Assembly: GCA_015179125.1 (NCBI GenBank)
Contig: WHVA01000182.1
Location: 62,001 to 126,000 of the forward strand
Direction of reading: 5' to 3'
Source: Gautieria morchelliformis
Lineage: Eukaryota > Basidiomycota > Agaricomycetes > Gomphales > Gomphaceae
DNA: 64,000 nucleotides
Position numbers and translations under genes: made by a program
In this document: one piece after another, positions 1-64,000 of the stretch
Numbering within the stretch: position 1 is the stretch's first letter
How the letters are laid out: the number at the start of each line of letters is the position of its first letter
The notes under the pieces: generated by a model
Database searches by the model: none
Seen by the model: the letters and a program-made list of their open reading frames with translations, nothing else
Told to the model about the DNA's origin: nothing

Positions 1-307
1 TATTTTCACAGGCGGCTGCACCCAGCGGAATTTGAAATGACTTCGACGCGCGAGCCCTTGGGCGCTAAAGGGCCAGGTGCACGTATATGCCTTCTGAGAC
101 AGGATTGTACTCCTCTCTCAGTGACAATAAATTCACTGAGAGAGGCGAGTAGTATTCTTTGTATTTTCATAACATGTCGACTGAAAATCATGTAGTACAT
201 TTGATTCTAGGTATTGTATTAATACATCAGTGACAATAAATTCACTGAGAGAGTACATTTGATTCTAGCTTTCTAAGAACTCTACCGAACCTTCCCTGCC
301 ATAGCCC
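1..307. other. Gene-free edge with repeated hairpin
   Basis: No gene is seen. A 12-bp stem with an 8-nt loop lies at 113-144 (left arm CTCTCTCAGTGA). Its right half and loop recur at 230-257, and a TACATTTGATTCTAG word occurs at 198-212 and 256-270. I compared this stretch with the region upstream of the gypsy gag (7,950-8,330) and saw no LTR-like match, so the gypsy element seems truncated near 308. Confidence 0.5.
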
Positions 308-2072
308 CTAGTTGCTAACAGCTCCATCCGTTTGTGGATAGAAGGCAGCTGACATGAGGAGCTTAGTCCCCATGAGTCGCTGGAGTTCACGCCAGAAGAT
401 CGACGTGAACTTTGAGTCCCTGTCTGAGACGATGGAGTCGGGAACTCCGTGTAGTCGGATGACCTCCTTCAGAAACAGCCAGGCTACTCCCTTGGCTGAC
501 ACGCTCGTTGTGGTTGGTACGAGGTGTACGAGCGATGTTAGTCAGTCGATGACTACCATCAGGTAGTCACAGTCGTTGGATTTGGGCAGGGGCCCCATGA
601 AGTCGATGCCAATCGACTGCCACGGCCTATCTGGAATGGGTAGGCTGTGTAGTAGGCCTTTGGGCCGTTGTGGCCCAGTTTTCGTCATCTCACACCTCGC
701 GCATGATGTGCAGAACGCTTCTATGTCTGGGTTCATGCCCGGCCACCAATATGCACTTCGAACGTAGTTCGAAGTCTTCAGATGGCCGTAGTGGCCGACT
801 ATCTGATGTGCCCGATCAATGATAATTTCGATCAGCTTCCTTCCCCCTTGAAGAACAGAGCGGGGGACGGCAATGACGTCTCTCTTGAGCTGATTCTTAG
901 TCCAGATCAGCCTGTCCCGGATCCCGAATCTCAGGTGCACGTCCGGGTGCACCATGATCTTTGTGAACACGGTGTCCCTGTGGTACACGTCTCGTAGGAC
1001 CTTGGACAGGTCTACGCCTTGCTCAATGATCCGGCACAGGGGTGCGCCATCATTCCCTGCGGCGATGGCTCTGACGTCATCGTCGTCGTCGCGGGACGCG
1101 GCGACGTTCGCGGGCTCTGGTGAGCCCTCGTTTAATGCGGTGGCTTCCGTTACTCTCGCCTCTGTCTTCTCAGCGAGGCGTTTAGAGCGTCTTGCGCCGC
1201 TGTTCGCAACTCGACATACCGGTCGGTGGGCAATAACTCACCGTCCGGGTCTAAACGCGCATCCGCGTTCACGAAGACATGGTCCGGGTGATTGTCAGCA
1301 CTCGTGTCGCTCTCGTAGTAGCGCGACAGGCAGTCCGCTACCTTGTTCTCTACACCGTCTACATGAACGGTGTTGAAATTGAACCGGGATAGAAACTCTC
1401 ACCATCTGACCTGTCGGTCAGATAGGCTCTTTTGGGTCTCGAAGTACTCGAGCCCCTTGTGGTCTGTGACGAGGGTGAACCTTCGCCCCAGCAGTTTGTC
1501 CTCCAATTTCATGAGAGCCTCGAGTACCGCGATCGTCTTGTACTCGTGAGTCTGGTAGTGTTGCTGAGCAACACTGAACTTCTTTGACAAGAAGCCAGCT
1601 GGTCGACAAGTTTTCCAGTCAGGACCTTGGCCGTAGACCGCACCGACGCCGGCTTTTGATCCATCGGTGATCACCCAGATCGGCTCTGGGCACCTTGCGT
1701 CTACTGGACGCAGGATCGGGGCCTTACAGGCCAACGCCTTAATGCTTTGCCAGCATTTGTCGAGCAGTGGTGTCCATTCGAATGGACGGTTATTACGCGC
1801 ACAGCCCGATAGCGGGGTGGTATATGCGCTAACATCCAGCATGTAGTGTGCCAGATACTGTACCAGCCCGAGGAAACGCTGGATGTCGTTGAATGTCCGT
1901 GGCCTGCGCCATTCGCGGATGCATTGCATCTTATCCTCGTCGGCATGTACCCCTCGGCCATCGATCATATGGCCGAGGCACTCCATTCGGATGGAGTAGA
2001 GGTCCACCTTTTTCTTGCTCAGAAAGAGGTGGTTCTTCCTCAGTCTGTCAAAGACGATGTAGAGGTGCTCTT

Positions 2073-3103
2073 TGTCAAGATTGGTTTTTAGGCGTTAATA
2101 TCGTGGATTAGTGAACACAACGAATGCCCGAATAACTTGTGCGAATAAGTATGCCGTTCGGCGAATAAGTGAACCGATGAATGTTCATGAAGTAAAGGGG
2201 TTGCCCGAACGGGGCTCGCCCTGTCTACAGTCGTAGTGAAACAGCTCGCAGCACTTGACGACGTAACGTGCAAGATATCGCGGAAGGGCTGTCTAAGTTT
2301 CGACGGTCCCTTCGCTGGCGAAGGTGCTCCTTCGGAGCCCTTCGCCAACAGCACAGAAAGTAGTTCGAAGGCTAAGGTCACGAAGACGAAGTATGAGAAC
2401 TCACCAGTGATACCTAAGTCCTTGGCTGGTCGAAGATAGAAACCTTCAAGGAGAGGCTCAAGACGATGATCACAGCGAGGTCAAGTTTGCACAAGGTGGA
2501 CGACGTATGATAATTGAACTGAGGAATATACATGGGATTGTAAACTACTTATATCGAATGCTCATAAGGTATCAGCGAATAGGAAAGAGGCCATCACAAG
2601 TCAGGGTTGGATAGGGGTGCGCAGTCATGATACTAAGGAGATGGAATAAACATACAATAGAGTGAGGGAAGAATGCGAGCATGAAACGACGGAGAGTAAA
2701 GGGGGTGAAAGCACTTATGGACAAAACCATGTCTTGGGACCCGCATACATGCTACCCTGCACGGACTCTTGGTCTACTGGGTTGATCCCGCACGACCTAT
2801 AGGAGGGACACCCTGCGAACACGCATTGGTCATACGAACACCCAATGGGGTTGGATTAAGAAGGTGATGGGGCTAATGATGAACCATCATGCCGGGTGAT
2901 TGGTATCGATCATATTTGATGGCGTGCCTGCTGGCGAAATGCACGAGTAGCGAATAGCGGTTCGGAGGATGGGGCGAACAGCGAGTAGAGTAGACGTAGA
3001 GGAGGAGTGGTTGGTAGGTGCGGCGAACTCTGACGAAGATGCTAGGGAGTGACGAGGGGGAACATGGAGGTAGCGCGGTAGGAGAAATAAACCGGTCATG
3101 ACA
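2073..3103 (+). mobile_element. Solo LTR inside gypsy pol
   Basis: A 1,031-bp block starts TGTCAAGATTGG and ends CATGACA, with the direct 5-bp repeat CTCTT at 2068-2072 and 3104-3108. The TG...CA ends and 5-bp target duplication are those of an LTR. Its first ~600 bp reappear at 43950-44549. No internal region is present, so it is a solo LTR left by recombination. It contains the repeated word GCGAATAAG near 2140-2170. It is younger than the gypsy element it sits in. Strand is arbitrary. Confidence 0.8.
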
Positions 3104-3364
3104 CTCTTCATGCTCTTGTATTGAGAGCGAGAATATGAAGATGTCGTCCATGTATACATGGACGAAGCGACCTATGCAGTCGCGGAAAATGGCTGTCATC
3201 AGCTGTTGGAATGTTGATGGGGCGTTACAGTCCCCCATCTGTATCACCTGGCTCCTGAAGGTGCCGAGGATCGTGGCAAAGGCTGTCTTTGCTACGTGAT
3301 CCGGATGAATCCGGATCTGCTCGTATGGTTCTGACATATCGAGTTTTGTTCGATATTGGCAGCG

Positions 3365-4256
3365 GGATGTACAGCCCACCCAACCGATTTCCTTTTCGAG
3401 CGAGGCCCAAAAATAGCAATTAGGGCCAGGATACTTCGGCGATTCCCCTTTAGGGCTTCGACGAGATATTGTCTCTAAGTCCTTCCATAGGAGTTGGGGT
3501 GGCATGGCGTGGGGTAAGAATCAAAACATGAAATATAAAACATAAAACATAAAACATAACACATAACACATAACACATAACAAAAATAAGACAAAAAGGG
3601 TACTTTCACTTGGGTTGAGGTTTTATCGCGTCTGCCAGGCGCACGAAGAGGACCGACCATTCACCGACCCTCCCCTCCCTCGCTGCGCTCGGGGGGTCCC
3701 CCGAACCGGGTCGGTTCAGGTCGGCGCGCTAAAGCCTCGTTCGTGCATTCCAAATAGTATGAATGCTTCGTGAATTTAACCGCTCCATGATATAAGCAAA
3801 AGTGAATTAAGCAGCAGCAAATTTTATTAATGAAAATCTGCGAAGCAAAAGACTATCGCGAGAACCAACCAACGCCCACAAACAGCATAACTAACGCTCA
3901 GACCACTGAGTCACATTAAGAATTGGGGGAAGGAGGCAAAGAATGGCATTTCTCTAGCACGTGCTTTCCTGGAAACATTTTTCATAAGATGAAAGCCGCG
4001 AGCTTTGTGGTTCCACGGTCTTCAAAATGTTTGACGCCCTTTAGAGTTCCATAGGTTGACCTTTCGTGCACATTTGTAGTGAGCGCGGCTGGGATTAAGT
4101 AAGACACAGTTGTCTGTATTGTTGTGGACAATGCCGAAGGACTCAGAGACAATATCTCGTCGAAGCCCTAAAGGGGAATCGCCGAAGTATCCAGGCGCTA
4201 ATTGCTATTTTTGGGTGTCTCTCGAAAAGGAAATCGGTTGGGTGGGCCTTAAATTC
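3365..4256. mobile_element. Mutator-like (MULE) non-autonomous element
   Basis: An 892-bp element has inverted repeats of about 119 bp (3365-3483 against 4138-4256) and is flanked by the perfect 9-bp direct repeat TTGGCAGCG at 3356-3364 and 4257-4265. Long TIRs with a 9-bp target duplication are the Mutator signature. The outer TIR bases begin GGATGTACA and GAATTTAAG, then share GCCCACCCAACCGATTTCC. The centre has no transposase; it carries an (AAAACAT/AACACAT)n tract near 3528-3580. Reading frames here are by-products of the TIRs. It lies in the gypsy RT region and is younger than it. Confidence 0.75.
3528..3582. repeat. A-rich heptamer microsatellite
   Basis: A run of AAAACAT and AACACAT units sits just inside the left TIR of the Mutator-like element. 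Confidence 0.7.
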
Positions 4257-5639
4257 TTGGCAGCGAGCCATGTCACCGCGTATGATATCCTGATCCGGGA
4301 AGGGTGTGACGTCCTTCACCGTGTTCTCGTTCTGCTGGCGCAGATCGAAGACGGTTCTCAACGTACTGTTCTTCTTCGGCACACACAGCATGGGCACGGT
4401 CTGCTGCGCTACTGCCGGAATCCACCACTTTGCAGTGGTGTATCGTTCTATCTTTGCCGACAGTTCCTCTCGGAAGTGTTCGGGGCATTTCGGTAGTCGA
4501 TACCGCATGTGCTTGTTGGGATCAATGAGGTTGATCTCATGGTTGATCTCCCGCAGTAGCGGGAGTTCTAATGGAATTCCACTGACTAGGTCAGTGATTC
4601 TTTCCATCCATTCCTCGCGGAGGCGAGGAAGGTCATCATCCATGAGGATGATGGTAGTGGTTGGCTTAGACACCATTAGGCGCTGTTGGCGTCTATTAGG
4701 TCCCGCGGCGCGTGGGCCCGCTTTCCTTTTTCCCATCGCTTTCATCGTTAGGTGAGAGCGTCTCTCCCTACGGCTGTAGGGTGAGTTCAAGGACGAGTCA
4801 TCTCGCGACTCGTCCTCCTGGCTTCAATGAGCCAGGTTCGGCTTCGGCGCCTGGGTGATCATGCTCACCCGTGGCCCTTTGTCCTCGTTCTTCGATTCGT
4901 CGTCGTCGAATGAGACCTTGCCAGTGGGGATCACCTCGTTTCCCTTGCGAATCGTCCCTGGGCTCGAGAAGTCCAGGGTTATACCGAATCTCCTTAGGAA
5001 TGGTGTCCCTAAGATCGCGTCGTAATATTCGACGTTTGCTACGTCGAAGTATTCGTCGTATGTCCCACAACCAAACTTGATGGTCGTGTTCGTTCCATAG
5101 TTGATTGTGGAACGGCTGCCTATGCAGGCTAGTTGCAGCGCAATTGGTTGGTCCAGGGAGAACGTCTTCATCCCTGTAGCTCGCGTGAATTCGGGGGACA
5201 GCAGTACCCCTTCGCTGCTGCTATCTAGCAGGCAGTGGGCTTTTACGCCGTTTATTTCCCAGTACCCCGATAGGGTACGGTTCTCGCTGCGCGGACGCGT
5301 TGGCCACGTCCTGTGTTTGCTTCGGTGGTGATACACCGGCTCGGCCGCCTTGTCTGGCGTGATGGATGTGCGTGCCGCCATAACCTTCGTGGCGGTCTCG
5401 CCTTCCAGCGCGAATCTGATCGCGCTGGACCTGTAGGTGGTATTTTCCACCTCCTCGTCCCATTCATAGTATTGGGACGGCTCTGGGTCCCATTCTTCAG
5501 TGGGCGCATCTCTGTTGTCCGGAGTGTCGTTGGGTTGGGGATCACCATCCCCCTCTTCATCAATTTGTTGAAGAGAATTTTGACCGAGATCCGTTTCTGG
5601 ATCCTCGGCTTCATTGTCGTGCCTCACGGCCGCTGTCCT

Positions 5640-7943
5640 CATATGGGACCTAAGCCGGGGGCACTCTGCCTTCTTGTGGCCAGGTTGGCCGCATTCAAAG
5701 CATGTGGTGTTGCTTTGGCTGCCGCTGGGCCTGTCGTTGGGCCGGCCCGACGTTTTCGTCGGTGGGGCAGGTCATGGGGACGACCCTGACACTTGAGGCT
5801 GTTTAGCTTCAGGTGGGCGTCCAGCTTGTGCTGGGCGTGAGGGCGGTAGCTGTAGCCCTGTTCCGCTTCTTGCGAAAAGGCTGGGCCTGGTCAGGCCCAT
5901 TTGTGTCAACAGCTTGCTCCCTGTGAGCCAGGCAGCACTTGCTGTTGCTGCTGCGCTTTCTGCGCAGCGCATCCCCATGTTGTATGGGGATGCCTCCTCG
6001 ATCATCCAGGCCGTCTCGAAGAGTTGCTCTATTGAGCTGCTCTCGGCATTATAGCCCTTTTTGAGGACCTCGTTGTGCCAATACAAACCGTCTCCGGAAC
6101 GTGTACTCGTCTGGCGGCTGTATCATACGTGCCGCGTATTTCGTGAGCTCGTTCAGCATCTCCTGAACGGTTTTCATGCCTTGCATGACCGCGTCAAATT
6201 TATTCAATGCGTGATGGTATGTCAGTGTGTGCAGGAACCTCTTTTGAAGGCCTTGCATCACAGATTCCAGCATCCAGCTGCGGACCTGGCGATCGAAGTG
6301 TTCAACATTTTGAAGGAACCACTCCTGGGCTTCGCCGGTGAGGCGAGTGCCCACATAGCTGACCTGCGTGTCAATGCTGGTTGGCCCTAGGAGGCAGTTC
6401 ATTTTTAGCCATTGTAGGATGGCTGCCATGAAGATTTCAAACTCTTCGAGGTCCGATCCCCCTGCATATGGCTCGGGGTGGGCCAATTTTACGCGGGCCT
6501 TCGCTAGCACAGACTTCTCTGGGTCTGTGTCCGCGGCGTCTGCTAATGCCACGCGGATCATCCGTGTGATCCCATCGTACGGCTCCATTGGTACGACGTT
6601 GGCCTGGTCAGGGATTCCCTGGCCTTCCGTTGGGGCCATGGATCGCTCGTGCGGTTGTGACGCCGCGCGGGGCAGGCTGTTATATGCCCTGACGGGCCCC
6701 GGGCCTGGATCGGGCTTGGGATCGGGAGCATTTTGTGCTCTTGGTTCCGGGGGCGTTTTGTGCCTGGTGTCCCCGGTCAGTCCCGCGTTGCGGATCCGTG
6801 CCTGCTGTTGTAGGCTGCGCGCGCTTGCCGTGCGTCCTGTACGGCTTGCGTGAGCTGCTCGTCGGGCAGCTGAGCGGTGTGGCTGTGGGCCACCGTCTCT
6901 TCAGCGTTCTTCGCTAGTAGCTCGAGTGCTCATGTGTGGCGGCGCGTGGCTGTGGCTTCTTTACGCTGCCAGTGTGCGACTTTGAGCTCTAGGCTCTCGG
7001 TCGTCGTTTCAGAGTCAGGCTCTGAGGCGACCTGATCCCTAACGATCTGTTGGATCATTTTACAGCTGTCTGTTGGGGCAGCTGGTTGTTCCTAAGGTTC
7101 GTTCCCAAACCTTACGTCCTGTTCGACCGGGATGGCTGGCGGCGGCATTCGCTGCTTGTCTCACTCCTTTCGGCACAGGTCTTTCACGTCACGACTGGGT
7201 TCGTTGGCTGCGGACTGTCGCGAGCTCAGACGAGTTGCGTCGCGGTCCCCGCGTGGGCGGAGTGCTTTCTGGACGTCCTCCAGCGTGGCTGCATCTTGCA
7301 GCCTGACCTTCTCTGCCTGGTGGAGTTCCTTGCCGATTGCCATTAGGGCGGCGGCGGCGTTGTCAAGCTGCGATGGCAGCTGATCATGCTTGAGGCGCGT
7401 CAGCGTACTTTGGTGCAGCGCAGCCTGCACCTGTTTGTTCAGGGCCTCTGCTGTCTCGTGGTCGATGGTGTGAGCCCTCGAGCTCTTGCGACTAGAGCTC
7501 GAGTATTCCAAGTCCTGACCATCATCTGGGGCTCGTCTCTTTTGCCGTCGTCCTCCTTCAGGGACGATCGTCGTCGCTCTACCTCCTGAGCGTCGGTTTG
7601 AGTCGTGGCTTTGTGCCCGCCTCGATGTTGTTGCTCTACCGTCCGACGACGGCGAGACTTCTCTGCCCTTTCCTTTGTCCTTGGGCAGAGGGAGATGGGG
7701 GGGCGGCGCCGGCTCGTTGCCTGGCATCGTCTCTTCTTCGGCCACGCTCGACGAGACGTGGTCGATATTTTCCTCGTCCTCTACTGAGGGGACGAGGGCG
7801 TTGAGATCTACGATCTCTCCGTCTTCTATTGTCCTGTTCTCTTGGTCCAGGATAGCGTCAGCCGTCGTGTCGCTGGGCTGCGCCTGGGGCGTGGACCTCG
7901 AGCTCGTCGCTCGTGTCCGTCTTCGACTGCGTGGAATCATCAT
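5640..7943 (-). pseudogene. gag: gypsy gag region
   Basis: This is the capsid/nucleocapsid part of the gypsy fossil. It has a charged, Ser/Arg-rich start, a middle segment typical of retrotransposon gag (around 6639-6049), and a single CCHC knuckle at the end that would bind the element's RNA. It lies directly upstream of the protease region. The reading is broken. Confidence 0.75.
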
Positions 7944-7949
7944 GCTCGC

Positions 7950-9370
7950 AGCCGACAGTAGAAGGTCTACTGGAGGGTCTCAACGATTGTTAGTCATCGA
8001 CGCAGTGATCTTTTTCAAGATTGCTTCGAATCCACTATCGGTTGGTCGCGTGGCGATCAACCGCAGGATAATTCAAAAAGGTGTAAAGATGTCTATCTTA
8101 AACCTTAAGTCACAAGAGCACGACAGAACTTGACCAATGTGTGGTATTCTGATGCTACGTAGTGACAGTGTAAGGGTAAGATGCGATGGGGACCGCTAGC
8201 CGGTTCCCACACATAAACTATACAGTGGGTCCCTAAGGGGCCCACTGGGATTATGTAATAACTAATGTACATGTAGATACATGGGTTATTTACAGTCAGT
8301 CGTTCATCCCTCCTTCCTTAATTGACACCAACAAACATAGAGGCCCTCACCTTCCCTCATCCTCTCCATAATCATTGTTGGAAGTATGATGCTGACCGGC
8401 TCAACACCTATGTGCATGCTAACCATGTGGATTTGCAAAGTTGTTGAATGGTGTAGTCATGCATGCAGACAGCAAAACGTGCTGTAGCCCTCGATTGACC
8501 AGGGTACTGCATGTCTTATCATGCAGTGGAACAGCTGGAAGATGCTTCATGTCTTCAGACAAGCATCATTCGTTGTGTGAAAGAATGCCAGTCACTTGCA
8601 GTATTTTATAGCTTGTAGAGCGATAAGTGATGTCAATGTGTGCTAAGCATTCTACAAACTCATAGGGTGACTTCCTTGTCCATTCCTTTTTATTAACAGG
8701 AATCCCCTTCAAGTCATGTCATTGGTCATCTTTTGCTTTTCATGCGCCAGTACTTATGCCACCTTGGCTTCAAGTCCAGCAATCTATGAGACACGTTATA
8801 TTGAAGAGACCATTCCTACCACTGGTGTAGAACACGAATATATTGCTTGTTTCCTTTTCCTTCAGAGGTGCTCCATCGCTTACTCCATCCATTGCCGAGA
8901 TCCTCCAAGTTCTGCACTGCAACTCCTTGCTCCTTCATAATGGTAGCGGCTGCATGTTGTGAGGTGATGTCATCAGTGTACAGCTGATGGAAACTGGCAC
9001 CAGAGTCATATAACTCCTGTATTTGCTTGGCCTGGGGTGGTTCTAAGTGGAGCAGCTAGGTATGTACCTACATGTGAAGAAAAAGAGTTATTTCAAGGTA
9101 GCAAGCCATTAACTCAACTTGATTTTACCTCGTTGCTGCAGAATGGGTTTTTTAGGGACCGAAGGTATGTCCACAATAACTTACAAACCGGCATCCACAT
9201 CGCTTGAAAAGGGCAGCGTTGAGTTCTCTTGGACCATTTCTTGAAAGGGAAAGACCTGTTGGCGCTGCTTCCAAGTAACTGGGGCAGCCAATGGGATCTG
9301 AAGCTGAGTCTCCTTGTCTGCACTTCAGATTCGCTGATTCCTGGTGTCCACTATCTTACATAAGAGAGCT
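7950..9370. other. No recognisable gene
   Basis: The region carries short open frames on both strands (for example 8716-8940 + and 9323-9114 -), but none matches a family I recognise. The upstream LTR of the gypsy element would be expected here and was not found. Confidence 0.4.
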
Positions 9371-9374
9371 GGCT

Positions 9375-9975
9375 GTGAAAAAAGAAAACCAAACCGAAAT
9401 AGAAGTACAAATCTTTGATAGAAAATTTCAGAAAATTTCGGAAGAATAAACTAATCATAGGGGAACGATCCGAAAAGAAATTGGAAAGAAATATGAATGG
9501 TGGAATTTATCTGGCTTGATTTTGGTGCAGGAGCATAAATGCACCCAACACCCCCCCTCAAGCCTAATATATTCCAAGCTTCTCATTGAGGATCTTCACT
9601 CTAGGACTAGGAAGTCCTTTAGTGAGAATATCTGCCAACATTTGTTTGGTTGGCAAATACACAAGCTTGGCTTCTTGATTTTTGATTATATCTCAAAGGA
9701 AATATAACCTGATATCGAAATGCTTGGTTCTCGTGTGTTGTTGAGTGCCATAAGTAATTGCAATGGCTGATTGATTGTCTGAATAAACTTGGACAGGTCT
9801 GTTCAGTGGTTGGAATATTTCAGAAATAAAATGGCACATTCAAAGAGCTTCTTTGCCCACATGGGTCAGGGCGACGAATTTGGCTTCAGTTGATGAGAGG
9901 GCCACTATCAATTGTTTCTGGCAACTCCATGAAATAGTGCCCCCATCAATCTGAATAAACATGCCGAATATGTAG
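9375..9975 (-). mobile_element. Ty1/copia remnant (RNase H end, polypurine tract, LTR piece)
   Basis: On the minus strand this encodes the C-terminal RNase H part of a copia polyprotein, with the conserved Asp-Asn-Gln-Ser-Ala-Ile stretch and the leucine/lysine-rich tail seen in Ty1/copia elements. It is followed by a polypurine tract at about 9551-9558 and then an LTR start (TGTTGGGTGC, beginning at 9550). The far LTR edge is unresolved; my start is approximate. Everything upstream of RNase H is missing, so it is an old fragment. Confidence 0.75.
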
Positions 9976-10182
9976 TGCCGGTTGACCGGTGTTGCGTTTC
10001 CAAGGTCCGAAATATGCACGTTGATGGGATGGTGGTGACGGTGCCATGATCATGTGCCACGTGATCGCGACCGCGACAACAAATTTGAGGAGTGGGGGGA
10101 GTTTAAAGGGTGGGAGTTTAAAGAGCAATAGGCAACAGCGGGCTCGGAATTGGCTGCAAGCAGTTCATTTCAACATATCTTC

Positions 10183-10566
10183 CACTAGGTGCAAGTCACT
10201 GTTTGTTTACCATAACCTATGGCAACAAATAGTGAAAAAAGAGGAAATCTTGTAATAATTTGAAACTATGGCAAATGGTGAAGAATACTTTCTTTTTGTC
10301 TACAATTTAAAACATCAAGAAAATCTGAATAAAGGCAAATAATAATTTCTTGCATCTTATGCAGTGAATAGGATTTATTTTGTCACAATTTGTTTCTTAT
10401 AAATGTTCATCTGTGTTTATTCAGATTTTCTTGATGTTTTAAATTGTAAACAAAAAGAAAGTATTCTTCACCATTTGCCATAGTTTCAAATTATTACAAG
10501 ATTTCCTCTTTTTTCACTATTTGTTGCCATAGGTTATGGTAAACAAATAGTGACTTGCACCTAGTG
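10183..10566. mobile_element. CACTA-type MITE
   Basis: A 384-bp element begins CACTAGGTGCAAGTCAC and ends with its reverse complement. The arms 10183-10336 and 10413-10566 match with only a few differences over about 154 bp, leaving a core of roughly 76 bp. The flanks carry a 3-bp duplication TTC (10180-10182 and 10567-10569). The terminal CACTA with a 3-bp target duplication is the mark of the CACTA/En-Spm superfamily. Each arm also holds a nested hairpin (CACTATTTGTT paired with AACAAATAGTG). There is no coding capacity. The near-identity of the arms suggests a fairly recent copy. Confidence 0.8.
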
Positions 10567-10570
10567 TTCG

Positions 10571-10938
10571 TGATAGGAGATCCCTACATTTTGAACGATC
10601 ACTGGGGATCGTGACACGGAGACCAGGAAGAGTTGGGGATGACGTGAGCTGGGTACGTATATGCTTCTGTGTATTTGGTAGACGACAACTAAAATCAATA
10701 TTGTTCTGTTCATAATGGGATGGTTCAGAGGATACTCTGGGTGCGTACAGATGTTCTCAGGTCTGATATCTGTATGAACCAATCCACACTCATCGTGCAA
10801 ATACTCAAGGCCCATTAATACTTGTTTGGCAATCACTCCGACCAGGTTCATCAGGACCCCGGCGAGCTCTCCGTGCCCGCTGACTTTCGTTTCTGGACCG
10901 TCCACAAGTGGAGAAATAATCAAGGAGCGAGATGTCAT
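10571..10938 (-). pseudogene. SRPK-like protein kinase fragment
   Basis: The minus strand encodes the start of a kinase C-lobe. It has an AKQVLMGLEYLHDECGLVH helix followed by the catalytic-loop motif HTDIRPENI (canonical HRDLKPEN), and HTD plus 'GLEYLH' is the form seen in serine/arginine protein kinases and their fungal relatives. The N-lobe glycine loop and Lys, the DFG loop and the rest of the C-lobe were not found nearby. The CACTA MITE lies within a few bases of its 3' end. I read it as a gene scrap rather than a working kinase. Confidence 0.6.
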
Positions 10939-11039
10939 GTCTGGCGCCCAAATGTTCTACGAATTCAGTGTCGCCATGTCGCGAGACAACAGCTGTGGAG
11001 GCACACTGTCATGCCTTCATAAGAAGTGATATCTCGTCC

Positions 11040-11320
11040 TTCGCGGTCCCACTGTATTTTGCGGAGGACACCTTGTGGGTGGCATAGCGGCCATCACTAA
11101 CTGATACAGGGAGCAGTGACGTGTCAGAAAACGCAACTTTGGATACATAGTTCATGGTTGACTCACGAGTCAGGACAAGCCAAACGGCGGAGAAGTGGCC
11201 CCATCTAGAGTGGATAGGCTGTATGGGCTACTAGTAGGTGATGCGTGCACAAAACGTAGTGCGCACCCTAGTTTCCGGATAGCCCTGTATGGAAGGAAAG
11301 GGAACGGTTAGAGAGTGTGT
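11040..11320. other. No recognisable gene
   Basis: Between the kinase scrap and the minisatellite I see no supported coding region, RNA gene or repeat. Confidence 0.4.
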
Positions 11321-11707
11321 GCGGTGGGAGATGGAGCGGCGGGAGATGGAGCGGCGGGAGATGGAGCGGCGGGAGATGGAGCGGCAGGAGATGGAGCGGC
11401 AGGAGATGGAGCGGCGGGAGAGGGAGCGGCGGGAGATGGAGCGGCTGGACAAGGAGCGCTGGACAAGGAGCGGCTGGACAAGGAGCGGTTGGACAAGGAG
11501 CGGTTGGACAAGGAGCGGCTGGACAAGGAGCGGCTGGGCAAGGAGCGGCTGGAGATGGTGCGGCTGGAGACGGAGCGGCTGGAGCAGGAACGGCTAGAAG
11601 ACGAGCGACTAGAAAAGGAACGGCTAGAGAAAGAGCGGCTGGAAAGGGAACGGATAGACGTAGAGCGGCTGGAGATGGAGCGGCTGGACGAGGAGCGGCT
11701 GGATAGC
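11321..11707. repeat. 15-bp minisatellite (about 26 units)
   Basis: Tandem units shift from GGAGATGGAGCGGCG on the left to GGAGCGGCTGGACAA in the middle and more diverged forms on the right. Because 15 is a multiple of three, several frames are open on both strands. On the plus strand two frames give charged pentapeptide repeats (REMER and LDKER types, single-helix or coiled-coil like). One 14-bp unit near 11456-11470 switches the frame between them. No start context, intron or homology shows that any frame is used. Confidence 0.85.
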
Positions 11708-13870
11708 ATCTGAGGATGAGTGGTGATTTGTGAGGTATATAAACGAGACGATACGAGTAAACGAACAATATAAAGGTGAGCCGTGTATGGCCAGGATTTC
11801 GCATTCAAGCTTAAGACCGCTATAATCTAACTTGTCATTCCGGTCAGCAAAGCATTATTGGCTGCTTGATGATATTACTGAAGTATTGTGAAACGTCAAG
11901 GAGAAAGCGATGTGTCAATGTCCGAGGTTTAGGAAACGCAGTTGATCCTATCGTAAGAAAAGACACGATCCATACTCAGACACAAAACACCTGAAGGGGG
12001 GGGGGGGGAAACGAGACTAGCCTGAACAGTGCAGGATCAGTGCAGGTTGGTCGAGTGAGACGCATGGTCGTGTTTCTCCGACGCAGACAAGATGGCTTCT
12101 GGGGTACTCGAGCACCTCTCAGCAAACGAGAGAAATGACATGATCACCGTATTTACCAGGGCTCCCTGCCCCAGTGCTTCTTCCGCAATCGCACTCGTGG
12201 GGCCTTCTGTGACCCAAAGGTATTTAACACCTGTGGCGTGTGGACAAGATGAGCCACTGCGGCTGCCGAGTTACGAGGAGAGATTGGGAATGGAAGTAGA
12301 GGGCGACCGGAAGCGCTTGGATGTGTGAGACGTATATGGGAGAAAATAAATGTGGTATAGGTGATGACATCTATTGCATAGAGATATGGTGTTAGGGTGC
12401 ACGCAGTGATGCTAACGTGTAAGCGAACCGACGCGGCTACAATTCCAACGACGACAGGATCACGCTGCTGTAACCGGTTATCCGTGCCCTGTGATTCAGG
12501 AATAGAGCTTTGTATAATCTGCGCTCCCTTGGTGATACCGTCTGCAATGCCTTCGATGTTAAGGTGGTCTTTGCTGAGAGTGAGAATGACCACATAATTA
12601 ATGCTAGATGGGAAGGATACCTGAAGGCCATTCTCCTTAGGGAACACGAATGCAGCAACCCTGGGGGAATGGACACGATGCCAATAACACAACTGGTCGA
12701 CTGTCAACGTGCCATCGATCGGGGGACGCTAAAATGTGTTAGAAACGTTCGCCATTATTCAACTGGTCTTGAGTTTGGGACAGTTTTGAGGTGGGTGGAT
12801 GGTTTCTGGGTCATCACTGGGTAAGCTACCTCGTTTTATACGTCAAGCCTTGACTAGATTCTTTGACTGGGTCCGGGTAGCGGGAATGAGGTGTGTCTGG
12901 CATACGCGATAGGATCATCGACGTTGTTCTTTCGAATCCCCAATGACCTCTTGCTGGGTGACATGGTAATGAATATTCGATCCGCGTTCGCACACCGGAC
13001 ATGGGTTAGATGTCACCAACAGCCGCGTAATGGTGGGTGGCACTCATAAGCACCAGCTTGAAATTGTCGCACGAAGAAGCCTCGTGCGCGTTTGCAGTAG
13101 TAGGGAGTCAAGTAGGATCGATCCTGATATGGCGCCCATGGTCATGCCACACAGCCTCGCTTAGTCATGGTCAAATTTCTGTCTCGCTGTTCTGGCCAGC
13201 GTTTTCACAGGGAAATCCACTTTATCTAATCCAGTCGCATGGTTCATGCCATTCATGCAGGATGTGACATCATGAATGTCTGGATGTAGCTTCGAATTGC
13301 CAACACAACTTCCGATGACGGCAAAACTCTCAGAAGCTCGAAGCGTCCTGCAGCTGCAAGTATACAGCTCGATATATTATAGTCGCTATCTCGGCACGCT
13401 GTGTCCAAGAATAATACCAATACATCACCTCACTTAGACTTCTCACTCCAATTTCAAGTTGTTACGTTAGGCTCCTTGAGGATAATAGCGGAAGACACCG
13501 GGCTTCGCATTCCCGCATTGGGACTGCTATGCCAGCCCGTAAATATTGGAATCGGACGGCAACTATCAAAGCATTCACCCTTTGATGCCACATCTGATGA
13601 CGAACGTTCGGTCCATTGGAATAGTTGTGGTCGAGAATTTAACTGTCAGAACACTCAGTATGTACTTCTGCGACGCCAGTCCGCCAGTGGCAAAAAATAT
13701 CGGTCTCCCCCATAATCCCTACATGTACGGTGCTGTGGGCCCGGGCTGACTAGTTATGTGTCCCTCAGTGTATTGGTGTATTTTCAGATGTTTGGGAATA
13801 GGGAAAATACATTGGCGGAGACAAGAACTAATGTGATGCGAATTAGACAGTGCAGAAAGAACAGGAAAAA
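11708..13870. other. Unassigned region
   Basis: A G12-G13 run lies at about 11997-12009. The longest open frame is 12707-12153 (-), 184 codons, with no domain I recognise, no signal peptide and no clear partner exon. Shorter frames at 12092-12328 (+) and 13401-13715 (+) are also unrecognised. There may be a decayed gene on the minus strand here, but I cannot support a model. Confidence 0.35.
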
Positions 13871-13873
13871 CTA

Positions 13874-14113
13874 TTAATTCGAAGTTGCAACGAGGTCGTA
13901 GGACGATGCTTGTATATCCACCTTTGAAATTCTGCCGTATGTGACACGCTGGGACTTGCGGCTGGCAAAGTTGGCGCCGAAGAATGTGATAACGGTGATA
14001 CTGCAGTCCATATGCAAGAGTCCTAGATGGTTGTGCTGACCAGCCTTGGATGACAGTTGTATGGGCACCGCGGTTCCCAGTGTGAAGCGATATCGATCCT
14101 CATCTAGTTTCAA
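13874..14113 (-). CDS. Hypothetical reading frame downstream of the AT-hook-like gene
   Basis: An open stretch overlaps the end of the preceding frame by a few bases and has no ATG at its start. It could be a further exon of the gene at 14110-14995 or chance. The composition looks protein-like (few rare residues), but no domain is recognised. Confidence 0.25.
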   Translation of the reverse strand: MKLDEDRYRFTLGTAVPIQLSSKAGQHNHLGLLHMDCSITVITFFGANFASRKSQRVTYGRISKVDIQASSYDLVATSN

Positions 14114-14995
14114 CTTGAAACAGGGAGTTCTGAGGTCGTGTCCTTGTCGGTGATTTTTGGTGCGGTGGTGCCGCCACGACGTGTCTTTTTTGCGTTGGCA
14201 AGCATTATCTGATCAACAGCATGCTCCAATTCGCGATCGGCCTGGTCTACAGCTTCTGCAGCTCGCCTGACGGAAGGGCATGCCGCTTTTATTTCCGATG
14301 GTGTCGGAAGGGGCTGCCCCTGGTGTTTCTTGTAATTCGACCACAGGTATCGCCACGTCTCGGATTCTAGGTTCCCCAATGCTATCTGCAAGGCCGCTTC
14401 CAGGGCAGGAGGTCCGGGGGGGCGTAGCGTCCCCTCCGATGCCTGGGTCGCGTAGACTGTTGTTTGGCGAGTGCTTCGACGGGCAGGGAGGACGACTTTC
14501 TTTGCGGATGATTTAGATTGCAAAGTATCCGGAATCGGGACATCTGTGCTTTCACATCGAATGCGCTTTGCGGGGGTTTCATCTTCATGAGGGATATCAC
14601 GTGTCCGTTTACTTCCCACCGCAACGGCGGGTTCATTTTCCCCTGCGATCGAAGACGGAGAGACAGGTAGATGTGGAACTACAGACATAAGCACCCGTTC
14701 AAGATATTCGAATTTTTTATTGTATTACCTGAAGGCATAGCTTGAGTTGAAGTTGCGCCCTCGCTGACGGGAGATCCCGTCTGTGAGCTGGTGGAGGTCG
14801 AGAGTGCTCTACGCTTAACACCTCTCCGTACTTTCGAGGGTCTTCCTGTGGAGATTTATGATTTTCCTTTTCTTCTGCATCGCTCTTAGACTGGGTAAAT
14901 GAGATATTACGCACCTCTGGACTTCTTGCTTGTGACTCTACTTGTACCAACGGCCGAAGGCATTGTAGTCCCCAAGTATTAGCGAAAGGAAGCAA
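14110..14995 (-). CDS. Hypothetical disordered protein with an AT-hook-like segment
   Basis: Exon 2 (14678-14110) encodes a Lys/Arg/Ser/Thr/Pro-rich protein with basic stretches (GSKRTRD, AKRIRCE, PARRSTRQ) and a C-terminal helical, charged part. The intron 14728-14679 (50 nt) has clean GT...AG ends. Joining across it in phase 1 leads upstream into a frame with a GRP core followed by SKVRRGVKRR, like an AT-hook that grips the minor groove of A/T-rich DNA. The first exon's start is not settled; a further intron is likely around 14850-14920. A nuclear role is plausible but inferred only from composition. Confidence 0.4.
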
Positions 14996-15291
14996 ATGAA
15001 AGAGCAGCGTGCTGGAAATATTGTGTTTGACGAGTTACAGCTTTTTGAATGTGGAGGTGGCGGGCTTTGGAAGCTTGAAAAGTGACGTGCTATATAGGTA
15101 CTTAGTTTCCCGCGGTTTACCAAGTGACAGTGGCACAAATACCGAGACGAGATGTGGTGGATAGGCTGTGCTTTTAACGATACGTGGCAGTCGATAGAAC
15201 GTACAGAGCCTGTGGTTACTCAGCGCCTCGTCGCTCGATCGACGGTCGCCAAAAATACCTGAATTCGTCACTTATGTAAGTAGGCCGACGG

Positions 15292-15612
15292 TCACAAAGC
15301 CGAGACTACGGTACATAGGAGATCCCAGGAGATACCTAATCTCTTCCGTACAGACCGATTGAACGGCTTAGGGCACACCTTCACCGAGAGTCCTTTCAAG
15401 TATATGGCCGGTTTTACGAAGTTCCTCGAAAATGTCACATGCTTCTGTCCGTTGTGAAGTCCAAGAACTACCTGTAAATGTTTTTTCTCCACTAACACTG
15501 ATTCATGGACGCCTAATCTAAATGTCCAATTTGCAAGTAAAATATGATGGACACCCGGCTGGCAAGTATGGAGAATCCATAATGAGTATTTAGCTATGCC
15601 GTCTGAGAGCAA
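15292..15612 (-). CDS. Unrecognised open frame
   Basis: This is a 106-codon frame of ordinary amino-acid make-up, with a second open frame downstream on the same strand (15271-15035). Together they could be exons of one gene, but I recognise no domain and cannot place the splice sites confidently. Confidence 0.25.
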   Translation of the reverse strand: MLSDGIAKYSLWILHTCQPGVHHILLANWTFRLGVHESVLVEKKHLQVVLGLHNGQKHVTFSRNFVKPAIYLKGLSVKVCPKPFNRSVRKRLGISWDLLCTVVSAL

Positions 15613-15752
15613 TGTCTTTAATAATGAGGAGGCACATGGCTTTTGGGGTCTGTGAAACCACCGACGAAAGGCTCCGTGGCTGAGACCGGCTAGTTGGTTG
15701 AGATGACATATAAATTGGCGGATGAGAGTGGTGACTCACTGGATAAGAGTGC

Positions 15753-16227
15753 GCCTGCTGTGGAGCACATGGGGTCTATTTCACTGAGATTAGGAGCCAT
15801 GGCTCAACTAAGGACTATGGGAAGCTCACGGGTGCGGACACAGCTTCCTCACCATGAGGGTACACAACTCCAGGGCCATAATCCATGCCACTTGTCGCCG
15901 TTGGGCCTACAGGGGTCTGCTGTGGAGCACGTATTTCACTGAGATTATACGCCATGGCTCAACTAAGGACTATGGGAAGCTCACGGGTGCGGACACAGCT
16001 TCCCCACCATGATGGTACACAACTCCAGGGCCATAATTCATGCCACTTGTCACCTTGGGCCTACAGGGGTCTGCTGTGGAGCACGTATTTCACTGAGATT
16101 AGACGCCATGGCTCAACTAAGGACTATGGGAAGCTCACGGGTGCAGACACAGCTTCCCCACCATGATGGTGCACAACTCCAGGGCCATAATTCATGCCAC
16201 TTGTCACCGTTGGGCCTACAGGGGTAG
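15753..16227. repeat. 154-155 bp tandem repeat, three copies
   Basis: The landmark word GGCTCAACTAAGGACTATGG falls at 15801, 15956 and 16110, so the unit is 154-155 bp. The three units are over 90% alike by eye; the first has a short extra stretch (about 15766-15776). Read on the minus strand, the rightmost unit forms the C-terminal end and stop of the membrane protein at 16124-16532. The other two lie just downstream, so the array is a triplication of that gene's 3' end. Confidence 0.85.
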
Positions 16228-16532
16228 TGTACAGGTCGGTACCGTGGGTGTTTTCACGACGCCTCAAAATACGGCTGACACACACACAACACAGAACGAA
16301 TAAACTAAGCCCAATGACTGACAATATGAATCGAGTAACAGCTGGAAATGGTTTGGGCTGTCGGGGTCGACTTACGAGATGGGACAACAATAGCAGCAAT
16401 GATCCCCCCTGCAATGCGGCTGCCTCTAGGTCTACCTATGGGACGGCTGCTGGCTATTCCAGTGGTCGCGGCATTGGCCGCTTGGAGAAATAGGCAAGTG
16501 ACAAATGGTGCAAGAGTAGAACGAGGGCCCAT
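16124..16532 (-). CDS. Small secretory/membrane protein, two exons
   Basis: Exon 1 is 16532-16376 (ATG at 16532-16530), the intron is 16375-16342 (34 nt, GTAAGT...CCAG) and exon 2 is 16341-16124. Splicing gives 124 residues. A hydrophobic start (about residues 6-18, ending near ANA) looks like a signal peptide. Residues about 40-50 (AGGIIAAIVV) and 57-72 (ILSVIGLSLFVLCCVCV) are hydrophobic, followed by the basic stop SRILRRR. That makes it a likely single-pass or hairpin membrane protein with a short cytosolic tail. The last ~30 residues come from a unit of the adjacent tandem repeat. The family is not recognised; the short intron and the repeat-derived tail are reasons for caution. Confidence 0.45.
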
Positions 16533-16599
16533 CGTAATAAATAGTTCAGAATGTATTGGTAACAGCCTGGGTGTATACAACAGCTTCGCCATGAGCTAG

Positions 16600-19500
16600 T
16601 TGGGGCATTGAAAAAGGAGTCTCGGAAGTTCACCTTAAACCGAAACACGGCTTGAACTGGTTCAAAAATGTGTCATACTTCGACTGAATGCAGTTACGCC
16701 CGTTTCGCCGCCCGACACCCGTACAGACGCCTCTGAGTAGAGGCTCGCTAACTGATATTTGGATCGTATGGGGAGGCAAACATCCCCTTAAGGATCTTTC
16801 TTAACAAAATCTTATTGTAAGGTCAACGAGGGTCGGAGGGATAACGCTCCTTACCTCGTCTCTTGCAGGTGTAATGGATGCGATGGTGCATGTCGACTTC
16901 CCATGGGACAGAATACTGGCACAGCGGGTCGTTCATGCTGTGTGATTCAGGAGAGTCGCAGGGCGGCGGTCCTAAGCAATGAAGCTAGCTTAGGTTTTCA
17001 TGCGAGGCCTGAAACCATTATCATCTGTCTAATCCTGAGTGAGATCTGTCAAAAGGTTGTGGCATGATGAACGGGAACCCTCCTTGAAGGGAGACATGAA
17101 TATTCGGGTTGACACGCTTCTACCGAAGGTTCATTATGCTCTGGTTTGGCATGCAGAGAGGAGCGAAGGCTTATGAGGGTGTTAGATTAGAATCTTAGCC
17201 ACCAGACCGCCAGAAAGTTTTAGTGGACCGCCATTGAAATCGCGAACCGCCGTGGCTTACGTAAGTGTCATTACTACGCACGAGTTTGTCTTTTAGGTAA
17301 GAATATATCAGGTCGGTTAGGGTCCCATCGACGCAAAAGCCTGCAATCTCTCAGCAAGCCGGCAACCACCGGAGAAGATCCACACGGCCGCTTGCTCTCG
17401 ACATTCGTGACAGCTTGTTTATTGAACCCATTATCCAGTATTCTCCTCATCATTACGTCAAAAGCGTCTTGCTACACCCCGTGTGTTGTCTCCAAGCTTC
17501 GACATTACCTATGAACCGCCGCGCCCTGCACTCGACTTCCTGGAATTCAGCAACCTCTGCTACTTATAAGAAACGTGATGCGCGACCACCCAGCACGGAC
17601 CTTGGAACTCCCAAGCAAAAATATGCTTGCGCCAGCGCAGTGCCGCAAATAATTATCGATACCTGTGCCAGCCAACTAAATTAGGCTCCCATCCGGATTC
17701 CGAGAAGCTTCAATTGTGGGAGTCGACGCACGTAGAGGTTTATCGTATTACTCCCGAGAATTCGACGAAGGCATGACGCAACCAATGTGAGTGTTCGATG
17801 ATCTCCTGAAGCAAAAGTCTTTTGTTGCTGGCATATTTTGCATTCATATCTAGCAGCCGTCCCCTTAAAAAAAAAAAAAGGAAAATTATTCGCTAGAAAT
17901 GAAGTGTTTCGCCGGAAACCCATGCTCTCGACCAGCCACGTACCGTGGCAGTACATGCAGTGCATGATCGCCCAACTCCGCCACTTCTTAGCTGGTCCCC
18001 CGCGGGCCGCATACTTACAGATGACGCACATTTAAGGGGTTTAGAGTTTCCAACCCTTCAGTCTTATTCTTTGGGAGTCAAATCCCACACATGTGTGAAT
18101 AAGAACCCGCCGATCGGATGTGGTGTCTTTCGTCGACGTCGTGGGCTTCTATCGCTTCCCAGCCGGTGATGGGAGGGTTATTATGCATCAGTAGAGCCGT
18201 GTAACCAAGGTATTTAGGGTGCGACGAGACTGAAATATCAAAATAGATTGCAGTTGGACCTAGTTCAGAGGTGTCAATACTGTAGATGAGTTGCTACCAA
18301 ATATATCAAACTTGTCCGCAACTTCAATCCCTTTGGTTGATTGTGGCCTGGGACCCAATAAACAACCAGAAGTACACCCTAATGCTGTTTTAGTGACCTG
18401 CATTTGTTCGAGAAATTGATCGGTGAGGCATGAGGTACTGTCCCGGGCCGCTTTGGAGGCTGCTGAGTGTTTTGATGGCGCTTGATTGTCTACTTATTCA
18501 GTCATTCTCTAGGCAGTTAAATTCCTGTAGTACAGTAGTCCCACTATTTAGGCTTCATATATCGTGTGATACGTGTCGGAGCCCAGCCGCTGATCAGCTG
18601 ATACTGTAACGACGATTTGTGCCATTTATGAACGGGGCGGTTGCTGCACCGACCCTCCTTCATAGCTGGGATCTCTGCATAGGTTCTCACGGAGTTAGTT
18701 CTACTTTGTCATAGACAGTTGCTGAGCGGTGAGATCTAAAGCGATTCGAACAGAGCTTCATGCGGGATATTCGAGTTGCGCTGTAGGAATCCACAGCGCA
18801 TGCATTGACACAGTACGGTAATTGACACACTGCGAGTCAAATACACAATGCAGGGATAGAGACATTTCCAGTCACAATCCATGAATTGACACTGAGTCGC
18901 TGCATGCATGTGTGGGAAGGGAGACTGAGTTGCTTGCCATGGTTATTTACATAATGTACAGTGATGCTTGAAACTCATATAATTACACCAACAGCGACTG
19001 AATAACCCCTATGCAATATTTTCAGGTTTTCACGTTAAACCCTTTTATTAATGATCCAACAGCCGAGACGAAATCTGACTATTATACCAGTGGCACACAA
19101 ACAAGCGAGTTAGGTGCAGTGGAAAATAGCGGGGGAATACGTCAGCACTCATGGTGCTTTGGCAAGCAACGATCTGCCCTACTTTCCATTGCGGAAAACA
19201 CCTACCCAATGAGCGACGCAGTGAGGTCGAGCGGGGTGTGAGGGCGAACGACGGCGGGTGATGGTCTGAGGTGGTGGCCAGCAGTACGGAGTGATAAGGG
19301 TTGTTACAATACAGGGAGGCGTGCTACAGAAGGATGTGCGGTGGTGTGTTCGCTGACGGATGTGGGTGTTGCTTTGCAAGAAGTGGGGGGTGAATCGCTC
19401 CCAGTCAATGTGGCGAGCATCTTCGGCGGTGAATTACTATCAACGTTGCCATCCTGCACGATGAAGTTCAGAGGCACCCCGGCGTGAGCCGTCGGCTGGT

Positions 19501-20690
19501 TATGTTCCCCGCCACCAGCGTTAGTCGTTGGGCACGTCGCTGAAGGAGCCCGCTGACGTACAGCGTCGTCCTGGTTCGTGCCTGGCGATGGTCAGCGGGT
19601 CCCTCACGCTCCGGTCATTCGGGCGCTCTATATCCACAACTCGTCTCAAGTCTCAGTGACCGGCGGGATATGTGTATGATCCTTCCTGGGGTCCATGAAT
19701 TCCCGGCACACGTCGAGCTCGCGGAGGCTAAGTCCGGCTTTCTACTTTACTGAGAGCTTGATCCGTGTAGATCGCGACTCAATTGAAAGGTTCATCTCCG
19801 CCATTGTTGCCTTGATCGTTCGGGCTTGCCTTAGTGGGCCTGCAGGTCCCCGTATGCCTCATTTGTGTTCTTTTCTTTTCTTTTTCTTTTTCCATTTGGC
19901 GCTTGTTTCTATGGCTTCGTGACAACACTGGGGTTCTGAGGTTGGTTAGGGTTAGATGATAACATGTGTCATTATTAATTTGTGCATGCGTTAAGACAGC
20001 GCAAGGGAGAATGTGCGAAGAAAATTTACCGACCGCTGATTAGACGGAGTAGAAATTACAGGGACACTCACCAAACTCTGAATGGGCAGGATCGAAAATG
20101 TATCTCCTGACCCAAGAGAGTCCCGGTATCACATCAGCCGATGTCAGTTGTCCTTCACCGGCCGCACCTGCTTTGGGATGAGATGGGCGCCCGCTGGGTT
20201 CGTATGTATACTAGTAGCCATAGACTCCGTTTTCTACAAAATTGTCTGCATATTTGTTCAGCGCTCGAGTTCCCGTCCTTCCTAAGTCACACATACCTAT
20301 CCTGTTTTCTCAAGGTATTCGAGGGTCTGCCAGGGAAGCGGACTATCCTGGGCGTACTGTATTCTCATATTCCACCAGTTTCAGAAAGGTCCAAAGATCT
20401 TGCCACGCCTATCATGTGGTATGCCGGGACCTCATACGTCAGAAGACTCTCGTGGGACCATATCTACAGCAGGTCATGGAACCTACTTAAGTCGAGGATT
20501 CTAACCATCAGAAAATACGACTCACCGGTTTTCACCCTCCCTCAATTTGGCTTCAGTGCCACCCCCGAGTCTTCATGATGCCGGACTCTGCTGGAGGTTT
20601 CTCATCCCGCAAAATTTGGCTTATCACAGGTAGATGTCCGTTGGAACAGTGGAATGCCTGATATAAACATTTCTTCTGCAGCAACTTTCT
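16600..20690. other. Gene-poor region
   Basis: Open frames such as 17415-17684 (+), 18031-17681 (-), 19695-19922 (+) and 20141-20578 (+) have no recognised domain, start context or splice partners that I could defend. An A13 run lies at about 17867-17879. I see no transposon ends and no RNA gene. Confidence 0.4.
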
Positions 20691-22342
20691 CACGCTTACC
20701 ACCACATCCAAAAACGAAAAACCCTCGCATCCACGCTAAATCTCACCCTATCGGTGGAAAGTGCAGCACACCGTCGCACTGAACACAGGTAGAGCGCTTC
20801 AAAAGGAAGAAGCGTACAAAATGACCACACCGACAAGTGCGGAGGGTCAGAGCACAGGAGGCGTGCACCTAGGGAGGACCAGAGCGGGGACGGCGCAGCA
20901 GGGGGAGCAGGCAAAGACACGAGGAGAATTGATAGACAGCGCGGGCTCAACGGTGCGAAGCAGAGAGCAGGCGCGAAATTTCCTAGACAGAAACCAGTAC
21001 GTGGCAAAGGACGACCCGATATCTCAAGAGAGCTTGAGCTACGCGCTGCTGTGCATGGCACAAAGCACCACGCACAAGGCCGGGGCAAGGGCCGTAGCGA
21101 TCTTGATGATGGACGCGTCAGCCAAGAGTTTTGGGGAACAAGTCATGAAATACGTTGAGAAAAAGATAGACCTGATGATGCGGAAGGCGGAGGAAGCGAT
21201 GGACGCGCTCAGAGAGGCTGCCTACGACACCATAAAAGCCGCGGATCTGGCAGCAGACGGACTAGAGAGCGGAACGAGAGGGACGGGGACGGCAGAGCAG
21301 GCCTCAGCGTTAACATACGCGGCAGCGCTCAAGGGCGCAGTGCCGCTCGCGCACCTCAACACTCTAGCCAGGGTGAAAACGAGGAGCCGTCAAATCCTAA
21401 TCGACAAAGACCCCGGCGCAGAACTGGACCCATTCAAGGAACTCACCGAGCAGGAACTCGTAGCCAAGGCCAACGAAGCAGTCAAGTACATGGACACTCT
21501 GGAGGAGGGAGAGGCGCCGAGATTCGTGGGAGTAAAGAAGCTGGCGAATGGGGGGATAGTATTCGATTTGGAAACGCAAGAGGCGGCAGAAATCATACAG
21601 ACACGCAGGGAAGATTTCCTGCAGAAGTTCAGCGCCTCCGCAGTAGTAAAGGAGCGATCCGCCAGCGTAATCGTGGAGTACCTCCCGGTCAGCCATGCCC
21701 CTGACGCGCTGGCAGAGTACACGAGAATAGAGCACAACTCGGGACTGCCTGAAGGCACGCTATAATCAACTAGATGGATCAAACCTGTGCAGAGGCGCAG
21801 CCCAGGGCAACGGACGGCGCACCTAATAGCGAGGTTTAGGACCACAGAAGCTGCAAACATCGCGATCAGGGACGGCTTAGTCATAGCGGGGAAGAGGACG
21901 TGGGCCAGGAGGATGAGGAGGGAGCCGCGAAGGTGCCTGAAGGGCCAGAAATACGCCAGGCACCTAGCAGCTGCGTGCGACGAACGCGAAACATGCGGCA
22001 CCTGCGCAAAAGAACACAGGACCGTAGAGTGCGAAGAGAGGGACCCAGATAAGTTCAGGTGCGTAAACTGTGACACATCAGGGCACACTTCGTGGGATAG
22101 GACATGCCCAAAATTCACCGGGGCAAGCGAGAGGATTGAGAGGGACGACCCAGAAAGCACATATAAATATTTCCCGGACGAAAGCCCCTGGACCTGGGAA
22201 CAGCAGCACGTAAGAGAAACAGTGACAGCAGAGCACCCGAGGACACCGGCCTCAGGAGAAGGCGGCGCACATGCGGCAACGGCGGGAACGCAACGGCAGA
22301 TGGCACAAGGAGGGGGCGCAGCAACGCAGGATCACCAGCATC

Positions 22343-24447
22343 TTTTTTTTTTTTTTTTTTTTTATAATCCAATTTATTGTCTTTTGGGGCAGTGCCCTAT
22401 GTAAGACAAAGCATACAAAACGACGGTCTCAATGAATGTTCTATCTGCCCTATATTTCTTGGTCTCTACTTGTGCTTCGCGGGCGAAGCCCTGAGCATGT
22501 CCGTGCCTGTGTGGGCGAGGTGAAAGTTGTTCCGCTTCTGGTTTCCGTCCATTTCCGCTCCCTCTCTATCCTGTCCCTCTTTCCCCTGACTCTTGGGGAA
22601 GTGTTAAGTCCCCGTATGCTTTTTCGAATCTCTTCGTGTCTCTGATATACTTGAAGAGTGGTCCCATCGCTTTGGGTCTAGCCAGCAAGACTCTCGCAGA
22701 ACTCGCTCCCCTGCGCAGCTCCCTCGTCAACTCCTTCCTCTGTCTTGCGTACATTGGACACCTGAATAGGTAGTGATGCACGGTCTCATCTGCCACTTTA
22801 CACGCTGGGCACTTGGGCGACGTTTCCTTTCCGATTTTGGCTAGGTGCTTGTTAAGGGCTACGTGTCCGGTCCTGAGCTGTACTAGCAGGGCGGCGTGTT
22901 TCCTGGGCATTGCGGTGCTAAGCCTGGTGAACACTGTAGATGGCATCGACGGGTCAATTTTGTGTGCAATGTCAGCACGAGGTGACTTAGCAAATGCCGT
23001 CTTTGCCTGTCTTTTGATCTCCTTGTGATATCTCTGCAGCTCCGCCGCCTTGCTGATGGGGATGTCGCCTCTGCACTCTATTGGGATCAGCATCTCCTCA
23101 CTGGACTCCCCCCTCGCCGCTTTTTTGGCCTCTTCGTCCGCTCCCTCATTGCCCAGCACCCCCTCGTGCCCCGGCACCCACCTCATGACCAGGTTCGCGG
23201 TCGGTTGTTGTAGTAGAACCCCTTCGACCTGTCTGTGGAGCGCGTTTATCAGATGTTGGCCTGAAATTGCCTTCTCCTTTCTCGTTGTCAGGAGTGCTGC
23301 CTGGTTGTCGACCGCGATCATGTACCTCGCCTGTCTGGTCCTATTTAGCAATTTTGCTCCAAGTGCCGCTCCCACTAGTTCTGCCTCGAACACTGTGTGC
23401 TCGCTCTCTGCTCCTAGATACAGCCTTACCGCTTGCTTTTCAACCCCTCCCTCATATAGAACTGCTGCCGCCCCTACCCCGCCATCTATTGAGGAGCCGT
23501 CGGAGAATATCTTGACTCCTGCGCCATCTGCTTCAACCTCGTCTACTGCTCGGTCTTTGTCTGTGGGTATGTGTATCTTGAACGCTGGTTCCCACTTCGG
23601 TCCTAGGACTACCGGGTGGATTTTCTCCATGCGGTTGGGTTCTAGGTTGAAGGCATGCATGACCTCATGTAGCGGTGATCGGTGTCTCTTGACATATCTG
23701 TTGGCAGCTCGCAAGATCTTCGGTGCGAGCGGGTGATATTCTGGTAGACACGCCATGCGCACCGCTGCCCTGTGGATGACCTTGGCTACGAGGAGGGGAA
23801 ATGGTAACAGACCGGCGTGTGCATCTAGGGTGTCATTAGCAGTGGTTCGCATAGCGCCTGTGATATATAGGGCTGCTTGTCTTTGAATCCTCGCAAGCTT
23901 GTTTATGTGCCCCTTCGTGCCCTTATTTCACTTGGTCCCTGGCACGAGGAAAACGTTAGCCGCGTACAGAACCTTCGGGACTGCTACCGATAAGTAATAT
24001 TTGCGCATGTGTCTCGCTGCCACTCCCTTGGAGGGTTTCGCCAGCCGTCTGTACTGGTTGATGAACCTGTCCCCCTTTGCCAGCGCATAGTTCGCATGCT
24101 CCCTGAATCTTAGCTCCTGGTCCATGACAATACCTAGGAACTTGTGTGTGAGAGACGGTTGGACTGTGTGGTGTCCGATCTTGATGGTAGGCCTGTGGAT
24201 CGGTCTGGACTTCTTGGCTCCTGTTGGGTCACGTTCTCTCTTTCTGGTGAGTCCCATTAGTCCGAACCTTTCTATGGCAAAATGGCACTCATGTGTTACG
24301 GCCCATTCCAGCGCTCCTTCACTCCGAGTCATTATGTCCGTCAACTTATCGAAGGCCTCCTGAAGATCATTCCCCTCTGCGATTATTGTTGTGTCGTCCA
24401 CAAAGCCCACAGCATCCTCCCCTTTGTGCGGGTTGACCACCTCCAGC
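22343..24447 (-). mobile_element. LINE-B, 5'-truncated, inserted in LINE-A
   Basis: Minus-strand LINE copy with a 21-nt poly(T) at 22343-22363 (its poly(A) tail) and a 5' truncation inside RT at 24447. The perfect 12-bp direct repeat ATCACCAGCATC flanks it at 22331-22342 and 24448-24459. It holds the end of RT (GFVDDTT box), RNase H and a CCHC (CPACKVADETVHHYLFRCP). The RNase H part (23852-22566, 428 codons) is open. One TGA at 23930-23928 stands where LINE-A has CGA. Its 3' UTR ends in the stem-loop shared with LINE-D and LINE-E. It belongs to the same family as LINE-A and E. Confidence 0.92.
22566..23852 (-). pseudogene. LINE-B RNase H and CCHC region
   Basis: Open reading frame of 428 codons, 3' part of LINE ORF2. 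RNase H1-fold motifs: IFSDGSSIDGGVGAAAVL (first Asp), HTVFEAELVGAALG (Glu), IAVDNQAAL (Asp) and WVPGHEGVLGNEGADEEAKK (His/Asp end). These residues would hold the metal ions that cut RNA in RNA:DNA hybrids. The CCHC at the C-terminus is typical of Tad1/I-type LINEs. There is no promoter or start of its own; it is the tail of a truncated copy. Confidence 0.85.
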
Positions 24448-24646
24448 ATCACCAGCATCACCTGCAGGAAACGACAACTCGGACCCAGCAAAGGCGGACA
24501 GCAGCGAACCCCCAAGTCAGCCACAGAGACGGCGGGTGGCAGCAGCAGCCGACGAGGAACAGGGCGCCGCCATCGAGACCGGGATCAAGACAAACCACGA
24601 TAAACGAACACTTCACAGCCAATGCCAATGGGGATAGACCAGAATC

Positions 24647-27600
24647 ATGAGCAGACCACAACAGGGCCACTACAGAATGAATAGCAACCAAACACCAGTG
24701 GCAACATTAAGGATAAGGCAGCAGAACGTAAATAAGTCACTACACACCACTAACGATCTACTAGGAAAATCACCGCCGAATAAATATGACGTAATAGCGG
24801 TACAGGAACCATACATCGACTTCCTGGGAAACGTGCCCGCAAGCCATCACTGCCACATGATATACCCGGCGACACACTACAAGGATAGGGAAAAACAGAC
24901 CAGGTCGATGCTAATGATAAATAAGAGAATAAAGACAGACGACTGGGAGGCAATAGATGTAGGACATCCAGACATAACGGGGGTCAGGGTCAGAACACAA
25001 ATCGGTGTAGTGCTAATACTAAAGTTTTACTGCGACTGTGCACATTCTGGAAGCATACAAAAGACTGACAAATACCTACAGACACAAGCAAGACATGGAC
25101 GGAGAGAATGACAGGTGGGCATGATCTGGCTCGGGGATTTCAACAGACACCATCCGCAATGGGACGAGGCGAGGAACACGCACCTCTTCACCAGGAGCAA
25201 CCTAGACACAGCACAGGTCCTGCTAGACACCACAGTGGAGAGGGATCTAATAATGGCGGTTCCGAAAAACCTACCGACACTAATAGCTCAGACCACAGGC
25301 AATTACACGAGAACCGACAACGTGTTTATGTCCGTAACGCTCCTAGACACCATTGTTCAATGCACAACGGTCCCAGAAGACCAGCCAGCACGCAGCGGCC
25401 ACCTGCCAGTTGACACCACGCTTGACATGTCCACTGCCACAGTGCAAGAACCCGCCAAGTACAACTTTCAAGCAGTAGATTGGACAGAATACAACAAGAG
25501 ACTGCTAGAAAATCTTAAAGGGACACAGACAGAGGCACCCACCTGCAAGCGGGAATTTGACAGGATGCTGGAGGAGGTCAACCGGGCGATAATGCAGACG
25601 ACGGAAGAGATGGTGCCCAAAACGAAGCCCTCACCATATATGAAACGATGGTGGACAAGACAGCTCACCAAGATGAGGAGAACCACCAGGAAGCTGGCGT
25701 GCAGGGAGTACGACCGATGCAATGATCTCACCAATACGGCGCACGCAGAATACAAAAGAGCCAGGAATCAGTACGCAGCAGCCATAGAAAGATCAAAACA
25801 GGATCACTGGGAAGCCTTCCTAGCAACGGTGGACAAATGAACAGTATGGACAGCTAGCCGCTTCGTCACCTGGGACCCCACCAACGGGGGCAGAGCGAGG
25901 GTACCCATGCTCAAGGCAAAACATGAGGATGGATCAGAGTGGACAGCAACAACCAACGACGAGAAATCAGATATGCTCTTAAAGACGTTCTTCCTGCCCC
26001 CGCAGGCCAACAGCGCAAGTATCCCCAGCGACTTTGAATACCCACCCCCTGCCTTCGAGTACGAAGAGATTACGGACGAACAAATCATGAGGGCGATCAA
26101 GCATACCAATCCGTTCAAGGCCCCGGGCGCCAATGGGATCCCCAACATAGTTCTAAAGCAATGCGCTAAACAACTGCTACCGTACATCAGGCAACGTTTC
26201 AGAGCAACTTTCACGCTGGGGACATACCCCGAACTATGGCGGGACTCGGAGGTGCTAGTGCTACGGAAACCGGGAAAGAAAGACTACATGGCCCCAGGCG
26301 CCTACCGGCCAATAGCACTTCTAGACACGCTAGGAAAGATCCTATCGTCCTGCGTGACAGAGGACCTGAGCAAGATGGCGGAAAAGTACAGGATGCTCCC
26401 GGACAACCATTACAGATGCAGGCAAGGACGGACGACAACCGACGCCATCCACTACACCATCACGCAGGCGAAGGACGCGTGGCGAAGAGGGAACACAATG
26501 GGAGCATTGTTTTTAGATATCAAGGGGGCATTTCCTAGCATTATATTACCTAGACTGATACACAACATGCGACGCAGGGGAGTGCCACAAGAATATACTG
26601 AATGGATCGCAACAAGGTCGAGGGACGAGTGGCAATGATGAGATTCGATGACCATTGCGCACCGCCCACACCTATCCCAAGAGGTATGGACCAGGGTTGC
26701 CCACTCTCCGCCATAGCGTACCAGTTCTACAACTCGGATCTGCTCGAGGTTGTGAGAAAGGAAAATGGCGAAGATGCCGTGGCATTCGTTGACGACACCA
26801 CGATCCTGGCAGAAGGCGCGGAAATGGAAGAGGCGTTCGGGAAGCTGAAAGACATCATCCACAGACGGAATGGAGCTTTAGACTGGGCCGCTGAACACAA
26901 ATGTCAGTTTGTACTGGATAAATTCGGGCTGATCAGTTTTTCCAGGAAACGTGAGAAAGACACGACGGGAACAAGAAAGACAAGGCCAATCACCAGACCG
27001 TCTATCATGATCGGCACCCAGGAGATTGTACCGGCCGAAGCACACAAGTACCTAGGCATAATAATGGATCAAGAGTTGAGATTAAAACAACAGGTTAACT
27101 ATGCGCTGAAGAAGGGTACCAAACTTATGGATCAATACCGTAGAATCGCGAAAACCGTGAAGGGGATATCAGCTAAGCATATGAGACAATTCTACATAGC
27201 GGTAACAGTGCTGAAGGTGGTATATGCGGCTGACACCTATCTAATCCCAGAATCTAAGCGATGCAAAGGCACAAAGGGGCACATCACCAAACTGGCGAGA
27301 GTACAGAGGCAAGCCGCCCTCGCAATCACAGGGGTGATGCGAACGACAGCGAGCGACACGGCTGACGCACACGCAAACCTATTACCATTCTCGCTACTAG
27401 TATCCAAGTTGTTCATCGAGCCGCAGTCCGACTAACGTGTTTGCCCAAGCAGCACCCCCCATCCAAACACGTGAGAAAAGCAGCACGTAGATACGTCAAG
27501 AAACACAGGTCATCGCTCCACGAAATCCTACACGCGTTCAACTTACAGCCGCAGTGAATGGAGACAATCAAAGTGGTAAGACGAGGACCCAAGTGGAAGC

Positions 27601-28615
27601 CTGTCTTCAACGTGAATATACCCGAAAACAAGGAGGAAGCAGCGGAAATGGAAGCAGGAGATAACGCGGAACTGAAGGTATACACGGAAGGATCAATGTT
27701 TGAGGGCGGAGTAGGGGCTGCAGCCGTACTGTGCCGCAGAGGAGCGGTGAAGAGGGTTGCCAGAAAATACATGGGATCAGCGGACGAACATACCGTCTTT
27801 GAAGTGGAACTCCTCGGAGTGGCGATGGGAGCTAGGATGATCAGGGATGAGGGATGCAGAGCGCACATGCTGGGGTTGGATAATCAGTCAGCGATACAGA
27901 CGACCAGAGAGGAACGAGCAGTATCGGGAAAATACCTGGTTGAAGCCATACACGATCAGATGGAAGCAATAAGGGAGGAAAAGGGAGGAAAAGCAACAGT
28001 GACAGTGAGATGGATACCTGGGCACGAGGGAATAGAAGGAAACGAGCGGGCGGACAGGGAAGCTAAGAGAGCAGCGAAAGGCGACTCCACCAGAAACGCG
28101 AATGACTTGTTGATATGCCAGGGGAGAATCCCACCAGCAAGACAGCCGAACTACTGAGACACCACAAAGCGCTGAAGGCGCAAGCCAGGGAGTCATTCGT
28201 GAGATCGCCGAGGGCCAAGCATGCGCACAAGATTGACCCAACAATGCCATCGCCAGCGTACATGAAACTCACCAGTGGCATGACAAGAAGACACAGCTCA
28301 CTACTAGTCCAGTTGAGAACGGGCCACGTGCCACTCGCGAAACACTTGTTCAGGATAGGGAAGGCTGACTCACCCACTTGCGCAGCTTGCCTCAGCAGCG
28401 ATGAAACTGTGCACCACTACCTACTACAGTGCCCAGCATACTGGGAGCAGAGGGGACAGATGGAAAGCAAGCTGAGGCGCGGAGCTAGATTGATGGGAAC
28501 ACTACTGACCAGACCGAAGGCCATGGAAACACTCTTCCGATACATAAATGACACAGGGAGGTTTCGACAAACGTTTGAAGACGTAGCACTGCCGGAGATA
28601 AGGGACAAAAGATAG
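24647..28615 (+). pseudogene. LINE-A ORF2 (endonuclease-RT-RNase H)
   Basis: ATG at 24647. The endonuclease has WLGDFNRHHPQWDE near 25125, but the usual SDH box reads SGH (near 25397), so a catalytic Asp is lost. The reverse transcriptase runs from about 25900 to 27250, with GANGIPN, AYRPIALL, GRTTTDA and FVDDTT boxes. RNase H is at about 27670-28090 (WIPGHEGIEGNERADREAK) and the CCHC at about 28378-28435. Lesions: a frame break near 25110, TGA at 25838-25840 (from CGA), a one-base loss near 26610, a frame break near 27405, TGA at 27555-27557 (from CGA) and a frame break near 28130. It would drive target-primed reverse transcription. Confidence 0.85.
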
Positions 28616-28918
28616 ACCAGCCTGTGCAAGCCGCACAGAGCCCATCACCTCGCTTTCACAAAGGCACGGATACGCTCGGGGCATCGCCAGCCGAGCTCAT
28701 GCGGAGACAGATTGGAACAGAGAGAATGAGCAATCACCCACCGCAACGCCAAGCGCTCTGGTAGAAGATAAGCAAAGTAACGGGTGCCTTGATCATACAA
28801 GTACTCACAATCTTGCAGGTAGTGATGGGCACGGCCTGGCTTGGCCTGAAAGCCGTGGCTTTGGCCTGGCTTGCCCTGGCTTTGGCTTGCTAAAAACCTG
28901 AGCCAGGCCATTAGCACT

Positions 28919-30180
28919 TAGTGATGCTCTGGGCTCAGGCTCAAGCCCGAGCCGAGCCCGACCAAGCCCTGTTTGAGCCCACCAAATGGGCCGGGCTTCT
29001 AGGTTGCAGAAGCCCAGGCCCTGGGCTTAAGCCCGGGCTTTGCGGCACTTATATGGTACACCTTTGCCTCGATTTGGACGGCAACTGTATATACATTAAA
29101 CAGAGTTCTTTCTCACAATTTTCCCTCCTACCTGAAGATGTATGTCGGGGATCACCAACAGCAGTCGACCAAAGCGCAGAATTACTGCAACAGAGAAGGT
29201 CACCGACCCCAGCAATGCATCCGTTCCGGCACTTGCTTCACATGCTGCTGCCAAACGGCTCGCCGCAGCCAGACTGCCCTCCGCTCCATCGCCAGAGAGC
29301 ATCGGTGAACCGGCTGCAGAGGAGGGATCTGCTCAAACAACTGGTGAAACAACTGAAGACAACAGCTCTTCCCGCGTGAATAAGAGGAAGACACTTGACA
29401 TTCTTGAACTCACTGACCCAGAACTTGCAGCGGACGACAGAGAAAATTCCAGTGATTCAACTGGCGGCACCAAAACCCAGCATAAGAAGAAACAAAGGCA
29501 TAGTAAGCGGAATTTTCTCGGTTCAGATTATTTAGTAGGCTTACCTTGCATTGTTGCCCAGCTATGAAGCGCCACAAGTCGGCTGTAGATCCCATTGACA
29601 TTGATGCCGACAATGTGCTCGCTGACATCAATATCGTCGATCTCTCTGCTGCACCATTGATGAAGACGATTCGAAACGATGCAAATCGCGACCTCAGCGA
29701 ATTTTTTGAAGAACCAGCGGCTCTGACTGGCAAGGATGGAAAAGTTCGGAAATGTCGTTCTTGTAAAATCTGTGGGTAAGTGTGTCGGATTGATATCTGG
29801 GTTGTGAAATGACATGCTGTCATTTGTCCAGATTAAGACTCGTCAGTGACACAACGACCCTGCGTCGACATAGATAATGACACAGTAGTTTCTTATGGAA
29901 GCAATGAAGGGGACACTACCTGGGATACAAGTGCACTTGCTGACATTGAGAAGAGTGATGATGAATAAGAAAATATTTGATATTGATGCTACGGCTTAAT
30001 TATATATATATATTTTTGTATCTGTTTTTTCATAGTTCAAGCCGGGCTTGAGCCCGGGGCCCAGCCCGACCCAGCCCAAGCCGAGTAATGGGCTGGGCTC
30101 AAGGTTTCATTGAGCCTGAGCCCTCTCAAGCCGAGCCCAAGCCCGGGCTTTCCGAGCCCAGCCCGGCCCGAGCATCACTA
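28919..30180. mobile_element. hAT element 2, nested in hAT 1
   Basis: TIRs TAGTGATGCTC and GAGCATCACTA bound about 1.26 kb. The word TAGCACTT lies at 28912-28919 and 30184-30191, an 8-bp duplication offset by three bases on the right. Both ends are packed with GAGCCCGGGCTT-type words. It carries a plus-strand BED-finger transposase fragment (29142-29876) and an (AT)n run near 30000. Since it interrupts hAT 1, it is the younger of the two. Confidence 0.75.
29142..29876 (+). pseudogene. hAT 2 transposase N-terminus, three exons
   Basis: Exon 1 is 29142-29502, the intron 29503-29561 (GTAAGC...CCCAG), exon 2 29562-29775, the intron 29776-29831 (GTAAGT...CCAG) and exon 3 29832-29876. The protein starts MSGITNSSRPKRR, is basic and Ser/Thr/Ala-rich, then has FFEEPAALTGKDGKVRKC, a CKIC pair and TTTLRRH, after which a stop ends it before the second His of the BED finger. 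Phases join cleanly at both introns. No catalytic domain follows, so it could at most bind DNA, and probably not even that. Confidence 0.6.
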
Positions 30181-30254
30181 TAATAGCACTTGACCGGGCT
30201 CGGCTCTGGCTTGGCCTTGGCTTGGGCCGTGGCCTGTTGGTGATTGGTAAGCCA

Positions 30255-31087
30255 CTAACTGCTCGCTGCCGCCTTGGCGTCCTTGCGAGCCTTAGGCAAT
30301 TTGCTTATGAATCCTGTTGTCTTACACCACTCATTGTACTTGCCCTGAATAGAATAGATTAGTAATTTTAAAATAACTGTAATATATATACTATTACCTC
30401 GTGAAACACTTGCATATGCCTGCGAAGTGTAGATACATCATTGATGTATACTTTACTGATTCATAAATAAGTAAATAAATAAGTAAATAACTAGAGAAAT
30501 TCAAATTCAAAGTGTAATGTACCGACAGAGTGTGCAATCAATGACTTTTCTTACGGCTTCCAGATCCACCTGTGCGTTAACAAAGAACGCTTGAGTATCT
30601 AATGTGCAATCCTTCGCGTTATTGGATTTCTTGTCTGGTACGTCATCTATCGCATCTAGATCTACAAGCCATCCATCCGGGTGGGCCGCATCATGGTCTA
30701 GGACTGGCTGCGCTTCAGCAGGTGTTGCTACCACTAGATAAATCAGACAATAAACAAAAAATGGTTAGTTTATGAACCAGGAAAGCTCACCAGGTATCAC
30801 CATATCCGGTTGACTTGCTTTTAAAATCTCGTTCTGTTTACTGGGCCCGGCCTTTAACGTTCAGGGGCCGCCTTTGGTCTCTTGTCTCTATGAGTATCCA
30901 CCACTGTTGCTGAACAAGCCGGGGCTGTTTTGTCTCCTGCACCTGTCTTCTTGGTGCGTTGCCGGGCCACATTTAGGGGATCACGCAACGCCGCACTGGT
31001 TTTCACCACACGTCCGGTGCTTGTGACTGTCGGCGCCGTAACTGCCTCGATTTCGCTATCAGAATCAGCAATGCGAGGGCGGGGCAT
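30255..31087 (-). pseudogene. hAT 1 transposase N-terminus with BED finger
   Basis: The start MPRPRIADSDSE at 31087 is followed by an acidic/basic disordered stretch, then an exon 30734-30507 ending in CTLCR (the CX2C half of a BED zinc finger). After an intron comes DVSTLRRHMQVFH (HX4H half, about 30430), and after another intron KYNEWCKTTGFISKLPK and a stop at 30257-30255. BED fingers bind the transposon ends in hAT transposases. The RNase H-like core and hAT dimerisation region are absent. Splice sites are approximate. Confidence 0.6.
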
Positions 31088-32715
31088 AGCAAGTGGGTAG
31101 TAAAGAGTAAGGGATAAGGAGGCTGTAACTACGCTATCATTGAAAAAAATTATATACGCTGCCAGTATCAGAGCAGACATATCCTTTTTTGTGACCGAAG
31201 ATCTTGGATTTATGCGCTCGCCAGGCCACGGCTTCCTGGCTCGGCTTTGGCCTGGAAAAACCTGAGCCGAGCCATGGAGCCGGCTGCGCCAACGGCTTTG
31301 GCCTGGCTTGGCCCGGCCTATCGGCGGCTCAGCCTGGCTCGGCCCACGGCCTGGGCCAGACCATGCCCATCACTACTTGCAGGCCAAGGTTCCCTACTCC
31401 TTCAGCCTTGACTTCTTTACCGGCAAGAAAGCCAAAAACTACAAGCAAACCGGCTCCATGAGCGAGGATAGAGTAGTATTGGATACGTACGTGACAATCT
31501 ATTTTGCCCGCAAAATTTTTTCAGTATCTCATGTCTGGAATTAGGGGATCATACCTGTAGTTCATACTGACGTAGATAACCGGGTTGCCCATAGATATTG
31601 AACGTTGTACGATTGCTCCCCCTTCAGAAGGACGATCAGGGCGACCATTCACTCTGATATACCAAGAGCTGACCATCGTATGTGGAAGTGGACCCCAGCT
31701 CGAAGCTTCCTCCATGAATCCACTGAAAGGTAGTGGAAAATCCGTCAAATAGGTGCCAGCCTGCATCAAGGCCAAAGACCAACTCACTACCACGACAGGA
31801 AGTTTGCTTCCAGCAGGGATCAGAGCAGGCCTGGCTACGTTGACTGTCCTAAACGAACAGCGAGACGTGCGTGAACAGGATACATAAGAGGAAATGTTAG
31901 ACATACAAGCAGTCTTCTGAATCTGGGAGAACAGTTCGGTAGATAGAATTGGTGATAGTGTCAATCGTCTTTGCAGGGACTCCACTAGGGTTAGGCAGAT
32001 GGACTCCTTGCTGTGGGAAGGAGGGGCCGAAGACGGCTGCCGGAAAGGTGCCGCTTGGATAGTTCTTTGCAGCTGCCAAGTGGAACCGCCGATCTCCAGT
32101 CCTGGACACAGAAATGCTTTGAGATTACTCTTTCAAAGAACAGACGAGGAGACTCATGGGGGCTCTGCATATGTAATTCCCAGGTATCTGGTTACCAATA
32201 TGAGAGTGGTACCCATGAACGTAGCATTGTCGAGGGTGACAAACTGCGCCACTGCACTTGCAGACAGACAGAGCACAAAGAAAAGTTTGGGGTGTAGACG
32301 ACACATGGTGATTTTGGGTCTATACAACCTAGCATGCACCTATTGATACCCTGGCTGTCGCGCTGTCCGCTGAACGGGGTGTGTATTCAAAGTTTGACGT
32401 TCTTTCAGCGAGTTTCGGAGGGGCGCTCTTTATCATTTGCCACTTCGATCAGGGCGAAGCTCTATGTACGTAACAAACTGGAAGCTCGTTGAGCTTGAGG
32501 GTACTGATGTCAGTTGGCATGTGTGACAGTCTTGCAAAGCGTGCTTCATCAGAAAATATACAAGAGTGAATTCCTTGGTCCCAGGCGCAGAAGAGGATGT
32601 CTCCCCACGGCTCCTGCAGACATCATGTCGAGTGTGTGACTCGCCTCGTTCCACGAGTGCTACGCCTGTGCACGGACATGTAAGCGTGTTTGAGTCGTAA
32701 CGGTGCCCGAGCAGT

Positions 32716-33627
32716 GTGTCACACTGTCAGGCGATTCGCAGTTGTAACGCCGACACTCAACTCCAATTGAGAGTATCGTTCAGATCAGTGGTTGTCGCTG
32801 GAAATAGTAACCACATGTGCCTGACTTACGTTAATGAGAAGTGCCCAAAAGCCACGTCATTCGGGCCCGCGGACAAGTGGGTCAAGGAGATCGACCCTGC
32901 TGCCACCTCACCTCAATGCTCATACGTGGTGGCGGTGCACAACGTCCCCACCAGCTTCTGGTCTGAAACAGAGGACCTGAAAAGCGCCATTGAAGACCTT
33001 GAGAGCGGCAACCTGGACAACACGTCTGACGGACGTCAAATTGCCAACCTGGCGTGGCTTATCAGTGCTGAATCCCGCAACAGAACCAATCGCGGCCCTC
33101 TTTTGGTCAGCTACAGAACTAAAACAGCCGCCAACGCAGCCATAGAAAACGGTCTGATCTTTGAAGGCGTTCTCTGCAGTGTCAGCATATACGTCCCACG
33201 ACCCCCACAGTGTTTCCGGTGCCAGGACTGGGGCCACCGGGCGACGGGGTGTACTGGGGAGGCACACTGCGGCCGATGCGCCGGGCCCCACTCCACCAAT
33301 GACCACTCATGCACGCAAGAACGCCCTTGCTCCTCAGGACAGAAATGCAGCACTGACAAACCCAAATGCGCCAACTGCCAAGGCGACCACCCTAGCTGGA
33401 CTCGCACCTGCCCGGCTGCACAAGCTGCCATTGAAGCACAAACAATGAAGGATGAGTACACTACTGGAAAATACGAGGCTTACACCCCTTTTGCTTTCGC
33501 AGATATTGACTACACGCCTGGACGCCGCTCTGCTGCCCAACCCCACTCCCCTTCCCTGCCCCTCGACCTCTCACAACCACAATTCAACTACATACCAGCC
33601 ACCTCTCCCACCGGTCCTGATGCCTGA
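32716..33627 (+). CDS. LINE-C ORF1, zinc-knuckle RNA-binding protein
   Basis: The open frame of 303 codons is intact. The C-terminal half has CFRCQDWGHRATGC, CGRCAGPHSTNDHSC and CANCQGDHPSWTRTC, three CCHC-type knuckles as in gag-like ORF1 proteins of Tad1/I/jockey LINEs. They would bind the LINE RNA. The true N-terminus may lie within the frame, as the LINE-like part seems to begin at 32734. The stop (33625-33627) overlaps the ORF2 start at 33620 by a few bases. Confidence 0.7.
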   Translation: MSHCQAIRSCNADTQLQLRVSFRSVVVAGNSNHMCLTYVNEKCPKATSFGPADKWVKEIDPAATSPQCSYVVAVHNVPTSFWSETEDLKSAIEDLESGNLDNTSDGRQIANLAWLISAESRNRTNRGPLLVSYRTKTAANAAIENGLIFEGVLCSVSIYVPRPPQCFRCQDWGHRATGCTGEAHCGRCAGPHSTNDHSCTQERPCSSGQKCSTDKPKCANCQGDHPSWTRTCPAAQAAIEAQTMKDEYTTGKYEAYTPFAFADIDYTPGRRSAAQPHSPSLPLDLSQPQFNYIPATSPTGPDA

Positions 33628-35241
33628 ACGCCTGCCACACAAGAGCCTTCACATAAAGCAGCAGAATTGCAAACACTCGAAGGACATCACCCTATCCCTC
33701 ATCAACACAACAAACCCAGAGGACTGGGATCTCCTATTGATTCAAGAACCATATATCTACCCAAGGTTGCGACTCTCCCCAGCCACACCACACTGGTAGC
33801 AACTCGGACCTTCTCATGCAGCTCCTTGCCGAACAACACATGGAATTACAATTACCATCAGGCACCCCCACCTTTCAGTCTGATAGCCACCGCACCTGGA
33901 CCACCATCGACCTCGTTTTCTGCAACTCCGACCTCACCCACAGGCTCCTCTGCTGCGACATCTCTCACAAAGACCGCATCCCGTCCGCCGACCATCTCCC
34001 CATCCACACCACGCTAGACCTAACGGTTGATAGAAGACAAACTGCCCCGGGATGTAACTTCCGGCAGACTGACTGGAAGACCTTCACGTGCTGATACCCC
34101 CCCCTCGACACCGGACCAGCTCGACGAGTATGTGGAACAACTCACACGCACGATCCAATCGTGCATCGACATGCTGATACCGAGGCTCCACCCCTCCCCG
34201 TTCTCTAAACGTTGGTGGAACCAGGACCTTGTCCGACTGCGACATGAATACGCCAAGAGAAGTAGAGAGGAATACCACTTACGGTTCACCGCAGGCTGGG
34301 GACCTGCGAAGCTAGTGTCGAACGGGGCGAGGAACACATACATTGCCACGCTGCGAAAGGCAAAGGCAGATTACTGGAATGGATGGATCGAAAAAGCCAA
34401 AGAGAAGGGCGTCTGGATTGCCGGAAGATATGCGAAGAACCCCCTTTCAGATGGAGCGCGGTCCCGTATCCCCACTCTGGTCAGGAGAGGGACAGACAGC
34501 GAAATCATGTCGAAATCGCATGCAGATGCTGACAAGGCTGTGATGTTCACAGAGCTGTTCTTTCCCCCCCGACCACAAAGCCTCCCCGACCTCTCAAACG
34601 ATATGACCCCACACCCGCCACCACTCAAGTTCATCATCCCGGCGCCGCACCAGATCCAAAGGCGAATCAGCAGGTCTGCACCCTACAGAGGGCCTGGGGA
34701 AGATGGCATTCCTAACATTGTCCTGAAGGAGTGTGAACGCCTGCTGACACCACACTTGCATTTCTGTCTGCAGGCAATCATAAGGCTTAGCTATTTCCCG
34801 AAGTGCTGGCGCACTTGGAAGATGATAGTGCTGCGCAAACCTGGCCGACCCGACTACTCCATACCCAAGGCCTACAGGCCGATTGCACTCTACAATACAA
34901 TGGGTAAGATCATCTCCGGCGTGATGACTGACATCACAGTCTACCTCACAATTCGCCACAACCTTCTCCCACCACACCACTTTGGAGGCCTCCCAGGCAG
35001 AACCACCGTCGACTCACTCCTCCATCTCACCCATCGAGTCAAGGCCACCTGGCGTAATCACAAAGTCGTCACGATAATCTTCCTTGACATAGCGAATGCG
35101 TTCCCCAACGCGGTGACAGGGCGCCTCCTCAAAAACATGTCGCAGCTGGGATACCCGCTAGAAACCATATCATTCTTTGAAGCCATGCTCAGAGACAGGA
35201 AGACATCACTAAGCTTTGATGATTTCTCTTCATCGCCTATT

Positions 35242-35372
35242 TTTTTTTTTTTTTTTTTTTTTTTCATCCAATTTAACGTCTTTTGGGGCCGAGCCCTATG
35301 TAAGACGCGTTCTACAAATCACCCGTCGACACATATGTCTATCTATCCAGTCCTATTCTATCTCTGCCTGTG
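35242..35372 (-). mobile_element. LINE-D, 131-bp 5'-truncated scrap in LINE-C
   Basis: It starts with a T23-24 run (35241-35264), which is a poly(A) tail on the minus strand, followed by the LINE-A/B/E family 3' UTR signature. It is flanked by the 13-14 bp direct repeat CTTCATCGCCTATT (35228-35241 and 35373-35386). Only the last ~105 bases of the 3' UTR were copied. It sits in the RT region of LINE-C, so it is younger. Confidence 0.88.
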
Positions 35373-35713
35373 CTTCATCGCCTATTGATATTGACAACGG
35401 CATTGGCCAGGGGGAAACAGCCTCTATGATACTTTATCTCATCTATAGCCACGGTCTGGTCGCCATTCCCCAGGGCGACAATGAAGATGGGGGCGCCTAT
35501 GTCAACGACAACTTCTTTGTCGCCATCGAGGATACCTTCGAAGAATGCAATGAAGCCCTGAATGACATGCTCGATAAGCAAACCGCGTGGTCAGCGGCTC
35601 ACAACTCACGTGCTGAGTTATCCAAATTCCAATGCTTGAGGCTCACCCGATGAAAGAATATCACTCGGGCTGACTTTGTTCACAGGCAGACCAGACACAC
35701 CATCAAATGTGTA

Positions 35714-36555
35714 AGATAGAAGTCATCTTAAACTGGCACCTTTATGTAAGCGGGCGCTTAGGTCATGTGATGCGCCAAATCCTTGCCTTGGGGAAATTTT
35801 TTTTTTTTCCCCTTTCAGAAGGCACCTTGGTGCAATGACATGTTCTATAATCTAATTAGTGACATTGAATCATATTACATGAATCCCTTGTCCAACTCAG
35901 ACATAATGTTTGGAATGATGTGAACGACAAGTCTCACTAAGACTGCAGCCTGCAAGTGTCAGCATCTTTTGAAGAACATGGTCTGAGACAAAGGCATACC
36001 TCAAGAGAGACAAGCAACTAGTGAAGTGGATGGCATGAAAAATAGGAGTGCGACCCCTGGAATGTATCAAGCACAACCTGCTGGGCGGTCAAAGCGACGA
36101 CTAAGCAAGCAGCCTGCAGTGGAACTCACCTAGTGTAAGGCTGTACCTACCTAAACCCCGATTTAAGCAGTAGAAATGTGTAGCAGGGGCCCCAGAGCAG
36201 TTTGAAGCTTTTTTCGTGCGTCGGCCATAGGTTCGAAAGGCTGACAAATAGGTCACGTGATAGATCACGTGACCACCAAATTCCATCGGTCCAAAAACTG
36301 AAATTTCAGGAAATTATTCTAGGACATCAGAAAAATAATTTGGTATTTTTTCTGTGTCACATTTTGAATGCTATATATCTCCTCAATAAATATAGATATA
36401 ACCTAAGTCTCTCCTAAGGATTGTAGGTAGACATGTCCCAAAGAGACTCTAGGAAGCCATTTGGCGAAAAATGTTTGCCTTCGAGTGTTATTGAGCTTGC
36501 CATTGGACCACGCTCAGCTTACATAAGGGGTGCCAGTTTAAGATGACTTCTATCT
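35714..36555. mobile_element. TA-flanked TIR DNA element in LINE-C
   Basis: An 842-bp element with perfect 27-bp TIRs beginning AGATAGAAGTCATCTTAAAC, extended imperfectly to about 50 bp. TA dinucleotides flank it (35712-35713 and 36556-36557), as in Tc1/mariner or pogo-like elements, although an alternative edge cannot be ruled out. There is no transposase. Inside is the palindromic stretch GGTCACGTGAT/ATCACGTGACC at about 36252-36275. It interrupts the LINE-C reading region. Confidence 0.75.
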
Positions 36556-38133
36556 TAGCGGAAGCACACCTACGGGGGGTGCAGATCGATCAAGAACTTC
36601 GCTGGCACCAGCACGTGCAACAAGCGGTTGAAAAATCGGAAAACCTCCTGCTAGCGGTAAATAGACTCACCAGACCCTCCTTTGGCCTACCCGAGCAGCA
36701 CGTCCGACAGCTATACACCTCCATGGTTTTGCCCAAACTGGAATACGCCCTCCCAGTATGGTACACGCTGCCCCACACCAACCCCAGATTGGGCCGCCGG
36801 GTGGGATCGGTAGGGCATGCCAAGGCGCTGGAAAAGGTGCAAACGTTGGGCTGTATATTGATCACCGGAGCCTACAGATCGACAGCAACTGACATACTTG
36901 AGCTTCATGCCATGATCCCTCCAGTCCAAATACGCCTGGACAACACCTGCCACCGCGAGGCCCTGCATCTGGCGACCCTGCCAGAACCGCACCTCCTGTT
37001 CAAAGCAGTCGGACTCAGTGCAAAGCGACGGCCACGTGCGCACCCCTCTCCGATCCACAATCTTCTATGGAGATATAAGATCCGGCCGCACACAATCGAA
37101 ACGATTGGGCTTACCAGATACCACCCCAATTGGTGTCCTCAGTTCACGGCTAACATAGCTAGCAGTAAACCAGCGGCGGCGAGCAAAGTCAGGACAAGAA
37201 TGGACGACGTGCACATCTACTCAGATGGATCGGGCTTCAAAGGCAACATCGGTGCAGCGGCAGTCGTCCCTCAGACCGGTGAAGCACTTCGCTTCAAGCT
37301 CGGAAAGGAAACAAAGCACACGGTTTTTGAAGGCGAACTAGTTGGTGTTCTCCTGGCGCTAGCACTACTGGAGAGGCATCCCAAGGCCAGAACACTGCTG
37401 GTCACTCTCAACAACCAGGCGGCCATCCAGGCACTACAGAACAACCATCCCCAGCCAGCCCAGTACATTTTGGATGAGATCCATGCGGCTATCCGGAGAC
37501 TGGTACGCAGGCGCAGACAGCTGTGCATCCACATAGAGTGGGTCCCTGGCCATGAAGGTATCGAAGGCAATGAGCTCGCCGACACGCAGGCAAAGATGGT
37601 CTCCGAAGGTGACACCTCTGATACTACTGACCTCCCACAGCTCTTGAGGAGACAGCTGCCCGCGAGCGTCACGGCACTCAAAGCACATCACAAGAAGTCC
37701 ACCCTACGGCGTTGGCGAAAGGCCTGGTCCTGCTCCCCTCGATTCCAAAAGCTGTCCAAAATTGACTCCACAATGCCCAACCGCAAGGTCCGCAGGATGC
37801 TCAGCACACTGCCGCACCGTGCCTCGAGTATCATAGTTCAGCTATGATCAGGTCACGTATCCCTCAACTTATTCCTTAAGAAGATAAAGGCGACAGATTC
37901 AGAGCTGTGCAAATGATGTCGGCAGCCCGAAACAGTTGTACATTTCCTTAAACACTGCAAAAGGTTTGGAGAGCAGCACAAACGGCTTAGGAACAAAGCC
38001 GGCAAGGCAAGCCACTCTATATCACGCCTACTAGGAGACCCGAAGATCCTCCCTCCCACTCTACAATACATCCAGGACACAGCGAGATTCGACAGGTATA
38101 CAGAGGTAGCGACACGTGAGGACAACCCAGACT

Positions 38134-39091
38134 GAGCCATCCCCCACAACTCTGCTAAACAACGCTCACGCTGACCCAGCTCTCACAGAAACCTACCACT
38201 TAAACCTTGGCTCTCGCTTACTGCCGAACACCTTCCGTGAGGGGTTGGACCTCCCGTGCCTCCCCGGCCAATTTCATATACACCCCAGTCCCTCTGCTAC
38301 TACCCCATCTCCTACCATGCCCTTAATCCCCTGACATATTGCACCATATCATGTATAAGCGCCCGCAGATGCACTGGAGATTCGAGGAGTTTTGACCGTC
38401 ACTGGGGGACCAGTGACGGGCTCCCTCCATGGCAAGAGGCATAGACCCAGAGATGCAACCATCTCCGTATATAAAGAAAGAGCGCGGCAGGTTTAGATTT
38501 GAGTCTCCAGCCCCGCCCAGGGCCAGGTGCATCTGCGGATATGCAATTTTCACTCCCATCTCTGACTCGCACACTTAGATACATTAGTTCACTCTACTGT
38601 TAGGGATTACTAGTACACTCGTAGATACAGTGCACCATAAGCGCCATGCGCTTCCAGCACTATAATTGATATTCTCTCTCTCTCTCTCACATTTGGGCCC
38701 GGCTCGGGCTCTCTGTATCCGGATGGGAGCTGGGCCCATCCCGGCTCGGGCTAGACGTGGTCTTTCTAGTAGCCGGGACTTGGAAAACACTGTCGACTCT
38801 GTTGTTTAGAGGTCAAACAGCATGAATAGACAAACCTGCGGCGTGGCATTTAGTGTCCACACCTGTCCCATTGTCCTGCACAAACTCGCTTGGGACAACA
38901 AAACGAGCTCCGGTCCTATCGAATGTCCTTGAAGCAACTGGGCAACCTTGAGTGGACTAGTGTTGGAATGAACGGGAATAAATTTCTTCTCTTTTTGGCA
39001 GTGGACGCATGGAGCAGTGGGGGACTAAATGGAGCGTTGACTAGTTGCAGCCAGTGCTGTACTATTTAGATACTTGATATCACAGGCCCCG
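38134..39091. other. LINE-C tail and unassigned sequence
   Basis: It probably includes the LINE-C 3' UTR at first. A (CT)n run lies at about 38670-38688, followed by GGGCCCGGCTCGGGCT words (38690-38755) that resemble the subterminal tracts of the hAT elements but without visible ends. No gene is seen. Confidence 0.4.
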
Positions 39092-39140
39092 CATTCACTT
39101 ATTAATAGGTGTGTGCCACACACCTATTAATAAGTGAATG
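39092..39140. repeat. 49-bp perfect palindrome
   Basis: 24-bp arms (39092-39115 and 39117-39140) are exact reverse complements around a single central C. The left arm begins CATTCACTTATTAATAGGTG. The right arm abuts the LINE-C-like fragment that starts at 39141. Confidence 0.95.
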
Positions 39141-39297
39141 ATTCGAAGTTGTAACGCCGACACTCAACTCCAATTGAGAGTATCGTTCAGATCAGTGGTT
39201 GTCACTGGAAATAGTAACCACATGTGCCTGACTTACGTTAATGAGAAGTGCCCAAAAGCCACGTCATTCGGGCCTGTGGACAAGTGGGTCAAGGAGA
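39141..39297 (+). mobile_element. Second copy of the LINE-C 5' segment
   Basis: 157 bp match 32734-32890 with only a handful of differences. Both copies start at the same base (ATTCG...), suggesting this is the family's 5' end or a shared breakpoint. It stops at AAGGAGA and is followed by CATCAGGAAAAAAAG. No knuckles or RT are present. Confidence 0.85.
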
Positions 39298-39361
39298 CAT
39301 CAGGAAAAAAAGAGGGTGGTACTTAGCTTTACATAGTGCACATAGCACGTTTAGTGCGGTA

Positions 39362-39535
39362 GCACCCCCCCCCCCTGTCACGTAACCCTCCATAGATGAC
39401 CGCCTGTCGCTGTAGCCCTCCATAGTGCGCTGTAGCACACCAACACAGCCCTGTAGCGCTCTGTAGTCTCCAGAGGGCATACGCTACGGGGCACTAGAGC
39501 GTCCACGTAGGGCTCCGTAGCGCTCCCCCCCATGG
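39362..39535. repeat. Poly(C) run and CGTAG/GTAGCG-rich block
   Basis: A run of 13 C (about 39366-39378) is followed by repeated short words CTGTAGC, CTCCATAG, CCACGTAG and GTAGCGCT. Similar words occur at 57640-57770, beyond the 3' end of Plavaka B. These may be subterminal repeats of a Plavaka-type element, but I could not match TIRs. Confidence 0.4.
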
Positions 39536-39688
39536 CAGCGTGGTCCATAGGTATGCCAATACGGCCTGTACATTTGCATAGAATACCATCGCAGGGTTTT
39601 CACACCGGTATACACACGCAGTTGTAGTAGAATACTTGTATTCGGGCAATGTATCAATTACATGGGTGATAGTTGACAGGCAAGCCAA

Positions 39689-41078
39689 CTAACTATCCAA
39701 CTCCTTGTCCTCATCGAGTGCCTGTGTGGCGCGAGCGAATTTGGCGGCATTGAAAGCCGGCTTTCGAGGGTTCGTGGGGATGTTCGGGAATCCAGCATGC
39801 GCGCTGTAACAACATACAGGAGGTAAGATAATTGTATGACCCAGTGCAGAAGAAGGCACCATCCGTGATCATGCATGCGCTGCTTGTGGCGCGCCAGGGC
39901 CTGTCCTGACCTTTCACTGTACATACGCCACGCCTCAAGGCCGCGGAGGTGTCGTCGGTATACCTTGGCGTATCCGACCTCGGTGAAATTGCTACCCTTG
40001 ATGTGGATGCCAGAGGTCCACTGGTGAACTGCATAGTAGACCTAGTTGCATACTGTTGGACAGACAATGTGATGACAGAAGGGTTTAGCACATACCGCTG
40101 TGAAAACTAAGGCGATGGTGGACTCGGGAATTGGGTTGAATGAAGCGCCGTATATTATGCCGTCGGCTTTCTTTTTTTAGGGAACCACTGCTCAAGGACA
40201 ATGTCTTCGAGGATATGGTGTTGATATATTCCAATAGATGCCTCAACATCCTATGCCATGGATCGGTGACCGCTCGCATCATTAGTATAACGCACCTCAT
40301 AAACGTAACCGTCATCCTCAAGGAGTTGAGCAGCTAATGTCTTGTTATACTCAATTTGTCTAGGCTGCTGGCCATGCTTGAAGTTGTAATGTGATACAAC
40401 TTTGGTGACAACCTTGTCCTTGACCCGCCCTCGAATCGTCGATCCTCTGGCTGTTATCTAGAGAACGCATGGATGATCGTTGGAAATATGAGGCCCTGCA
40501 ATAATTGGAAGTTCTTACCAGCGTAGTCAGACGTGGGGTTAGTGGGTGCACTTCGCCCTTGCGGTCACACGCATTTTGCCAACATTCTTCGGCCCATTCC
40601 TCGCACTCATCCATGTCCGGAAATGCATTCTTGGTGCAAATGCGAACCTGAAACTCTGTCATAGCCATAGTCAATATACTGTTTGCCAGTCCCTCATATT
40701 CTGCGGCTTTCGGCTTTTCCTTCTGAGTTTTCCTGATCTTCTGGGGGCATTCGGGATCGGTGTTCTTGCTATTGGAGTCAGAGTCACTATGGGTAGCATG
40801 CCTGTCGTCAGACGTGGCCCCGTGCACCCATGTTTGACTACTCGTTGTCGACTGGACGCAATATCAGTGTGAATCAAAGAAACAAATGGAGGTCGCACCG
40901 CTGTGTCCATCAGGTCCACCCGGCCCTGTTTCTTGTGGTTCCGGTCAACGGCACCACTGTCAGGATGTGGAGGCGGTGAGGACACATATGGACGGTCATG
41001 TGGTAGGACCATGTCGGGAGTCACAGACCGGAGGGGAGCGGGTGAGCTGGCTGTCTGGCGCCGAACCGCGTTGGACAT
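39689..41078 (-). CDS. DUF6532 family protein (gene A)
   Basis: Six exons on the minus strand: 41078-40899, 40851-40519, 40457-40296, 40250-40096, 40041-39860, 39803-39689, with introns of 45-61 nt and GT...AG ends. The N-terminus is Ser/Pro-rich and disordered. The DUF6532 domain starts near AEYEGLANSILTMAMTEFQV and includes AFPDMDECEEWAEECW, RVKDKVVTKVVSHYNF, LLEDDGYVYE, FNPIPESTIALVFTAV and KVYRRHLRGLE. Full length is about 375 residues. Exon 4 is one base short of frame in a T7 run at 40172-40178 (an A run in the mRNA); this may be an assembly slip or a real lesion. The molecular function of DUF6532 is unknown. Confidence 0.75.
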
Positions 41079-41207
41079 AGCCGGTTTCGCAGCAGTTGTC
41101 ACTACCGCTGTTGTGGCCTTGAAGGTGAACTTAAGAAGAGTCGAAGGTTGGGGTGGGGTGAGTCGATGTGAGAGAGGAGTGGGGGCAAGAGAAGAGTGGC
41201 GAGGTGA

Positions 41208-41312
41208 GAGAAGAGTCGAAGGAAGAGAAGAGTCGAAGGAAGAGAAGAGTCGAAGGAAGAGAAGAGTCGAAGGAAGAGAAGAGTCGAAGGAAGAGAAGAG
41301 TCGAAGGAAGAG
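41208..41312. repeat. 17-bp minisatellite, about six units
   Basis: The unit is AGAGAAGAGTCGAAGGA. Since 17 is not a multiple of three, any reading cycles through the frames and repeats every 17 residues. It lies about 130 bp upstream of the chosen DUF6532 A start, on its 5' side, so it could sit in the promoter or 5' UTR. Confidence 0.9.
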
Positions 41313-41339
41313 AAAACAGTTAGTCCAAAAAAAAAAAGA

Positions 41340-42260
41340 CTTCGTGTGGATGACGCACCTCATTCTCCTGAATCATTCCTGTACCAAACCGAACACAAAC
41401 ATTAGAATATATTTGGGGCTGAAGGCCATGGGAATGCTTACAGGGATGAGGCTCAGGTTCGTCCTCGGAATCATTGGCATTTGGGTCGTCGAGGAAGTCT
41501 TTGATATCCTCGTCCCCTAGGCCTTCGGCAGGGTAGACTAACCCAACGGCTCAGGGGAGATGTACATACTAGGACTGAAATAGCTGTCATAAAAATATCC
41601 GTAAGCTATCACTGCCATCACAATACGCCGAACCGCCGTATATACACCGTCCCGTGTCTCACACATACCTTTGCCACATCACCCACATCTACCCGAGTCC
41701 ACACACACGTCCGCACGACATATCATGTTATTCCCACCATTCTACTGATCCGACCCTGACCCAATGCCCACGGATCCACTCAACCCGAGTCAGAGCCCGA
41801 GCCTGAGGGGCGCTGATCCACGGAGGAGCTAGTCATTGAGCCACACGTCTACATATCTTCCATGTTATTTCCCTCATTAATTCACAACCCATATTTCTGA
41901 TGCATATGACTACCTACACCCCTTCCCATTCGATACATCAATTCCCTAGCTACTGCTGTCCCCGGACCACCGTACTCCCGAGTCCAGACGCATCAGTCGA
42001 CCCATGCATTACCCCTCCACTCTTCACGCCGCAGCACACCTAGTAGCTAGTTAAATAGTTCAGCATGTGTACAAAGATTCTCTAGTCAATCAGAACTCAC
42101 ATTGAACTGTATAGTTGTTTCACTACGCATAGAACTGCGTAACCGCTGCTCGAGAGGATACACAGGCCATGTTTCCTCTATACTCTCATATCTATAAATC
42201 TGCTCGATTCGACTTCAAGCCAAAGTCTGAATCTAAAACCCCTTCATTATCAGCTGCTCT
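41340..42260. other. No recognisable gene
   Basis: Pyrimidine-rich and A/T-mixed sequence between DUF6532 A and LINE-E. I see no supported coding region or element ends. Confidence 0.4.
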
Positions 42261-42269
42261 TAATCTTTC

Positions 42270-43501
42270 TCAATGGCGACCCGTGTTTGAAGTACGAGTA
42301 CCCTCAGATCAAAACGAAGCCATAGCAGAGGAACGGAGGGACCAGGCAGACATCAAAGTCTACACGGACGGATCGTTGATAGAAGGCGGAGTGGGGGCTG
42401 CAGTGGTGTTGTACAGAAGGGGAGTGGAGGAGAGAGTGGCAATAACATACTTGGGGACAGCGGACGACCACACCGTCTTCGAAGCTGAGCTGCTGGGCGC
42501 AGCAATGGGGGTGAAACTGTTCTGAGGAGAGCAACACGGTCACCACACCCTAGCACTTGACAATCAGGCAGCTACTCAAACTACGAGAGAGGAACGCGTG
42601 ATACCCAGCCAGTACCTCATAAACACCCTCCACGAGCAGATGGATGCGATCAGGGTCAGAAGCACAAGAGAGACTAGGGTGACCGTGAGATGGGTGCCGG
42701 GGCACAAGGGGCTTCAGGGAAACGAGAGGGCAGACGAAGAGGCGAAGAGAGCGGCCAGAGGGGAATCTACAACTGAGACGGATGTGCCAATGTCGTGCAG
42801 AGGAGAGCTCCCAGTCAGCAAAGCTGCAGAATTACAGAGGCACCACCAGAGGCTGAAGGAGCAAGCCAAGGAATTCTTCAAGAGGTCACCAAGAGCCAGG
42901 CACCCCAATGACATAGACCCGTCGATGCCGCCGCCAGCATTCGCGAAGCTATGTAGGGGACTCACACACAGACATAGCTCGCTCTTGATTCAGCTCAGAA
43001 CTGGCCATGTCCCGCTCAATGGATACCTGACAAGATCGGAAAACCAGAGACCCCACGTGCCCAGCATGCCTCTGTGACAATGAAATGGTACACCACTATC
43101 TTATCCAGTTCCCAGCATTCAAACCCCAGAGATGTCAACTGGAAAAGAAACTCAAACGTGGCGCCAGGTCCCTCAGGACGCTTCTATCCAAGCCCAAAGC
43201 AATGAGGCCACTTTTTCAGTTAGTTAACAATACGGGAAGGCTCAGGAGCACCTTCGGAGAGGTATCGCTGCCAGAAGAACAATGACAAGGGCGATAGATC
43301 AGCATAAATGATGGGAGCAATGTACTACCTCACTTCAGCAGCAAGCACGGGCAGCTCCGGGTTCTACCCAGGCCCAGGAGTTTATGTGGAGATAGAAGTG
43401 AAAGGAGTAGATAGATTAAAATGTGTTGACCGAACTCATGTATGCCTCGTCTTACATAGGGCCTGGCCCCACAAGACATAAATTGGAGAAAAAAAAAAAA
43501 A
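42270..43501 (+). mobile_element. LINE-E, 5'-truncated (RNase H to poly(A))
   Basis: It begins around the sequence for WRPVFEVRVPSDQN and continues through RNase H (VYTDGSLIEGGVGAAVVLY, HTVFEAELLGAAMG, WVPGHKGLQGNERADEEAK), the C-terminal part and a 3' UTR, ending in an A13 run at about 43488-43500. One TGA near 42523 stands where an Arg codon is expected, and two or three frame breaks follow after 43030. The 3' UTR carries the family stem-loop (43458-43470). The 5' edge and target duplication are not resolved. Confidence 0.85.
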
Positions 43502-43949
43502 GAGAAAAGCTCATAGCTCAACAAATCCCCCATCAATAAACCGCAACACCCCCCGTGCCCCACCACTGCCCGCAGGGTCCACACAAATGCATCCCTTGAA
43601 GGAAGGTCGTGGAAAGCGAAAGGAGGGCGGGTGAAAAAGTGACAGGAAAGGTTGGTTCGAGTGGGCATAATAAGCACAGGTGAGAAAAGAAAGCAAAGAG
43701 GAGCATGTGCTGCCATCTGACCCCATCTCACTCGCAACCGAATCTTCAGTGGCGTGTGATCATATCAGCGACGTGAAGATTCTGTAACTTTCTTTGACAT
43801 TCCTTTCCACCCATTGACGGTTAACGACAATTTACCGCGACGGCTCGAGGAAGGAATGACACCACTGATAGCCTCGCTCGGGCAGAGAGGGCATGTGTGA
43901 GCTACCCTGTCGGGAGAGGGGTATCGAAACAGATACCTTGACGGGTATG
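43502..43949. other. No recognisable gene
   Basis: Between the LINE-E tail and the LTR piece. Nothing supported is seen. Confidence 0.4.
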
Positions 43950-44549
43950 TGTCAAGATTGGTTTTTAGGCATTAATATCGTGTATTAGTGAACACAGTGA
44001 ATGCCCGAATAACTTGTGCGAATAAGTATGCAGTTCGGCGAATAGGTGAACCAATGAATGTTCACAAGATAAGAGGGTTGCCCAAACGGAGCTCGCCCTA
44101 TCTACAGTAATAGCAAAATAGCCCGTGGCACTTGACGATGCAACGTGCAAGGTGTCACAGAAGGGCTGTCTCAGTAGCGACAATCCCTTCACCGGCGAAG
44201 GTGCTCCTTCGGAGCCCTTCGCCAACAGTACAGAAAATAGTTCGAAGGCTAATGTAATGAAGATGAAGTATGAGAACTCACCAGTGATGCCTAAGTCCTC
44301 TTCTGGTCGAAGATAGAAATCTCCAGGAGAAGGCTCAAGACGATGATCACAGCGAGGTCAAGTTTGCACAAGATGGACGACGTATGATAATTGAACCGGG
44401 GAATATACATGTGAATGCAAACTACTTATATCGAATGCTCGTAAGGTATCAGCAAATAGGAAAGAGGCCATCATGAGTCAGGGTTGGATAGGGGTGCACA
44501 GTCATGATACAACATAGATGAAATAAACATACAATAGAGTGAGAGAAGA
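43950..44549 (+). mobile_element. LTR fragment, same family as 2073-3103
   Basis: It starts TGTCAAGATTGG like the solo LTR in gypsy and matches its first ~600 bp at about 90% by eye. It ends where another LTR-like block begins, so its right part is lost. The differences between the two copies imply a separate and not very recent insertion. Confidence 0.75.
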
Positions 44550-45114
44550 GTGTAAGAACCCGGCCTTTGGCCGGTTACTTACCGGTATAACTTTCTTCCG
44601 AGCCCGAGCCTTGTGATATTCGTGCCCAAGTACATATGATCCTTATCCTGCGCCCAAGCCCGAGCTTAGAGCTCATATCCGACCTTGATCCCATGCCCGT
44701 ATCCCCTTAGTTACTGATTCCGTTCCATCACACATCATTCGTATATTACCTCGCCCTGACCTCGCCCTGACCTCCACTCATATGTTCGCCCCTGACTCGT
44801 ACCCTCGCTCGTATATAACCCCCCTTGTATACATTCCTACTCCTCAGTCTGAAAATCAACTATCATATAACTTCGATCCCTAGTTAGTTCTAAGCCTCGC
44901 CTCTTAAGCCAAACCTCGCCTCTTATTCATTTGCCTCCGAAGTTGGGACTCGTGCGTAGGGTCGGCGCAGCACATAAGCTGAAGCCTAGTCCCTCTCTGA
45001 CTTCCCCATCCAAACCTCGCCCCGTAACCTCGGACCTTACCTTGGGTTTCGCTCCCGACCTCGGTCAACCTTACGACGGATCGTATCGTAACAGTATTTT
45101 CAGACTGCTTACAC
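44550..45114 (+). mobile_element. LTR-like block, TGTAAG...CTTACA
   Basis: 565 bp with the 6-bp inverted ends TGTAAG and CTTACA, a CCGGCCTTTGGCCGG palindrome near its start, and TATATAA near 44813. It looks like a solo LTR of another family. The bases on either side (AAGAG and CCCTA) do not match, and the preceding LTR does not resume after it, so a deletion or recombination joined them. Confidence 0.5.
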
Positions 45115-45115
45115 C

Positions 45116-45448
45116 CTACGTATCCCTTTTCTTCACTATGTCCATGATGACTCGTTCCCGCACCCTTCGGGGTATATCAGAACAATGACGTTTCTCGGAA
45201 GCCCCAGACTCGAGACCTTTTGCTGTGAGACGACCACGCGAACCTTCATGGTTGGGAGTGGCAGCTTTGGCTTGCGGCCCAACCGGCGACGAACAAGTGA
45301 GGGGTCTCGAACGATGTTCGCGACCCCTGGAGTTCGTACTGCTGTAAGTCAATGTTTGCTTTGGCACTGTGGAGCGCGCAGGGAGCTGGGTCAAGTTGAT
45401 CTCTTGCAGAGCTTTCCTTTTGGAACCAGGTGGAGGCATTGAAACCAA
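45116..45448 (-). CDS. Divergent reading frame beside Plavaka A, like DUF6532 B N-terminus
   Basis: A 110-codon frame starts MVSMPPPGSKRKALQEINLTQ, 117 bp from the Plavaka A start and pointing away from it. LQEINLTQ is close to LKEIDLTQ in the first exon of DUF6532 B, which sits in the same position beside Plavaka B. The rest is Ser/Arg/Pro-rich and disordered. An LTR block ends at 45114, and 4 kb of inserted elements separate this frame from DUF6532 A on the same strand. It may be the stranded first exon of that gene or of a lost copy. Confidence 0.45.
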   Translation of the reverse strand: MVSMPPPGSKRKALQEINLTQLPARSTVPKQTLTYSSTNSRGREHRSRPLTCSSPVGPQAKAATPNHEGSRGRLTAKGLESGASEKRHCSDIPRRVRERVIMDIVKKRDT

Positions 45449-45565
45449 GAAGTTTGCAGTGAGTGGTGGTGGTCAGGAATCAGAAACGACGCAGCTTACC
45501 CTGTAACCAGTCACATGACTGTGCTGGACAATGGGCATAGAAGGCCGAGGGACCTGTACTAAGTT

Positions 45566-48500
45566 ATGTCTCCTCCTCGAGCCGGTCAATTGCATTTGTG
45601 CCGCACTTGTCATAGGGTCTGCACGTCGAGGAAGCCTCTGCGCTTGCATATCTTCCACAAGGACTCCTGTAGGCTGGCAATACCAGGGAAAAAGAGGGAA
45701 ACCCAGCCAAAGAAAAAGATATGCACCGATGCCACCGAGCCTGCGGATGCCCTTGAGGATGATCCTCCAATGGACTGGGCTGAAGGTGTCTCACAGGACA
45801 TCTTACCAGAGGAAGCACACACTTTCCGAGAGGGAAGGCACAGGCACGATGAAGTTGGTGAGGGATCCCACAGCTCCGACCATACCCCACACAACAACGT
45901 CTCAGACAGTGATGTAATGTGGGTAAAGGACTTCCCAGAACCTGCCGGAGTCTCTTATGGAGAGCAGAAGACTACCTTTGAGGTTTTGCGTGAAGAGCAG
46001 CGCACGGGCAGCTTGGGAACATTTGGTCCTTTCGAAGACCTGGCCGAGTGGGAACTGGCTGAATGGTTAATAAAGAGTGGTGCCAGCCAGAGAGAGATCG
46101 ACAAGTACCTGAAATTAGACATCGTAAGTTGCATTTAATACAACCTAGCCGTGTATGTGCACTATGCTAATGCAAGTGCAGACACGCAACTGCACCTGCC
46201 CTTCCTTCATGGATAAGCAGGGTCTACTAAAAAAAATTGACTCCTTACCACCTGCTCCCTCCTGGCAATGTCACACAGTGCAGGTTAATGGGGATGTCCA
46301 TGATTATAATGGTGAACGCCGGACAGAAGAATTATTCATTTGGTGCCGCAACCCTGTGGATTGCGTGAAGGAGTTGATTGGTAATCCAGCTTTCAAAGAG
46401 GCCATGCATTATGCACCTCAAAAGGTCTTCACCGACTTGACTGAGGCAGATCAAGTGTTTAACAAGATGTGGACAGGAGAGTGGTGGTGGGAACTACAAG
46501 TAAGTATTCCAGCTTTCCCATACGGCGCTCCATTTGACCCTTTCGCAACCAGGAAAAATTACCCAAAGGGGCTACAATCGCCCCAATAATCATTGCATCA
46601 GACAAAACCCAACTGTCCTAATTCAGTGGTGATAAGCAAGCATGGCCGGTGTATCTCACAATTGGGAACATTGACAAGGCCATCCGTCGGCAGCCTTCCA
46701 AACAAGCCATGGTTCTCCTAGGATATCTGCCAGTAACCAAGCTTGAATGCCTGTCTCCAGAACGTCGCAAAGAGCGTGCATATCTGTTATTTCGTTATTT
46801 TGTTGTTTCGTTGCCTTGCCAAAATGGGAAGGACCGGGAGGAGTCTGCACATTAACTCGAGTGCAGGAGATGTAGGGAAAAGAACTTGAGACTGATAGTG
46901 AGGACACTGTTAACTCCCTCAACCGGACTCAACAATGTGAGTGAATGGGCTAAAACCAATGATTTGTTGTAGCTAAAGTCCTAGCTACTTATACAGTGGT
47001 GAACAGGGGAAAACCCTATGGAACATTGGATTAGGAGTGCATACATCACTAATGATGTCAATGATGATGCTGTGTGCCCCTAGGAGGATAATCCATTGAT
47101 GATGATGTATGCCCCTAGGAAATACCCCTCTAGAATCCAATAACAATATCGTCTCTTCCACTATTGCATGTCCCTTATTCTGGAACCTCTGATTGCTGCC
47201 GGCAAACACGGGGTTTATATGACATGTTCCGACTCTCAAGTACGCCACGTCTTCCTCATTTTGGCATCATACATTGCCGACTACCCAGAGAAATGTTTAG
47301 TGGCAGCCATCCGTGGAAACTCATGCCCAATCTGCACTGTCTCACCAGATGACCGTGGAAATCCAGGGTGTGCCCCAACTCACAATCCTAGCACCATTCG
47401 AAGCTCGGAAATGGGGACACCATCTCCAGCATTTAAGAATCTGCATCTCCGTCCCATTCCCCAGCCATTTGGGCTGACCTCCCACACACCAATATCTTTG
47501 AATGTTTCACCCCCGATTTGCTCCATCAACTACACAAGGGTGTCTTCAAGGACCATATGGTGAAGTGGTGTATTCAAATTGCTGGGAAAGGGGGTGCGCA
47601 GGAGGTGGATGACCGATTCAAATGTCTTCCAGACCACCCGGGTCTACGCCACTTCAAAAAGGGAATCTCTACGATATCTCAGTGGACTGGCCGCGAGCAC
47701 AAGGAGATGGAGCGTGTATTTGCAACCCTGATTTTTGGTGTGGTACCACCCGACGTGGCCGCTGTTGCACGAGCAACTATTGACTTCATATACTATGCAT
47801 CTTTCCCATCCCACTCCACAGAAACTCTCCGACGCCTCCAGGATTCACTGCACACATTCCACGAGCACAAGGGCATCTTCATAAAAGCAGGCATCAGAAA
47901 GCACTTCCGAATCCCAAAGATCCACATTATGGAGCATTACGCACATCTCATTCGAGCCAAGGGTTCTGCAGATGGCTTCAACACAGAAATGTCAGAACGG
48001 CGTCATATTGACTGTGCGAAGGAAGGGTACCGGGCAAGCAACAAGAAGAACTATACCCAGCAGATGATCCAGTACCTTTGGCGTCAAGAAGCCATGAACA
48101 AATTCACAGCATTCCTCACATGGACAAATGCAACCCACCCAGTCATCAATAGGAGCTATGACGAGGATGGTGATTCATCCACAGACAGTGAGACATCCAG
48201 CATGGATGACCAGTTGAACTAATATCTCACACACATGGCACCTGCTGGCACATTGCCAAACAAGCTCCAATGCCCGGAACATCCCTTCAGGACCTCATTG
48301 AAAAACATGGTGCCGTGGACATTGTAGCGGCTCTAGCCATGTATCTTCGCCAATATGTGCCGAATTGCCAAATCACACCATCCACATTTGACCATGTTGA
48401 CGTATACACTCGCCTCTACATCGACCTTCAATCCCCCAACGCCTTAATGATGATATCCAAAAAGATATCATCCGAGCGTGCCTAGCTAGCTATTCTCCCC

Positions 48501-48995
48501 GGAAGAAGTGTTTGGTCCCTGCACTATTTGACACTGCATTAATACATGATACACGGGATGCAGAGGAGATCGGACTCAAAGGTACGAGTTGCAACCCTGC
48601 CATGCGACCGCTCCTCACCGTGATGTATAGGGTACCGAGCTGCTCGCATACGCGCCATTTTCCGTTTGCCACACTGGTTCGAATGCTCAGACACGCTGGC
48701 TTATATTGAACGATTCACCAACTTTACCTTGCCTGTTGAGCCACTCCGGATGTCCCAAGTCTCCTATTCCATGCGTCATAACCGGCGACACGGAGAGATA
48801 GTCCACGTGAACACAATCCAACGCAGCTGTCATCTCACCCCAAAGTTTGGCAGTGCCAAACACCGCAACCAGACATGGACATCAGAAAATGTCCTAGATG
48901 AATGCCAAACATTCTTTTTGAACTCACAGCTTAGTATCTATATGTTTCAGATGTGTGACGGTGATTTTGTAGTAGAGAAAGATAATCATACCTAA
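45566..48995 (+). pseudogene. Plavaka transposase, copy A
   Basis: Residues near the start form a C2H2-like finger (CRTCHRVCTSRKPLRLH). Then DDPPMDW, EWELAEWLIKSGASQREIDK, an intron at about 46124-46181, the IWCRNPVDCVKELIGNP region, an intron at 46500-46552, then IIIASDKTQLS and SGDKQAWPVYLTIGNI, LLGYLPVTKLECL, the [13 protein letters not shown] core (about 47520), [32 protein letters not shown], and a C-terminal part ending near 48995. These are the Plavaka (CMC/CACTA-like) hallmarks. Lesions: TAA at 46619-46621 (from CAA), a ~365-bp insertion at 46793-47158, a one-base loss near 47470, TAA at 48220-48222 and frame breaks near 48240 and 48430. Confidence 0.85.
46793..47158. mobile_element. 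~365-bp insertion in Plavaka A
   Basis: It breaks the Plavaka coding sequence between the YLLF and HY codons. It contains a TGTTG...CAACA-bounded block (46803-46936), LTR-like by its ends, and a repeated GATGATG(N)TGTGCCCCTAGGA motif (47064-47120). The family is not recognised, and no clear target duplication is seen. Confidence 0.5.
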
Positions 48996-49377
48996 TAACG
49001 CTATAGTAGGACTAGCCATGCGGACGGATATGCAAAGGATGCGAGTGCGAGTAGTGAAACGAGGGAAATGGGTGTCTTGCGCTATTGACCAGCAAAGGAT
49101 TAAGGAGATGATGGTCATATAGATATATAGGAACACACCTCGGTCTCGGTCATGACTACACCCTGCGGCAACCAAGCTTTGAACATGCCTTCGCTTCTGA
49201 AGTCCTGACTCGTGTCGTTATACCCGAGCAATTGAGAAGGGTCGTGAGCATGGTATTCACTGGGTTATCCAAGTCATGAGATTATGTGCACACGGTCTAA
49301 TGCAATCCAGGCTCACGGAAGATGAAACTGCATCGGTCGAGGATATACATGAAGAAGTGGAGAACTGGGAGCATCTC
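48996..49377. other. No recognisable gene
   Basis: Between Plavaka A and the P450 remnant. The right end of the Plavaka element should lie here, but I could not identify TIRs. The P450 haem-binding exon was also looked for here without success. Confidence 0.35.
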
Positions 49378-50118
49378 TCAAAGGCTGTAGAGCCAGAAGG
49401 TAATTGAATTGTTCCAGAAGAATCTCCTTGACGCAATAGAGTGAAGGCGACGATAATATGGGTTAGAAAAGAGACCTACAAAACAGTGGCCAACCCAAGT
49501 ACCTTTTAGCATCCCGGGCGTGAACAAACGCTCAGGCTCGAAGTGTTCAGTATTGGGCCCGTACATATTCTTGTCATGGAGCATTGCCCTTTCGAGACAA
49601 CACTGCCTCGGGGGATAAAGTTGTTGTTGTACACATCATCTTCCATCAACCTGTGTGCAACACCCAGCGGCACCACCGGACGCCATCTAGTCCAGAAAAA
49701 TTTATTTGTCAACTCCTGGCTTTCAGAGAATCAGTTAGGGCACCTTTGTATTTCCTTGCAAATAGCATTCATATACGGAAGGCTATCGCGGTCCTCAAAG
49801 GTAGGGAGCCGATCGGCGCCAATAACTTCGTCGAGCTCGCGCTGCGCTTTGCGCTGTACATCGGGATAAAGGATCATGGCGAAGATAAACCAGGATAGGG
49901 CGACAGTCGTCTAGAGCAGTGACGTGAATGGTGTACAGAACATAAGGAAAAGAAATCGTTCGTACAGTGTCAGCTCCCGCGAGATACGCAACAGCTTGAG
50001 TGCTTTGGATGGCTTCCTCTTGTTGCGGCACATCCGCCTCTGGTAAATCAGCGATACTTTCTAGAAGCGAAGCGGTGTAAGAGGGTATAGCTTTCACTTC
50101 CCTCTTGATTGGACTCAA
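49378..50118 (-). pseudogene. Cytochrome P450 remnant
   Basis: Reading on the minus strand: SYTASLLESIADLPEAD, then the I-helix LAGADT split by an intron (about 49970-49915, GTACG...CTCTAG) and continuing TTVALSWFIFAMILYPDVQ, the stretch up to SLPYMNAICKEIQR (ExxR of the K-helix), an intron at about 49754-49698, RWRPVVPLGVAHRLMEDDVY, FIPRGSVV, and MLHDKNMYGPNTEHFEPERLF. This is a microsomal fungal P450 (monooxygenase) core. A short loss between GSVV and MLHD shifts the frame. The N-terminal membrane anchor and the FGxGRRxCxG haem loop are missing, so it is non-functional. Confidence 0.75.
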
Positions 50119-51180
50119 TTGACCGTGAACAAAGTGGTGAAAGATTGACCCACCAAAGCACAGGTACGCAATGTATTGGTGTGTAGATGGGCGCTTGCGC
50201 TCTAGCCGACGATAGACGGCAGATGTCTATGGTAGAAAGGGCTGGGATATGTATCTAACATAAGATACATAGGGACGTTTGAGCACAGAGGACTACGTGG
50301 ACTTACGCAGCCACGCGCGCAACTACATGGGCGACGTGCGGGTAGGCGCCGCTACCAGGATTTCGGGTTTATCCTGATGTGTATCCACTGATTTTCGAAA
50401 GTGGCTCCAGCTAATGATTTCAGAAGGTGTCATTCCTGCTCAGTGACATGAGGCGCAATTCAGCTTGTGTCAAACTAGAAGCAGCCAATGTTTGTTTTGC
50501 GTAGCCACAGTTCATTGTACTTATCTTCCGATGGAGCTTAACGTTCATATAGGACATTCATATATGGCAGTGCCGCCAAATTGACGTGACAACGAAAAAA
50601 AAACTCCCTTAGTTTTACAAATTAGATCAATCGCTCTATACAATCGATCGATCTGACCTAAAGATGCACTTCGTAAGGAATAAGAAGAATCGGATTTTTT
50701 TTCAGCTGGAATTGCGATTGGACCAAAGTAGCCGTGTGTAAGTGACAGGCACCATACATTACGCCCGGGAGGATATTTCTTCAGCTGTGAGAAGGACTCA
50801 CGCCACAGAATGCCGTAGATTTGCAAATAGGTTTCGGCATGCGCTCGAGGACAACTGAGTGGTAATTCAGCGGAGTCCTAGAACCGTCCGTTCCGATTTG
50901 CGCGGGGCTTCTCGAGTCGCACCAATCCGGGTCGGGGTCCATGCGCTGCCTTGAGCTCACGATCCCCAGTTCCAACTGATTTTGATGCTCAAAGAATGGA
51001 ATTGAGTACGGTGCCCGACTAGTACCAGGTGTCTATTTCAAACGGCGGAATAGAAAGTCAAATCGAAATCAGGGACATCAAAGCCCAGCCTACATGCCAT
51101 TGTTCAGAACGAATCCATACAGTACTTGCGGTTACGGTTATTTTATCTTACGCCCATTTGCTTGCACAGACGCCGGTGCT
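50119..51180. other. Intergenic between P450 remnant and peroxygenase
   Basis: Some decayed P450 exons may extend to about 50250. The rest shows no supported gene. The last part is the 5' region of the peroxygenase gene. Confidence 0.4.
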
Positions 51181-51183
51181 GCC

Positions 51184-51189
51184 TATAAA
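51184..51189 (+). promoter_or_regulatory. TATA box of the peroxygenase gene
   Basis: TATAAA lies 68 bp upstream of the chosen ATG (51257), within the context CCTATAAAAGATC. The spacing suits a transcription start around 51215-51225. Confidence 0.55.
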
Positions 51190-51256
51190 AGATCCATTGA
51201 TTGCTGCAAGATGTTCTTCACGCACTCCAGTCTTCTCTTGTATGCCAAACGACAGA

Positions 51257-52810
51257 ATGACGCGTCTCACCACTATTCTTCTGCTCATCTTTACCTTCGC
51301 TGCCCACCTGACTGAAGTGCTTGCCTTTCCTGCGTACGGCAGTCTGGCAGGTCTGTCGGAAGAGGAGCTTGCCATGTTTATCCCGACACTGGAGATCCGT
51401 AAAGGTCCTCCCCCTGATATTCACGCCAAGCCAGATAACATAGGCGTCCCGGTACTTGTCAATGATGCGGACCATCCGTATGTACCACCTGGCCCTGACG
51501 ATATTCGAGGACCATGCCCTGGTCTGAACACACTTGCGAACCATGGAGTGCGTATCACATCACCCCACGTTACTTCCTTGTAATTGGTCAGACTCTAATT
51601 ATCTCGCAAATCGTAGTACTTACCCCACGACGGAGTGGCATCCCCTAAACAAATCGTGGATGCCGTTATGACTGCTATGTGCTGTTCGTGTATCGCCCTA
51701 TTTTTTCTTTTAACATTATGTGCTAGGATTCAATATGGGCGCTGACATCGCCGCGCTGGTTGCCTATGCGGCCCATCTAGGCGATGGCAACTTGCTCACC
51801 GATAAGCTCAGCATTGGTGGAGCTCGGGATGGCAGTCGTGGCCTGAATTATCACGGCACATTTGAGGGTGAGCTTGTTTCGCTATGTACAAGTATCAAGC
51901 TGACGGTTATATGTTCTTAGGGGACGTAAGCATGACACGAGGCAAGCCATCGGTGACATGGGTTTATCAGACAATCTATACTCATCTTTCTCTCCAAGGC
52001 GACGCGTTTTTTGGCGACAACTACAGTTTCAATGAGACTCTCTTCCAAAAGGTAAGATGCGCATAGGCCGAGCGAATGTTACACCACTCATGAAGCATCC
52101 CACAGATGCAAGCTGAAGCGGATCCCATCTTTGACACGTTCAATATCCGTAGCGCCGCCACACATCGTTTCAAGCGTATCAACGATGGCATCAAGGGCAA
52201 CCCCAAATTCGCCTTCAATCACATCCGCTATCCTGCCGGTTATGCTGAGTCTGTCTTTACATACCTACTTTTCAGACACCCGTGGACGCCACTGCCAGCA
52301 GTCAAAATGGACGTCATTCGTACTTTGTTCGAAGATGGAAAGATGCCCGACGGTTTTCACCGCGCCCCCCTACCCATCGGGATGCTCGAAATTGCAGCGG
52401 AAGTCGTAGCGCTATGGGGTCAATACCCCATCGTCCTACCTGGACATAACGTGGACGGTATCGACACTTACAGGATTGATTGGACTTCTCCAAGTCTCAT
52501 CACCTGGTGCTGGATCTACGGGGACTATATCGAAAACACGGTGCTCAAGTTGTATCCTAACCCCACTGGCGCATTGCGCACGGCCTTGAAACGTAATCTC
52601 GTATTCTTCCATCTGCCATTTGGGGAAGTAGGCTGTCCGCCGCTATTTCCCTATGGCCCGCCTCTATCAGAGGCCGAAGGCTTGATTGATCAAGCAGAGG
52701 TCAAGGGCGTGGTGGATCAAACGCAGGCGCCCGTATCATCAGGCTGGTACAGCGGGTACAGCGGCCGCGTCTGGGACGCCCTGGTGCGCACCATGACGTG
52801 TTGGGCCTGA
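51257..52810 (+). CDS. Unspecific peroxygenase (haem-thiolate peroxidase), long type
   Basis: Exons: 51257-51547, 51617-51674, 51727-51867, 51921-51941, 51999-52051, 52106-52810; 422 residues. Residues 1-23 form a signal peptide. PCP at 86-88 gives Cys87, the axial haem ligand. E163-G164-D165 and S167 form the Mg site. R229 and E236 (R-x6-E in RYPAGYAE) are the acid-base pair, the full PCP-EGD-R-E signature of long UPOs. C-terminal Cys residues (GCPP, TCWA) could form the usual disulfide. A secreted enzyme that uses H2O2 to oxygenate substrates. Intron 4 has a GC donor. Intron 2 needs a CT donor at 51675-51676 where GT is expected, so splicing may be impaired. The start was chosen for the signal peptide; an ATG at 51242 is also in frame. 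Confidence 0.88.
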
Positions 52811-53399
52811 ATCACATCCCGTTCTTTCAATCACCGTATCCTCCTACTTTCCGTTCTGTGTCCTTTTCTTGATCGACGAGGGTACCTCAACCGTAGGGCG
52901 TACACCCATGAACTCGAATCGTCCATACGTTTGTGTTCAGTATGTACTTTCCAGGTGACAGTGCTGCAGTTTTCGTTATGACATGATCATGATCGTGATG
53001 CTTTGCCGCCACCAGCATGACCACTTGAAACCACCGGATACTTGCCAATACGCATACTGGTACTTCAAAGATTGGCTTCTATATCTCGTCCAGTAACGCG
53101 TTTCTGAGTCCGAGGGGATTCGTCGTTCGCGCGCCTAAGTGCTGACATGAATGGATGCGATCCAGAATTATCGACTTTATGCTCAGCCTATGGTAGCTTT
53201 GCATGTTATGCAACCTTCTGCAGCATATTCCTGAATCACGCGTCGCTGTTGCGACGCAATGGGTCGCTGAGTGGTTCGGATGTGGACTCCGAATCTGGGT
53301 TGTACGGCGCGCCACCACGTGGGAGCCGCGGAAGTTACAGAAGCTCAAGATGACTGTGCCAATGGCACACAGGAAGCTAGACGTGAAAGTGGGGCCAAA
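52811..53399. other. Downstream region without gene
   Basis: The 3' flank of the peroxygenase and the left flank of hAT 3. Nothing else is supported. Confidence 0.4.
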
Positions 53400-53407
53400 G
53401 CGGGAGA

Positions 53408-54787
53408 TAGTGTTCTCCGGGCTTGGGCTCAGGCCCGGGCTGAGCCCGAGCCCAGCCCTAAAAAGCCCGAGCCCAGCCCGGCCCAGGCCTCCAAAAGCCC
53501 GAAGAGGAGGGCCGGGCTTCATTTTCAGAAGCCCTGAGCCCGGCCCTTAAGCCCGGGCTTTTGGGTGGGGATCACTGGCGCCATTGTGGATCGTTTGCGA
53601 CGTCCAAACGAGTTACTAACTGTAGTTACAAAAAGGTTTTGAAGTAGAATTACTCATCTGTTCCTTCGTCCCTCCACCTATTCCCCACAGTCTAATTGTT
53701 GAGATCTAGAGGGCATAACGGCACTTTGGCGCGCTAATGTAAGCAGGTGACATGTACCGGTGTAAAGGAGATAAAAGACAAGGAGGGCTGCAAAGTACAA
53801 GGATCCCCTTGTACTTTGCCAGACAAAGGTTCTCCTAATAATTAGAATAATATTACTGTATGTAATGTGGTGAAAGTCCCAGGGCGGCCTCACGGCACTA
53901 GGAGGCTGGGGGAAGCAGAGGAGCCTAAAAGGAAGAAACCCAAACATACCGTTGCAAAACCTACCGGTAAGCAAAAGTACAAGGAGGTTCCAGTGCCTGT
54001 CCCTGGTGTGTGATTTGATATTATCATTATATTGGTTTTATTAATAAGTCTAAAATTGCCTTACCCCTGCCCAACTATCACTCATGACATCACCCACCCG
54101 GAAGGGTGGCTCAGAGATCTAGGATGGTATCGAGGTCTCACCCGACAATTCAAAAATTAGATATATAGTTCTTTTTTGAGAACGGGCGCCAGGAAGAAGC
54201 CAAGAAAATCATGGACTGCAAGCTGTGTCGGTGCGTGTGGCAGCCTCCAGGAATTTCATCATCGCTGATTTGTCCGAACCTAGAAAATGTGAATGGTATA
54301 AGGTCAGTTTTGTGAATGATGTCAGTACCTTGCGACACCACCTCCAGTCGATGCATGAGGTGATTTTTTAGTCCATCCAACCTTCTCATTAGATATTTAA
54401 CTACACAATAGGAGGAGTGGTGTTCTAAGACTGGGTTTACTATACAAACTGCCAAATGCGATTAAGCAAGCCAAGCTTGCGCAGAACAGCGTACTGACTA
54501 CGCATTTTGGACAGTGACTGTGAGAGAACTACCTCCTGGATGAGGAGGTTGTCTAGTAGTTGAATTTAATATGATACTAAGTTCAAGTAATAAATACATG
54601 CATGTGCGGCATCCCCTTCGATGACTTCCCGGATCCCACACCCGCAGGCCCGGGCTTTAGCCCGAGCCTGGCCCGAGCCCTGGTCGGGCTTGGGCTCAGG
54701 GCCAGGCTTGGAATTTGACGAGCCCGACCCGTCCAGGCCCGGCCCAAGCCCGGGCTTTTGAGCCCAGCCCGAGCCCGGAAGACACTA
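53408..54787. mobile_element. hAT element 3, non-autonomous
   Basis: 1,380 bp. The ends are TAGTGTTCTCCGGGCT and, in reverse complement, TAGTGTCTTCCGGGCT, followed by dense GAGCCCGGGCTT-type words as in hAT 1 and 2. The flanking octamers GCGGGAGA (53400-53407) and GCGAGAGA (54788-54795) differ by one base. Inside on the plus strand are a basic stretch ending KQKYKEVPVPVPGV (about 53915-54010) and BED-finger halves: DCKLCR (54213) and DVSTLRHHLQSMH (about 54317-54355), so C2 and HX4H. No catalytic domain. Confidence 0.8.
54211..54359 (+). pseudogene. hAT 3 BED-finger exon
   Basis: It carries both halves of a BED zinc finger (CX2C, then HX4H) with a likely small intron or disruption between them. 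It equals the finger exons of hAT 1 and 2, including the DVSTLR word. Alone it could only bind DNA. Confidence 0.5.
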
Positions 54788-54795
54788 GCGAGAGA

Positions 54796-55127
54796 TAGAG
54801 AGTTTCACAAAAATTTGACACAAAGTATACTAGTAGTCACGTAAGGGGTGCCTCGTGACATTGAGGAGGAACGCCCCGACGTTATTTATGCCGTCCTGAA
54901 GTCTCGATGATCTTCCGACGACCCAGCTCAGCTTTGGAATTGGAGTCTACATCTGTGTGCCCATGATTTATACTTCTCGACAATTTGAACACCCTCCGAG
55001 TCTCTCTCTAGACAACGCGAATCCAGAGGTTTCAGATTTCCATGGAGCATGATGCCACAGATGAGATAGACGTTGCACACTGGCACTTCCACAAGGCAGG
55101 GTGTTCGCAGGGGGCGGGGGGGATCTT
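54796..55127. other. No recognisable gene
   Basis: Between hAT 3 and the long inverted repeat. A short G run lies near 55110-55130. Confidence 0.4.
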
Positions 55128-57312
55128 TTGGATTAAGATGTTAATTAGTGCCTTTCAACAAATATAATCTATTGCTCAGTGACTGGAACCACTGTGTTCG
55201 CCCCTCTTCTGTGTGCTGACTAAGCCTTTCGAGGCGCGTCCAGCACTGATGAATGAGAGTCACGTGACCATGTCGACAGAAGAATGGTGTCGATCCAAGG
55301 GATAGTCAGATCAAAGGTGTTCGCTTCTGAGATAGTATAGAGTAAACAGTGATAGTAGACCCTCGACGAATATTTGGAATAAACTTTCAAGATCTGAGCT
55401 CTGTAGCTATCAAACAAGACTACAGTAATTTCAGGAGGCAGAATAATCGATTCTGGATGATTTCGTTCATACATTTGTACTAGCTATTTATACTATGTTG
55501 ATAGTAACTACTAGACAGATGGGTCGAAAAGCTGTTTGTAGCTAAGGGGTGACTAATTTATAGTCATAAAGTCATGGGGTGATGGGGATGGTGTCAGGAT
55601 TGTCTGGGCTTTGGAATAGAGATCTGTACCTAGTATACAAAGCCCCTGTCCACATCATGTTAAGATAGTAATCAGTCAGACGTGTCATGGGGTTCAAATA
55701 GAAAAATGGAGCTGAGTTTACCCTGCCCAGCATATATGCTGGGCTTGGAGATGGGGCCGCTGTCTCTGTGCCCTTTCTGTGGGGCAGCTAATTGAGTATG
55801 TGTACTGCGGATGACATTCTCATGTCACTCCACAGCACCCTATATTCCTGCGCAGTCTATTGTCCTCTGCGGCGTTTGGTGCCTGCACCCATCGGTGCCT
55901 ATGGCCTGGCGCCTGTCGACGTCATGGCCGATGCCATCACTCGATAGGCACGCCGTCCCTGATTGACCGCACGTGGTCGATGCCGAACTCCTGTACATTA
56001 CCCGATCTATGGGTAATATAGCATGTCGTAAATTCATGTGATCGTCGTCTGAGCCGACGTCTATCATAAATGTCATTTCTGTTTCTTTTTGATCTTTTTC
56101 TTTTTTTTCTTTCTTTATTAGTTTCTTTTATATATAAATGATTTGAAATGGGATAGTTGTGTTTATCACAACAGAATCCGCTCTTAGTCTTTTTCTGCGG
56201 GATCCACCAGTGTGACAAGGAGATGGGGTCAGCGGGCGCTTATTATGGTCGACCAGATTCGAGCGCCGTGGACCGTGGACCGCCGACCAGTTTCTGGTTG
56301 ACGGCTTGTAGGTCGCGTTTCGTTGTGTTTGTTTTTGGTACTGGACAGTTTCGGATTGGACGTAGTGCGGGTTGTGTTCCACCTCTCGCGCGGTTTTGTG
56401 CTGCACGTGTACAGGGTTTTCCCGGGTAACCGTGTCGTATCAGTATCTGCGCCGAGCCTCGTTGGGTCCCAACCGTCGGCTGAGAAGCGGAGTGAGAATA
56501 CGGCGCTGGAAGGTGCGGGGTTATTGCGGAACTGCCAGACGGACAGGAGACGAGTGTGATGAATCAAATTGAAGCCTATTCCACACGGGTGATTGGGCGA
56601 TGGCTCTTTGGAGCTATCATTAGAGGATGGCACCATGTTTCGTGGGGCTGCCACCAGGTGGAGTTGTCGTAGTCTTGGGAGGTCTGGCGCTTGGAGGTGG
56701 CTGGATTTGGTTGGTGAAAATGCCCGTAAAGACAGCACCTTGGGGGGTCACAGAGGGATACGTTGTTGTGATAAACACAATTATTTCATTTCAAATCGTT
56801 TATATATAAAAAGAAACTAATAAAGAAAGAAAGAAAATCAAAAAAAAAAAAAAAATCAAAAAGACACAGAAATTACATTTATGATAGATGTCGGCGCAGA
56901 CGACAATCACACGAATTTATGACATGCTATATTACCCATAGATCCGGTAATATACAGGAGTTCAAGCGTCGACCACGTGCGGTCGATCAGGGACGGCGCG
57001 CCTATCGAGTGATGGCATCAGCCATGACGTCGACAGGCGCCAGGCCATAGGCACCGAGGGGTGCAGGCGCCAAACGCCGCAGAGAACAATAGACTGCGCA
57101 GGAGTATAGGGTGCTGTGGAGCGACCTGAGAATGTCACCTGCAGTATACATATTCAATCAGCTGCCCCACAGAAAGGGCACAGAGACAGCGGCCCCATCT
57201 CCAAGCCCAGCATATATGCTGGGCAGGGTAGAAGAGGGGCGAACGCAGTGGTTTCAATCACTGAGCAATAGATTCCACTTGTTAAAAGGCACTAATTGAT
57301 ACCTTAATCCAA
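55128..57312. mobile_element. Long inverted-repeat (foldback-like) element
   Basis: The arms are about 55128-55210 plus 55720-56170 on the left and 56765-57312 on the right, over 85% alike by eye, around a core of about 594 bp. The left arm has an extra 509 bp at 55211-55719. Each arm holds the 20-bp palindrome GCCCAGCATATATGCTGGGC (55725-55744 and 57206-57225) and a T- or A-rich stretch at the inner end. The core has a 169-codon minus-strand frame (56738-56229) of unknown meaning. Long TIRs fit foldback or TIR-MULE types; no clear target duplication is seen. Confidence 0.7.
55211..55719. other. 509-bp block present only in the left arm
   Basis: The left and right arms are collinear except for this block, so it was inserted in the left arm or lost from the right. 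No TIR, LTR ends or coding region is recognised. Confidence 0.6.
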
Positions 57313-57910
57313 AATACGTTAGCGAGGAACGAAGGGTGAACCATTTGGGGGCGGTTTGGTACTGGACAATTTCGGAAGTGAATGGTGTCGGACGCTCTCA
57401 GAGCTTGACAGATTTTGGAGGCGTCCTTGGGGACCGTACGATCGCTGTCCGCTGAGGGTGTAATGCTGAAACGGGACGTGGGGCATTGGAGGGTCTAGGC
57501 AAGCTTGAAAAGTTGGGAGGGAAGATGGATTGGAGGGACAAGTATCGCATTTGGAGATCAGGTAGCGCTGCTTTGGGAATGGGAACAAGTCGACAAAACT
57601 GCATGCATCAGGAACGGCCGATTCCGGCTTGTAATTTGGCCATATTTACGCAGCGCCACGGGCGCTACTAGTAGACTACGTCACCTACGTAGCTGACTCT
57701 GGGTTCCACGTAGCTCCACAGATCATTATGTGGCGCTGCTGCCCGCACTAGGTAGACCTACAGCTTCCTATCTTTCTATAACTCCCATACGGCAGCGGCA
57801 ACACCCCTGCTAACCAATATTGGCAAGGTATGTCAGGTGCCAGTTACTTGGATAAGGTCAAGGAGTGTAGGTTGATATCACGTAGACATCCGGCGATAAG
57901 TACTACGTTC

Positions 57911-58225
57911 TTTTTACTCTGGACTCAACTAGTAACTGACGGAAAACACCTTATCATCAAGGTAGCCTCTTCTCTCAAACGGCTGCCTGATTGTTGCATA
58001 TCAGATACGAGTGTCATGCTCTTATGGCAGCGGCCCAGGTGCATGTGGTTCGCGTTCATTGTCTTTTTACTCTGTACTCAACTAGTAACTGACGGAAAAC
58101 ACCTTATCATGAAGGTAGCCTCTTCTCTCAAACGGCCGCCTGATTGTTGCATATCAGATACGAGTGTCATGCTCTTATGGCAGCGGTCCGGGTGCATGCG
58201 GTTCGTGTTCATTGCTGCACTTCAC
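57911..58225 (+). repeat. 163-bp tandem duplication
   Basis: Two copies begin TTTTTACTCTG at 57911 and 58074 and differ at under ten sites. 163 is not a multiple of three, yet one frame stays open through both copies by small compensating differences. Confidence 0.8.
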
Positions 58226-58521
58226 CACCAGCTCAAGACGGGCCAATTGTTGTACGAGTGCCGTGGTTCCGTTTGACTGATTGCGACGCTTACATCCCTT
58301 CCCTCCGCCGACGCGCGTTGATTGTTTCCGGCCTTGCAACATCGCGCGGGGCCACAAGACTCCCTTTCTTCAGTCCGGAAGCTGTCATACTCCTCATCCT
58401 CTTTGATTCGCCACGATACTTCCCCAAGTTCTTCCTGTTTGAACCTTGTGGAACCCATTCAGATGGGCTGCGTTCCACGTTCGATCTTTCAAACGTATCC
58501 ACAGAGCTCAACGAGCTGGGA

Positions 58522-58576
58522 ATTTCCTCCTCGCTCACCCACTTGCTCGGAAGTGGGTGTCAAGCGAGGAGGAAAT
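58522..58576. repeat. 23-bp stem hairpin
   Basis: ATTTCCTCCTCGCT (58522-58535) pairs with 58563-58576, and CACCCACTT (58536-58544) pairs with AAGTGGGTG (58551-58559). The 6-nt loop is GCTCGG, and a 3-nt bulge TCA lies on one side. Confidence 0.85.
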
Positions 58577-58669
58577 ATATGGATGAGGCTGCAAACCTCA
58601 GTGAGAGACATGTGGGATAGTTCAAGTAATGGGAGCGTGGGCTACTAGAGAGGTACGTTTATGGTGATT

Positions 58670-61600
58670 TTATGATACATTGTTGACTAATACAAAGTCT
58701 CTATCGCAAAGTTGAAACATGTATATACTCTGGTGCGAATTTAAGAAGAAGAAGTGGCTGCGTTTTTCAAGCACTGTTCGTGCAGTCCAACCTCTATCTC
58801 GCTGGTGTGGCTTGCCAAAGCTGGGAGTCAGAGCACAACTGCGCCGAATGGATGAGATCGGAATAACAGCGGCTTGACGGCGACCTTGGCGCATGGCGTA
58901 TGACACTCGCGACATACGCAATGGGACAACTGGCGGTTTGAAAGGTGTGAACCATTCAATGTAAGCAAGAGTATCAGTACACCCGAACCAGGAAGGTGGG
59001 CGGAACAGAGCATGGACACGCGCTGCACGATACCCTAAACAGACGTGAGTGTGAGACCATGATCACATTCCCTGGGTCCGAGACACACCTTTGATTCCAA
59101 CATCCTCTGCCACACTGTCTTCATGGACAAGAACGCAATCAAAATGGTCTGGCTCCGACTTCTTCCGTCCAGGATTCGGATGACCTGGTGTTGCTCGGAT
59201 CGTGTCGCGCTGGGTCTCATCAGTAAGTCGTTGGGGCGATGGGATGTCAATGATGATTTGTTTGTAGACATCCACGAAATCATATACCGAGGCGGTGACA
59301 CAGCCCTTTGGGACATGAGCATTCAGGTATGGCTGGAGCGCTGGCACAAAATCCACGGCACCATGGTTGTTGATGAGAGTTCGAACAGCAGTTTTTGGCC
59401 ATGGTGCACGCTTGGTGATGCTCCATGTGGGTGCACCAGCAGCGACCATAGCGGCTGGTACTTGTTCCACTGGCTCCTGGGCTTCGTCTGCTTTATTGGA
59501 ATCGGACTGACTATCTGGGATGGCGTGGGTCCAAATGAGAAATGCTGTGAATTTGTGAATGGTGTCACGACGTGTAAGGTATATCACCATTTGTTCAATG
59601 TAATTTTTCTTGTTACTGGACCAATAGCCCTCTTTGGCAAAGTCAATGTGCAGGCGCTCTGAAAGTTCCGTATTAAACCCATCAGGTGTGCCTTTTGCTC
59701 AGATGAGAGCAATATAATGCTCCATCATATGAATCTTGGGGATTCGGAAGTGCTTGCATATCCCTAGCTTCACAAAGATCTCTTTGTGCTGGTGGAAGGT
59801 ATCGAGGGCATCTTGGAGCCTACGCAAAGTCTCAGTAGACTGTGAGGGATATGATGCGTAATAAATGAAATCAATGACAGCGCGAGCGACTGCGGTCACT
59901 TCTGAATGGACAGCACCATATGTCAGGCTTGCAAAGATGCACTGCATCTCTTTGAATTCACGGCCTGTCCACTGCGTAATAGTAGATATTCCTTTCTTGA
60001 AGTATAGCAGGGTCGGATGATCTGGCATGCACTGGAACCTTTGATCAATTTCTGCTGCACCCGCATGTGTGAGACACCATTTCACAAGATGGTCTTTGAA
60101 TACACCCTTGTGAAGTTGGTGCAGGAGGTCAGGCGTGAGGCATGAAAAAATGTCCATATGAGGCAGTTCGGCCCAGAATGGTTTGGGGATTCGTCGGAGG
60201 CCCAGCCGTGTATATTCTGCTGAAAAGACTTTGGTAACCCAGTCCTTGAGAGCACTGAGCGTACGAGCAGAGTCACGAAATGGTGCATGGCTGGGCTCCC
60301 CCCGGTCATCAGAGTCAATTTCGCAGATCAGGCAATTGGTCGGCTGGACCCCAACAATGAGGCATTGCTTGGGGAAGTCAGCAATATATGCAGCCAAAAT
60401 TGGGTAGACCATGTGAATGTGCCGGTCAGCACAGGGCATTTGGACTCCTTTTTTGCCGGCCTCAATTAGTGGTTCCAGGAGGATGGACATAACATAGTGA
60501 AAGAGTCTAAACCCAGCTCCTTTCCGGGAATGTTCATGGAGACACTCAAGTTTCATGACAGGGAGGTATCCAAGGAGTATCATGCCCCTCTTCAATGTCT
60601 GACGACGAACTGCTTTACAGATATTACCAATTGAGATATAAACCGGCCAGGCTTGTTTGTCTCCACTGAATTGCGAGAGTTGGGTCTTGTCTGAAGCCAG
60701 TATCACCGGTGCGATGGTGGCGCCGCTTGGCAGTTTCTCCTGGATTGCACAGTGTTCTCAGGTATAGTCCCCCCAAATTACTAGTGCCCGCACCTGCGTA
60801 TCCCACCACCACTGCGCAGTCCACATCTCATTGATAATCTCTTCTTCCTCAGATTCATCACTGAACAAGCGTTCAGGGACATATTTCATGGCATTGCAAA
60901 AGTCCGGATTCCCAATTAACTCGCCCACACATTCAACGGGATCACGACACCATATGTCAAGCTCTTCTTCCATTGGGTCGCCATTCTCATCGAGAAAATC
61001 ACCTTTGACAGTGATTGTGCGGCAATTCCATGTGGGGCCTTGGGGTAACTTATCAATCTTTTGTAACAGGGTTCGGTTATCCTTGTACGAAGGACCCATG
61101 CGCTCGCGTGTCTGCAGAAGTGGTAAGTTATGCCATATTGTATATTTCATGTGCCAAAAGACCCACAATATCCAGATGTAGAAAGCGGTCGACCTTCGTT
61201 TGACTGGCGCCACTTGTCATCAGCCAGTCAGCTAATTCCCATTCCTGTTGGTCCAGGAATGGTCCAAACATGCCAAAATTGCCAGCTTTCTACTGCTGTC
61301 GCAATTGCTCAAACACCATGTGGTGCGTACCTAACGATGTTCCCGCAGGCTCATCAAAAGCTCGGCGAAACAGCTCATCAACATCATCCCTGACCTCCTT
61401 AACCTGTTCATCGGACCCCTGGGGGTGTGTCTGAGGACAGGGTGTGTCGAGTGGCGCTTCGCCCATAGCACCATGCCCCCATCGGCTTTCATGGTGCGCA
61501 TGCGCCTCTTCTTGCAAGGCGGCTTGCCCACCCGCATCTAGATCTTCCTCCCAATCCATAGGTGGATCATCGGAGAGGCTATCATGAGCTGCGGTACGGT

Positions 61601-61799
61601 CAGTTCGCATCTGTACCATCCCCAAACGCTTCTTTTTCTTATCCAGGGCTTTCCGGCATTCACGGGAATAGACCACATGAAGCCGCTGGGCCTTCCGAGA
61701 ATAAAAGGCCCTGTGACACACCCCACATTGGAACACATGGTGTGCATGCATGGCCAACACTCGCAAGTTTTCGCATTGAAATTGGAGCCGGGCTTGCAT
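58670..61799 (-). pseudogene. Plavaka transposase, copy B (near intact)
   Basis: The N-terminus has a C2H2-like finger (CGVCHRAFYSRKAQRLH). Then DDPPMDWEED, EWELADWLMTSGASQTKVD, an intron near 61160-61100, LDIWCRDPVECVGELIGNP, an intron near 60785-60735, [98 protein letters not shown], and the C-terminal part to 58670 after an intron near 59070-59040. The transposase would bind and cut the element ends. Two nonsense codons stand out: TAG at 61292-61290 and TGA at 59701-59699 (CGA in copy A). Otherwise the frames join. DUF6532 B starts 53 bp away, divergently. Confidence 0.88.
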
Positions 61800-61851
61800 C
61801 CCCGTTCACCAGACATGTGACCGGTTTCGGCCTCCCCAGTTTGTTGTTTCT

Positions 61852-64000
61852 TTGTCTCGAACCATCACACTCATACAATTGCCAGCTCGACGTCCACTCA
61901 AGGAAATTGATCTCACACAACAACAGAAACACAAGATCTCTACTAACAATGTGATTGCCAAACCGAAGACCCAACCTAAACTCGCTGGGCCGGCTTCTCG
62001 CAGCCGTGAACGCATCCAAGCCAAAGATGGACTGACAGAGAAAGGACACGAATACCGTATGTTTCCCTTTGCTCATAATGCTCACTATGTACATTTCCCT
62101 TGCAGGACAACAACTGGCTGAGGAAAAAGAATGGAAGGAACGCAACCAACGCAAGAAAGCGGCCCAAGCGGCACACAACAAAAAGAGCCCACATCCCAAA
62201 AACCGTCTGCAGACGACGCTATCAATCCTAACCAGTCCCATCGGGCCCCGCCCCCAGACGTCATTCGCCCTCGCTGTGACCGCCAAGACCATGAGACAAA
62301 CAATGATGGGGAAAATGACGAATATCCCACCGGAGAAGAGGACAATGAGGAGGAGATGGAGGAAAATGGTATGTTGTCACTCAGCTGCATTGTGCGTGGT
62401 ATGATGAAAATACCTTGTCCTAGGGCCCATGTCCGCACATGAAGCAGCCCTGGAGAGCGAAGTACGCCCCGTCTTATGATTCCACTGAGTGGATCTTTCA
62501 TCTCCCTTGCAGTTCACTGCCCCTCGCGACTTTGAAAGGGCACGCCTGACTCAACGCCATGGGAGCCAGCACACAATTGCGGCCAGCTCACCAATCCCCT
62601 CCAGTCAGCGTGATCGTGTCACTGTCCCTGCGGGGACAGCGACACGATCATCCCCTGGCACACGGGGAAGCTTGAGAGAGAAAACGGGCATTGCGCACCC
62701 CACTCTTCCACATGTGAGCCAGCACTCAATTGCGGCCGGCTCGTCAATCTCATCCGGTTGGCGCAAGGTTGTCCCTGACCCGCCGAGTGGCTTTCGAGAG
62801 ACGACAGCCATCACTCACCGAAAAATACCAGCACTCTATTGTGGCCAGCTCGTCAATCTCGTCCGGTCAGCGCCAAGTTGTCCCTGACACGCTGGGTGCC
62901 TTTCGAGAGACGACAGCCATTACTCACCGAAAATCCCTGGTCTCCCTAGAGGACAGCAGCAGTGAAGAAGTAACTCTTTGGTTGATAAGATGGTCACTGG
63001 ACTAACCTGGACTTGCGCAGGATACTGCCCCCGCTCGAGGTCTCAAACAACCTCGAACGATGTCCCCAAACTCCGACCCAGAGTCAGAGACACCTGCAAA
63101 CCAAGCGGATGATCCTGTGGAAGAAGACACACCTGCCGAACGCCAACCCAAGCGTCAATGTGACCGTAAAGGACGTGCCCGCCCTAGGGCATTGGATTAC
63201 GAGGGTTTGGAGAAAGGTGTCTTGAAACTGGCGCAGGCCGAATTCCAGGTTCGAGTGTGTACGGAGTATGCGTTCCCAGAGGAACAGGATGTCGACATTG
63301 AGACCTGGGCCACGGCATGCTGGGACAACGCATGTGAGCACAAAGCTGTCAAATACGAGATGAGCGCTGCCCACACACATCTGGTGAGCACCAGACCCGT
63401 GGTAACTCTTACACTAATGTAGCCAAACACTACAGATTGTGGAGCGCGTTTCAACGATCTGAGGGTGTGTCAAAGACAAGGTAGTGGAACGAGTGGCGAG
63501 TCATTATGGGTTTAAAACCACCAATAAAGACTATGTGATTCAAGCCAACAAAGAACTTGCTGGGAAGCTCTTAGAAGACGACGGGTACATCTTCAAGGTG
63601 CGTAACCCTGCTCTATCCTACTGCTACCTATCAATGCGCCCACAGGACAGCCACAAGCATGGGCATCTATGAGCATCCCATCCTTCAGGATGTTATCAAT
63701 GCCCAATGGTTCAGCAAAAAAAAAAAATCCGACGGCATAGTATTTGGCAGTGCGTTCAACCCCATCCCGGACCCTGTGATTGCGCTTGTCTTCACTGCGG
63801 TAGGTCACTGCCACTCTGTCTAAGCCCTTGCAATTCACGAAATCTATAGGTGCAGTACGCGATCAAACAGTGGGCATCCGGGTTTCTTGTCAGTGGATCC
63901 CAATTCAGCGAGGTAGACTACCATGACATGTACAAGCATCATCTCGATGGCTTGGAGCAATGGCGCCACTTCAGCACACGAACCGCCCAAGCTCTGGCCC
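61852..64000 (+). pseudogene. DUF6532 family gene B, runs off the window
   Basis: Exon 1 is 61852-62056 (LKEIDLTQ; no ATG seen in this frame, so the start is unsettled), the intron 62057-62105, then a Lys/Arg/Gln-rich exon, an imperfect internal repeat (62560-62930), and the DUF6532 domain from about 63190 (LDYEGLEKGVLKLAQAEFQV). Exons 63436-63597 (162 nt, the same size as in gene A), 63646-63799 and 63850 onward, with introns at 63384-63435, 63598-63645 and 63800-63849, match gene A position for position. Damage: TGA at 63460-63462 where gene A has CGA, and the exon 63646-63799 is two bases short. It shares a short divergent promoter with Plavaka B. Confidence 0.7.
62560..62930 (+). repeat. 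Imperfect in-gene repeats of DUF6532 B
   Basis: Three diverged units share words for SQHSIAASSSIS and FRETTAITHRK. Units two and three are most alike (about 110-120 bp), with a one-base frame difference between them. Confidence 0.65.

What the first reader, a model, noticed from the sequence alone, without database searches (positions are those of the whole stretch)
58670..64000. Plavaka transposon may carry a divergent DUF6532 gene as a second gene
Plavaka B and DUF6532 B start 53 bp apart and point away from each other. At Plavaka A a divergent frame with a similar motif (LQEINLTQ vs LKEIDLTQ) lies 117 bp away, and a full DUF6532 gene sits 4 kb further on the same strand, beyond an LTR pair and LINE-E. 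The two DUF6532 copies share exon sizes (162 nt; about 155 nt) and intron positions. Plavaka belongs to the CMC group, whose plant CACTA members often have two genes. A DNA transposon carrying a DUF6532 protein, perhaps for end binding or regulation, would be new to me.
Basis: partly seen in the sequence, partly recalled or inferred. Interest (0 to 1): 0.8.

Follow-up and report, generated by a model that had tools for sequence, protein, structure and literature searches.

The report
DUF6532: second gene of Plavaka transposons
A mushroom-type fungal jumping gene called Plavaka turns out to carry a second, strongly conserved gene of unknown function (DUF6532) inside its ends, divergent from the transposase, which probably helps the element recognise its own ends or controls it.

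Summary
In the window's own 122-Mb genome, 35 of 85 Plavaka loci found have a DUF6532 gene within 6 kb, 34 of them divergent; about 0.75 is expected by chance, and 0 of 47 KDZ loci have one. Terminal inverted repeats CATCAGG...CCTGATG enclose both genes. Of 11 Plavaka+DUF6532 elements with both ends read, 8 have 2-bp and 1 has 3-bp target-site duplications; 5 of 5 further elements chosen by their repeats have 2-bp ones. Element B of the window runs 57606-64531 (TSD TG, right end outside the window); element A runs 39298-50379, split by nested insertions, without a TSD. DUF6532 intron positions are shared between families, the gene is under purifying selection (dN/dS 0.08-0.14 between subfamilies), and transposase and DUF6532 trees agree on the main groups. 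The termini match PlavakaB of Kojima 2025. Subterminal motif arrays, mostly denser at the DUF6532 end, recall CACTA elements, whose second protein binds such arrays. That DUF6532 does the same is inferred, about 50% likely. I found no paper linking DUF6532 to Plavaka. No other fungal genome could be tested here.

The parts
57606..64000 (.). Plavaka element B (6926 bp; true right end at 64531, i.e. G000:C207:126531, outside the window); ends CATCAGGAACGG...CGTTTTTCCTGATG; flanks TG / TG
   Evidence: copies L025 and L027 start and stop at the matching points
57606..57617 (+). terminal inverted repeat of B, transposase side
59063..61799 (-). Plavaka transposase gene of B (PF18759 at 60074-61087). 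The one TGA in the matched stretch lies near 60758, between model positions 99 and 101, where family F1 shows a gap of about 56 bp between its matches, so it is probably an intron
   Evidence: intron is inference
61879..62056 (+). N-terminal exon of DUF6532 gene B (PARRPLKEIDLTQ... LTEKGHEY); start-codon position reads TTG, ATG in L025 and L027; the 3' end of the exon is my reading of a GT donor
63174..63383 (+). DUF6532 domain exon a of B
63436..63597 (+). DUF6532 domain exon b of B (162 nt; the stop counted is in this exon, by reading)
63646..63799 (+). DUF6532 domain exon c of B (154 nt, two fewer than L025)
63850..64000 (+). DUF6532 domain exon d of B (continues to 64029 outside the window)
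39298..50379 (.). Plavaka element A (11082 bp with nested insertions); ends CATCAGGAAAAAAA...GGTTTATCCTGATG; flanks AGA / TGT, no matching TSD
39862..40722 (-). DUF6532 domain exons of A: a 40519-40722, b 40296-40457, c 40090-40250 (frameshifted), d 39862-40041
41530..45209 (.). nested insertion(s) that split DUF6532 gene A from its N-terminal exon; absent from L013 and L028
45386..45439 (-). start of the N-terminal exon of DUF6532 gene A (MPPPGSKRKALQEINLTQ)
46206..47470 (+). Plavaka transposase of A (PF18759 matches in three pieces)
39298..39547 (.). DUF6532-side subterminal array of A: 7 YRTAGS motifs in 250 bp (interior 0.59 per 250 bp)
57606..57855 (.). transposase-side subterminal region of B: 4 YRTAGS motifs in 250 bp (interior 0.31); the DUF6532-side array (6 motifs) is outside the window at 64282-64531

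Best explanation
DUF6532 is the second gene of a PlavakaB-type cut-and-paste DNA transposon. The element carries two divergent genes: a DDE transposase (Plavaka) reading towards one end and a multi-exon DUF6532 protein reading towards the other, with a short shared intergenic region, between inverted repeats CATCAGG...CCTGATG, and it moves as a unit, making 2-bp (sometimes 3-bp) target duplications. [Shown here by sequence.] The most likely role of the DUF6532 protein is that of an accessory protein like TNPA of CACTA/En-Spm elements: it binds the short YRTAGS motifs repeated inside the ends, mainly at its own end, and so helps assemble the ends for the transposase and/or regulates the element's promoter or silencing. 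[Inferred.] Probability of the structural claim about 0.96; of the TNPA-like role about 0.5, which is the figure given as confidence.
For: Co-location and orientation: 35 of 85 Plavaka loci within 6 kb of DUF6532, 34 divergent and 1 tandem; random placement mean 0.76, maximum 4 in 1000; KDZ control 0 of 47. On contigs numbered up to 525, 37 of 62 DUF6532 loci have an inward-facing terminal word 135-1260 bp downstream, among them 17 of the 36 loci with no Plavaka hit nearby; wrong orientation 0 of 62; about 0.14 expected. Ends: 11 Plavaka+DUF6532 elements with both ends read, 8 with 2-bp and 1 with 3-bp TSDs, 2 without (L028, A); 5 of 5 further TIR pairs have 2-bp TSDs. L017 and L020 are nearly identical along 6.4 kb (100% as rounded) with unlike flanks. 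Conserved gene: the same intron positions in families whose proteins are 27-61% identical to the first row; dN/dS of DUF6532 0.08-0.14 between subfamilies; of the transposase 0.21-0.32 within F1; both trees separate F2+F3+F5 from F1+F4 with 100/100 support. End arrays: the DUF-side 250 bp holds 8, 6, 3, 11, 10 YRTAGS motifs in F1 (L017), F2 (B), F3 (L028), F5, F4, against 0.3-0.7 per 250 bp inside; 11 of 12 further DUF-side ends, not used to choose the motif, hold 6-11, while 0 of 3000 windows drawn from window 1-39000 reach 6. TNPA of En/Spm binds subterminal repeats, is required with TNPD for transposition, and TNPA and TNP1 share little similarity (PMC2613891, passages). Two N-terminal exon pieces of F2 are basic (pI 10.7 and 10.0).
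Against: No binding data, no RNA data; exon borders are inferred from conserved frames and GT-AG sites. The DUF6532 domain itself is slightly acidic (pI 6.3) and has no match in the PDB by sequence. The only fold I ran, of a fragment, was useless (pLDDT 46.6). The motif was chosen after looking at element ends and is only 6 bases with three two-fold codes; L028 shows it weakly (3 at the DUF end; reached in 128 of 2000 shuffles), L013 has 1, and in L027 both ends have 6, so the asymmetry is not general. 49 of 85 Plavaka loci have no DUF6532 hit within 7 kb; the four of them that I read (L029-L032) have transposases 29-39% identical to the two-gene clade over the long matches, so not every Plavaka needs DUF6532. 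19 of 62 DUF6532 loci have neither a Plavaka hit nor a terminal word nearby. Some loci may be allelic copies, and one Plavaka gene (C340) was counted as two loci; both inflate counts.
Confidence: 0.5

Rival explanations
1. DUF6532 is a second gene of the transposon, but acts against host silencing (like the TET/JBP genes captured by Plavaka and other fungal DNA transposons, or plant transposon anti-silencing proteins) rather than in end binding.
For: Kojima 2025 shows fungal DNA transposons, among them PlavakaB, carrying TET/JBP dioxygenases and argues for escape from silencing (PMC12730594, abstract and passages). DUF6532 is kept by strong selection. TNPA itself both binds ends and regulates (PMC2613891), so the two roles may not exclude each other.
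Against: Purifying selection is steady and intron positions are conserved, where an arms race could give faster change; deletion derivatives keep the ends with their arrays, which points to a protein or proteins acting at ends, although the transposase could be that protein.
Confidence: 0.25
2. The second protein works inside the transposase complex as a structural partner (for example in nuclear import or target choice) without binding the subterminal motifs, which are read by the transposase, whose N-terminus looks like a C2H2 zinc finger.
For: A C2H2-like stretch (FQCGVCHRAFYSRKAQRLH) is in the N-terminal frame of transposase B (recognised by eye, no Pfam zinc-finger match). The arrays also occur at the transposase end: 4, 4, 2, 4 and 5 motifs in F1, F2 (B), F3 (L028), F5 and F4, and 6 in L027.
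Against: In seven of the eight element sequences counted the DUF6532 end holds more motifs than the transposase end (L027 is the tie); this is position, not proof of who binds.
Confidence: 0.2
3. DUF6532 is a host gene family that transposons have captured repeatedly, or a preferred insertion neighbour, with no function in the element.
For: 19 of 62 DUF6532 loci on contigs up to 525 have neither a scored Plavaka nor a terminal word nearby.
Against: Fixed divergent orientation (34 of 35), fixed place just inside one end, TSDs around both genes, selection along transposon lineages and matching main groups in the trees. The searches are lower bounds (150 of 216 DUF6532 and 123 of 277 Plavaka candidates were scored) and exact terminal words miss diverged ends, so the 19 are not shown to be host genes.
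Confidence: 0.04

Closest known systems
PlavakaB DNA transposons (Kojima 2025, PMC12730594)
   Same: Plavaka transposase, termini CATCA..TGATG, 2- or 3-bp TSDs (passages; here)
   Different: The paper describes TET/JBP as the extra gene in some PlavakaB; the string DUF6532 does not occur in its main text. Its supplements, with the family sequences, were not open to me, so unmentioned second ORFs there cannot be excluded.
CACTA / En-Spm elements with TNPA and TNPD
   Same: Two proteins per element, subterminal repeat arrays, often asymmetric; CMCT-clade transposase according to Kojima
   Different: Termini are CATCA, not CACTA; TSD mostly 2 bp; genes divergent; the second protein is DUF6532, with no Pfam match other than DUF6532. 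That En/Spm makes both proteins from one spliced precursor is recalled.
Pfam PF20149 DUF6532
   Same: 5 of 5 spliced domains match it
   Different: Pfam names it a domain of unknown function; here it is assigned to a transposon gene
KDZ transposons (PF18758)
   Same: Large fungal DNA transposons in the same genome
   Different: 0 of 47 KDZ loci have DUF6532 within 15 kb

Membership tests
Plavaka transposon | PF18759 transposase | tested here: met
   E 6.3e-119 for B over the whole model in the genome search; 2.9e-87 and 1e-31 for its two frames
PlavakaB (Kojima 2025) | termini 5'-CATCA..TGATG-3' and 2- or 3-bp TSDs | tested here: met
   B, with TSD TG; of 11 elements 8 with 2 bp and 1 with 3 bp (this one, L025, begins TATCA); element A and L028 have the termini but no TSD
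PlavakaB (Kojima 2025) | transposase falls in the PlavakaB clade of the published tree | not tested
   reference sequences are in supplements that could not be opened
PlavakaB with TET/JBP | TET/JBP dioxygenase gene inside the element | tested here: inconclusive
   no such match among the 9 frames of element B scanned (the tenth protein of that call lies outside B); not a full scan of the element or of other copies
CACTA / En-Spm | CACTA at the very ends | tested here: not met
   ends begin CATCAG (L025: TATCAG) in the elements read
CACTA / En-Spm | 3-bp TSD | tested here: not met
   2 bp in 8 of 11 and 5 of 5, 3 bp in 1 of 11
CACTA / En-Spm | subterminal repeat arrays | tested here: met
   weak in L028, and 1 motif in L013
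CACTA / En-Spm | second protein that binds the arrays | not testable with these tools
   needs a binding assay
TNPA / Ptta (PF03004) proteins | sequence relationship | tested here: not met
   hmmscan of 5 DUF6532 domains against Pfam at E up to 10 gives DUF6532 alone; HMMER filters drop weak matches, and I made no profile-profile comparison
DUF6532 (PF20149) | match over the curated cut-off | tested here: met
   133 exon matches in the genome; 5 of 5 spliced domains match (the first 191.4 bits, cut-off 24)

The most novel reading that the evidence does not exclude
DUF6532 is a new family of transposon accessory proteins that bind subterminal motif arrays, so that a large clade of fungal Plavaka elements is a two-component system comparable to En/Spm, with a second protein unlike TNPA in sequence, and the DUF6532 genes annotated in this and other mushroom genomes are transposon genes.
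Probability: 0.45. Interest if true: 0.75.

Novelty: new variant of a known kind. Interest (0 to 1): 0.66.

Why it matters
It gives a home to a domain of unknown function that annotators count among host genes (one paper lists it, together with Plavaka, among domains found only in parasitic and symbiotic fungi; PMC8955403, passage), adds a second gene to Plavaka, and offers a further case in which to test how two-protein CMC-type transposons recognise their ends and escape or use silencing.

Tried and rejected
Relatives elsewhere: the search for related loci with the five-family DUF6532 alignment gave no confirmed relative in viral contigs (30 pattern matches, none confirmed) or genome contigs (14, none); no collection of fungal genomes is offered. 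Structure: no PDB sequence match; AlphaFold of one in-frame DUF6532 fragment of the window (element A exon b, its intron and part of exon c) gave pLDDT 46.6 and was not searched further. I did not hand in proteins of other genome copies, since the fold tool's list of allowed sources does not name loci of the fetch from genomes.

DUF6532 as host gene or neighbour: rejected on TSDs, orientation, selection and trees. KDZ as an alternative carrier: 0 of 47 loci (I merged the 91 matches into 47 loci by hand). An 8-mer search for subterminal repeats found almost nothing; shorter words and then a degenerate motif were tried, so the motif is post hoc, and was then checked on other ends. Ends of DUF-less Plavaka (L029-L032) could not be defined. 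One script printed the wrong stretch and another failed; both were redone. A literature search for CACTA with TNPA, subterminal and demethylation found nothing; a looser one listed 8 of 20 papers, of which I opened one.

Dropped before counts: eight element sequences were used (two copies each for F1, F2 and F3, one each for F4 and F5). In one search, 16 of 20 loci had enough of both proteins; L012, L022, L027 and L028 were left out. In one search, comparisons with dS up to 0.02 or few codons were not printed; L002 and L023, L003 and L014, and L005 and L033 are pairs of the same locus. One search uses contigs up to number 525, because lists were cut at 100 rows, and its terminal words are exact.
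Full report
WHERE.

OBSERVATION. Element B has a Plavaka transposase on the minus strand and a DUF6532 gene on the plus strand starting about 80 bp away. Element A has the same pair with its DUF6532 gene cut in two by about 3.7 kb that relatives L013 and L028 lack. The motif LKEIDLTQ / LQEINLTQ is the N-terminus of the DUF6532 protein, hit in 9 of 17 sequences scanned: all 9 of families F2 and F3, none of the 8 of F1, F4 and F5. Exon b is 162 nt in five families.

ENRICHMENT. Searching the whole genome gave 133 DUF6532 and 135 Plavaka exon matches (both lower bounds, 150 of 216 and 123 of 277 candidates scored). Clustered within 1.5 kb they are 89 and 85 loci. Of 85 Plavaka loci, 35 have a DUF6532 locus within 6 kb, 34 divergent and 1 tandem. 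Random placement of 89 loci gave a mean of 0.76 and at most 4 in 1000 trials. Of 47 KDZ transposase loci in the same genome, 0 have DUF6532 within 15 kb. Allelic copies in the assembly were not removed, and one Plavaka gene (C340) counts as two loci.

ENDS. Comparing the 20 fetched loci showed families of copies with sharp ends. The ends are CATCAGG...CCTGATG, in family F4 CATCAGT...GCTGATG. Of 11 Plavaka+DUF6532 elements with both ends read, 8 have equal 2-bp flanks (L017, L020, L023, L024, L027, L011, L010, B), 1 equal 3-bp flanks (L025, whose first base is T instead of C), and 2 none (L028, A). In L027 exons a and b, and in L028 exons b to d, of DUF6532 were not found. Five further elements, chosen by inward-facing repeat pairs alone, have 2-bp duplications in 5 of 5. 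With one transposase stretch of B as query, four of these five gave no transposase match and L038 only a short one; L034, L036 and L037 keep the last DUF6532 exon(s), L035 and L038 none that was found. The word CATCAGGAAAAA occurs 248 times in the genome against 8 for the reversed word. On contigs up to 525, 37 of 62 DUF6532 loci have an inward end word 135-1260 bp downstream, 0 of 62 in the wrong orientation; 17 of the 37 lie where no Plavaka was scored within 7 kb, and are likely deletion derivatives or elements whose transposase was not scored. 19 of 62 have neither.

GENE. The DUF6532 domain is built from four exons with three phase-0 introns at the same places in families whose proteins are 27-61% identical to the first row; GT-AG borders are clean in F1, F2, F4 and F5, and in F3 exon c is frameshifted. 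Nei-Gojobori dN/dS: F1 L017 against L001, L014, L015 and L023: 0.083-0.113 at dS about 0.5; F2 L025 against L033 0.133 and L006 0.136; F3 A against L026 0.138. Close copies (dS under 0.2) give 0.31-0.77, as expected for copies decaying after insertion. The transposase gives 0.21-0.32 within F1. So the DUF6532 gene is selected along the lineages that transpose. Maximum-likelihood trees of 16 copies split both proteins into F2+F3+F5 and F1+F4 with 100/100 support; F2, F3 and F4 each come out together in both trees. F1 is one group in the transposase tree, but in the DUF6532 tree its two subgroups and F4 form an open fork. In F1 the two halves differ in divergence between subfamilies (dS about 0.5 in DUF6532, 0.22-0.32 in the transposase), a sign of exchange between elements.

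SUBTERMINAL ARRAYS. Close to the ends the motif YRTAGS is repeated: mainly CATAGC in F1 and F4, YGTAGS in F2, F3 and F5. Counts in the DUF-side 250 bp are 8 (F1 L017), 6 (F2 B), 3 (F3 L028; 7 in A), 11 (F5) and 10 (F4), against 0.3-0.7 per 250 bp inside; the transposase side has 4, 4, 2 (1 in A), 4 and 5. In L027 (F2) both ends have 6. Shuffling reached the observed count in 0 of 2000 trials for four of five DUF ends and in 128 for F3 L028; for the transposase ends in 28, 30, 458, 23 and 5 of 2000 (F1, F2, F3, F5, F4). The motif was chosen from these ends. In 12 other DUF-side ends the counts are 10, 9, 1, 9, 8, 7, 10 and 6, 6, 11, 6, 6; the 1 is L013, whose last 460 bp or so are inverted against A. 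None of 3000 windows drawn from window 1-39000 reached 6 (mean 0.60). Several of the 12 are copies of the same families, so they are not fully independent.

MECHANISM. Shown: two genes move together between inverted repeats. Inferred: DUF6532 acts like TNPA. In En/Spm, TNPA binds subterminal repeats, is required with TNPD for transposition and regulates the element; arrays are asymmetric in the soybean element Tgmt* (4 at one end, 24 at the other), and TNPA and TNP1 share little sequence (PMC2613891, passages). The position, frequent asymmetry and family-specific form of the arrays here, the strong selection and the basic N-terminus fit that role. No binding was tested.

KNOWN OR NEW. Full-text searches of 5.39 million open papers: DUF6532 occurs in one paper, PF20149 in the same one, which only lists it beside Plavaka among domains (PMC8955403, passage). 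Plavaka occurs in 11 papers, 10 listed; I saw passages of 7 of them (PMC12730594, with abstract and figure legends; PMC8290104, PMC9674265, PMC11075540, PMC7473861, PMC11244446, PMC8955403) and met no second gene inside Plavaka other than TET/JBP; the Amoebidium paper (PMC11244446) reports gene clusters flanked by a Plavaka transposase. Most subscription papers and all supplements were out of reach, among them Iyer 2014, which I know only from citations and recall. Termini and TSDs fit PlavakaB of Kojima 2025.

VERDICT. Plavaka transposases without DUF6532 nearby exist in the same genome (49 of 85 loci without one within 7 kb; the four read are 29-39% identical to the two-gene clade over the long matches).

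CHECK.

Noticed in passing
L017, L024 against L014, L015, L023: F1 elements look mosaic: the transposase half and the DUF6532 half have different divergence (for L017 and L023 DNA 91% against 82%; dS 0.22-0.32 against about 0.5), as if halves had been exchanged.
   Followed up: no
L029 788-4702 and L030 790-4702: A DUF6532-less Plavaka family, two copies 99% identical, without CATCAGGAA ends or a recognised TIR; similar match patterns in several exons occur on seven further contigs.
   Followed up: partly
L034-L037: Deletion derivatives of 1.9-2.6 kb with both ends and 2-bp TSDs; three of four keep remains of DUF6532, none matched the transposase query.
   Followed up: partly
L010 about 4363-4992, L016 about 4077-5127, L021 about 5732-6634: Repeats about 140 bp apart between the transposase and the DUF6532 domain in family F4; a 26-bp tandem repeat sits at L017 4944-5048 and a 109-bp one in window B at 62719-62933.
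   Followed up: no
L017 2333-8724 and L020 1278-7670: Two elements 100% identical as rounded along 6.4 kb, with unlike flanks and both with 2-bp TSDs: a very recent transposition.
   Followed up: partly
window 52094-52810 (+): Frame with a weak match to Peroxidase_2 (PF01328, E 5.6e-5, below the curated cut-off), perhaps a chloroperoxidase-type gene.
   Followed up: no
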